The position numbers and the translations under genes are program-made. Shown here piece after piece: positions 1-34,117 of a stretch of DNA of 34,117 bases. The DNA is from an uncultured Ruminococcus sp. GTDB taxonomy: Bacteria > Bacillota > Clostridia > Oscillospirales > Acutalibacteraceae. The DNA lies in assembly GCA_902765855.1 (NCBI GenBank), contig CACXBF010000022.1, positions 1 to 34,117 on the forward strand, in the 5' to 3' direction. The first letter of the stretch is position 1. Each line of letters begins with the position of its first letter. Below the pieces are notes generated by a model. It had not been told where the DNA came from and searched no databases. It worked only from the letters and a program-made list of their open reading frames with translations.

Positions 1-60
1 ATAAACTGTGTTTGCCCGTTCGGTAGTTACTTCGACCGCGGCAACCATCTTCCATCACTT

Positions 61-155
61 ACTACGAGCGAGGCAAAGCCGAGCGATTCCGCGTCTTGGC
101 TGCGGCGACACGCCGCCTCAAGCGAAATTTTTATCTGTCTTAGAAAAGTCAGTCA
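61..155 (+). repeat. Interspersed repeat, copy 1 (partial)
   Basis: This stretch contains the blocks ACGAGCGAGGC, GAGCGATTCCGCGTCTTG, a GC-rich CGGCG dyad, and AAGCGAAATTTTTA. The same blocks recur in the same order near 9280-9360 and as reverse complement near 4450-4600 and 5570-5780. Only the end part of the longer repeat is present. No reading frame is shared between copies, so it is a non-coding intergenic repeat. Confidence 0.75.
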
Positions 156-180
156 ACTAATAGATTCGCCGCAAACTAAT

Positions 181-196
181 CTTACAGCAATGTAAG
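181..196. promoter_or_regulatory. Dyad upstream of the BceAB-like operon, possible operator
   Basis: CTTACA and TGTAAG form a perfect 6-bp inverted repeat with a 4-base spacer, about 50 bases upstream of a TATAAT -10 box. Response regulators of BceRS type bind inverted repeats just upstream of transporter promoters, so this is a plausible site. No regulator gene is present in the window, and the functional assignment is inference. Confidence 0.35.
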
Positions 197-248
197 AAAA
201 TCCCTCAAAATGTAATATAAATAAATAGCCATGCAAATTGCTCTTTGA

Positions 249-254
249 TATAAT
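249..254 (+). promoter_or_regulatory. -10 box for the BceAB-like operon
   Basis: A perfect TATAAT lies 32 bases before the start codon, but no good -35 box is found 16 to 18 bases upstream. That pattern fits an activator-dependent promoter. The GGGGGA ribosome site at 271-276 selects the ATG at 286. Confidence 0.5.
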
Positions 255-285
255 ATAGCTATCAAATAAAGGGGGATAATTATGT

Positions 286-1053
286 ATGGCTATTTTAGAA
301 GTTGAAGGGTTAAAGAAAATTTACACAACACGCTTTGGCGGAAATAAGGTTCAGGCACTTAATGATGTGTCATTTTCTGTTGAAAAAGGTGAATATGTAG
401 CAATTATGGGAGAATCAGGTTCAGGCAAGACAACTTTGTTAAATCTTCTTGCCGCCCTTGATAGACCGACAAACGGTGATGTCATTCTTGACGGTAAGCG
501 TCTTTCGAGCGTAAGTGAAAAGGAAATTTCCGCATTCCGCAGAGATTATCTCGGCTTTGTATTTCAAGATTTCAATTTGCTTGATACATTTTCGCTTCAG
601 GATAATATATTCCTTCCTCTTGTTTTATCAGGGAAGAAATATGGCGAGATGAAAAGTAAATTAGACCCGCTTGTCAATCAACTTGGCATATCAGATATTA
701 TGCAGAAATATCCGTATGAGGTTTCCGGCGGACAAAAGCAGAGAGCTGCTGTTGCAAGAGCATTGATTACAAATCCAAAGTTGCTTTTGGCAGATGAACC
801 GACAGGTGCATTGGATTCTCATTCAACAGAAAGCCTCCTTAATCTGTTCAATGAAATCAATTCAGCAGGTCAGACTATTCTTATGGTAACTCATTCTGCG
901 AAGGCTGCCGCTCACGCAAGTAGAGTTATGTTTATCAAGGACGGACAGGTTTTTCATCAGATTTATAAAGGTAATTGTACAGAGCAGGAAATGTTCCAGA
1001 AAATTTCAGATACATGGACAGTTTTGGCTTCGGGAGGCGAGCAATATGAATAA
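286..1053 (+). CDS. ABC transporter ATPase, BceA/MacB-like
   Basis: This 255-residue ATPase powers the permease encoded next. Walker A is GESGSGKTT (residues 42-50), followed by the Q-loop region FVFQDFNLL, the ABC signature VSGGQKQR, Walker B LLLADEPTGALDS, and the switch histidine in VTHS. The length and the DEPTGALD form are typical of the MacB/LolD/BceA group. The next gene begins 8 bases before this one ends, so the two are translationally coupled. In the Firmicute BceAB family, such pairs sense or export cell-wall-active peptides such as bacitracin-type antibiotics, usually under a two-component system. No histidine kinase or regulator is visible here, so the peptide role is inference. 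GGGGGA nine bases upstream supports this start. Confidence 0.93.
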   Translation: MAILEVEGLKKIYTTRFGGNKVQALNDVSFSVEKGEYVAIMGESGSGKTTLLNLLAALDRPTNGDVILDGKRLSSVSEKEISAFRRDYLGFVFQDFNLLDTFSLQDNIFLPLVLSGKKYGEMKSKLDPLVNQLGISDIMQKYPYEVSGGQKQRAAVARALITNPKLLLADEPTGALDSHSTESLLNLFNEINSAGQTILMVTHSAKAAAHASRVMFIKDGQVFHQIYKGNCTEQEMFQKISDTWTVLASGGEQYE

Positions 1054-3070
1054 ATTTTTTTATGCACGCCTTGCTGCAAACAATATCAAAAAGAATGCAA
1101 AAATACAGATACCATTTATGATAACCTCAATTCTTACGGTATCAATGTTTTATATATTGCTGTCGCTTTCCCTTAATCAAGGTTTCAGAGATGCCGAAGT
1201 AGGTAGCACAATGATTCCTATTGTTCTTGGCTTAGGCTGTTGGATAGTTGGAATTTTCGCAGTAATATTTCTATTTTACACATATAGCTTTCTTATAAAA
1301 CGCCGACAAAAAGAGTTTGGTTTATTTAACATTCTCGGTATGGAGAAAAAGCATATAGCAAAAATTATAGCCTTAGAAACATTCTATACAGCTTTTATAA
1401 GTATAGTAGTTGGCTTGCTTGCAGGAGTAATTCTTGATAAACTGATGTATTTACTATTGCTCAGAATAGTAAATCTTCAAACCAATCTGACGCATTATAT
1501 TTCATTCAAACCTATTATAATTACAAGTATTTTATTTGTATCTATTTTCATAGTGCTTTTCTTGTATTCTATTCTAAAGGTTCGTCTTACAAACCCCATT
1601 CAGCTTTTACATGGCGGTCAGGTAGGTGAGAAAGAGCCTAAAACAAAAATTCTTATGGCAATAATAGGACTTATTTGTCTTGGCATAGGCTATTATCTTT
1701 CTATTATGACAAAAGATGCCGTTAATGCAGTAAATCTTTTCTTTATAGCAGTTATCTTTGTAATAATCGGCACATATTTTCTATTTGTAGCAGGAAGTAT
1801 TGCCTTGCTTAAAATGCTTCGCAAGAATAAAAAATATTATTATAAGACCAGTCATTTCATAAGTGTATCGGGTATGCTCTATCGTATGAAAAAGAATGCC
1901 GTCGGCTTAGCAAATATCTGTATCTTGTCAACAATGGTACTCGTTATGCTTTCAACAACACTTTCGATGATGCTTGGCTTAGACGATGTTCTCAACCGCA
2001 ATTATCCCTATGATATAAGCTTTGATGTTTCAAGTCCTGAATATTATAATATTTCTGATAAAGATATGGAGAAAACAGTTAAAGATATTATCGCTAAACA
2101 TAACTTAAATATTACAGAAGAAAAATCTTATAGGAATATTTCACTTTATTCTGATAATATTAAATTTGAATCTGATATAAATAATATAGATTGTATGGTA
2201 AAAGTCATTCCGATTTCTGATTATAACTCTTGCACAAATCAGAATAAAACTCTTAGACAAAAAGAACTCTTATTTTATACTAATACAGGCATTTCTCAAA
2301 CAGATAAAATAAAGCTTATGGATAATGATTATAAGATTTCGGAGTATAATTCCGATATTCCAAAAGCATTTATTAGTTCGAGTAGTCAAATCAGTACTGT
2401 ACTTATCATAGTAAATGACGAAGAATTTAATAATATAGATAACCAATTCTCAAAATACAATGAAGAAATAAGTGGTATAGATGATTATCAATCGAGCGTA
2501 TCAAACTATCATAATATGAATATATCAGGCTCAGATAGTGAAAAGCTTTCAGCCTATAATGATTGTCGTAATGAACTTCAAAATAGTCCTGTATTTTTAA
2601 AAGGTCGTATAGAGCAGAAAACAGCAATACTTTCAATTTATGGTAGCCTGTTCTTTATAGCATTGTTCCTTGGCATACTGTTTATAGGAGCAATGGTGCT
2701 TATAATTTACTATAAACAGATTTCAGAGGGCTATGAAGATAGGGAACGCTTTGATATAATGCAAAAAGTCGGCTTGAGCTATAGTGAAGCAAAGAAAGCA
2801 ATTCGTTCACAAATACTTATAGTATTTTTCTTACCGCTCATAACAGCGTGTATCCATGTAGTATTTGCATTCCCAATGATTTCAAGAATATTGTCATTAA
2901 TGACGCTTTCCAATGACAGTATAAATCTGAATAATACCCAGTTGTATATTTGGTGTACTTTAGCTTGTTTCTTAATATTTGCCATTCTTTATATGGTTAT
3001 TTATATAGCGACAGCAAGAACCTACTATAAAATAGTAAAGTCAGGAGCGAATACCGACTTGCGTATATAA
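1046..3070 (+). CDS. ABC transporter permease, BceB/FtsX-like
   Basis: A 674-residue membrane protein with the layout of BceB-type permeases: one N-terminal membrane helix (about residues 23-45), a first FtsX bundle of three helices (about 55-180) with the motif RRQKEFGLFNILGMEKKHI, further helices up to about 310, then a large extracytoplasmic domain (about 320-530) rich in Asn, Ser and Asp, and a C-terminal FtsX bundle (about 535-670). The big external domain before the last helix bundle is the known ligand-sensing part of the family. The gene overlaps the ATPase by 8 bases and is followed by a strong terminator, which makes a two-gene operon. The substrate cannot be read from sequence; antimicrobial peptides are the usual ligands. 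Confidence 0.9.
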   Translation: MNKFFYARLAANNIKKNAKIQIPFMITSILTVSMFYILLSLSLNQGFRDAEVGSTMIPIVLGLGCWIVGIFAVIFLFYTYSFLIKRRQKEFGLFNILGMEKKHIAKIIALETFYTAFISIVVGLLAGVILDKLMYLLLLRIVNLQTNLTHYISFKPIIITSILFVSIFIVLFLYSILKVRLTNPIQLLHGGQVGEKEPKTKILMAIIGLICLGIGYYLSIMTKDAVNAVNLFFIAVIFVIIGTYFLFVAGSIALLKMLRKNKKYYYKTSHFISVSGMLYRMKKNAVGLANICILSTMVLVMLSTTLSMMLGLDDVLNRNYPYDISFDVSSPEYYNISDKDMEKTVKDIIAKHNLNITEEKSYRNISLYSDNIKFESDINNIDCMVKVIPISDYNSCTNQNKTLRQKELLFYTNTGISQTDKIKLMDNDYKISEYNSDIPKAFISSSSQISTVLIIVNDEEFNNIDNQFSKYNEEISGIDDYQSSVSNYHNMNISGSDSEKLSAYNDCRNELQNSPVFLKGRIEQKTAILSIYGSLFFIALFLGILFIGAMVLIIYYKQISEGYEDRERFDIMQKVGLSYSEAKKAIRSQILIVFFLPLITACIHVVFAFPMISRILSLMTLSNDSINLNNTQLYIWCTLACFLIFAILYMVIYIATARTYYKIVKSGANTDLRI

Positions 3071-3074
3071 TAAA

Positions 3075-3117
3075 AAAGACAAAGGCATCGCATTGTTTTT
3101 GCGATGCCTTCGTCTTT
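3075..3117. terminator. Rho-independent terminator after the BceAB-like operon
   Basis: AAAGAC-A-AAGGCATCGC pairs with GCGATGCCTT-C-GTCTTT around a 9-base loop, with one A-C mismatch. It begins 5 bases after the permease stop codon. The stem has an A-run on its 5' side and a short T-run on its 3' side, so it could work in both directions. Confidence 0.75.
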
Positions 3118-3331
3118 AGCAAAAATTGTGATAAGGGAAAAATGATAGATAGAATGTTTATAACAAACTATCCACTTAATATTATAGCAGAAAATTTCGA
3201 TTTGTGTTAAAAGTGGTAAAATTTGACGGTTTCTGGTAAACTTTGTACGAATGATTCTTTTATAGAACCAAAAAGTCATTTAATCAGCAAATAAAGCATA
3301 AAATTATATTAAAAAAGTTTTGGTGATTTAT

Positions 3332-4441
3332 ATGTTTTATTCTCTGAAATTTAAAAAAATAATTCTTACGATAGTGAAAATTGCAATAATTTTATTATGT
3401 TGTGTTTTGCTTACAATCTTTCCAAAGGGTGCGTCCGAAGGCGCAAGAAAGGGACTCAAATATTGCCTCGAACTTTTAGTACCGTCGTTGTTTCCGTTTA
3501 TGGTTTTGTCATCGTATATAGTTCGTTCCGGAATATCGTCAATGTTTGGCAGAATATTTTCTCCTATAATGAAATTTCTTTTCAGACTTGATGGTTCAAC
3601 AGCACCTACTGTAATAATGAGTTTCATAGGAGGCTTTCCTGTTGGTGCAAGAGGTATAGCAGGAATGTATGAAACAAAGCAAATCTCCTTAAATCAAGCA
3701 AGGCGAATGTCGCTCTTTTGTGTCGGTGCAGGACCGGCATTTTTGATAACGGCGGTGGGAACAGTTCTTTTAGGTAATGCAAAGCTTGGAGTAATCCTAC
3801 TCATATCTCAGCTTGTGTCAGGTTTAATTTTAGGAATAATCTCAAGATTTTTTTATCCTGAAAAATCCATAAAAGAGAAATCTAAGCCAAAAGATAATAT
3901 CAGCCAACAAAATGCTTTCATAAAAGCTTGTACAGATGGCTCAAAGGGAATAATTTCATTGTCGGCTTTGGTTATATTATTTCAGACATTCATAGGAATT
4001 ATAGAGCAGAGTGAGGTAGAGCAGTTTATAGAGAAAATATTTTTATCTATGGGCTTGAGTTGTTCAAAGATAATTTTGCCATCAATTTTAGAAGTTACAG
4101 GTGCGTGTAATGTAATCGCAGAAGGTACATTCCCGCTATATATTTTGTCTGCGGTTATAGCCTTTGGAGGTTTGTGCGTACACTTGCAGATATGGGGTAT
4201 ACTTTCAGAGATACATCCGAATAAGCTGTTGTTTATTCTTTTCAGAGTTTTTGCCGCTATACTTAATGGATTTTGCACATACATAATTACATTATTCTAT
4301 AATCCGATAAATAATGTTTTTAGTAGTTTTTCAGAGAGAGCAACACCAAATACAGCAACACATCTTACCGGCGGAATAGCAATTCTTGTATTATCGATGC
4401 TGTTTTTGTTGAGCATATCCGTCAAAAAAAGAGCAAAATAA
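3332..4441 (+). CDS. ylbJ: YlbJ-like nucleoside-recognition (Gate) membrane protein
   Basis: About 369 residues with roughly eight membrane segments and two Gate/nucleoside-recognition halves. Typical motifs are LVPSLFPFMVLSSYI, GFPVGARG and LEVTGACNVIAEG. In spore-forming Firmicutes, YlbJ is a sporulation-specific integral membrane protein needed for heat-resistant spores. The start is placed at the ATG at 3332, where GGTGA sits five bases upstream; a TTG 12 bases earlier lacks an SD site. The gene is monocistronic, with a terminator before it and repeats after it. I did not find a convincing sporulation-sigma promoter in the 250 bases upstream. Confidence 0.82.
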   Translation: MFYSLKFKKIILTIVKIAIILLCCVLLTIFPKGASEGARKGLKYCLELLVPSLFPFMVLSSYIVRSGISSMFGRIFSPIMKFLFRLDGSTAPTVIMSFIGGFPVGARGIAGMYETKQISLNQARRMSLFCVGAGPAFLITAVGTVLLGNAKLGVILLISQLVSGLILGIISRFFYPEKSIKEKSKPKDNISQQNAFIKACTDGSKGIISLSALVILFQTFIGIIEQSEVEQFIEKIFLSMGLSCSKIILPSILEVTGACNVIAEGTFPLYILSAVIAFGGLCVHLQIWGILSEIHPNKLLFILFRVFAAILNGFCTYIITLFYNPINNVFSSFSERATPNTATHLTGGIAILVLSMLFLLSISVKKRAK

Positions 4442-4443
4442 AA

Positions 4444-4648
4444 TTGCGGCGGGCCGCCGCTGTCAAGACGCGGAATCGCTCGACAAGTCTCGCTCGTGGT
4501 GAGTATGAGAGATTTACCCACGCGGAGGACTAAACTACCGTTCAGTTGATGTGCTTCTTTAAGATAACTAAAAGTTTTGCTCAAGCTTTGTCAAAAGCTT
4601 GCAGTTTCCAAAGGTTCTGCCTTTGGTCGCTCTCTGCAGAGAGCGAAA
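4444..4648 (-). repeat. Interspersed repeat, copy 2
   Basis: This contains GGCGGGCCGCC, GACGCGGAATCG, CAAGTCTCGCTCGT, ACGCGGAGGACTAAACTACC, AAAAGTTTTGCTCAAGC, and a TTTCCAAAGG...GCCTTTGGTCGCTCT dyad. The same order of blocks occurs at 5562-5813, and the reverse complement of most of them at 9174-9360. The two sides are separated by unrelated genes, so this is a dispersed family, not a tandem array. Confidence 0.8.
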
Positions 4649-4708
4649 TGCTTTTGGGCGAAGCCCAACATTTATTTTTTCCCAATCGGTGGACGAAGTC
4701 CACCGATT
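4629..4708. terminator. Chain of three perfect hairpins between ylbJ and the coiled-coil gene
   Basis: Three inverted repeats follow one another: GCTCTCTGCAGAGAGC (4629-4644), TTGGGC-GAA-GCCCAA (654-668 of this kilobase), and AATCGGTGGAC-GAA-GTCCACCGATT (4684-4708). The genes on both sides point toward this gap, so the hairpins probably act as bidirectional terminators. T-runs are present only around 4671-4680, so termination is likely but not certain. Confidence 0.55.
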
Positions 4709-4742
4709 AATTCTTTTGTTAGCAATAAATTTTCCTTGTGCT

Positions 4743-5471
4743 TTATATTTTTTTATCAGTTTCAGCCTGTTCTTCCTGAATATCTTCTTCATCGGGATAT
4801 TTTATACTTGGAATAGGATTTTCAGAGTTTTCATCAAATTCATTTCCGAGCGGAATATTATTACTTTTATAGAAATCACTTTTAATTTTAGTCAAGGTAT
4901 CCATATTTTTACAAATACGCTTATATAGAGTATCAAGCCTGTCATCGAGAGTTATAGTTCCAATTTTTATATCACGCCTGAGCCAAGCTATATCCTCACG
5001 AAAAAGATTAACTTCTTTTTCAATCGTGTCAATGACATTGACAGCGTCCATAGCCTTTTCTTGAGCCTCATCAATAACGCCCAAAGCACGAGCCTCAGCC
5101 TTCATTTTTATATTCATAAGGCTTTCTTGCAGTTCGTCATATCTTTTTGCCTTGATTACAAGCAAGTCGTATTTTTCTTGTAGTTCGTGTTTTTCCTCAA
5201 GACGAAGACGAAGTTCTGCTTCATATGCCTGTATATCGTTTTCACGCTGAGCAGTAACATCTGCAAGCTGCATTTGTAGCGATTGAACCGATTTATATAA
5301 AGCATTTCTTGCGGCTGTAATTTCGATTAAGGAAGTTTTTTTGTCTGAAAGTTCAAGTTCAGCCTCATGCAAACGATCTTTAAGCTGTTCAAGCTCCATT
5401 TCGGGAGTAAGCTTTTTTTCAACTATACTTTTTTCATTGTCGGCTATATTATCGTTCAATATTTCGTTCAT
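4743..5471 (-). CDS. Coiled-coil protein of unknown function, DivIVA-like in appearance
   Basis: A 242-residue soluble protein that is almost entirely heptad-rich helix (about residues 15-200), with a Glu/Asp-rich C-terminus. There is no signal peptide and no membrane segment. The long central coiled coil with an Ala-rich KAEARALGVIDEAQEKAMDAV stretch resembles DivIVA/SepIVA-type scaffold proteins, but the family's N-terminal lipid-binding motif is not evident, so I do not assign it. The start is the ATG at 5471, preceded by GAGGTGG five bases away. A reading frame extends 60 bases further upstream but without an SD site. It stands alone between repeat copies 2 and 3. Confidence 0.7.
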   Translation of the reverse strand: MNEILNDNIADNEKSIVEKKLTPEMELEQLKDRLHEAELELSDKKTSLIEITAARNALYKSVQSLQMQLADVTAQRENDIQAYEAELRLRLEEKHELQEKYDLLVIKAKRYDELQESLMNIKMKAEARALGVIDEAQEKAMDAVNVIDTIEKEVNLFREDIAWLRRDIKIGTITLDDRLDTLYKRICKNMDTLTKIKSDFYKSNNIPLGNEFDENSENPIPSIKYPDEEDIQEEQAETDKKI

Positions 5472-5561
5472 GGATACCACCTCAAAAAAATCAATCATAT
5501 CCATTATATCAGAAAAAATAATATTACACAATGCTTTTTTTGTATAAAATAAACTTCTCTA

Positions 5562-5813
5562 AGACACTTAAAAGTTTTGCTCGAGGCGGCGAGCCGCCGC
5601 ACCCAAGACGCGGTGCGTGACCACACAGGACAAGACGCGGAATCGTTTGACAAGTCTCGCTCGTAACGAATATGGGGAATCTACACACGCGGAGGACTAA
5701 ACTACCGTTTAGTTTCAAAATTTCCCTAAGATAATTAAAAGTTTTGCTCAAGCTTTTGAAAAAGCTTGCAGTTTCCAAAGGCAGAGCCTTTGGTCGCTCT
5801 CCGCAGAGAGCGA
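5562..5813 (-). repeat. Interspersed repeat, copy 3 (longest copy)
   Basis: This begins CTAAGACACTTAAAAGTTTTG, then a GGCGGCGAGCCGCCGC dyad, two nearby CAAGACGCGG blocks, CAAGTCTCGCTCGTAACGA, ACGCGGAGGACTAAACTACC, a second CTAAGATAATTAAAAGTTTTG block, AAGCTTTTGAAAAAGCTTG, and a CTTTGGTCGCTCTCC segment. The reverse complement of the same order is seen at 9174-9360. The outer AAAAGTTTTGCTC blocks form direct repeats that bracket the unit. Confidence 0.82.
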
Positions 5814-5847
5814 AACACTTTATCCTTCTCTGAGCGTAGGAGGGTAG

Positions 5848-5900
5848 AAAAACATTCCAGTGGAATGTTTTTCGTAGGGAACCCTCGCATGGGGTTCCCT
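5848..5900. terminator. Two perfect hairpins at the 3' side of udp
   Basis: AAAAACATTCCA and TGGAATGTTTTT form a 12-bp inverted repeat (5848-5872). AGGGAACCC and GGGTTCCCT form a 9-bp inverted repeat around a 7-base loop (5876-5900). They lie about 60 bases beyond the stop codon of the leftward uridine phosphorylase gene and are the best terminator candidates for it. The first has A-runs and T-runs on its two sides and could act in either direction. Confidence 0.5.
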
Positions 5901-5959
5901 AAAGAAGTGCCTTGTTCTTAAGATATAAAATCGCTTGATAAACCTATTACTAACTTATG

Positions 5960-6724
5960 CTAATTTACCATCTTATCCTCAGCAATAATTATTTTTAATG
6001 CCTCGATAGCAGTAAGAACAGCATTTTCGGTATTGATGTTTTCGGAATTATCTCCAGATTTTCTGCGTTCCTGATTCCATATTGCGTGTAGAATAGAACC
6101 AGCACGAATATTTCTCAACGCTGAAACAGTAAAAAGAGCCGCAGTTTCCATTTCAGAAGCAAGCACACCACATTTTATAAAGGCATTCCACTTGTTTTCA
6201 AGTTCATATGAAACGGCCATAGACGCAGGATTATGTTGACCATAAAAAGAATCCTTACTATGTACAATTCCCGTATGATAGCGTTCATCAAGCTTTTTTG
6301 CAGCCTTAACTAAAGCAGATGTAACCTCGAAATCAGCAGTAGCAGGTAATTCTATCGGAGCATATTCCTTAGAAGTACCCTCCGCACGAACCGCCGAAGT
6401 AGCTATGATAAGGTCGCCGGATTTTACAGTTTCTTGCATACCTCCACAAGTTCCGACACGAATAATAGTATCCACACCGAGCATATGAAGTTCTTCAAGA
6501 GCGATAGCCGCAGATGGACCACCTATACCCGTAGATGTCACCAAGACATTTTTACCGCAGAGAGTGCCAAAATAGGTAGTATATTCTCTGTTTGAAACAA
6601 GATAATCCGCATCTTCAAGGTAAGAGGCTATTTTTGATACACGAGCAGGGTCGCCTGGAAGAATAGCATATTTAGCCTTAACCGTTCTTGGAATTTGCAA
6701 ATGAAAAAGCACATTTTCATTCAT
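5960..6724 (-). CDS. udp: Uridine phosphorylase
   Basis: About 254 residues, the usual length for the nucleoside phosphorylase I family. It splits uridine with phosphate into uracil and ribose-1-phosphate in pyrimidine salvage, in the cytosol. Visible motifs are LPGDPARV near the N-terminus (phosphate site), RVGTCGGMQ (the glycine-rich phosphate/ribose loop, around residue 90), SKDSFY, and ASEMETAALF (the ribose-binding Glu-Met-Glu, around residue 190). AGGAGG stands ten bases before the ATG at 6724 and four before an in-frame TTG at 6730, so the ATG is preferred. It follows corA on the same strand with a 35-base gap and is probably co-transcribed with it. Confidence 0.92.
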   Translation of the reverse strand: MNENVLFHLQIPRTVKAKYAILPGDPARVSKIASYLEDADYLVSNREYTTYFGTLCGKNVLVTSTGIGGPSAAIALEELHMLGVDTIIRVGTCGGMQETVKSGDLIIATSAVRAEGTSKEYAPIELPATADFEVTSALVKAAKKLDERYHTGIVHSKDSFYGQHNPASMAVSYELENKWNAFIKCGVLASEMETAALFTVSALRNIRAGSILHAIWNQERRKSGDNSENINTENAVLTAIEALKIIIAEDKMVN

Positions 6725-6759
6725 AAGCAATAAGCCTCCTTATAAAGTGTCTTATGCAA

Positions 6760-7689
6760 TCAGAACATATCGTTCTTTTTCAGAATTATAAAAGCTAAAA
6801 TCATCAGTACAGCAGATAGTATAAATGGGAACCACCAGAAATTATCAAACGGAAGACCTCCATCGATGTTCATTCCGTATAAGCCGGAAATAACTGTAGG
6901 AATAGAAACAATCAGCGTCAAAGAAGCAAGAACCTTCATAACATAGTTAAGGTTGTTGCTTATAACAGATGAGAAAGTATCCATTGTGCTCGACATAATG
7001 TTAAGGTGTATGCCAACCATTTCTATTGCCTGTTTAATCTCGATAAGAACATCTTCAAGAAGGTCTTGGTCGTCCTCATAAAGCTTGATATGTCTGCCAC
7101 GCATAAGCTTTTCGAGAGTAATTTCATCAGCCTTTAGTGAAGACGAAAAATAAACCAGCGATTTCTGAATTTCAAAAAGCTGGATAATTTCTTTATTTTT
7201 CATAGATTTTTTCATTTTTTCTTCTACATGCTCGCTGATTTTATCAATCTGCTTGATATATTGCAAATATCTCGCCGCAACTCTGAGCATTATATGAAAA
7301 ACGAATTGAGTTTTATAGTTAGTGAGAACATCTTTAACAACGCCCTCAGAAAATTCACTAAGAATAGGGTTTTCTTTAATAGAAACAGTTATAACATTTT
7401 TTTCAGTAATCATAATGCCAATAGGCATAGTAGCGTATCTTATACTCTTGTTAAACTTTTCAACAACAGGAATATCTATAATTATAAGTGTAACTCCGTT
7501 TTCGTTATCTATATGAGAGCTTTCTTCTTCATCAAGAGACGCCCTGAAAAAATCAGGTTCAATATTAAAATCCTTTATGAGACTTGCAACCTCGTCACCC
7601 TCAGGTTCAACGCAGTTTATCCAACAACCCGGTTCATAATTATCAATGGCTTCAATTCTGCCATTAATGGTTTTGTAGTAGTTTATCAT
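6760..7689 (-). CDS. corA: CorA-family divalent cation (Mg2+) transporter
   Basis: 309 residues with a long N-terminal cytoplasmic alpha/beta and helical region, then two C-terminal membrane helices. The family signature GMN sits after the first helix (YGMNIDGG, near residue 272), followed by a second helix and a short Lys-rich tail. CorA pentamers conduct Mg2+, and sometimes Co2+ or Ni2+, down the membrane potential. It is preceded by a candidate 28-residue leader peptide gene and a sigma-A-like promoter, and followed closely by udp. The start at 7689 has GGAAG about 9 bases upstream. Members of the family with this short form can be Mg2+ or Zn2+ transporters; the exact ion is not decidable here. 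Confidence 0.9.
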   Translation of the reverse strand: MINYYKTINGRIEAIDNYEPGCWINCVEPEGDEVASLIKDFNIEPDFFRASLDEEESSHIDNENGVTLIIIDIPVVEKFNKSIRYATMPIGIMITEKNVITVSIKENPILSEFSEGVVKDVLTNYKTQFVFHIMLRVAARYLQYIKQIDKISEHVEEKMKKSMKNKEIIQLFEIQKSLVYFSSSLKADEITLEKLMRGRHIKLYEDDQDLLEDVLIEIKQAIEMVGIHLNIMSSTMDTFSSVISNNLNYVMKVLASLTLIVSIPTVISGLYGMNIDGGLPFDNFWWFPFILSAVLMILAFIILKKNDMF

Positions 7690-7715
7690 TTTTGTGCACT
7701 TCCTAACAAATCAAA

Positions 7716-7802
7716 TCAGAGCACAAAAAATACATTATGCGCTCTGTTTATAGTATGAATAATAGCAATCCGTATTCGACCAACAGACGGGTCAGAGCCC
7801 AT
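7716..7802 (-). CDS. Candidate 28-residue leader peptide upstream of corA
   Basis: A short frame starts at ATG 7802 with the ribosome site AAGGGG eight bases upstream and ends 26 bases before corA. The peptide begins MGSDPSVGRIRIAI and ends NVFFVL. Its SD site is as good as that of corA itself, which is unusual for a chance frame. In enteric bacteria, short proline- or acid-rich leader peptides control Mg2+ transporter genes (mgtL, corL). Here the similarity is only of position, and the role is inference. No homologue is known to me. Confidence 0.45.
   Translation of the reverse strand: MGSDPSVGRIRIAIIHTINRAHNVFFVL
7717..7746 (-). promoter_or_regulatory. Stem-loop at the end of the corA leader ORF
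   Basis: On the minus strand CAGAGCGCA pairs with TGTGCTCTG (9 bp including one G-U) around a 12-base loop that contains a T-run. It covers the last ten codons of the candidate leader peptide and ends about 27 bases before the corA start codon. Its place suggests an attenuation-type or translation-coupled switch, but no alternative pairing partner was proven. Confidence 0.4.
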
Positions 7803-7868
7803 AATGTTTACCCCTTTCATAGTTTAAAATATAAAAAAATTAAAAGCAAATTAACATTTTCTTAATAT

Positions 7869-7897
7869 ATTATACCAATAAATTCGCCGAAACGCAA
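7869..7897 (-). promoter_or_regulatory. Promoter for leader peptide-corA-udp
   Basis: On the minus strand TTGCGT is followed by a 17-base spacer and TATAAT, with an extended -10 (TGG directly before TATAAT). Transcription would start near 7862, giving a leader of about 170 bases before corA. Confidence 0.65.
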
Positions 7898-8063
7898 GAA
7901 TTTTACGAAATATTGACTTTTGTTTTTCGTAGGATTTATTTTTAGTTATCAGAAAAATAATGCACCATAAAACACTATCTTAATCTTGCAAAATTATAGA
8001 CGAAAATTCATATTTGTGTTAAAATAAGCTTTAGTATAATTGAAAAAATCGGGTGATTATTTT

Positions 8064-8900
8064 ATGTCTAAAGAACTTAGCCAATGTCAGATGATAGAAA
8101 GAAGTCTTTCAAAGACCTATAGAAAGAGAATATGGGTACCATTTATTATGGCAATAAAGAAATATGAGCTTATTCAAGAGGGTGATAGAATAGCCGTTTG
8201 CATTTCCGGTGGAAAGGATTCAATGCTTTTGGCAAAACTTCTGCAAATGCTCCAGCGACATAGTGATTTTCCCTTTGAACTTGTATTTCTTGTTATGGAC
8301 CCTGGTTATAATAGCATTAACCGAGAAAAGATTGAGAGTAATGCAAAGCTACTCGAAATACCAATAACAATATTTGAAACCGATATATTTAATATAGCCG
8401 ATAGAACCGAAAAAAATCCCTGCTATCTTTGTGCTAAAATGCGTAGAGGTCATTTATATAGTCAGGCTAAGAAACTTGGCTGTAATAAAATTGCACTCGG
8501 ACATCATTTCAACGATGTTATAGAAACGACTTTGTTAGGAATGTTTTATGGTTCTCAACTTCAAGCTATGCTACCAAAACTTCATAGTACAAATTTTGAA
8601 GGTATGGAGCTTATCAGACCGCTTTATTGTGTACACGAGGACGATATAATAGCGTGGACAAAATATAATCATCTCGAATTTATTCAGTGTGCCTGTCGCT
8701 TTACAGAAAAATCCGCTGAAAGTGAGGATGGCATAGGAGCATCAAAGCGAAAGGAAGTAAAGGAACTTATCCGTAAATTAAAGAAAGACAATCCGAATAT
8801 TGAGAAAAGCATTTTCAATAGTATACATTCGGTTTGTTTAGATACTATGGTTGGTTATAAATCGAATGGTGAAGAACATTCCTTTTTAGATAATTACTAA
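8064..8900 (+). CDS. TtcA-like tRNA 2-thiocytidine synthetase (PP-loop ATPase)
   Basis: About 278 residues. The PP-loop SGGKDS is at residues 48-53, where ATP activates the target cytidine. The CxxC pair is PCYLC at 120-123, and a further cysteine pair CAC is at 209-211; TtcA proteins use two plus one such cysteines to hold a 4Fe-4S cluster. GHHFNDVIETTL is the family's conserved helix. The enzyme thiolates C32 of some tRNAs. The start is set at ATG 8064 with GGTGA nine bases upstream; the frame is open from a TTG at 8040 without an SD site. TATAAT at 8035-8040 is a likely -10 box with a weak -35. Some Firmicute members of this family act on unknown tRNAs, so the exact base is inferred. Confidence 0.8.
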   Translation: MSKELSQCQMIERSLSKTYRKRIWVPFIMAIKKYELIQEGDRIAVCISGGKDSMLLAKLLQMLQRHSDFPFELVFLVMDPGYNSINREKIESNAKLLEIPITIFETDIFNIADRTEKNPCYLCAKMRRGHLYSQAKKLGCNKIALGHHFNDVIETTLLGMFYGSQLQAMLPKLHSTNFEGMELIRPLYCVHEDDIIAWTKYNHLEFIQCACRFTEKSAESEDGIGASKRKEVKELIRKLKKDNPNIEKSIFNSIHSVCLDTMVGYKSNGEEHSFLDNY

Positions 8901-9033
8901 AAAATTGTTTATCTCCAATATAGCTAATGCACTTTACATAAGACACTTAAAGTTTAGGTCAAATCTTTGAAAAGGCTTGCGGATTCTAAAGGTAGTCACC
9001 TACGGCAGAGCCCCTAACATTCTTTGTTTTTTG

Positions 9034-9169
9034 AGTGGCGGATTTTATCCGCCACTTTTTTATTTTGTCAGCAAAATTAGTTAAAAAGGGACGGACTTTG
9101 TCCGTCCCTTATAGGGCAAGAGATGTTAAGGGCTTCGCTCTTAACACCCACGAGGGACTCCGTCCCTCG
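9034..9169. terminator. Array of four perfect hairpins with three-base loops; the first is the ttcA-side terminator
   Basis: The hairpins are AGTGGCGGAT-TTT-ATCCGCCACT followed by TTTTT (9034-9061, a classic terminator), AAGGGACGGAC-TTT-GTCCGTCCCTT (9086-9110), GTTAAGGGC-TTC-GCTCTTAAC (9125-9145), and CGAGGGAC-TCC-GTCCCTCG (9151-9169). Stem sequences differ, but loops are all three bases. They fill the 490-base gap between two convergent genes together with repeat copy 4. Confidence 0.7.
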
Positions 9170-9173
9170 ACCC

Positions 9174-9360
9174 TGCAAGCTTTTGAAAAAGCTTGAGCAA
9201 AACTTTTAATTATCTTAGGGAAATTTTGAAACTAAACTGTAGTTTAGTACTCCGCGTGGATAAACTTCCTAAACTAATTACGAGCGAGACTTGTCGAGCG
9301 ATTCCGCGTCTTGACTGCGGCGGCACGCCGCCTTGAGCAAAACTTTTAATTGTCTTAGAT
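9174..9360 (+). repeat. Interspersed repeat, copy 4
   Basis: This has CAAGCTTTTGAAAAAGCTTG, GAGCAAAACTTTTAATTATC, CTAAACTGTAGTTTAGTACTC, ACGAGCGAGACTTG, GAGCGATTCCGCGTCTTG, a GGCGGCACGCCGCC dyad, and a second GAGCAAAACTTTTAATTGTC. It is close to the exact reverse complement of copy 3 over almost its whole length and in the same orientation as copy 1. Confidence 0.82.
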
Positions 9361-9388
9361 AAGTTTATTAACTCATAGGTAAGGCTTA

Positions 9389-9859
9389 TTAATTTATCAA
9401 ATATATAGCAAGATTGAGATAACCCGCAAAGCTTACCCAAATTAAATATGGAATCATAAGATATGCAGCAGTTTTAGACGCTTTTGAAAAAAGTATTATA
9501 CAAGCAAGAATTAATAACCATAAAACTACAAGCCATACAAAAGCAAATAGATATTGCTCAAGATTAAAGAATATTATCGACCAAAAGAAATTGAAAAAAA
9601 GCTGTACTCCATAAGTTGTAAGTGCAATTTGCTTTGCCTGTTTATTTATATCTGATGTTAGTACGAGATATGATGCTACACCCATAAGAATATAGAGTAT
9701 TGTCCATACAATAGGGAATAGTATAGCAGGTGGCGATAACGGCGGTTGATTAAGATTTCCGAAATTCACCATTTGGTTTCCGGAAATTAAAGCCGATAAT
9801 CCACCAACTAAAAGTGGAATAAGTATACATATAATGAGTTCTTTCCATTTTATTTTCAA
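9389..9859 (-). CDS. tspO: TspO/MBR (tryptophan-rich sensory protein) family membrane protein
   Basis: About 156 residues with five predicted membrane helices, the exact architecture of TspO. Helix 1 is IICILIPLLVGGLSALIS. The first loop NFGNLNQPPLSPPAILFPIVW has the conserved Pro-rich cap with the PP and the tryptophan. The family also shows conserved WxxxF-type residues in helix 5 (YLIWVSFAGYLNLAIY). TspO proteins bind porphyrins and other tetrapyrroles and are linked to stress control; the ligand here is unknown. The start is taken as TTG 9859, seven bases after GGAGG; a GTG 15 bases upstream overlaps the SD site and is unlikely. Confidence 0.88.
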   Translation of the reverse strand: MKIKWKELIICILIPLLVGGLSALISGNQMVNFGNLNQPPLSPPAILFPIVWTILYILMGVASYLVLTSDINKQAKQIALTTYGVQLFFNFFWSIIFFNLEQYLFAFVWLVVLWLLILACIILFSKASKTAAYLMIPYLIWVSFAGYLNLAIYLIN

Positions 9860-10011
9860 AAGAACCACCTCCACAATATTTTATGCAGAGATTTATAATG
9901 CTATGTTAAGTTTAAAATAATGCTTTATATTATGTTTGATGTATGATATAATTTATTATATATTTGAAATGTTCGGTAGCATAAAACATTCACGCAAAAT
10001 TAGGTCATTTC

Positions 10012-10040
10012 TTGACAAATACGAACTTATGTTCTATAAT
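10012..10040 (+). promoter_or_regulatory. Consensus sigma-A promoter for the MoxR-like gene
   Basis: TTGACA (10012-10017), 17-base spacer, TATAAT (10035-10040): a perfect consensus promoter. Start of transcription is expected near 10047, which leaves a leader of about 160 bases before the coding start at 10208. Confidence 0.85.
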
Positions 10041-10046
10041 ATAAAT

Positions 10047-10150
10047 ATAAGGTACACACTAAGTGGTGATATATAAGCTTTTATTAGTACTTGCAGTGAA
10101 TTGGTTGCTAAAAGTATTGGGGCATAAGAGCGTTGTCAGTAAAAGCTTAA
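10047..10150 (+). ncRNA. Structured 5' leader of the MoxR-like gene, candidate cis-regulatory RNA
   Basis: The leader folds with an outer stem AAGCTTTTA (10075-10083) with TAAAAGCTT (10140-10148), a perfect 9 bp. Inside is a stem AGTACTT (10086-10092) with AAGTATT (10112-10118), extended by GCAG/TTGC beyond a 3-base bulge. A GGGGC-rich single-stranded stretch lies at 10119-10139. The layout of a closing stem, an internal hairpin and a purine-rich joining segment is riboswitch-like. It does not match the purine, TPP, cobalamin, c-di-GMP, ZTP or fluoride consensus sequences that I know. The ligand, if any, is unknown. Confidence 0.4.
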
Positions 10151-10207
10151 ATGATTAGTAATATATTTTGCTATTGGGCAGGCAAAGTAAATAAAAGGAG
10201 AAAATTT

Positions 10208-11320
10208 ATGGAACAGCATTTTATAAAACCGCCTGTTGAAATCAAATATGCGGAGGAACTTTCCGCCTTAAAGCAGAATGATACTGCAAGAAAGCCTGAA
10301 AATTGGTATCTCTCACCGAAAGCTGTAAGAACTTTTATACTTGGTTCAAAAAGTCCGATAGAGTATAATGGTAAGACCATTGAAATTAAAAAGAAGTTTT
10401 TCGGAAATGATGCTTTGGTCGAAAGATGTATCATAACTCTTGCAGGCAGTCGAGGACTTATGCTTGTCGGTGAGCCTGGAACAGCTAAAACAATGCTTTC
10501 CGAACTTCTTTCAGCGGCTATAAGCGGAACGAGTACAAATACCGTTCAGGGAACAGCCGGTACAACAGAGGATATGATTAAATATAGCTGGAACTATGCA
10601 CTTCTTTTAGCAAAAGGCCCTGTCAAAGAGGCTTTAGTTCCATCACCGCTTTATGTTGGAATGTCAAAAGGTATAATAACACGCTTTGAGGAGATTACAA
10701 GAACTCCTGCAGAAATTCAGGATAGCTTAATATCTGTTATGAGTGATAAGGTTCTCAATATTCCTGAGCTTGATGACGGCGGTCTGCTTTTCGCAAAGCC
10801 GGGCTTTAATATTATTGGTACAGCGAATATCAGAGATAAGGGCGTTAATGAAATGTCAAGTGCGTTGAAAAGACGCTTTAATTTTGAAACAGTAAACCCT
10901 GTCAAAGATGTAAAGCTTGAGAAAAAGATTATTATGAACGAAGTCGAGCAGAATGCCCTTGCCAATAAGATTGAAATGCCAATAGATGTAGATGTTGCAG
11001 AACTTATTGCAGTTACATATCACGAGCTTAGAGAGGGCGTTTCAGAAACCGGCATAAAGATAGATAAGCCATCAGCAGTTATGAGTACAGCAGAGGCTGT
11101 TTCAGTTTACTATCAGACCTTATCTAATGCTTGGTATTATGATGAAGATAAAATAAATCTTGCTGACCTTGTAAAAAACCTCAGCAATGCAGTATGCAAG
11201 GATACAAAAGACGATGCCGAAAAGCTCAAAGCGTATTTTAACACAGTAGTAAAATTCAAGGCTGAAAAATTCGGCGGTATCTGGAAAGAATTTTATTCAG
11301 TGCGTGATAATGCACGATAA
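10208..11320 (+). CDS. MoxR-family AAA+ ATPase
   Basis: About 370 residues. Walker A is GEPGTAKT (residues 88-95), the Walker B/sensor region includes RFEEITRTP, and GTANIRDKG followed by LKRRFNFETV gives sensor 1 and the arginine finger. These mark the MoxR/CbbQ-like AAA+ group, which usually works with a von Willebrand A (VWA) partner to remodel or insert metal into protein complexes. No VWA gene follows; the next gene is convergent, so the partner must be elsewhere. The ATG at 10208 has AAGGAG eight bases upstream; the frame is open from 10151 but without an SD site and through the structured leader. Confidence 0.85.
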   Translation: MEQHFIKPPVEIKYAEELSALKQNDTARKPENWYLSPKAVRTFILGSKSPIEYNGKTIEIKKKFFGNDALVERCIITLAGSRGLMLVGEPGTAKTMLSELLSAAISGTSTNTVQGTAGTTEDMIKYSWNYALLLAKGPVKEALVPSPLYVGMSKGIITRFEEITRTPAEIQDSLISVMSDKVLNIPELDDGGLLFAKPGFNIIGTANIRDKGVNEMSSALKRRFNFETVNPVKDVKLEKKIIMNEVEQNALANKIEMPIDVDVAELIAVTYHELREGVSETGIKIDKPSAVMSTAEAVSVYYQTLSNAWYYDEDKINLADLVKNLSNAVCKDTKDDAEKLKAYFNTVVKFKAEKFGGIWKEFYSVRDNAR

Positions 11321-11332
11321 ATACTAAGCTTA

Positions 11333-11962
11333 TCAGTAATTTGATATTTGAATTTTAATGTTGTTTTCAGAAAGATTTTTAGTTTCAGAAAATATACTCA
11401 ACATATATTCAGATATTTGTTTTGTATAGAAATGGTTGCTAAATTTTTCATCATTAACATCAAAAGACGATAAGGGAGTGGAAAGCCCTGTGCCGATAAG
11501 CTTGACATAGGCTTCCTTTTTCGTCCATATCTCATAAAAAGTATTGTTTTGGTTTTTGCTTTCAAGAATGTATTTATATTCATTTTCTGAAAAAAAGCGT
11601 TTTGCAATTTCAATTCGTGCATCAGAGATTATTTCTGTATCAATTCCGATTGGTGAAGTATCACTTACAAAGGCGACGCAGTTTCCCGAATGAGAAACCG
11701 AAAAATGAAATTCAGGAAAGTTTTTGATAGAGGGCTTTCCATGTTCATTATATTCAAACTGAATTTCATTAGATTTAATACCCGTTTGTTTAGATGCCTC
11801 AGTACATATTAGTAAACCCGAAAATAAAGAAAGAATTTTATCCTTATCAAATCTAAAACGAGATATTTTTTCTAATCTTTCATTAGGTAAAAATGAAAGA
11901 TACTTTTCATATCGTGAAAATTCGCAAGAAGTATCAACAAATACTAATTTTACATTAAGCAT
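11333..11962 (-). CDS. 4'-phosphopantetheinyl transferase, Sfp-type
   Basis: 209 residues, slightly shorter than Sfp (about 224). The family's Mg2+/CoA motifs are present: HFSVSHSG (86-93), IGIDTE (105-110, Asp and Glu metal ligands), and WTKKEAYVKLIG (146-157). The enzyme moves phosphopantetheine from CoA to a serine of carrier proteins, in fatty acid, polyketide or non-ribosomal peptide synthesis. There are no synthetase genes nearby, so the substrate carrier protein is unknown. The start at 11962 follows GAGGATGA. The gene is convergent with the MoxR-like gene with only 12 bases between them. Confidence 0.88.
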   Translation of the reverse strand: MLNVKLVFVDTSCEFSRYEKYLSFLPNERLEKISRFRFDKDKILSLFSGLLICTEASKQTGIKSNEIQFEYNEHGKPSIKNFPEFHFSVSHSGNCVAFVSDTSPIGIDTEIISDARIEIAKRFFSENEYKYILESKNQNNTFYEIWTKKEAYVKLIGTGLSTPLSSFDVNDEKFSNHFYTKQISEYMLSIFSETKNLSENNIKIQISNY

Positions 11963-12059
11963 AATAAATCATCCTCAAAATAATAATTAATTCATTATAA
12001 CAAAATTTTTGATTACTTACAATCTTTGCTATTTCAGATTTTTTAAGCTTAAAAAGTAA

Positions 12060-12088
12060 TTGACATTTTATAAGGTATTTGATATACT
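12060..12088 (+). promoter_or_regulatory. Promoter of the interrupted host tRNA-Leu, now reading into the element
   Basis: TTGACA (12060-12065), 17-base spacer, TATACT (12083-12088), 19 bases before the first base of the tRNA. It would now transcribe the 5' tRNA half, cross attL and continue into the intact tRNA-Leu at 12269, up to the terminator at 12358. Confidence 0.8.
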
Positions 12089-12107
12089 ATTTAAGTATTT
12101 TAAATAT

Positions 12108-12147
12108 GCGGATATGGCGGAATTGGCAGACGCGTATGGTTCAGGTC
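12108..12147 (+). tRNA. 5' half of a split tRNA-Leu(CAG)
   Basis: The acceptor strand GCGGATA is followed by the D-arm (GGCGGAATTGGCAGACGC) and the 5' anticodon strand TATGG with loop bases TTCAGGT. After the loop the sequence turns into element DNA, and no 3' anticodon strand follows. The missing half is at 32977-33030. Joined at the shared 7-bp core, the two give an 87-base tRNA-Leu with all stems paired and an encoded CCA. On its own this half cannot make a tRNA. Confidence 0.92.
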
Positions 12148-12161
12148 GCACCACCTCGGTG
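12141..12161 (+). other. attL core and left arm
   Basis: Core TCAGGTC (12141-12147) is followed by one base and the arm CACCACCTCGGTG (12149-12161). The arm is the inverted repeat of CACCGAAGTGGTG at the other end (one mismatch). In the joined attP the symmetry centre falls between the T and C that open the core, making TC the predicted central dinucleotide. Confidence 0.8.
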
Positions 12162-12268
12162 TAAATTCATTTCAGTAACTATATCCTGCAAATTGTGGAT
12201 TAAGCGATATGCTCCACCTCGGTTCTCACCTCTCAACCGTGTAAAAATTCAGAGAGAAAATTAAATAT

Positions 12269-12355
12269 GCACCCGTGGCGGAACTGGCAGACGCGTATGG
12301 TTCAGGTCCATATTTTCGAGAGGAAGTGCAGGTTCAATTCCTGTCGGGTGCACCA
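12269..12355 (+). tRNA. tRNA-Leu(CAG), intact, carried by the element
   Basis: 87 bases. Acceptor GCACCCG pairs with CGGGTGC, with discriminator A and encoded CCA. The anticodon stem TATGG/CCATA holds loop TTCAGGT with anticodon CAG. A long class II variable arm (TTTTCGAGAGGAAGT) and T-arm GCAGG/CCTGT complete a normal leucine tRNA. It lies 122 bases inside attL. It differs in acceptor and variable arm from the broken host gene but has the same anticodon arm. There is no good promoter of its own in the 122 bases before it. Confidence 0.95.
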
Positions 12356-12357
12356 TT

Positions 12358-12399
12358 GACCTTGTAATCCATCACAATTTACAAGGTCTTTTCTTTTTT
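12358..12399 (+). terminator. Terminator after the element's tRNA-Leu
   Basis: GACCTTGTAA and TTACAAGGTC form a perfect 10-bp stem with an 11-base loop, followed by TTTTCTTTTTT. It begins two bases after the tRNA's CCA. Confidence 0.9.
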
Positions 12400-12521
12400 C
12401 CATAATAAATGCTTTGATTTCGTTTGTAAGATTTCAAAATTTTTTTGAGTAGTCCAACGAGTAATAATTTTATGTACGAATAGCGTAAAATACATGCAAT
12501 GATAAAGTCATTTCTGGATAA

Positions 12522-13186
12522 CAAAAAATACCCTACGGATACTATAGAATCAATAAATCGCAGACAAACGAATGCGACTTAGTTATTGAAAACAATAAAC
12601 AAATCTTATTTCTTGAAATAAAAAACAGACATTTACCTGAAACATTTGAACAAGGCGATGATGTTAGTACTTTACGTTGTCTTGCTGAAGGTATGATTAA
12701 GGCCCAAATACAATGCTTGAAGCTTGAGTATTTTTTAAAAAAGAACGGAAACATTATTCTATAAGATGATAGTGATGAGGATAAACCTGTTACTTATCAA
12801 TTGAACTGGAATAAAAGACGTATTATATGCATTAGCATTTGTGCTCACGAATACTTATTCTTAACAAATAAGGGTTTTAGTAAAAATTCTTAGAAAGCTT
12901 ATTAGTTTCCACATACCATGCGAATGATAAAAATAAAGAGAGTGAGTTGTATAATCCGAACAAAATGAGTAACGAATTAAAAAACATAGTAAATGAAATG
13001 TTTAAATCCGATATGAATCTTAATCAAGTGTTCTTTGATACATTATTTAGGAGTACCCAACAGTTGCATGCCATATTGAGTGTAATTAACTCGTTGGATG
13101 AGTTTATACATTATTTAACCGAACTGATATATATCAATGATGTATATTGTCAGTTGCTCAGAAGTATTAAAATGACAAAAATGTAA
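12522..13186 (+). pseudogene. Broken PD-(D/E)XK-like nuclease gene
   Basis: The frame has no start codon (an in-frame TAA lies at 12519). It encodes a restriction-nuclease-like core: NECDLVIE, then ILFLEIKNR (the D...ExK arrangement), then EQGDD. It meets an in-frame TAA at 12762, continues in the same frame to TAG at 12891, and can be rejoined by one base in the A-run at 12882-12886 to the frame that ends at 13186 and includes the helical segment NLNQVFFDTLFR. So one nonsense codon, one frameshift and loss of the 5' end have inactivated it. The last 79-codon open frame (12947-13186) is therefore probably a fragment, not a separate gene. The downstream gene starts 13 bases later, so the two likely formed a unit. 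Confidence 0.6.
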
Positions 13187-13199
13187 AAGGAGATAAAAT

Positions 13200-14288
13200 A
13201 TGAGTTTACAACATGGTGACAAACTATTTGTATTTTATGATAATGACAAGATACCGAAGCACGGAAGGTATTCGTATTTCGGAACTGATTTTGGAACGGT
13301 ATCTGGGTTTAGTCAGTATATAGACGGTTATATATTTGCTGCGAAAGTCTTATATAGCGAATTTGTTTCTTGTGATAGCTATAGGAATGATATTCTTGAT
13401 ACAATCATTTATCCACTATGCTTTAATTATCGTCAAATCATTGAGCTTTATATCAAATACTTATATTTCAAATATTCTGGAACAAATGATACTGATAAAG
13501 AGAACTTCGTAAAACGTGTGAGCCATAAACTCAATAAAGCGTGGTTAGAAGTAAAACTTTATTTGCTACCGTTGCTGTCCAAAATAAATAGTTCAATAGA
13601 CATTACTCTCTTTGATGAGTTTATTAATGAAGTAGATTCTTTTGATACAGATTCTTTCCGTATGCGCTATCCTATCAAAAAGGATTTAACCCCTGTACAT
13701 ACTTCATCAGTTAAACTTGATGTCGTAGGATTACATTCTAAAATGATTGATTTATTTAACTTGTTTCACAGACTAGATTGTGAAATTGAAAATGTGCTTA
13801 TAAATAACGATTATAATGTAGAACTGACAAACAATATAAAACGTATTTATAATAAATATAAGGACGAAATAATCGAAGTCTCAAAAAAACTAAATAAACT
13901 AGCAGATAAGGAACAAACTGAATTAAAAGAACCACAAGCACATAGTATTGCTGACTATGTTGAAAGTGATTTATTCTATAATCCTCATAATACAGAGTTT
14001 GAAGATTTGATTATGAGGTTGCCATCCGAAAATGCCTTTATTCTAGGTTTGCTGATTCAGGTTGGTAGAAATATTGCTGACGGAAATTGCAAGTTGGCGG
14101 TAAACGAGGAACGAAAAAATGATTTTAATAAACTAATGGAAATAACATTGCAACAATGTGACTCGTTTATTTCTTTAAATGGTCTTTATTCAAATAGGGA
14201 TATGTGCTATTCTCTATTTGAAAAAGGATATATAGTTTCTTCTAGATGGCTGAACCTCTCTCTTGAAATAATAGAAAGTGTTAGTTGA
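13200..14288 (+). CDS. Hypothetical protein with a HEPN-like helical motif
   Basis: 362 residues, soluble, helical, with no signal peptide. I do not recognise the full-length family. The segment YPLCFNYRQIIELYIKYLYF (about residues 79-98) followed about 25 residues later by SHKLNKAWLEVK resembles the RxxxEL(Y)xK...HxLxxLW pattern of HEPN-like proteins seen in accessory regions. The catalytic RxxxxH of HEPN ribonucleases is not clearly present. AAAGGAGATAAA supports the ATG at 13200. It follows the broken nuclease gene by 13 bases; the pair may have been a two-gene defence or toxin unit that has lost one half. Confidence 0.6.
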   Translation: MSLQHGDKLFVFYDNDKIPKHGRYSYFGTDFGTVSGFSQYIDGYIFAAKVLYSEFVSCDSYRNDILDTIIYPLCFNYRQIIELYIKYLYFKYSGTNDTDKENFVKRVSHKLNKAWLEVKLYLLPLLSKINSSIDITLFDEFINEVDSFDTDSFRMRYPIKKDLTPVHTSSVKLDVVGLHSKMIDLFNLFHRLDCEIENVLINNDYNVELTNNIKRIYNKYKDEIIEVSKKLNKLADKEQTELKEPQAHSIADYVESDLFYNPHNTEFEDLIMRLPSENAFILGLLIQVGRNIADGNCKLAVNEERKNDFNKLMEITLQQCDSFISLNGLYSNRDMCYSLFEKGYIVSSRWLNLSLEIIESVS

Positions 14289-14561
14289 CGTATATATTTA
14301 TATATAAAAATCGGCAGCGGGCAACCCATAAAATTTTGTGTAAATAATCCTTCAAGCAATAACAAAACTGTAGAATATCCGCACCACAAAAAGCCGGATT
14401 TTATCGAGCGTGCTTTTTTCCATTTTCCATTGCTTAAATCGTTGGCAGACGCACAACCTTGGGGTTGAGACTTCTTGTATATTTACTACAAATTTAATTC
14501 TGTTAAATTATGCAATTGTCATAATTTTTTATTTATAAAGGTCGTGTGTCTGCAAATCATT

Positions 14562-16172
14562 TTACCCTTGCAATATGAGATTATGCTCCACACCGCTTTT
14601 CCCGTAAATCTCATAATGTTTTGTAAATTTGGCTTTCAGATTAATTTCTATCCTCAGCTTTTTATCACTCTCATAAATTTTGATTTCATCAACCAGCAAC
14701 CGTAAATTTGCATCACTGATTGCTCCGTCCTTGATGATTTCTTCAATCAGGTCTACGGTTTTCTTCAACTCTGATTTGCGTTTCTTAATCGTTGTATTGT
14801 AGTATTTAATAGATTCAATTTCTTCTGTTATCTGCTGTATATCTTCTTCGCAAGTTTTTAGCATTTCGGTATAGATTTCTGCGTGTTCCTTATCCCTGAT
14901 GCGTTCAAGGAGTATTTCTTTTTGGTCGCTCTTGCGCTGTTCAAGCCTATCTTCCAGCTTTTTCAGCTTGTTATTAACCGTGTTTTTCTTCTTCATCCAC
15001 TTCTTAACATCGGTTTCAATGGACTTGTAATTTTCAATTGCAGAGTCCTTGACCGCAAGAATTTCCTTGTATATCAGTTCATCAAGGTCCCTTTCGTTTA
15101 CCCTATGCGGACTGCAATTCTCCTTGCCGTATCGGTGATAGCCGTTACATACATATTCTATCCTATCGGGATGTTCTCGCCATTTTCTTGTTTTGCATAC
15201 AAAACACGAGCCGCAGTCACCGCACTTGATAAGTCCTGCATATCTGTGACATGGTTTATTACTTCCTGCTCTTACATTTCTTTTAACTTTATCCGAGATT
15301 AAAAATTGTACCTGCTTCCACTTATCCTCATCGATAATGGCAGGTACAATATTTTCATGTCTGTATTGTTCCTCTTCGGGAAGATTCTTTCTGATGTGAT
15401 TGATTTTATTGTTGTAGGTCTTGTGATTAACCACCGTACCTATGTAAAACTCGTTTTCAAGAATTCTCTTGACACCTTTGTTATCCCATAGGTATCTTCT
15501 GCCTATCTCGGGTTTGTTGTAGCCGAGATTCTTGCCGAATAGTTTTTTCTGATAGTATGCAGGAGATTTCACACCTTCCTCGTTCAGAATTTTCGCTATT
15601 GCATTGAATCCGTAACCGCTTAAATACATATCAAAAATTCTACGGACAATTTCTGCGTGTTCCTCAACTATGACTATTTCGTTGGTATTCTTATCTTTGA
15701 AATACCCCATAGGCGGTGTCAGGACAAGTCCGTCCTTTAACTTTTGATTCATGCCTGCTCTGACTTTCTTTGAGATATCACGGGCATACATATCATTGAA
15801 CAGTCCTTTAAAACCGATAATCAAATCGTCCGATTCGTTTCCTGTGTCAAGATTTTCAGTTACAGAAACTACATTGATTCCATTTTCCCTTAGGTAGTCA
15901 ATGAATATTGCTGTCTGAGTTTTATGTCTGCCGAGCCGTGACATATCCTTTACAAGGATTGTTTCAAAGCTTTTCTTCTCAACCTCTTCATAGATTTTAT
16001 TGATGCCCTCTCGATTGAAGTGCATTCCCGAAACATTATCGTCATACGACTCTCCCACAATTTCGTGATTGTTTGCCTTAGCATATTCGACTAATATATT
16101 TCGCTGATTTGTCAACGAGTTAAGCTCGGCATCTTCATCTCTTGACAGTCTGTAATACAACCATACTTTCAT
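14562..16172 (-). CDS. Large serine recombinase (integrase of the element)
   Basis: 536 residues. The N-terminal resolvase domain (1-150) has the catalytic serine at residue 10 in YYRLSRDED and the arginine-rich VKDMSRLGRHKT motif. A recombinase domain (about 165-290) and a zinc ribbon follow, with cysteines in IKCGDCGSCFVC and YVCNGYHRYGKENC, then a long C-terminal coiled coil (about 370-470). This is the plan of TndX/Int-Bxb1-type integrases, which join attP and attB through a 2-base overlap. It is the only complete recombinase between the two attachment sites and therefore the likely integrase. GGAGAGGAG precedes the ATG. A palindrome with an att-arm-like sequence lies just upstream. Confidence 0.93.
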   Translation of the reverse strand: MKVWLYYRLSRDEDAELNSLTNQRNILVEYAKANNHEIVGESYDDNVSGMHFNREGINKIYEEVEKKSFETILVKDMSRLGRHKTQTAIFIDYLRENGINVVSVTENLDTGNESDDLIIGFKGLFNDMYARDISKKVRAGMNQKLKDGLVLTPPMGYFKDKNTNEIVIVEEHAEIVRRIFDMYLSGYGFNAIAKILNEEGVKSPAYYQKKLFGKNLGYNKPEIGRRYLWDNKGVKRILENEFYIGTVVNHKTYNNKINHIRKNLPEEEQYRHENIVPAIIDEDKWKQVQFLISDKVKRNVRAGSNKPCHRYAGLIKCGDCGSCFVCKTRKWREHPDRIEYVCNGYHRYGKENCSPHRVNERDLDELIYKEILAVKDSAIENYKSIETDVKKWMKKKNTVNNKLKKLEDRLEQRKSDQKEILLERIRDKEHAEIYTEMLKTCEEDIQQITEEIESIKYYNTTIKKRKSELKKTVDLIEEIIKDGAISDANLRLLVDEIKIYESDKKLRIEINLKAKFTKHYEIYGKSGVEHNLILQG

Positions 16173-16202
16173 TTTGATTCTCCTCTCCGTTTTATCATCT
16201 GA

Positions 16203-16239
16203 ATGTTGTGGTCACATCACCTCGGTGCAACCACAACAT
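16203..16239. promoter_or_regulatory. Palindrome with an att-arm-like sequence upstream of the integrase
   Basis: ATGTTGTGGT (16203-16212) and ACCACAACAT (16230-16239) form a perfect 10-bp inverted repeat. The 17-base centre holds CATCACCTCGGTG (16215-16227), which matches the left attachment arm CACCACCTCGGTG in 12 of 13 positions. It ends 31 bases before... that is, it lies 31 bases upstream of the integrase start on the minus strand. It could let the integrase or a partner bind and control its own gene. Confidence 0.55.
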
Positions 16240-16267
16240 ATCACAACTCGTTTCTAATATCCAGCTA

Positions 16268-16432
16268 TTAAGCTGACTTTTTATCAATAATATTTTCATC
16301 ATCTGGCAACAGATTATTTTCCGAAACATAATCCTTGATTACACTTTTCAGAAAAGTATTAAATTGCTCGTCTGTGCCTGTGTAGTTGTAAAATACAGAT
16401 TCAATAATTACTGGTTCTGATTTTCTGCTCAT
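16268..16432 (-). CDS. Small 54-residue protein between relaxase and integrase
   Basis: This short frame begins MSRKSEPVIIES at ATG 16432 with AGGAGG six bases upstream and ends in an acidic PDDENIIDKKSA tail. It starts 18 bases after the relaxase stop codon and ends 95 bases before the integrase start, so it sits in the same leftward operon. The sequence is unknown to me; EQFNTFLKSVIKDYV looks like an amphipathic helix. Its size and its place next to the integrase make it a candidate recombination directionality factor or small mobilization accessory protein. Both are inference. Confidence 0.7.
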   Translation of the reverse strand: MSRKSEPVIIESVFYNYTGTDEQFNTFLKSVIKDYVSENNLLPDDENIIDKKSA

Positions 16433-16449
16433 AATCCTCCTTTCTTCGA

Positions 16450-18180
16450 CTACATTTGCATAGTCGGACTGTCATCAGGTTCTTCATATTCAATATTTTC
16501 TTCTTTTGATATTGCACTTGCAATCAATCCGGCGGTAATACCAAGTAAAGTACCAATATCACTTCCATTTTGCTCAGCTGTAATCCGCTTTCTGCGTTCT
16601 TCTTCACCCCCCGAATCATCATCAATTATACGAGAAAGTGATTCAGCAAGAGAGTTGATACTGCCGAGGACAGTATGGTTATTGCTATCCATTTTAGAGT
16701 TGTCAGGAGTGTCGACTTCTTCACCATTTCTGATATCGCTGACTCCAGTTGTTGACCTTTCTTCAAGGTGTTGTTCAAAAATTCTTCTTGAATCTTCCCA
16801 GCCTGTTGGATAGATTCGGTCATCTGTGTTTGCACCGTCCTGATTCCTTTCAGACTCTGTTCTGAAATTTTCTTCAGCTCCGTCTGACAACTCTTCGAGA
16901 TTGATTCCATATTGTCTTTGTTGATTTCCAGAATTCTCTCCAGATATTCCACCATCTGGTCGTCCGTTGAGATTTTTGAAATCAAGTTGTACAGCTCCGG
17001 CTGAAAGGTTATTGCGGTTCTCAACAGATTTAGTTCCTCCTCTCTGACCTGTGACGGAATCGAAATCACTTTCGTTTCTCCCGATAGCAGTTCTATCGCT
17101 GTCAGTGAGTTGCTGTTCCTCTGCTTGAGGCTTTCCAAAATATTGTTCTTGCCTGTATCTGAATTCATTTTCCATACTTCCTTTCAAATATTTATCGTTG
17201 TGTAGTTTAATATCTCTGCACTTCATTTTGTTCGGGCATTGATAGGTGATGTATTTCCTGCCATCAGTCCAAGTCACCGAATAACCCATAATTGACATTG
17301 CGTTTATGAAATCTTCCTTGCTTCCGCTTATGTTCATAGCTTTGTCTATGTCATTCATCAGTTTGAATTTCCAGCTCTGACCTTTGACTGCCGTGCGGTA
17401 TTCTCTTGTTGAGATTTTTATACCGTCCTTGTTGTAAGGCACAAGAGTTGAAAGATTATGCTGTCTGCATATCTCATCGCTCAAGACTCGTAATGATTTA
17501 AGTGTATTTGGATTCTGCCGAAGCTTTTTACCGTTTTCAAAACTGACAGAGTTGATAACAAAGTGAGAATGAATATGCTGTGCATCACAATGCGTTGCGA
17601 CTAAAACTTCATATCCTGTCCACGCTTTCTCGGCAAACTCTATAGCTATCTCATGAGCTTGGTGCGGAGTAATATTTTCTTCGGGTGAGAATGATTGAAC
17701 GTACTGATAGAAATTCATACCGTCAGTTTTACCGTATGACTTTTTAGTAGCCATAAACTCCTTGAATGCATTTTCACCGTCACAATTAATTCCGATGACA
17801 AGTCTTTGATTTGAAATCTCATCATAGACTTTCTTATCCTGACAACAGTAATCAATTACACCTTTCATCGCACTGATTGATTGTTTTGACTCACGAATAT
17901 ATGTCACCGACAGTTTTATGATTGCATCATAGATTTTTCTTTGCATAGCAATCATTTCACTAAAGTTGTATGAATTAAAAGCACCGCTGTTTATCTTTCT
18001 CGTTATCTGATTCAGGTTGTTGCCAATCCTTTTTAGCTCAACAAGCAACGGTTGTAAATCAACTACTTTGATTTCACTTTTTAATGAAGATTTCAAAATA
18101 TACTCAGTCAATGTCAGCTGAGCTTTCTTTGACATTTTATAGATTGCAGACTTTTCAGATTGAGTTAATCTTATACTCAA
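16450..18180 (-). CDS. Fused MobC-relaxase (MOBP-type) mobilization protein
   Basis: At least 576 residues. The first 90 are MobC-like: a ribbon-helix-helix start (RLTQSEKSAIY) and the typical LKRIGNNLNQITRKIN. The relaxase part then begins VTYIRESKQSISAMKGVIDY, which elsewhere is the start of a separate protein. The relaxase metal motif is QHIHSHFVINS, with upstream MNFYQYVQSF and HEIAIEFAEKAW. The C-terminal 200 residues are hydrophilic and low in complexity. The protein should nick oriT and carry the strand into the recipient. The start is uncertain. TTG 18180 is given here, but GGAGG at 18217-18221 lies nine bases from an in-frame ATA at 18207, which would add the family-like N-terminus xENRKRNQT; ATA would be a rare start or a mutated ATG. 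Confidence 0.88.
   Translation of the reverse strand: MSIRLTQSEKSAIYKMSKKAQLTLTEYILKSSLKSEIKVVDLQPLLVELKRIGNNLNQITRKINSGAFNSYNFSEMIAMQRKIYDAIIKLSVTYIRESKQSISAMKGVIDYCCQDKKVYDEISNQRLVIGINCDGENAFKEFMATKKSYGKTDGMNFYQYVQSFSPEENITPHQAHEIAIEFAEKAWTGYEVLVATHCDAQHIHSHFVINSVSFENGKKLRQNPNTLKSLRVLSDEICRQHNLSTLVPYNKDGIKISTREYRTAVKGQSWKFKLMNDIDKAMNISGSKEDFINAMSIMGYSVTWTDGRKYITYQCPNKMKCRDIKLHNDKYLKGSMENEFRYRQEQYFGKPQAEEQQLTDSDRTAIGRNESDFDSVTGQRGGTKSVENRNNLSAGAVQLDFKNLNGRPDGGISGENSGNQQRQYGINLEELSDGAEENFRTESERNQDGANTDDRIYPTGWEDSRRIFEQHLEERSTTGVSDIRNGEEVDTPDNSKMDSNNHTVLGSINSLAESLSRIIDDDSGGEEERRKRITAEQNGSDIGTLLGITAGLIASAISKEENIEYEEPDDSPTMQM
16626..17168 (-). CDS. MobB-like membrane protein overprinted within the relaxase gene
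   Basis: 180 residues in a different frame of the same strand as the relaxase C-terminal region. It has its own start, ATG 17168, with AAGGAA about nine bases upstream. The sequence reads like a real protein: a Leu/Ile-rich N-terminal part, a coiled coil (about 60-150) and a single C-terminal membrane helix LKWIAITILSSAVSTLLL (about 158-175). In IncQ plasmids such as RSF1010, mobB lies within mobA in another frame and encodes a membrane protein that stabilises the relaxase and aids transport. The present case looks alike in layout; sequence homology cannot be judged here. Confidence 0.7.
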   Translation of the reverse strand: MNSDTGKNNILESLKQRNSNSLTAIELLSGETKVISIPSQVREEELNLLRTAITFQPELYNLISKISTDDQMVEYLERILEINKDNMESISKSCQTELKKISEQSLKGIRTVQTQMTESIQQAGKIQEEFLNNTLKKGQQLESAISEMVKKSTLLTTLKWIAITILSSAVSTLLLNHFLV

Positions 18181-18231
18181 TGTTTGATTTCTCTTACGAT
18201 TTTCTATTTTTATGCACCTCCGTATTAAAGT

Positions 18232-18316
18232 GGGTCCGGGCTTCGCTCGGTTTTATGTGTTCGGCGGACAGCCGGGCGCTCTGCTTGCCCCGGACAAGTC
18301 CGGGAAATGTAGCCCC
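18232..18316. other. Candidate origin of transfer (oriT)
   Basis: A GC-rich block stands out in AT-rich surroundings, between the RepA-like gene and the MobC-relaxase gene, where oriT usually lies. CCCGGAC (18289-18295) and GTCCGGG (18298-18304) form a 7-bp inverted repeat, with a second copy of GTCCGGG at 18234-18240. Directly after the inverted repeat is AAATGTAGCCCC (18305-18316), which resembles the AAATGCGCCCT/TAAGTGCGCCCT nick region of IncQ-type oriTs. The nick site itself is not proven. Confidence 0.5.
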
Positions 18317-18430
18317 AACCTCTGCTACTGAAAATAAACTTTCAATTCTGCCGTAAATCCGCCCCAATTGCGATTTTTACTTGCAGTCGGATACTTCCTC
18401 CACCTCTGCAAAATAATCGCACAAATCGGC

Positions 18431-19531
18431 TCACGTTGGCTGACACAGCTCGTCAGGGTCGCAAGTGACGAAAGGAACGCAAGTTTTGGCGCTAATAATA
18501 TTTACGTCACTTACGGCACTTGAGTCACTATCGGGCAGATAGTGAACATTTACAAACCTTTTACCGTTACTTCTGTATGAGCTAAAGAAAACATCGTTAT
18601 CCTCTAATTCGTAGCGCCATTTATTCATCATCTGTTTTAACGCTTTTGCAGAGATTTCTTTACAGCAGAAAGAATTAAATTCTTCTGCGAATTCGGTATT
18701 CGTACCTTTGAAGATTTTTACCTTTTTCATAAACTCAATCAACTGAATCATCTCATCCGACAAAAGTATTTCAGGACTTTCTACACTGTCCGAAACTAAA
18801 TCCCATATATGATTGTCTTTTGAAAAGTTCAGTTCCAACTCTCTGTATTCAATATCCCTGCCCGTGCAAATCATAGTTGCGTTGTTCTGACTTCTCTTGC
18901 TCTTATCAAGAATAAATGTTGTATCAACCGCACCGCTGATTCCTGTTGTGCCTGAGATTTTATTTAGAGGATCATTGTCACCTTGCTTGCGCAGATGATG
19001 TACAAGCAGAAGAGAAATTTTCAGCTTGTCCGCTAATCTTTTCAGTTCCTCAATTTCCTGATAATCATTTGCGTAAGTAGTATCCTTATTTTTACTTCGT
19101 ATCATCTGAAATGTATCTATGACAACAAGAACCGTATCTTTATGCTCTGCGACAAAACTTTCAATCTGTTCTGCAAGTCCGTCCGACAGCGAACACGAAG
19201 ATGTTGCAAAGAATACATTGTTCGGAACTTCATCTGTAATTTCATTTAGCCTTTGTTGGATTCTGCTCAAATTGTCCTCAAGACAAAGATACAAGGTAGT
19301 TCCCTTCGTAGTTTTAAAATTCCACACCTCCTCTCCTTTGGCTATGCGAACACACCAATCAAGCACTAACCACGACTTACCTATCTTCGGAGCACCGCAG
19401 AGCATTGATACTCCCTGCGGAAGCAACGAGTCAATGCAAAAGCTTATCGGCTTGATTCGCATATTCATTAATGTTTCACCGTCAACGACAGCAAGATTTT
19501 TGTTGTTACGCACTATAACTACTCCTTCCAT
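18431..19531 (-). CDS. RepA-like AAA ATPase (RecA-fold helicase family)
   Basis: 366 residues. Walker A is GAPKIGKSW (46-54), Walker B is TVLVVIDTF, and LLLVHHLRK carries the histidine of hexameric RepA/DnaB-like helicases. This is the AAA_25 type found in IncQ RepA and in many mobilizable elements. It may unwind the element after excision or conjugative transfer, or support limited replication. The C-terminal 110 residues look like a helical DNA-binding extension. It is the first gene of the leftward mobilization block and is divergent from the DUF6076-like gene, with about 140 bases between them. ATG 19531 follows the AAAATATTTTATGG region with a weak SD. Confidence 0.82.
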   Translation of the reverse strand: MEGVVIVRNNKNLAVVDGETLMNMRIKPISFCIDSLLPQGVSMLCGAPKIGKSWLVLDWCVRIAKGEEVWNFKTTKGTTLYLCLEDNLSRIQQRLNEITDEVPNNVFFATSSCSLSDGLAEQIESFVAEHKDTVLVVIDTFQMIRSKNKDTTYANDYQEIEELKRLADKLKISLLLVHHLRKQGDNDPLNKISGTTGISGAVDTTFILDKSKRSQNNATMICTGRDIEYRELELNFSKDNHIWDLVSDSVESPEILLSDEMIQLIEFMKKVKIFKGTNTEFAEEFNSFCCKEISAKALKQMMNKWRYELEDNDVFFSSYRSNGKRFVNVHYLPDSDSSAVSDVNIISAKTCVPFVTCDPDELCQPT

Positions 19532-19627
19532 AAAATATTAGAAGCTTTTTGCTCCCAATATATAAATGTCAGAAATTTTCAAAAAGCCGTAAAAGTCCGT
19601 GACAACACAATTTGCTTTCCTATACAC

Positions 19628-19656
19628 TTGTGATTTTATTTTCAAAGTGATATAGT
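19628..19656 (+). promoter_or_regulatory. Promoter of the DUF6076-like/sigma-like pair
   Basis: TTGTGA (19628-19633), 17-base spacer, TATAGT (19651-19656). Start of transcription would be near 19663, only about 12 bases before the ATG, so the message has a very short leader with ACGGAG as the ribosome site. Confidence 0.65.
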
Positions 19657-19674
19657 ATAAACGGAGTTGATACT

Positions 19675-20823
19675 ATGGACTTAAAGGACAATGTGCTGAA
19701 AAAGCTGAATACTACTAATCTTTTTAGCATCACATATAGAAAAGATAAGTTTTCAATCAGCGATAAGGAATATCCTATCGGTTACACAAGTTTTCTTGTA
19801 ATGGACACCGACAGTCGCTTTATTGATGAAAATATTTTTGAAGATTTAAGAAATTTCACGGAAAAATTATTAGACAAGGATTTTAGCAGAACTGATTTTT
19901 TAGATTACCATTCAAAAATAATTTCAGCTATCGATGTTTTGAGTCAATATGAAGTTTTTAAAATATTTGATATAAAGAAATGCAAAGAGGAAATAAATAA
20001 GCTTTTCGCAGAAGAAAAAATCAAGCTTTATGAAGAATATGACCGATTCACGAAGAATGAATATAGAATAAAGATTTCAGAAAAATTAGACGAGTTAATC
20101 AAAGCGTCTGTTGATTTGGAAACGGCTTTCTCAATCGGTTTCTATATCTCGTCGGCTGTAAAGGAAGTAGAATATTATTCATCTGTCGTGTTTCAGATTA
20201 CAAATAAAATAGTAAAAAATAACGCACGAACAAAAGCAAAACTTGCAGAAGCATTCAATGATTTTGTAAAAGACCCGTATATGAATTTTATATTTGATGT
20301 TAACAGCCACCCATTCGGCACGAGAGCAACAATAATTCCGGTGGTAGAAGTTGCAGACGGCACAAGCAAGATTTATCGAAAGGTTTATTACAATAATCTG
20401 AAAGACTTTTTGATGACAGACTTGTTTGAAGGATATATTCACGGTCACTATCTTTGGAGATGCGATATTTGCGACAGATATTTCTTTATGACAACAGCAC
20501 GCAATCAACTGTATTGCAGTACGGTAAATAAGAAATACGGTGTGCCTTGTTCATACATCGCTAAACACCCGGAAGTCACAAAAAGGAAAATGAAAAAACA
20601 GAGAAAATCCGACAGCCCATATTATGTTCTATGGAAAAATCGTTACGATTCTATCCGTAAAAATAAAAGCCTTAGCAAATACAGTGCGAATGTATCTGCC
20701 AAGGCAAAGGAGCTTATTGATTATTATTTTAATTTAGCAAATGTTGATTTTGACTATGCCGAAAATCAATACGAGAAAGATATGGAGCTTTCAAAAATTT
20801 ATGAGGAGGCTATGAAAGATTAA
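19675..20823 (+). CDS. DUF6076-like protein with a zinc-finger motif
   Basis: 382 residues. The central motif WRCDICDRYFFMTTARNQLY followed by C (about 262-283) has the CxxC...C pattern of a zinc-binding domain, and a Lys/Arg-rich segment (KRKMKKQRK) follows. I associate this layout with DUF6076 proteins of Clostridia mobile elements, which often stand before a sigma-like gene as here. Function is not known; nucleic-acid binding is suggested by the zinc motif and basic segment. The next gene starts ten bases after the stop codon. Confidence 0.7.
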   Translation: MDLKDNVLKKLNTTNLFSITYRKDKFSISDKEYPIGYTSFLVMDTDSRFIDENIFEDLRNFTEKLLDKDFSRTDFLDYHSKIISAIDVLSQYEVFKIFDIKKCKEEINKLFAEEKIKLYEEYDRFTKNEYRIKISEKLDELIKASVDLETAFSIGFYISSAVKEVEYYSSVVFQITNKIVKNNARTKAKLAEAFNDFVKDPYMNFIFDVNSHPFGTRATIIPVVEVADGTSKIYRKVYYNNLKDFLMTDLFEGYIHGHYLWRCDICDRYFFMTTARNQLYCSTVNKKYGVPCSYIAKHPEVTKRKMKKQRKSDSPYYVLWKNRYDSIRKNKSLSKYSANVSAKAKELIDYYFNLANVDFDYAENQYEKDMELSKIYEEAMKD

Positions 20824-20833
20824 GGAAAATAAA

Positions 20834-21643
20834 ATGTATCAGCTTAATTATGTTCCAATCAGGCTTGCTAACTTGAATGATTATTTTGTACGCTACAAAG
20901 AAACAAAGGACGAAAAATACTTTAATGAATTTCTCTATTTTTATGAGCCTGTACTCAACAGAAATGCCCAACTGTTTATAAATAAATACAGCTTGGATAA
21001 TAACAGAATTAACGACTTGAAACAAATCTTTTCATCTCTGCTGTGGAGCGAACTGCAAAGCTATGATTCGGATTTACCTTTACTACAGCTCATAAAATAT
21101 AAAGCGCTCAAAGCTTGGCACAAATATGTCCGTACTGTTTGCGGTAACGTACATATCAATAATGATAATCTGTATCAGAATTTAAGGAAAGTAGCATTGC
21201 TGTACTCGCAACAACCGAATGACAAACCTCTTGAAGAAGCAGTCACGGACATTGCAAATGAATTGAATATTTCAAAGAACACAGTTCGCAACTGCATTAT
21301 TACTTCAACTCAGTTTAAGCAGAACAATAATCTTGATATTCACAATAAAGATAATGAAAATTATTTTATTTCTTCAATCACTGATATTGAGATAGATACA
21401 CTGTCCCCCGAAGAAATATATTTCAAAAACGAACAGCAAGAAGAGTTAAAAACGGCTTTGAGCAAACTCAAGCCACAGGATTTAAGATTGATTGAGTTAG
21501 TATTTGGTATCTGTCCCAACTGCCTGAAAAGTAAGGAGAAAACAACAATCCGTAAAGCATCATTGATAGTTGGTATGACAGCCGAGGGAGCAGAAAAGAG
21601 ATTAAAGAAAATTCTAAAGCGATTAATAGAAAATTTAGAATAA
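20834..21643 (+). CDS. Sigma-70-like transcription regulator of mobile-element type
   Basis: 269 residues. The N-terminal 80 residues resemble region 2 of extracytoplasmic-type sigma factors (FLYFYEPVLNRNAQLF, RINDLKQIFSSLLW). A middle helix-turn-helix is seen at DIANELNISKNTVRN, and the C-terminus has the region-4-like pattern LSKLKPQDLRLIELVF...ASLIVGMTAEGAEKRLKK. It probably controls transcription of element genes or acts as a non-canonical DNA-binding protein. It is co-transcribed with the DUF6076-like gene, with SD AAGGAA. Whether it binds core RNA polymerase cannot be said. Confidence 0.72.
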   Translation: MYQLNYVPIRLANLNDYFVRYKETKDEKYFNEFLYFYEPVLNRNAQLFINKYSLDNNRINDLKQIFSSLLWSELQSYDSDLPLLQLIKYKALKAWHKYVRTVCGNVHINNDNLYQNLRKVALLYSQQPNDKPLEEAVTDIANELNISKNTVRNCIITSTQFKQNNNLDIHNKDNENYFISSITDIEIDTLSPEEIYFKNEQQEELKTALSKLKPQDLRLIELVFGICPNCLKSKEKTTIRKASLIVGMTAEGAEKRLKKILKRLIENLE

Positions 21644-21725
21644 TAAGGGTATGAACCACACTTCGATTCACATTTTTGCTTTGTTATTTTTTGTGAAATT
21701 TATAGCGTTTTAATTTTCAAAATAA

Positions 21726-21754
21726 TTGCTATATTATTGTTTTGATGGTAGAAT
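21726..21754 (+). promoter_or_regulatory. Promoter of the acetyltransferase cluster
   Basis: TTGCTA (21726-21731), 17-base spacer, TAGAAT (21749-21754), about 39 bases before the first coding start at 21793. Confidence 0.6.
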
Positions 21755-21792
21755 TTAAATAAATATTGATATTAGTAATTACGGTGATGAAA

Positions 21793-22227
21793 GTGATTAG
21801 AGAAATCAAGACAAACGAATTGAACAAATTGCTTGAATTATATACTCATTTGCACGAGCTTGGTGTTCCTGAGAATACAGAACATTTAGAAAAAACATGG
21901 AATACAATTTGCAATGACGAAAATCATCACATTATTGTTTCTGAGATTGAAGGCAAAATTGTTTCTTCCTGCGTGTGCGTTATAATTCCAAATCTTACAA
22001 GAAATATCCGTCCATATGCATTTATAGAAAATGTGGTCACGCACACTGATTACAGAGGAAAAGGCTATGCAACCGCTTGTCTGAATTATGCAAAGGAGAT
22101 TGCACAGAAAGCGGATTGCTACAAAATGATGCTACTTACAGGCTCAAAGAACGATAAAACTTTAGATTTCTATAAAAAATCAGGCTACAACTCAGAATAC
22201 AAAACTGCATTTATCCAATGGTTATAG
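21793..22227 (+). CDS. GNAT-family N-acetyltransferase
   Basis: About 144 residues, a single GNAT fold. The acetyl-CoA loop is DYRGKGYATACLNYA (the Q/RxxGxG/A type), and the C-terminal YKKSGY motif closes the fold. The substrate is unknown. The start is taken as GTG 21793 with GGTGA five bases upstream; in-frame ATG 21787 and TTG 21766 lack SD sites. It is the first gene of a tight rightward cluster (gaps of 2 to 11 bases to the fourth gene). Confidence 0.82.
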   Translation: MIREIKTNELNKLLELYTHLHELGVPENTEHLEKTWNTICNDENHHIIVSEIEGKIVSSCVCVIIPNLTRNIRPYAFIENVVTHTDYRGKGYATACLNYAKEIAQKADCYKMMLLTGSKNDKTLDFYKKSGYNSEYKTAFIQWL

Positions 22228-22237
22228 GGGTGATATT

Positions 22238-22681
22238 TTGAAAATAGAGTACAGACAAGCAACGAATACCGATAGTGAAGCTATTGCCTTATTAGCTGTT
22301 CAGATGTGGGCAAGCCATACAGTAGAAGATTTGTCAAACGGTTTTTCTTCGTTAATGAAGAGCGATAATAATGCTTTATTCCTGTTGATTATTAACGGTA
22401 CTATACAAGGGTTTGCACAATGCGGATTAAGGCACGATTATGTTGAAGGCACAAACAGCAGTCCAGTAGGATATTTAGAAGGAATTTTTGTACAAGAAGA
22501 ATATCGAAAACAAGGCTATGCAAAACAGCTTTTGAATTACTGTGAGAAGTGGGCAAAAGAAAAAGGTTGCAGTGAATTTGCCAGTGACTGCGAACTCGAT
22601 AATGAAATCAGTCGCCAATTTCATATAAATTTAGGCTTTGACGAAGCAAATAGAATAATCTGCTTTACAAAGAAAATATGA
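22238..22681 (+). CDS. Aminoglycoside 6'-N-acetyltransferase-like (AAC(6') type)
   Basis: 147 residues, the usual length of the AAC(6') subgroup of GNAT enzymes. Family-like motifs are ALLAVQMWASHT near the N-terminus, YLEGIFVQEEYRKQGYA (acetyl-CoA loop), and GCSEFASDCELDNEIS with FHINLGFDEANRIICFTKK at the end. This closing pattern is characteristic of AAC(6')-I enzymes, which acetylate the 6' amino group of kanamycin, tobramycin and amikacin. The start is TTG 22238 with AGGGGTGA five bases before it. Resistance is inferred from motifs; related enzymes of this group can be weak or act on other amines. Confidence 0.75.
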   Translation: MKIEYRQATNTDSEAIALLAVQMWASHTVEDLSNGFSSLMKSDNNALFLLIINGTIQGFAQCGLRHDYVEGTNSSPVGYLEGIFVQEEYRKQGYAKQLLNYCEKWAKEKGCSEFASDCELDNEISRQFHINLGFDEANRIICFTKKI

Positions 22682-22692
22682 TGAGGAAAACA

Positions 22693-23202
22693 ATGAATAT
22701 ACAATACAGAAAAGCAACTTCAGAAAATTTTGATAAAATAATGGAGCTTATCAAATCCGCTATAATTAATATGAATGAAGCAGAAATATATCAGTGGGAT
22801 GCAATTTATCCCGATGAAGCTACTATAAAACAGGATATTGACAATAATGACTTATACATAGGAATTGTTGACGAAAAGATAGCTGTCATTTATGTAATAA
22901 ACAATTCCTGTGACGAAGAATACAATAATGGAGATTGGCAGTATCCCGATACAAAATATAGAATCATTCACAGGCTTTGCGTTCACCCTGATTTTCAAAA
23001 TAAAGGTGTCGGCAAAATCGTAATGGAATATATTGAATCCAAACTTAGCAATGCAGGTATTGAATCTATACGGCTGGATGCTTTCACCAAAAATCCTTAT
23101 GCACTAAAGCTTTATAAAAACCTCGGCTACAAAATCGTAGGCTATGCCGATTGGCGTATGGGAAGATTTTATCTAATGGAAAAATATTTAACAGGTAACT
23201 GA
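22693..23202 (+). CDS. GNAT-family N-acetyltransferase
   Basis: 169 residues. The acetyl-CoA-binding loop is VHPDFQNKGVGKIVM, and NPYALKLYKNLGYKIVGYADW is the C-terminal GNAT motif. The start is ATG 22693, preceded by GAGG six bases away; an upstream ATG overlapping the previous stop codon (22678) is less well placed. The substrate is unknown. It lies 2 bases before the methyltransferase gene and almost overlaps the AAC(6')-like gene, so co-transcription is near certain. Confidence 0.8.
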   Translation: MNIQYRKATSENFDKIMELIKSAIINMNEAEIYQWDAIYPDEATIKQDIDNNDLYIGIVDEKIAVIYVINNSCDEEYNNGDWQYPDTKYRIIHRLCVHPDFQNKGVGKIVMEYIESKLSNAGIESIRLDAFTKNPYALKLYKNLGYKIVGYADWRMGRFYLMEKYLTGN

Positions 23203-23204
23203 AT

Positions 23205-23978
23205 ATGGACTTACGAAAAACCTTCAATACAGATGAATACAATTACGACAAGTCAAGACCTGCTTATCCGAAAGATTTATTTGAGGATATTTTTGATTAT
23301 GTAAATTTATCAGAAAACAGTAATGTACTTGAAATTGGAATTGGCACAGGACAAGCTACTTTGCCGTTCTTAAATAAAGGTTGTAATGTGACTGCTGTTG
23401 AACTTGGCGACAAGCTTTCAAGATATTGTGCGCAGAAATTTTCATATTTTGATAAATTCAATATTATTAATTCAGATTTCATTGAAGCTGATTTGCCTGA
23501 AAAGAGCTTTGACCTGATTTACAGTGCAACCGCTTTTCATTGGATTCCAAAAGACAGCGGATATGCAAAAATAAAATCATTGCTAAAGTCTGACGGTGTT
23601 GTCGCCTTATTCTGGAATCATCCATTTGTCAGCAATGTAAGTGACGAAACAAATCTTGCGAGTATAGCTGTTTATAAAAAGTACCGTTCGAATGATAAAA
23701 TACCTGTTGAATTTGATTCGATAAAATGTCAGGAGCAAATCAATGAGCTTAAGCAATATGGATTTACCAATGTAAAATCAAAAGTATATAAACGAATCCG
23801 CAGGCTGACAAGTGAGGAATACATATCTTTAATCAAGACTTATTCCGACCATAACGCTTTACCAAAAGAAGTGCGGAAAGCTTTTGAAAAGGATATGAAG
23901 AAAGCTATTGATGATGTCGGCGGAGTTATTAATATTTACGATACGATTGATTTGTATTTAGGGAGATATTCACTATGA
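23205..23978 (+). CDS. Class I SAM-dependent methyltransferase
   Basis: 257 residues. Motif I is VLEIGIGTGQATL (about 41-53), motif II is VTAVELG, and motif III/IV is FDLIYSATAFHWIP. The FHW(I/V) element is typical of the UbiE/Trans-aconitate group of small-molecule methyltransferases. The N-terminus FNTDEYNYDKSRPAYP is also characteristic of this group. The substrate is not known; in this cluster it may modify a drug. An ATG overlaps its stop codon (23975) but that frame is cut after 34 codons by the MITE-like insertion. Confidence 0.85.
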   Translation: MDLRKTFNTDEYNYDKSRPAYPKDLFEDIFDYVNLSENSNVLEIGIGTGQATLPFLNKGCNVTAVELGDKLSRYCAQKFSYFDKFNIINSDFIEADLPEKSFDLIYSATAFHWIPKDSGYAKIKSLLKSDGVVALFWNHPFVSNVSDETNLASIAVYKKYRSNDKIPVEFDSIKCQEQINELKQYGFTNVKSKVYKRIRRLTSEEYISLIKTYSDHNALPKEVRKAFEKDMKKAIDDVGGVINIYDTIDLYLGRYSL

Positions 23979-23988
23979 ACAAAATTAC

Positions 23989-24156
23989 GGAATCACTGAT
24001 TAAATCACGTTTGAAGATTGTTTATGCATCTTGCTTGCATATTTTCCGCCATTTTGGCCAAAATTCCGCACACTTCTAAGGATGCGCAAAAATTTTGAAC
24101 AATCTGACAAAAAATCTGACGGCGCAATATGCACAAACGATTTAATCAGTGCTTCC
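23989..24156. mobile_element. MITE-like insertion, 168 bp
   Basis: The ends GGAATCACTGATTAAATC (23989-24006) and, on the other strand, GGAAGCACTGATTAAATC (24139-24156) match in 17 of 18 positions, and each is followed by GTTTG further in. The inside is non-coding. No clear target duplication is visible. Small size, terminal inverted repeats and lack of a transposase fit a miniature element mobilised in trans. Confidence 0.65.
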
Positions 24157-24211
24157 TTAGAAAAATAAATTCTGTCTTAACAGTTTATCGGACAGAATAT
24201 AAGAGGTAAAT

Positions 24212-24532
24212 ATGGCTTCAACAAAAGATTATTTAGACTTTATTCTAGAACATCTCAGCACACTTGATGAAATCACCTACCTTGCTATGATGGGAGAGTA
24301 TATTATTTATTATAGGGGCAAAGTAATTGGCGGCATTTATGATAACCTATTTCTCGTAAAGTCATCAAAATCCGCAAAAGTGCTGATGCTTGATGCACAG
24401 TTTGAATTACCATATGAGGGTGCAAAAGAAATGCTCTTGGTAGAAAATATTGAGGACAGGGAGTCCTTAGCGGAACTGTTTAACGCAATGGTTGATGAAC
24501 TGCCTGCACCAAAAAAGAGGGGAACAAAATAA
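24212..24532 (+). CDS. TfoX N-terminal domain family protein
   Basis: 106 residues, one TfoX_N domain: DYLDFILEHLS, then MMGEYIIYYRGKVIGGIYDNLFLVK (the core beta-sheet), and a final KKRG tail. The family includes the competence regulator Sxy/TfoX, but single-domain forms are common in Firmicutes and of unknown role. GAGG is eight bases upstream of ATG. Its stop codon overlaps the start of the next gene (TAATG), which points to translational coupling. Confidence 0.82.
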   Translation: MASTKDYLDFILEHLSTLDEITYLAMMGEYIIYYRGKVIGGIYDNLFLVKSSKSAKVLMLDAQFELPYEGAKEMLLVENIEDRESLAELFNAMVDELPAPKKRGTK

Positions 24533-25161
24533 TGGCTTTCGATTACAAAAAAGAATACAAGGAATTTTATATGCCTAAGAACAAGCCGGGTATTGTAGAT
24601 GTACCGGCTATGAATTATATAGCCGTCAGAGGTAAAGGCGATCCAAATGACGAGAACGGCGAATACAAGCAGTCTATCGGTTTGCTGTATGCTATTGCCT
24701 TTACAATCAAAATGAGCAAAATGGGCAATCACAAAATTGAAGGCTATTTTGATTATGTTGTTCCGCCGCTTGAAGGCTTCTGGTGGCAGGAGGGCGTGCA
24801 GGGGATTGACTACACTCACAAGGAAAACTTTTGTTGGATTTCGCTGATACGGCTGCCTGATTTTGTGACTAAGGCAGATTTTGATTGGGCAATTGCCGAA
24901 GCAACTGCAAAGAAGAAAACCGATTTTTCAAAGGTGGAATTCTTTACCTATACCGAGGGGTTGTGCGTTCAATGTATGCACCTGGGCTCTTATGACAGCG
25001 AGCCTGCAACGGTTGCGTTAATGCACGAATATGCCGCAGATAACGGCTATGAAATTGACATCACTGAAAGCCGTTATCACCACGAAATTTACCTCAGCGA
25101 CGCAAGACGGGTTGCCCAGGAAAGGCTGAAAACGGTCATCAGGATACCGATTACAAGATAA
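24532..25161 (+). CDS. GyrI-like small-molecule-binding protein
   Basis: 209 residues with the GyrI-like/SOUL-type fold: VPAMNYIAVRGKGDPND near the N-terminus, then a second half with the matching VEFFTYTEGLCVQCMHLGSYDSEP strand. Such proteins bind drugs or other aromatic ligands and some protect gyrase or hydrolyse antibiotics. It is coupled to the TfoX-like gene and stands four genes before an AraC regulator that carries a related GyrI-like domain. Confidence 0.78.
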   Translation: MAFDYKKEYKEFYMPKNKPGIVDVPAMNYIAVRGKGDPNDENGEYKQSIGLLYAIAFTIKMSKMGNHKIEGYFDYVVPPLEGFWWQEGVQGIDYTHKENFCWISLIRLPDFVTKADFDWAIAEATAKKKTDFSKVEFFTYTEGLCVQCMHLGSYDSEPATVALMHEYAADNGYEIDITESRYHHEIYLSDARRVAQERLKTVIRIPITR

Positions 25162-25185
25162 TCTTAATAAAATAACGGAGTAAAT

Positions 25186-25674
25186 ATGGACTACACCATA
25201 AGAGAAATGAGAACTGATGAATACCCTCTGCTTGATGATTTTTTATATCAGGCAATTTATCAGCCTGATACAACGGACTTAGCACCAAAATCAATTATCA
25301 ATAAGCCCGAGCTTCAGGTTTACATAAAGGACTTTGGAAAGCAAAAGGATGATTATTGCTTTTGTGCTGAAGTTGACAACAAAGTTGTCGGAGCTGTATG
25401 GGTGCGTAATATCAATGGATACGGCAGTGTTGACAATGTTACAGTTGAGTTTGCTATCTCGGTTTTTGACAAATATCAAAAAATGGGGATAGGCACTACA
25501 CTGATGAATAAAATGCTTGAGCATCTAAAAGAACTGCATTATCCAAAAGCCTCTCTTGCTGTTCAAAAGGTAAACTACGCTGTCCGAATGTACCAGAAAG
25601 TAGGTTTTGAAATCGTCTGCGAAAACGAACAGGAATATATTATGATACATAGGTTAGGTTACGAAAATGACTAA
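25186..25674 (+). CDS. GNAT-family N-acetyltransferase
   Basis: 162 residues. The acetyl-CoA loop is FDKYQKMGIGTTLMNKM, preceded by the strand VTVEFAISV; the C-terminal motif is AVRMYQKVGFEIV. This is the fourth GNAT gene of the cluster. CGGAG lies seven bases before the ATG. The substrate is unknown. Confidence 0.82.
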   Translation: MDYTIREMRTDEYPLLDDFLYQAIYQPDTTDLAPKSIINKPELQVYIKDFGKQKDDYCFCAEVDNKVVGAVWVRNINGYGSVDNVTVEFAISVFDKYQKMGIGTTLMNKMLEHLKELHYPKASLAVQKVNYAVRMYQKVGFEIVCENEQEYIMIHRLGYEND

Positions 25675-25715
25675 TTCGGATACTATAATTTGCTAAATTA
25701 TTGAGGAGAATGATT

Positions 25716-26624
25716 ATGAACAATTTTAAAAAAGCAAAAGGATTTGTTTACAGAAACGCCCGTCCACTCGACCTCGCCAGATTCCGATTCCATTTTGAAA
25801 ACGGAAGTGCTGATGAAGTGCTTTATGCACTGTCCTTTTATCAGAATGACGACGGCGGTTTTGCCTATGCGATTGAACCTGACAATTGGAATGAAAGTTC
25901 AACTCCAATCGGCACTTGGGCAGCAACTATGATTTTACGGGAAATAGGATTTTCAGATACTTCTCACCCTATTATCAGTGGTATTCTGAAATATCTTGAC
26001 AGCGGAAAAGATTTTGCCGACGGCAAGTGGTTTAATACCGTTCTCGGCAATAATGATTATCCTCACGCTGTTTGGTGGAAATGTGATGGAGCCGGACTGC
26101 CTGCGGATAACCCCACCGTCAGTCTTGCGGGATTTGCACTGCGCTTTGCAGATAAAGCAAGTGCGCTTTACAGAAAAGCGTGCGAAATAGCGACAAAATC
26201 TGTGGCTGAATTTATGAAAAATCCCACTGACGAATGTCATACCGTCAGGTGCTTTGCTGATTTACTCGGCTATTGCGAGCAAATTGAGGAATTCAATCTA
26301 TTTGACATTAATGCCTTTCGCAATGCGATAATAAAAAAAGTGAATGAAACCATCTGCAAAGATACAAGCAAATGGGCAAAAGAATATGTATGCACACCGT
26401 CCTTCTTTAATTTTAAGAAGAACAACATTATTAAGTGTATCGACCTTAAGCTTTGTGAATACGAGGCTGAAATCATCAGGAATGCCCAGTTACCTGATGG
26501 TTCTTATCCTGTTACCTGGCAATGGTACACTGATTACAAGGAATTTGAAATCGCCTCAAATTGGTGGAAGTCGGATATTATCATAGGGAATATGCTTTAT
26601 TTGCGAGAGCTTGGAAAGATATGA
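25716..26624 (+). CDS. Alpha/alpha-toroid (prenyltransferase-like) protein of unknown function
   Basis: 302 residues with repeated helical segments such as VLYALSFYQNDDGGFAYAIE and a late QLPDGSYPVTWQW. The QxxDGGF/W and QxxDGSxxxxW patterns are the QW-like repeats of the terpene cyclase/prenyltransferase toroid fold. No catalytic DxDD is seen, so a cyclase role is not supported. The start is ATG 25716, seven bases after AGGAG; an upstream TTG (25701) is inside the SD site. It stands in the same cluster as the GNAT and GyrI-like genes. Confidence 0.68.
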   Translation: MNNFKKAKGFVYRNARPLDLARFRFHFENGSADEVLYALSFYQNDDGGFAYAIEPDNWNESSTPIGTWAATMILREIGFSDTSHPIISGILKYLDSGKDFADGKWFNTVLGNNDYPHAVWWKCDGAGLPADNPTVSLAGFALRFADKASALYRKACEIATKSVAEFMKNPTDECHTVRCFADLLGYCEQIEEFNLFDINAFRNAIIKKVNETICKDTSKWAKEYVCTPSFFNFKKNNIIKCIDLKLCEYEAEIIRNAQLPDGSYPVTWQWYTDYKEFEIASNWWKSDIIIGNMLYLRELGKI

Positions 26625-26691
26625 TTATGTCCTCAAAAAGTCGGACAATAAATAGAAAATCCTGATATGATACTATCAGGAGGTAAACATT

Positions 26692-27570
26692 ATGGATATT
26701 CTAAAACAGCTTAACAATACAGTTATTTATATTGAGAATAACCTATGCGGTGAGATAGATACTGACAAAATTGCAGAAATCGCTCTTTGCCCTTATGACA
26801 AGTTCAAACGCTTTTTCAGCTATATGACAAATATGTCGGTAAGCGAGTATGTCCGAAAACGCAGGCTCTCGCTTGCGGCATATGAATTGTTGAATAACAA
26901 AGTAAAAATCATAGAACTTGCTGTCAAATATGGATACAACAGTGCTGATTCATTTACGAGGGCATTCGCAAAACAACACGGAGTATTGCCGACAGAAGTG
27001 AGTGCAGATACATCGCTGAAGGTTTATCCGCCGGTTTCATTCCACATTGCAATTAAAGGTGCAAATGAACTGAATTTCAGAATCGTAAACACAGATGAAA
27101 TCAAACTCAAGGGTATCTCACGACAGTTTACAGGCTTAGCCGCTGACCGCTTTGAGCAGGAACATATTATGTGGTCAAATCAGCACGGCGATGTTCAAAA
27201 TCAAGTCTGCACTACCGTTGAAGGTGTTTGGTACGGTATATGGGATAACGGAGTTTATTCAATAGCCAAGAAAGCCAATGAAATTGATAATCCTAACCTT
27301 GAAAGCATTAAAATTCCAGCAGGCAAATATGCAGTATTCTCAACCGACTTTGGCGGTTTTGCCGGCGATGTTCTCCCAAAACTCAGAGAGAGAATATTTG
27401 ATTGTTGGTTTCCTGATTCAGAATATGAACAGACTCATGATTACGAAGTGGAAATTTACTACCTTTATCCCAAAAACGAAAAGAATAAACGGTACTATGA
27501 AATTTGGATTCCAATTATAAAAATAACTATGGAATCTGAAAAATTTTGCCTGCCGAATGCTTGGCTTTAA
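26692..27570 (+). CDS. AraC-family regulator with GyrI-like effector domain
   Basis: 292 residues. The N-terminal 100 residues hold two helix-turn-helix motifs (IAEIALCPYDKFKRFFSYMT and IIELAVKYGYNSADSFTRAF, the latter the AraC signature). The C-terminal 180 residues form a GyrI-like/BmrR effector-binding domain with GVWYGIWDNGVY and IPAGKYAVFSTDF. This is the SoxS/Rob- and TipA-like plan of regulators that sense drugs and switch on resistance genes. It is the last gene of the modification cluster and probably controls it. AGGAGG is nine bases before ATG. Confidence 0.88.
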   Translation: MDILKQLNNTVIYIENNLCGEIDTDKIAEIALCPYDKFKRFFSYMTNMSVSEYVRKRRLSLAAYELLNNKVKIIELAVKYGYNSADSFTRAFAKQHGVLPTEVSADTSLKVYPPVSFHIAIKGANELNFRIVNTDEIKLKGISRQFTGLAADRFEQEHIMWSNQHGDVQNQVCTTVEGVWYGIWDNGVYSIAKKANEIDNPNLESIKIPAGKYAVFSTDFGGFAGDVLPKLRERIFDCWFPDSEYEQTHDYEVEIYYLYPKNEKNKRYYEIWIPIIKITMESEKFCLPNAWL

Positions 27571-27682
27571 AGGGATTCCCTAAAGATTTTAGAATTGTCG
27601 ATATTCCCATTAAGGGTGCGTATAAATTGATTGGCAACTAGATATGTATGCCAATAATTGAAGCAATTGCAAATAACATAAA

Positions 27683-27725
27683 AAAACAGCGTATAAGCTA
27701 CAAAATCGTGCTTATACGCTGTTTT
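27683..27725. terminator. Strong bidirectional terminator between the modification and defence blocks
   Basis: AAAACAGCGTATAAGC (27683-27698) and GCTTATACGCTGTTTT (27710-27725) form a perfect 16-bp inverted repeat around an 11-base loop, with an A-run before and a T-run after. Confidence 0.88.
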
Positions 27726-27768
27726 GCTCGGATTTTTACAGCGTTATTTTGTTGTAACAAACAAAAGC

Positions 27769-27797
27769 TTGACAAATATAAGATGTTATGATATGAT
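27769..27797 (+). promoter_or_regulatory. Promoter of the AAA ATPase operon
   Basis: TTGACA (27769-27774), 17-base spacer, TATGAT (27792-27797): close to consensus. The leader up to the coding start at 27870 is about 65 bases. Confidence 0.78.
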
Positions 27798-27805
27798 TGA
27801 ATCAA

Positions 27806-27830
27806 ATTAAAACGCTGAATGCGTTTTAAT
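27806..27830. promoter_or_regulatory. Perfect dyad at the transcription start of the ATPase operon
   Basis: ATTAAAACGC (27806-27815) and GCGTTTTAAT (27821-27830) form a 10-bp inverted repeat with a 5-base centre, right at the expected transcription start. There is no T-run after it. It could be a repressor operator or a 5' stem-loop in the message. Confidence 0.5.
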
Positions 27831-27869
27831 TCTACTCAGATTACTAAGAATGTTCGGAGGTTGTTTATT

Positions 27870-29243
27870 ATGTTGATGAGTTTTTCGGTTGAAAACTTTG
27901 GCTCTATCGGTCATATGCAGACATTAAATCTAATGACCGGCAAATCAAGAGGAAAATCAAGCCATCTTATGCCTGTATATAAAAAGAAATCCCTAAAATT
28001 TTCGTCTATATACGGCGGTAATGCATCAGGAAAATCCACTCTAATTCGAGCTATTCATTACGGGAAGATGGTGATTCAGAACGGATATATGGACAAAAGA
28101 TTTATGTCTGTTAATAAGACTAATTCTAAGTGGATTGAAAAGCCTTCAACTTTTATTTATTCGGTTTTCATAAATAAAAAAATCTATGAGTATGGTTTTT
28201 CTTTGATATGGGATCAAGAAAAGATTGTTAAAGAATGGTTAAAAGAAAAAAACTCTCGTTATGAGGAACAAACAATTTTTATAAGAGATTCACTTGAAAA
28301 CAAATTTGAAATAAGTTTAGCTAAAAGCCTTAATGACGAGATTTATAATAGAGTTTGTATCTACTTCAAAGATTCTGCTCAAGAGGATAATAATTTATTT
28401 CTCAAAGAAATCAACTATAAAAAAGGAAATTTGTTTGATGAATCCTCACTACAGTTTTTACGAATATTGTATAATTGGTTTGATACAAAGCTTAAATTTG
28501 TATATCCAAATGACGATTCCGATTTGGGCCAATACAATTTCATTAACTATCCCGAAAACAATGATAAATTGTATGAATGCCTTTTTAGATTAGATATCCC
28601 CATAGATAGAATGTCTTATATTGACACTACATTTGAACACGCTTTCAAGAGTACGCCTAGACCTATAATTGAAAAAATACAAAACGATATTAAAACTTTA
28701 TATGAAAGAGAAGAAATGAAAGACAAAGCTCCTACTTCCTTTGTACTACGTTTAGGAGATAGCTATTACATTTTAGAAGCGGGTTCAGATGGGTTAACCA
28801 AGATTAAAACAATAGTTTTCTCACATAATTCTTTTGGCAACTATGAGTTTAGCGAAGAATCTGATGGTACAAAAAGAATTTTAGAATTATTGGAAATAAT
28901 TACTTCCCCTGAAAAGGATGTAACATATTTTGTTGATGAAATTGATAGAAGTTTACACCCCTTGTTAACGGAACAGTTTATAACTATGTATCTTAATCCG
29001 GAAGAAATAAATTTCAATCAATTGATAATTACTACGCACGAATCACGTCTTTTGAATCTTAAGACATTGAGGAAAGATGAGATAAATTTTATTTCCAATA
29101 TTAATGGTGAATCACACATTGTCAGATTAGATGAATTTGAAGCCAGTGAATCTCGCTCTGATATTAATTTAGAATTAGCATATTTAAACGGGAGATATAA
29201 CGGGATTCCAAACATTATAAAGCCTGAATGTGGCAATAAGTAG
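27870..29243 (+). CDS. AAA ATPase of the OLD/AbiL-like (ABC-type ATPase) group
   Basis: About 457 residues. The N-terminus MSFSVENFGSIGHMQTLNL opens the ABC/SMC-like fold, Walker A is GGNASGKST, Walker B is FVDEIDRSLHPLL, and the switch region is IITTHESRLL. This is the plan of ATPases in phage-defence pairs (OLD, AbiLi, PARIS AriA, Septu PtuA), where a second protein is the effector. There is no nuclease (TOPRIM) domain in this protein. The start is ATG 27870 after CGGAGG (nine-base spacing); the frame is open 51 bases further up without an SD site. The partner gene follows after 10 bases. Confidence 0.8.
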   Translation: MLMSFSVENFGSIGHMQTLNLMTGKSRGKSSHLMPVYKKKSLKFSSIYGGNASGKSTLIRAIHYGKMVIQNGYMDKRFMSVNKTNSKWIEKPSTFIYSVFINKKIYEYGFSLIWDQEKIVKEWLKEKNSRYEEQTIFIRDSLENKFEISLAKSLNDEIYNRVCIYFKDSAQEDNNLFLKEINYKKGNLFDESSLQFLRILYNWFDTKLKFVYPNDDSDLGQYNFINYPENNDKLYECLFRLDIPIDRMSYIDTTFEHAFKSTPRPIIEKIQNDIKTLYEREEMKDKAPTSFVLRLGDSYYILEAGSDGLTKIKTIVFSHNSFGNYEFSEESDGTKRILELLEIITSPEKDVTYFVDEIDRSLHPLLTEQFITMYLNPEEINFNQLIITTHESRLLNLKTLRKDEINFISNINGESHIVRLDEFEASESRSDINLELAYLNGRYNGIPNIIKPECGNK

Positions 29244-29253
29244 GTGAGTTTTT

Positions 29254-29559
29254 GTGAGACCAAATAAGATCATTTACATTTATTGCTCATTAAGTGATTG
29301 TATGCTCATCAAAAAAACGCTACCAATGATCCAAAACGGCTATATTCTATCACTTTATATAGCACAAAAAGAGACGTCAATCAAACAGATTAGAAAAGTT
29401 CAGTTAAAATCAAAATATACTCAGGGAGATTATTTAATTTTAATTGATACTCCCAAAAGACTGAGTTTTAGAGATGACTATGCTTCAGCAAATATTTTAC
29501 ACTTTTCAAATGTTGACGCTTTTTTTATTTGGATTTCTTCGATTGAAAGGGGTGATTAA
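29254..29559 (+). CDS. Small partner protein of the AAA ATPase, unknown
   Basis: 101 residues with start GTG 29254, AGGTGAG five bases upstream, in an operon with the ATPase. The sequence alternates strands and helices (IIYIYCSLSDCMLIKKTL, DYLILIDTPKRLSF, DAFFIWISSIE), as in a small Rossmann/flavodoxin or response-regulator-like fold. I see no HNH, TOPRIM or RloB motif. In defence pairs with such ATPases, the second gene is usually the effector or its guard. Function here is unknown. Confidence 0.6.
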   Translation: MRPNKIIYIYCSLSDCMLIKKTLPMIQNGYILSLYIAQKETSIKQIRKVQLKSKYTQGDYLILIDTPKRLSFRDDYASANILHFSNVDAFFIWISSIERGD

Positions 29560-29570
29560 TTTGATTGTAA

Positions 29571-29653
29571 TAAAAAAGCATTGATATCTGCGACAATAGA
29601 CATCAATGCAAATGGCATCAACCCGTAAACACAGGAACTATGATACCCTATCT
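29571..29653 (-). ncRNA. Candidate small RNA, about 83 bases, opposite to the flanking genes
   Basis: The minus strand has a promoter (next entry), and ends with a clear terminator: GCATTGATGTC pairs with GATATCAATGC (11 bp with one G-U, 10-base loop), followed directly by TTTTTTA. The RNA has no reading frame of note. It lies in the 150-base gap between the ATPase pair and the next defence-like gene, in the opposite orientation to both. The role is unknown; an RNA antitoxin or antisense regulator is possible. Confidence 0.55.
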
Positions 29654-29659
29654 AATTTA

Positions 29660-29687
29660 ATTATATCATAGATTTCCTGAAATTCAA
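29660..29687 (-). promoter_or_regulatory. Promoter of the candidate small RNA
   Basis: On the minus strand TTGAAT (29687-29682) is followed by 16 bases and TATAAT (29665-29660). Expected transcription start is near 29653. Confidence 0.55.
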
Positions 29688-29723
29688 GATATTAACGAAA
29701 ATTTTTATATGAAAGGAAAATTT

Positions 29724-30686
29724 ATGCATATAAGTAAGCTATTTTACTTAAGAACAACAGGTCATAAAGACCTTGACTTTGTTGATATTGATGAAGTAAA
29801 AGACACAAAACTTTTTATTGACCCTTATGTCATTCAAGCTTTAGACGATGGTTTTTGTATTGAAGCGCAAAAAAGTATTAACTCCTTCTTTAGAGAACTG
29901 TTTATTGCTTGTAAAAAGCGTGATCTTCATCGCTTGAGAGAACTTTTGGAACACGCAACAGAACCTAACGAAACAAATTTAGGTATGAAAACCAAAAGTA
30001 TCTATGGAAAAGGTGCTACAGCAAGTGAACTATCATCTCTCTTTTTGGAGTTTTTCAAATTAGTCTGCAAAAATCCCACGCTTGAGAACGATCCATTAGC
30101 TCTATGTATCTATATCAAAAATTTTGATAAAGACAAAATGTCTGACTTAATAACCAACATTATTAGAAAACATCTTTATTATTTCACGATGCAACAGGTT
30201 GATAAGCATAAAATTCAATTATCTGATGAAATTGTTCCGATTGGATATTATTGGAACGATAAGTCTTTAATGTGGGAAGAATTAAAAGGAAAAGCTCTCT
30301 GTACAGGTTATGGATTAGTTTTATTAGTACCAAAAAACATAGTTCGTAGTCGATATATTTTTAATGTTGAATGTTACATAAAGCAGTATATTATGTCCGT
30401 ACTTCAGAAGAAACACCTTGATAACAGAACTGACCTATGCACAAAGCGCGAGATGAAAAACGGCACCGTCAAACTTCTTCCTCCGACGAAGAAAGAACTG
30501 TATGCCAAAGAAGTTAATGGTACTATACACAAGGACTATGCTTTTAATTACAGTATAAATGATAAAGATACCGAAAATAAATTTTTAAATAATATGCTAT
30601 TGCGTATCAAAAAAGGGGAAGGAAAACTCTCCGATGATGAACTAGATAGATTAGTTTATGAAAAACGAACTAAAATAGCTTCATAA
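29724..30686 (+). CDS. Unrecognised 320-residue protein in the defence-like block
   Basis: Soluble, no signal peptide, no membrane segment. The N-terminal part has DLDFVDIDEVKDTKLFIDPYVIQAL, of which DxDxxxDTxLFIDP looks like a conserved motif with several acidic residues; GYGLVLLVPKNIVRS is a strand-turn-helix in the middle; the C-terminus is basic. I do not know the family. The start is ATG 29724 with AAAGGAAA six to seven bases upstream; ATG 29709 overlaps that SD site. The gene stands alone between the small RNA and the dCTP deaminase region, which suggests a separate defence or toxin function. Function not assigned. Confidence 0.65.
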   Translation: MHISKLFYLRTTGHKDLDFVDIDEVKDTKLFIDPYVIQALDDGFCIEAQKSINSFFRELFIACKKRDLHRLRELLEHATEPNETNLGMKTKSIYGKGATASELSSLFLEFFKLVCKNPTLENDPLALCIYIKNFDKDKMSDLITNIIRKHLYYFTMQQVDKHKIQLSDEIVPIGYYWNDKSLMWEELKGKALCTGYGLVLLVPKNIVRSRYIFNVECYIKQYIMSVLQKKHLDNRTDLCTKREMKNGTVKLLPPTKKELYAKEVNGTIHKDYAFNYSINDKDTENKFLNNMLLRIKKGEGKLSDDELDRLVYEKRTKIAS

Positions 30687-30755
30687 TTCATTTTTTAACA
30701 TAAACAACAACTAATAAGTAGCAATGGATATTCACTAGTAAATCCGTTTGGTATT

Positions 30756-30785
30756 AGGAAGCCTTTTCTTATGAGAAGGCTTCCT
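30756..30785. other. Strong stem-loop upstream of the dCTP deaminase gene
   Basis: AGGAAGCCTTTTC (30756-30768) pairs with GAGAAGGCTTCCT (30773-30785), 13 bp with one G-U and a TTAT loop. No T-run follows on either strand, so it is probably not a simple terminator. It sits 140 bases before avcD-like coding sequence, where the AvcI antitoxin RNA lies in the known AvcID systems. Confidence 0.5.
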
Positions 30786-30812
30786 GAAATGACTTCAAAT
30801 ATCAAATTAGAC

Positions 30813-30841
30813 ATTATAGCTTTATTAAGAGTTTTTAACAA
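30813..30841 (-). promoter_or_regulatory. Minus-strand promoter pointing at the stem-loop
   Basis: On the minus strand TTGTTA (30841-30836), 17-base spacer, TATAAT (30818-30813). It would start an RNA near 30806 that runs leftward through the stem-loop. No matching terminator was found before the preceding gene. Confidence 0.4.
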
Positions 30842-30927
30842 GGCATCAGTCGAATTACAAACATAAAAAGCGGTTTATAAAACGAATAATTATAACTAAA
30901 CAAAAGGAACGGGAGGTATATAATAGT

Positions 30928-32682
30928 ATGAAAAAAGACAAAGCAATAGACAACATATATGAAGAAAGAGAAAAATTTATTATTGTAGGATTGACGGGTA
31001 GAACAGGATCTGGGTGTACTACTGTTTCAAAAATATTGAGCACTGAAATATTTGAAGAGCTAAACTTACACGAACCCAAAACAACTGATTTTGATACTAA
31101 CGAGCAGAGAAAGTATCAAATAGTATACAGCTATATAAAACAACATTGGAGTCCTTTCTTTAGAATAAGCATGACTGACGTTATATTTTCTTTTATAATT
31201 CAAGAATCATTTGATAATTTAATAGACAAATTAAGTGGCATTATAGGGAAAGAACTTGCAAAAAATATTAGTAACGAATTAAACGCCAAATTTCCTAATC
31301 TTAGAGCTGAGTATTTTTATCTGAATAAAGAAATATCTAAGATATTTGGAACAGATATTCATCTTGATAGATCTAATCGCAACAATTTAAAAATCGCGTA
31401 TAATATTCTCATAAGATTGTCTAGCATTCAATCAAAATTCAGAGAAGTAATGAATAATAATATATACATTGATAAATCTAACAACACGACAGTAAGCACA
31501 TTTACTTATTGTTTACAAGAGTTTGGAAATAGGATACGCAATCACGGGGATATAAACCCCGATAAAGAATTTAGTGGAATTCATATGTTTGCATTAGCAA
31601 GGAGAGCAAATGATTTTATAAAGGCTGTACAGGCAGTAAATAAAGCAAACAACCATCCAACATTTATTTGCCTTGATGCTATACGCAGTCCGTACGAAGC
31701 AACATATTTCCAAGACAGATATTCATCTTTCTATTTAGTTGCCGTTAGTACAGATGATAACGAAAGAATAAGAAGATTAGGAGAAAAACTAAGTCATGAA
31801 CAAATAAAAGCTTTAGATTCAAAAGAATATCCTTCTAAGCTAAAAGATGAATCAAGATTTACTAATCAGGATATCGGTGCGTGTCTACAACTAGCGGATA
31901 TATATCTGTATAATCCATACGAATCAACAAATGAAAAGTATTTTATTACAGAATTAATCGTTAAATATATTACTCTTATGAAGCATCCTGGATTAATTAC
32001 GCCAACCAGTGTTGAACGCTGTATGCAAATTGCATACAACGCTAAATTAAACTCCGGTTGTCTTTCAAGACAAGTTGGCGCAGTAATTACAGATTCTCAT
32101 TATAGCGTTAAGGCTGTCGGATGGAATAGTGTAGCTGAGGGACAAGTTCCGTGCAACTTAAGGAATGCTGAAAATTATTTGATAAATAAAGATAAAAGTT
32201 CATTCAGTACCTATGAACTTGAAAACCAAGAATTTATCGATCACATGCACAAAGAATACAAAAGAAAAATTGGGCTTTCATCATTAAAAGGACGCTTATG
32301 TTCATATTGTTTTAAGGATGAGTATGAACAAATTACACTACAAAAGAATCAAGTTCATACCCGTTCACTTCATGCAGAAGAAAATGCTTTTTTACAAATT
32401 GTAAAGTATGGCGGAGAAGGAATACAAGGCGGTAAATTATTTACGTCTGCAAGTTCGTGTGTCTTATGTTCCAAAAAAGCCTTTCAATTAGGAATAAAAG
32501 ACATTTTTTACATTGATCCATATCCGGATATTGCAACATCGCATATCCTTTCATTTGGTAAAGATAAAACAAAATGTCCAAAATGCCACCTCTTTTACGG
32601 AGCAATTGGAAGAGCATATACATGCTTATATACACAAAGAATAGCAATTAAAGATGAATTATCGTGTTTGTATTCTGATTAA
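30928..32682 (+). CDS. Anti-phage dCTP deaminase, AvcD-like (P-loop kinase-like plus deaminase)
   Basis: 584 residues in two parts. The N-terminal P-loop has GLTGRTGSGCTT (21-32) and belongs to a kinase-like domain that runs to about residue 340. The C-terminal cytidine/deoxycytidylate deaminase domain (about 355-584) has the catalytic HAEE (482-485) and zinc ligands SCVLC (Cys 511 and 514), with extra cysteine pairs (CSYC, CPKC) likely for a second zinc. This fusion is the plan of phage-defence dCTP deaminases (AvcD/DCD), which deplete dCTP during infection and in the AvcID form are held in check by a small RNA. GGGAGG lies about 12 bases before the ATG. Last gene before attR. Confidence 0.87.
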   Translation: MKKDKAIDNIYEEREKFIIVGLTGRTGSGCTTVSKILSTEIFEELNLHEPKTTDFDTNEQRKYQIVYSYIKQHWSPFFRISMTDVIFSFIIQESFDNLIDKLSGIIGKELAKNISNELNAKFPNLRAEYFYLNKEISKIFGTDIHLDRSNRNNLKIAYNILIRLSSIQSKFREVMNNNIYIDKSNNTTVSTFTYCLQEFGNRIRNHGDINPDKEFSGIHMFALARRANDFIKAVQAVNKANNHPTFICLDAIRSPYEATYFQDRYSSFYLVAVSTDDNERIRRLGEKLSHEQIKALDSKEYPSKLKDESRFTNQDIGACLQLADIYLYNPYESTNEKYFITELIVKYITLMKHPGLITPTSVERCMQIAYNAKLNSGCLSRQVGAVITDSHYSVKAVGWNSVAEGQVPCNLRNAENYLINKDKSSFSTYELENQEFIDHMHKEYKRKIGLSSLKGRLCSYCFKDEYEQITLQKNQVHTRSLHAEENAFLQIVKYGGEGIQGGKLFTSASSCVLCSKKAFQLGIKDIFYIDPYPDIATSHILSFGKDKTKCPKCHLFYGAIGRAYTCLYTQRIAIKDELSCLYSD

Positions 32683-32685
32683 GTG

Positions 32686-32697
32686 AACGCATGCGTT
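32686..32697. repeat. 12-base palindrome after the deaminase gene
   Basis: AACGCATGCGTT is a perfect palindrome starting four bases after the stop codon. It and the following AAAATT resemble the right arm of the dyad at 27821-27834 (ATGCGTTTTAATT against ATGCGTTAAAATT). There is no T-run, so a terminator role is doubtful. Confidence 0.35.
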
Positions 32698-32753
32698 AAA
32701 ATTAGTTTTGTGATGCAAATTATATTATTATTATCATTGTGAAGCAATAAAAC

Positions 32754-32936
32754 GATTTGCTTGACTTAAACTACGATATTTATTTTAATACGATTCTACG
32801 ATTTGACTGCGATCATTTTAGCCATATAGAAAATTTTAAGAAGTTTACTCAATGTCTGATGAATTTTAAAAACAATGAAGTGTTTAAGCTTTGTATTATC
32901 ACTTTTCTAAAAAATATTACCACATATTTCGGATAA
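32754..32936 (+). pseudogene. Remnant of an unknown gene at the right end
   Basis: An open frame of about 60 codons without a start codon ends at TAA 32934. It reads like protein (NYDIYFNTILRFDCDHF, then EVFKLCIITFLKN) but matches nothing I know. It is preceded by a stop codon in frame and has no SD site. Together with the AT-rich 32683-32753 it fills the gap between the deaminase gene and attR. Confidence 0.3.
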
Positions 32937-32957
32937 CAGACATATAAATAATTATTT

Positions 32958-32983
32958 CACCGAAGTGGTGTAATCATCAGGTC
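32958..32983 (+). other. attR arm and core
   Basis: Arm CACCGAAGTGGTG (32958-32970), six bases, then core TCAGGTC (32977-32983). The arm mirrors the left arm CACCACCTCGGTG with one mismatch. The two ends joined give a 40-base attP with 13-bp arms, the usual form for a large serine integrase. Confidence 0.8.
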
Positions 32984-33030
32984 CATATGAATGCAAATTC
33001 ATGCAGGTTCAAGTCCTGTTATCCGCACCA
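32977..33030 (+). tRNA. 3' half of the split tRNA-Leu(CAG)
   Basis: Loop bases TCAGGT, then the 3' anticodon strand CCATA, a variable arm with GAAT/ATTC stem, T-arm GCAGG-TTCAAGT-CCTGT, acceptor TATCCGC, and ACCA. All stems pair with or complete the 5' half at 12108-12147. It has no promoter of its own here and cannot form a tRNA alone. Confidence 0.92.
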
Positions 33031-33032
33031 GT

Positions 33033-33076
33033 ATGAGTGTTCATAACGGATTTATGTTATGGACACTCATTTTTTA
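33033..33076 (+). terminator. Original terminator of the interrupted tRNA-Leu gene
   Basis: ATGAGTGT-T-CATAAC pairs with GTTATG-G-ACACTCAT (14 pairs plus a T-G pair) around an 8-base loop, followed by TTTTTT. It begins three bases after the CCA end. Confidence 0.88.
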
Positions 33077-33100
33077 TTCAATTTCATCCGGTTTGTATGT

Positions 33101-33132
33101 GGTGAGCAGGTTTTTGTGCCTGCTCACCTTTT
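33101..33132. terminator. Hairpin between attR and the right-hand recombinase
   Basis: GGTGAGCAGG (33101-33110) and CCTGCTCACC (33119-33128) form a perfect 10-bp stem with an 8-base loop, followed by TTTTCT on the plus strand. It lies just past the stop codon of the leftward recombinase gene. Confidence 0.7.
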
Positions 33133-33135
33133 CTC

Positions 33136-34117
33136 TTATGCGGATTTAGCTGTGGGGATATACTCCACGTCTACGCCTTTTCGGGTGTTGGCTTTGTAGT
33201 TTTCGTCCTCTGATGACGGCAGCTCTAAGTAGCCGACAAAACGATAATAGATCACAATGCGTTGAGTGTAGTTCTTTTTGCCACCTTCTTTTTCGTACAC
33301 ATCAATGTGGTCGATAAGCTCTCTGAGCATTGGTGCTGTCAGAGAATCCATCTCCATAAACTTTCTGACAGCCTTAAGAAAATCATCCTTGTTCTGCTCC
33401 ATCTCGCTGATTTTGGCAAGGCGTTCCTTGTACTCAAAAATCTTTGTTTTCAGTTCAAGGCGTTCAACCTCATATTTGTGCGAAAGCTCCATATACATCT
33501 CATCGCTTAGCTTGCCGGAAACATTGTCCTCGTAGGTTTTGGCGAAAAGCGAAGTGAGCATTTCATTTCGGGCAGTTGCCCGGTTCAGCTCTGTTTCCAA
33601 GGTTTTCTGCTCCGCCAACATATCGGCGTTAGTTTTCTCGGCGAGAAGCTTTGCCAATTCTTCTTCGTGAGATTCGAGATATTTCGCTAAACGCCGAAGT
33701 TCTAACATCACTACCTGTTCGATAGCATCGGCTCGGATATAGTGCCGTGTTTCACAGTTGCCACGGGTATCGGTTTTGTAGTTGGAACAGCTAAAGAAAT
33801 GAATTTCCTTGTTGGTGGTATTCGTGTGATACCATAGCTTACTGCCGCAATCGGCACAGTAAAGAAAATCGCAAAACATATTCTTCTCGCCGTTTTCCTT
33901 TTTCGGAGCACGGCGCTTTGTCTTTACGACAAGCGTCTGCACCAATTCAAAATCATCACGATTGATAATCGGTTCGTGAACGTCCTTGAAAATCACCCAG
34001 TTTTCTTTAGGGTTATCATAACGCTTCTTGTTCTTATAGGATTTGGAGTAGGTCTTGAAGTTGATGATATCGCCGCAATACTCCTGCTGGGTAAGAATCT
34101 TTGTAACGGTAGTTTTG
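33136..34117 (-). CDS. Large serine recombinase, 3' part (runs off the right edge)
   Basis: About 326 residues are visible, and the frame stays open to the edge, so the N-terminal catalytic domain is outside the window. The visible part has a recombinase domain end (LTQQEYCGDIINFKTYSKSY, VIFKDVHEPIINRDDFELVQ), a zinc ribbon (FCDFLYCADCGSKLWYHT with later FFSCSNYK and C), a coiled coil, and a C-terminal DUF4368-like region (LTAPMLRELIDHIDVYE and the final VEYIPTAKSA). This is the Tn5397/TndX-like group. It is not closely related to the integrase at 14562-16172 and lies outside attR, so it belongs to another element. Confidence 0.9.
   Translation of the reverse strand, partial: KTTVTKILTQQEYCGDIINFKTYSKSYKNKKRYDNPKENWVIFKDVHEPIINRDDFELVQTLVVKTKRRAPKKENGEKNMFCDFLYCADCGSKLWYHTNTTNKEIHFFSCSNYKTDTRGNCETRHYIRADAIEQVVMLELRRLAKYLESHEEELAKLLAEKTNADMLAEQKTLETELNRATARNEMLTSLFAKTYEDNVSGKLSDEMYMELSHKYEVERLELKTKIFEYKERLAKISEMEQNKDDFLKAVRKFMEMDSLTAPMLRELIDHIDVYEKEGGKKNYTQRIVIYYRFVGYLELPSSEDENYKANTRKGVDVEYIPTAKSA

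What the first reader, a model, noticed from the sequence alone, without database searches (positions are those of the whole stretch)
12060..12399. The element carries its own tRNA-Leu(CAG) and may borrow the promoter of the gene it destroys
A complete tRNA-Leu with the same CAG anticodon lies 122 bases inside attL. The only good promoter is that of the broken host tRNA (TTGACA-17-TATACT at 12060-12088), and a strong terminator follows at 12358. Integration would thus remove one CUG-reading tRNA and at once switch on a replacement. I do not know of a described case of a serine-integrase element with this design.
Basis: partly seen in the sequence, partly recalled or inferred. Interest (0 to 1): 0.85.

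Follow-up and report, generated by a model that had tools for sequence, protein, structure and literature searches.

The report
Mobile element that swaps host tRNA
A mobile DNA element of a gut-type bacterium cuts the cell's only found copy of one leucine tRNA gene at its anticodon and carries, just inside its own left end, a complete spare of the same tRNA that comes to sit behind the broken gene's promoter; about two dozen related elements are built the same way, and some are stacked on one another.

Summary
Confirmed and extended. A 20.8-kb mobilizable element with a large serine integrase splits the host tRNA-Leu(CAG) between window 12142 and 32979; joined, the halves are identical to the intact gene at the empty site of a congener. 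An intact tRNA-Leu(CAG) with another acceptor stem lies 122 nt inside attL and is the only CAG gene found in the genome. Of 39 integrase-family loci (window included), 29 have a convergent tRNA-Leu (CAG or UAG), 24 of these directly behind a broken 5' half; 25 other serine-integrase loci have none. The attP dyad centres on U33-N34 in 6 of 6 elements with both ends; the carried isoacceptor equals the broken one in 28 of 28 arrays, with one exception (L207) among loci found otherwise. Promoter-like sites are enriched before the broken half, not in the spacer. Up to four broken halves precede one intact tRNA. Many cassettes carry a covarying pseudoknotted leader RNA without Rfam match. Replacement by promoter capture is the best reading; transcription is inferred. 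Ten literature searches listed no description.

The parts
12060..12088 (+). sigma-70-type promoter of the broken host tRNA gene (TTGACA-17-TATACT, TG before -10)
   Evidence: similar promoter at the empty site
12108..12142 (+). 5' part of the host tRNA-Leu(CAG), ending with U33-C34; core dinucleotide TC at 12141-12142
12143..12161 (+). attL arm that comes from attP (AGGTCGCACCACCTCGGTG)
12194..12268 (+). structured leader RNA (hairpin plus H-type pseudoknot) directly before the carried tRNA
12269..12355 (+). carried, intact tRNA-Leu(CAG), acceptor GCACCCG/CGGGTGC
12358..12399 (+). terminator of the carried tRNA (10-bp stem, T-rich tail)
12356..14380 (.). segment absent at this place in the close relative L081 (there the tRNA is followed at once by the sequence found here from 14381 on); probably the remnant of a further, stacked element (inference); ORFs 12947-13186 (not scanned) and 13200-14288 (no Pfam or PADLOC match)
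14376..14386 (+). TATCCGCACCA: looks like the 3' end of a lost tRNA; followed by sequence that in L081 directly follows the carried tRNA
14562..16172 (-). large serine integrase, 536 aa (Resolvase, Recombinase, zinc beta ribbon)
16450..18180 (-). MobA-type relaxase with NikA/MobC part: mobilizable
18431..19531 (-). AAA_25 ATPase, perhaps a replication protein (inference)
27819..29243 (+). AAA ATPase, AbiLi-like, candidate anti-phage cargo
30928..32682 (+). anti-phage dCTP deaminase-like protein, cargo
   Evidence: NCBIfam 349 bits, under its cut-off of 400; PADLOC 400 bits
32958..32976 (+). attR arm that comes from attP (CACCGAAGTGGTGTAATCA)
32979..33030 (+). 3' part of the host tRNA-Leu(CAG); core TC at 32977-32978

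Best explanation
The element is an integrative and mobilizable element whose large serine integrase recombines attP with the anticodon loop of tRNA-Leu, exchanging strands at the dinucleotide U33-N34 (N34 = wobble base: C for the CAG tRNA, U for the UAG tRNA). This splits the gene: promoter and 5' half stay at attL, the 3' half ends up about 21 kb away at attR. Because a serine integrase needs only a 2-bp identity, attP does not rebuild the gene as in tyrosine-integrase elements. The element therefore carries, just inside attL, a promoter-less cassette: (often) a structured leader RNA, a complete tRNA-Leu of the same isoacceptor, and a terminator. Integration places this cassette behind the captured promoter, so the cell swaps one tRNA-Leu gene for another. 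The new tRNA again holds the attachment sequence, so further elements can insert into it; this builds arrays of dead 5' halves before one live tRNA. Shown by sequence: split, empty site, core position, isoacceptor match, recurrence in relatives, stacking, leader covariation. Inferred: that this integrase makes the cut, transcription from the captured promoter, function of the carried tRNA, need for replacement, role of the leader (most likely to keep the pre-tRNA apart from the dead half and help its processing).
For: Joined halves are identical to the intact native gene of congener G001, whose locus lacks the carried tRNA; joins give an ARAGORN-complete tRNA-Leu in 6 of 6 elements with both ends found. 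The dyad of attP (12 to 18 of 19 matches) is centred on U33-N34 in 6 of 6; other centres reach at most 8. 29 of 39 integrase-family loci (window included) have a convergent tRNA-Leu within 8 kb, 22 of 39 within 1.5 kb; 24 of the 29 have a broken half directly before it. Control: 0 of 25 other serine-integrase loci have a tRNA-Leu within up to 1.5 kb of flank; 4 of 25 have another tRNA. Carried isoacceptor equals the nearest broken half in 28 of 28 arrays, 19 CAG and 9 UAG. Promoter-like sites: spacer 3 of 24 (2.75 expected), upstream 18 of 29 (5.3 expected). Only CAG gene found in the genome; in 150 family genomes the CAG anticodon-arm pattern is present in 118 and exactly once in 108. Stacks: four halves in G236, three in L083, two in L081, L093, L097, L123, L125. 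In L097 the 3' half (..AACCGCA) pairs with the 5' half nearer to the carried tRNA (GCGGTTA), not with the outer one (GCGGATA), so the later element sits in the tRNA that an earlier one brought.
Against: No transcript or activity data. Two loci with 10 and 6.3 kb of flank (L087, L091) show no tRNA-Leu, in L127 it is on the other strand, and 5 of 29 loci with tRNA have no half next to it (L086, L089, L094, L126, L133). L126 carries its tRNA far inside with its own promoter. Among 9 of 21 leader-found loci with a half, L207 joins a UAG half to a CAG tRNA and L208 is cut past the anticodon. The leader is found by pattern in only 16 of 24 nearest spacers, so it is not indispensable. G940 has a second intact CAG tRNA on another contig. 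32 of 150 family genomes (16 of 115 near-complete ones) and congener G002 lack the CAG pattern, through divergence or true absence, so the gene may not be essential. Loci are related by descent; counts are not independent events.
Confidence: 0.85

Rival explanations
1. The carried tRNA is not for the host but for the element: codon compensation or escape from anticodon nucleases, as proposed for phage tRNAs; the place next to attL is incidental.
For: Such ends are proposed for phage tRNAs (abstract of PMC10264068). CUG is commoner in nine sampled element genes (43 of 344 Leu codons) than in nine sampled chromosomal genes of the window (16 of 311).
Against: It is the isoacceptor that the element breaks in 28 of 28 arrays, and sits in a fixed place behind the broken gene's promoter. 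In the window the anticodon stem-loop of carried and host tRNA is identical (both printed), so no escape by loop changes.
Confidence: 0.07
2. The tRNA is carried as a fresh attachment site, so that later elements insert into it (stacking) instead of elsewhere; replacement is a side effect.
For: Arrays of up to four halves, nested order in L097.
Against: An attachment site should need only the anticodon arm (general knowledge: about 40 bp), not a complete tRNA with matched acceptor stem, CCA and terminator; in the window the carried tRNA differs from the host's in acceptor and variable arm yet is a complete tRNA-Leu.
Confidence: 0.05
3. No mobile replacement: a tandem duplication of a chromosomal tRNA-Leu of which one copy decayed, with an integrase nearby.
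For: A 48-nt stretch with the half and the start of the full tRNA is 88% identical.
Against: The half ends exactly at an attP dyad, the missing 3' part lies 20.8 kb away beside the other attP arm, and the empty site of the congener has one tRNA only.
Confidence: 0.02

Closest known systems
Integrative and mobilizable elements with a serine integrase (Tn4451 type; review PMC5704250, passages seen)
   Same: Serine integrase plus relaxase, 2-bp identity in the att sites, Clostridia hosts
   Different: In the passages seen, the review says that site-specific serine-integrase IMEs disrupt dispensable genes, and the table parts seen list tRNA sites under tyrosine integrases; here a tRNA gene is split inside the anticodon loop and a whole replacement gene is brought along
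Tyrosine-integrase elements in tRNA 3' ends (NBU1, SSV1, and many islands by recall)
   Same: tRNA gene as attachment site, host keeps a working tRNA
   Different: They rebuild the gene from homology inside attP; here the gene is split and a separate, different-sequence tRNA takes over
Archaeal tRNA genes disrupted by pNOB8-type elements (PMC3293823, passages seen)
   Same: An element changes the architecture of a tRNA gene at insertion
   Different: Archaeal, another integrase type, intron gain and tRNA fragments; the passages seen mention no promoter capture
Phage-borne tRNAs (PMC10264068, abstract and outline seen)
   Same: Mobile element with its own tRNA
   Different: Those are thought to supplement or protect translation during infection; here one tRNA of the isoacceptor that is broken
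Large serine recombinase survey (PMC10083194, passages seen)
   Same: Same enzyme family, target-gene disruption
   Different: Its held main text has 0 occurrences of tRNA; in the passages seen, target genes are clustered as proteins

Membership tests
Large serine recombinase / serine integrase | Resolvase catalytic domain, Recombinase domain, zinc beta ribbon | tested here: met
   Pfam PF00239, PF07508, PF13408 over cut-off
Large serine recombinase / serine integrase | attP with inverted arms around a 2-bp core shared by attB | tested here: met
   Dyad centred on TC or TT in 6 of 6 elements
Large serine recombinase / serine integrase | Catalyses the attP x attB reaction | not testable with these tools
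   needs an assay
Integrative and mobilizable element | Own integrase and relaxase or oriT, no complete conjugation apparatus | tested here: inconclusive
   Integrase and MobA relaxase found; 9 ORFs of the element were scanned with Pfam and none is a conjugation-channel gene, but the other ORFs were not scanned with Pfam and oriT was not sought
Integrative and mobilizable element | Excision and mobilization | not testable with these tools
   the empty site in a congener is consistent only
tRNA-site element with rebuilt tRNA (tyrosine integrase type) | attP contains part of the target tRNA so that the gene stays intact | tested here: not met
   gene is split, attP arms do not rebuild it
tRNA-site element with rebuilt tRNA (tyrosine integrase type) | Tyrosine integrase | tested here: not met
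   the integrase next to the cassette is serine type
Known Rfam RNA family for the leader (including Termite-leu, RF01730) | Match to the covariance model | tested here: not met
   three leader stretches searched with permissive filters: no match near a family's cut-off; best in the two leader-only stretches E 2.3 at 14.6 bits against 33
Replacement tRNA | Same isoacceptor as the broken gene | tested here: met
   28 of 28 nearest halves; one mismatch, L207, among loci found by the leader model
Replacement tRNA | Expressed and charged with leucine | not testable with these tools
   needs RNA data

The most novel reading that the evidence does not exclude
A whole clade of serine-integrase elements in Clostridia lives by tRNA swapping: the core dinucleotide reads the wobble position of the target, the carried tRNA has the same wobble base, the captured promoter drives it through a new class of pseudoknotted leader RNA that releases the tRNA from the dead half, and the swap is renewed by each incoming element. 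At least one other type of element, which splits the T arm of the same kind of gene and keeps a serine-recombinase fragment, reached the same solution, and hosts can end up dependent on the element's tRNA.
Probability: 0.5. Interest if true: 0.9.

Novelty: new variant of a known kind. Interest (0 to 1): 0.82.

Why it matters
It shows how a serine integrase, which cannot rebuild its target from 2 bp of identity, can still live in a usually single-copy tRNA gene: it brings a spare. That makes a host tRNA a mobile, replaceable part, explains arrays of tRNA-Leu fragments that would otherwise be taken for pseudogenes or assembly errors, and links the recombination core to the wobble base. It is directly testable with transcript mapping and a two-plasmid recombination assay. 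The leader adds a covarying RNA structure that has no Rfam match. The integrases are also candidates for tools with a defined tRNA landing site.

Tried and rejected
Searches that led nowhere: viral contigs for the integrase and for the neighbouring integrase (no relative confirmed); Rfam for the leader; ten literature searches. Of these, searches found 125, 30 and 78 papers and listed 20 each; the others listed all of their 0 to 5. No listed title or abstract start describes such an element. Beyond listings I saw passages of PMC2864571, PMC10083194, PMC5704250 and PMC3293823 and the abstract of PMC10264068; no paper was read whole. The first count of leader pairs used wrong columns and is discarded; one search is the corrected one. 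The search for halves used a faulty pattern (found none) and was replaced. The first join of halves was off by two bases and was corrected.

Considered and rejected: chance duplication of a tRNA (empty site, attP dyad); self-cleaving ribozyme or T-box as the leader (no Rfam match; otherwise judged from recalled motifs, not tested); split-tRNA trans-splicing (textbook knowledge speaks against it in bacteria; not tested). Rows dropped before counts: loci L072, L076, L120 duplicate L082, L094, L085; identical leader copies were collapsed; one divergent leader (L084, second copy) was left out of alignment A1 but kept, and L136 is in A1 but not. The leader structure was drawn from these same sequences, which favours it over the slid versions. 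Three of the 21 leader hits outside the window (L197, L198, L200) are loci used to build the model.

Full report
WHAT IS THERE. The window is one contig (C22) of a 2.39-Mb, 43-contig genome. At 12108-12142 the 5' part of a tRNA-Leu(CAG) stands behind a good promoter (12060-12088) and stops in the anticodon loop. Its 3' part lies at 32979-33030. In congener G001 the same left flank (window 11301-12147, 90% identical) runs into one intact tRNA-Leu(CAG); the joined halves of the window are identical to it over 87 nt, and the carried tRNA is not in that fetched locus. The DNA between (cores 12141-12142 and 32977-32978, 20,836 bp apart) is therefore an inserted element. It encodes a large serine integrase, a MobA-type relaxase, an AAA_25 ATPase and cargo that includes an anti-phage dCTP deaminase-like protein and an AbiLi-like ATPase. 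It also holds a complete tRNA-Leu(CAG) at 12269-12355 with another acceptor stem, followed by a terminator.

THE ONLY COPY. Of 41 tRNA matches in the genome ARAGORN types 40; the Leu set is CAA, UAG, two GAG, UAA and the element's CAG. In 150 genomes of the family a CAG anticodon-arm pattern occurs in 118 and exactly once in 108 of them (the window's genome counts twice because the half also matches). So the target is normally a single-copy gene. The pattern misses divergent genes; 32 of 150 genomes, and congener G002, have no match, so some strains may do without this tRNA.

RELATIVES. Searches gave, with the window and without duplicates, 39 loci with integrases 43 to 100% identical. A tRNA-Leu in convergent orientation lies within 8 kb of the integrase end in 29 of 39 (19 CAG, 10 UAG), within 1.5 kb in 22. 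Of the other ten, six have at most 1.6 kb of flank (L082, L096, L098, L099, L121, L131; in L096 a tRNA-Leu is cut by the contig end), L083 has its tRNA partly masked by N, L127 has it on the other strand, and L087 and L091 have none in 10 and 6.3 kb. In 24 of the 29, broken 5' halves lie directly before the tRNA, 86 to 197 nt start to start for the nearest half. Of 25 other serine-integrase loci (29 to 36% identical; up to 1.5 kb flanks) none has a tRNA-Leu, four have another tRNA.

THE CUT. For six elements both ends were found on one contig; 3' halves alone were seen in L089, L091 and L099. The joined halves of the six give complete tRNA-Leu genes. Their attP sites are imperfect palindromes (12 to 18 of 19 positions) centred exactly on U33-N34 of the tRNA; other centres tested give at most 8. 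The core is TC when the target is CAG and TT when it is UAG. In 28 of 28 arrays the carried tRNA has the anticodon that fits the nearest broken half. One locus found by the leader model alone (L207) breaks the rule, and in another (L208) the tRNA is cut past the anticodon. Arm positions in the other halves were found by a search that asked for the arm's end, so only the six two-ended cases test the geometry independently.

PROMOTER. With one consensus rule, promoter-like sites occur in 3 of 24 spacers (2.75 expected from mononucleotide shuffles) and in 18 of 29 stretches of 110 nt before the first half or tRNA (5.3 expected). In L126 the tRNA is deep inside and has its own promoter, so capture is the rule but not universal.

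STACKING. L083 has three halves, and L081, L093, L097, L123 and L125 have two. In L097 the 3' half fits the 5' half nearer to the carried tRNA, which shows that the later element sits in the tRNA that an earlier one brought. In the window itself the 2-kb segment 12356-14380 is absent from the near relative L081, whose tRNA is followed at once by the sequence found here from 14381 on; I read it as the rest of a second, stacked element.

LEADER. Between attL arm and tRNA many cassettes share a sequence of about 75 nt: a hairpin, then an H-type pseudoknot. On 23 aligned copies 95.4% of pair cells are standard, 9 of 15 pairs show changes on both sides and 45 cells do (shuffle mean 15.7, 0 of 500 reach it; slid structures at most 53.3% paired). 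The structure was drawn from these sequences and they are related, so these controls flatter it somewhat. The pseudoknot arms fit their own partner better than those of other copies (mean 5.0 against 3.8 pairs, 0 of 5000 permutations). A covariance model without the pseudoknot, run on 245 genomes of the order, gave 22 hits in 19 genomes. Of the 21 outside the window (three of them loci used to build the model), 19 have a tRNA-Leu downstream on the same strand, 14 of these within 50 nt and 5 within about 160 to 290 nt; in L215 the leader lies at a contig edge and a tRNA-Leu(GAG) is upstream of it; L203 has none in the 203 nt left of its contig. No Rfam family matches. By pattern the leader is present in 16 of 24 nearest spacers, so it helps rather than being required. 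Its role is inferred.

A SECOND TYPE. In G810, G1028 and G829 a tRNA-Leu(CAG) is cut in the T arm. In G810 and G1028 an intact tRNA-Leu(CAG) starts about 142 nt after the start of the cut one; in G829 two anticodon-type halves come first. In G1028 the cut tRNA is itself preceded by a half and a leader. In G810 both ends are found 2.6 kb apart; read by eye, the inner ends carry palindromic arms CCCTTAAAAAG and CTTTTTAAGGG. The piece holds a 284-aa ORF that matches the neighbouring window integrase 33136-33996 at 31%. This looks like another case of the same design.

HOW IT WORKS. Shown by sequence: split, place, isoacceptor match, stacking, leader structure. Inferred: the integrase named here makes the cut; the captured promoter transcribes the carried tRNA; the cell depends on it. 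A UAG tRNA that could read CUG by wobble remains, so loss may be harmful rather than lethal.

KNOWN OR NEW. A review of IMEs states that serine-integrase IMEs disrupt dispensable genes (passages). A survey of thousands of serine recombinases has no occurrence of tRNA in its held main text. Ten searches in the held library listed no description (three of the listings were cut at 20); most subscription papers and all preprints are missing there. I therefore call it a new variant of a known kind.

Noticed in passing
window 33136-33996 (-); L158-L187: C-terminal part of another serine recombinase (DUF4368 type) just outside the right end. Of 30 loci with it or a relative, 22 have an intact tRNA of varied type (Ser, Tyr/Thr, Pro, Arg, Leu, Gln) convergent and about 70 to 350 bp from the integrase end: a serine-integrase clade that seems to use tRNA 3' ends in general. 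G000 contig 23 has a 95% identical copy beside tRNA-Leu(UAG).
   Followed up: partly
L145 (G810), L144 (G1028), L142 (G829): tRNA-Leu(CAG) cut in the T arm and followed, directly or after further halves, by an intact tRNA-Leu(CAG): apparently a second kind of element with the same replacement design.
   Followed up: partly
window 14443-14460 and the same place in L081, L075, L084, L092, L122: A D-arm-like piece (TTGGCAGACGC.. or close) recurs between the tRNA terminator and the integrase end in several relatives (read by eye); purpose unknown.
   Followed up: no
window 80-163, 4446-4654, 5548-5821, 9158-9378: Dispersed chromosomal repeats of about 35-160 nt, direct and inverted, roughly 78 to 92% alike, with palindromic parts; look like a REP or MITE family.
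   Followed up: no
L133 (G919): tRNA-Leu(CAG) with a native-looking promoter but the downstream sequence of the element's tRNA in L130 and no broken half: possibly a hybrid made by recombination between half and carried tRNA (read by eye).
   Followed up: no
L086, L089 20491-20576, L196, L199, L204: tRNA-Leu(CAG) with the leader but no broken half found before it; may be carried tRNAs that stayed as the host's own after the element or the half was lost.
   Followed up: partly
window 21766-27570: Element cargo of small enzymes: by reading of the translations several GNAT-like acetyltransferases; a methyltransferase-like and an AraC/Rob-like regulator by sub-cut-off NCBIfam matches.
   Followed up: no
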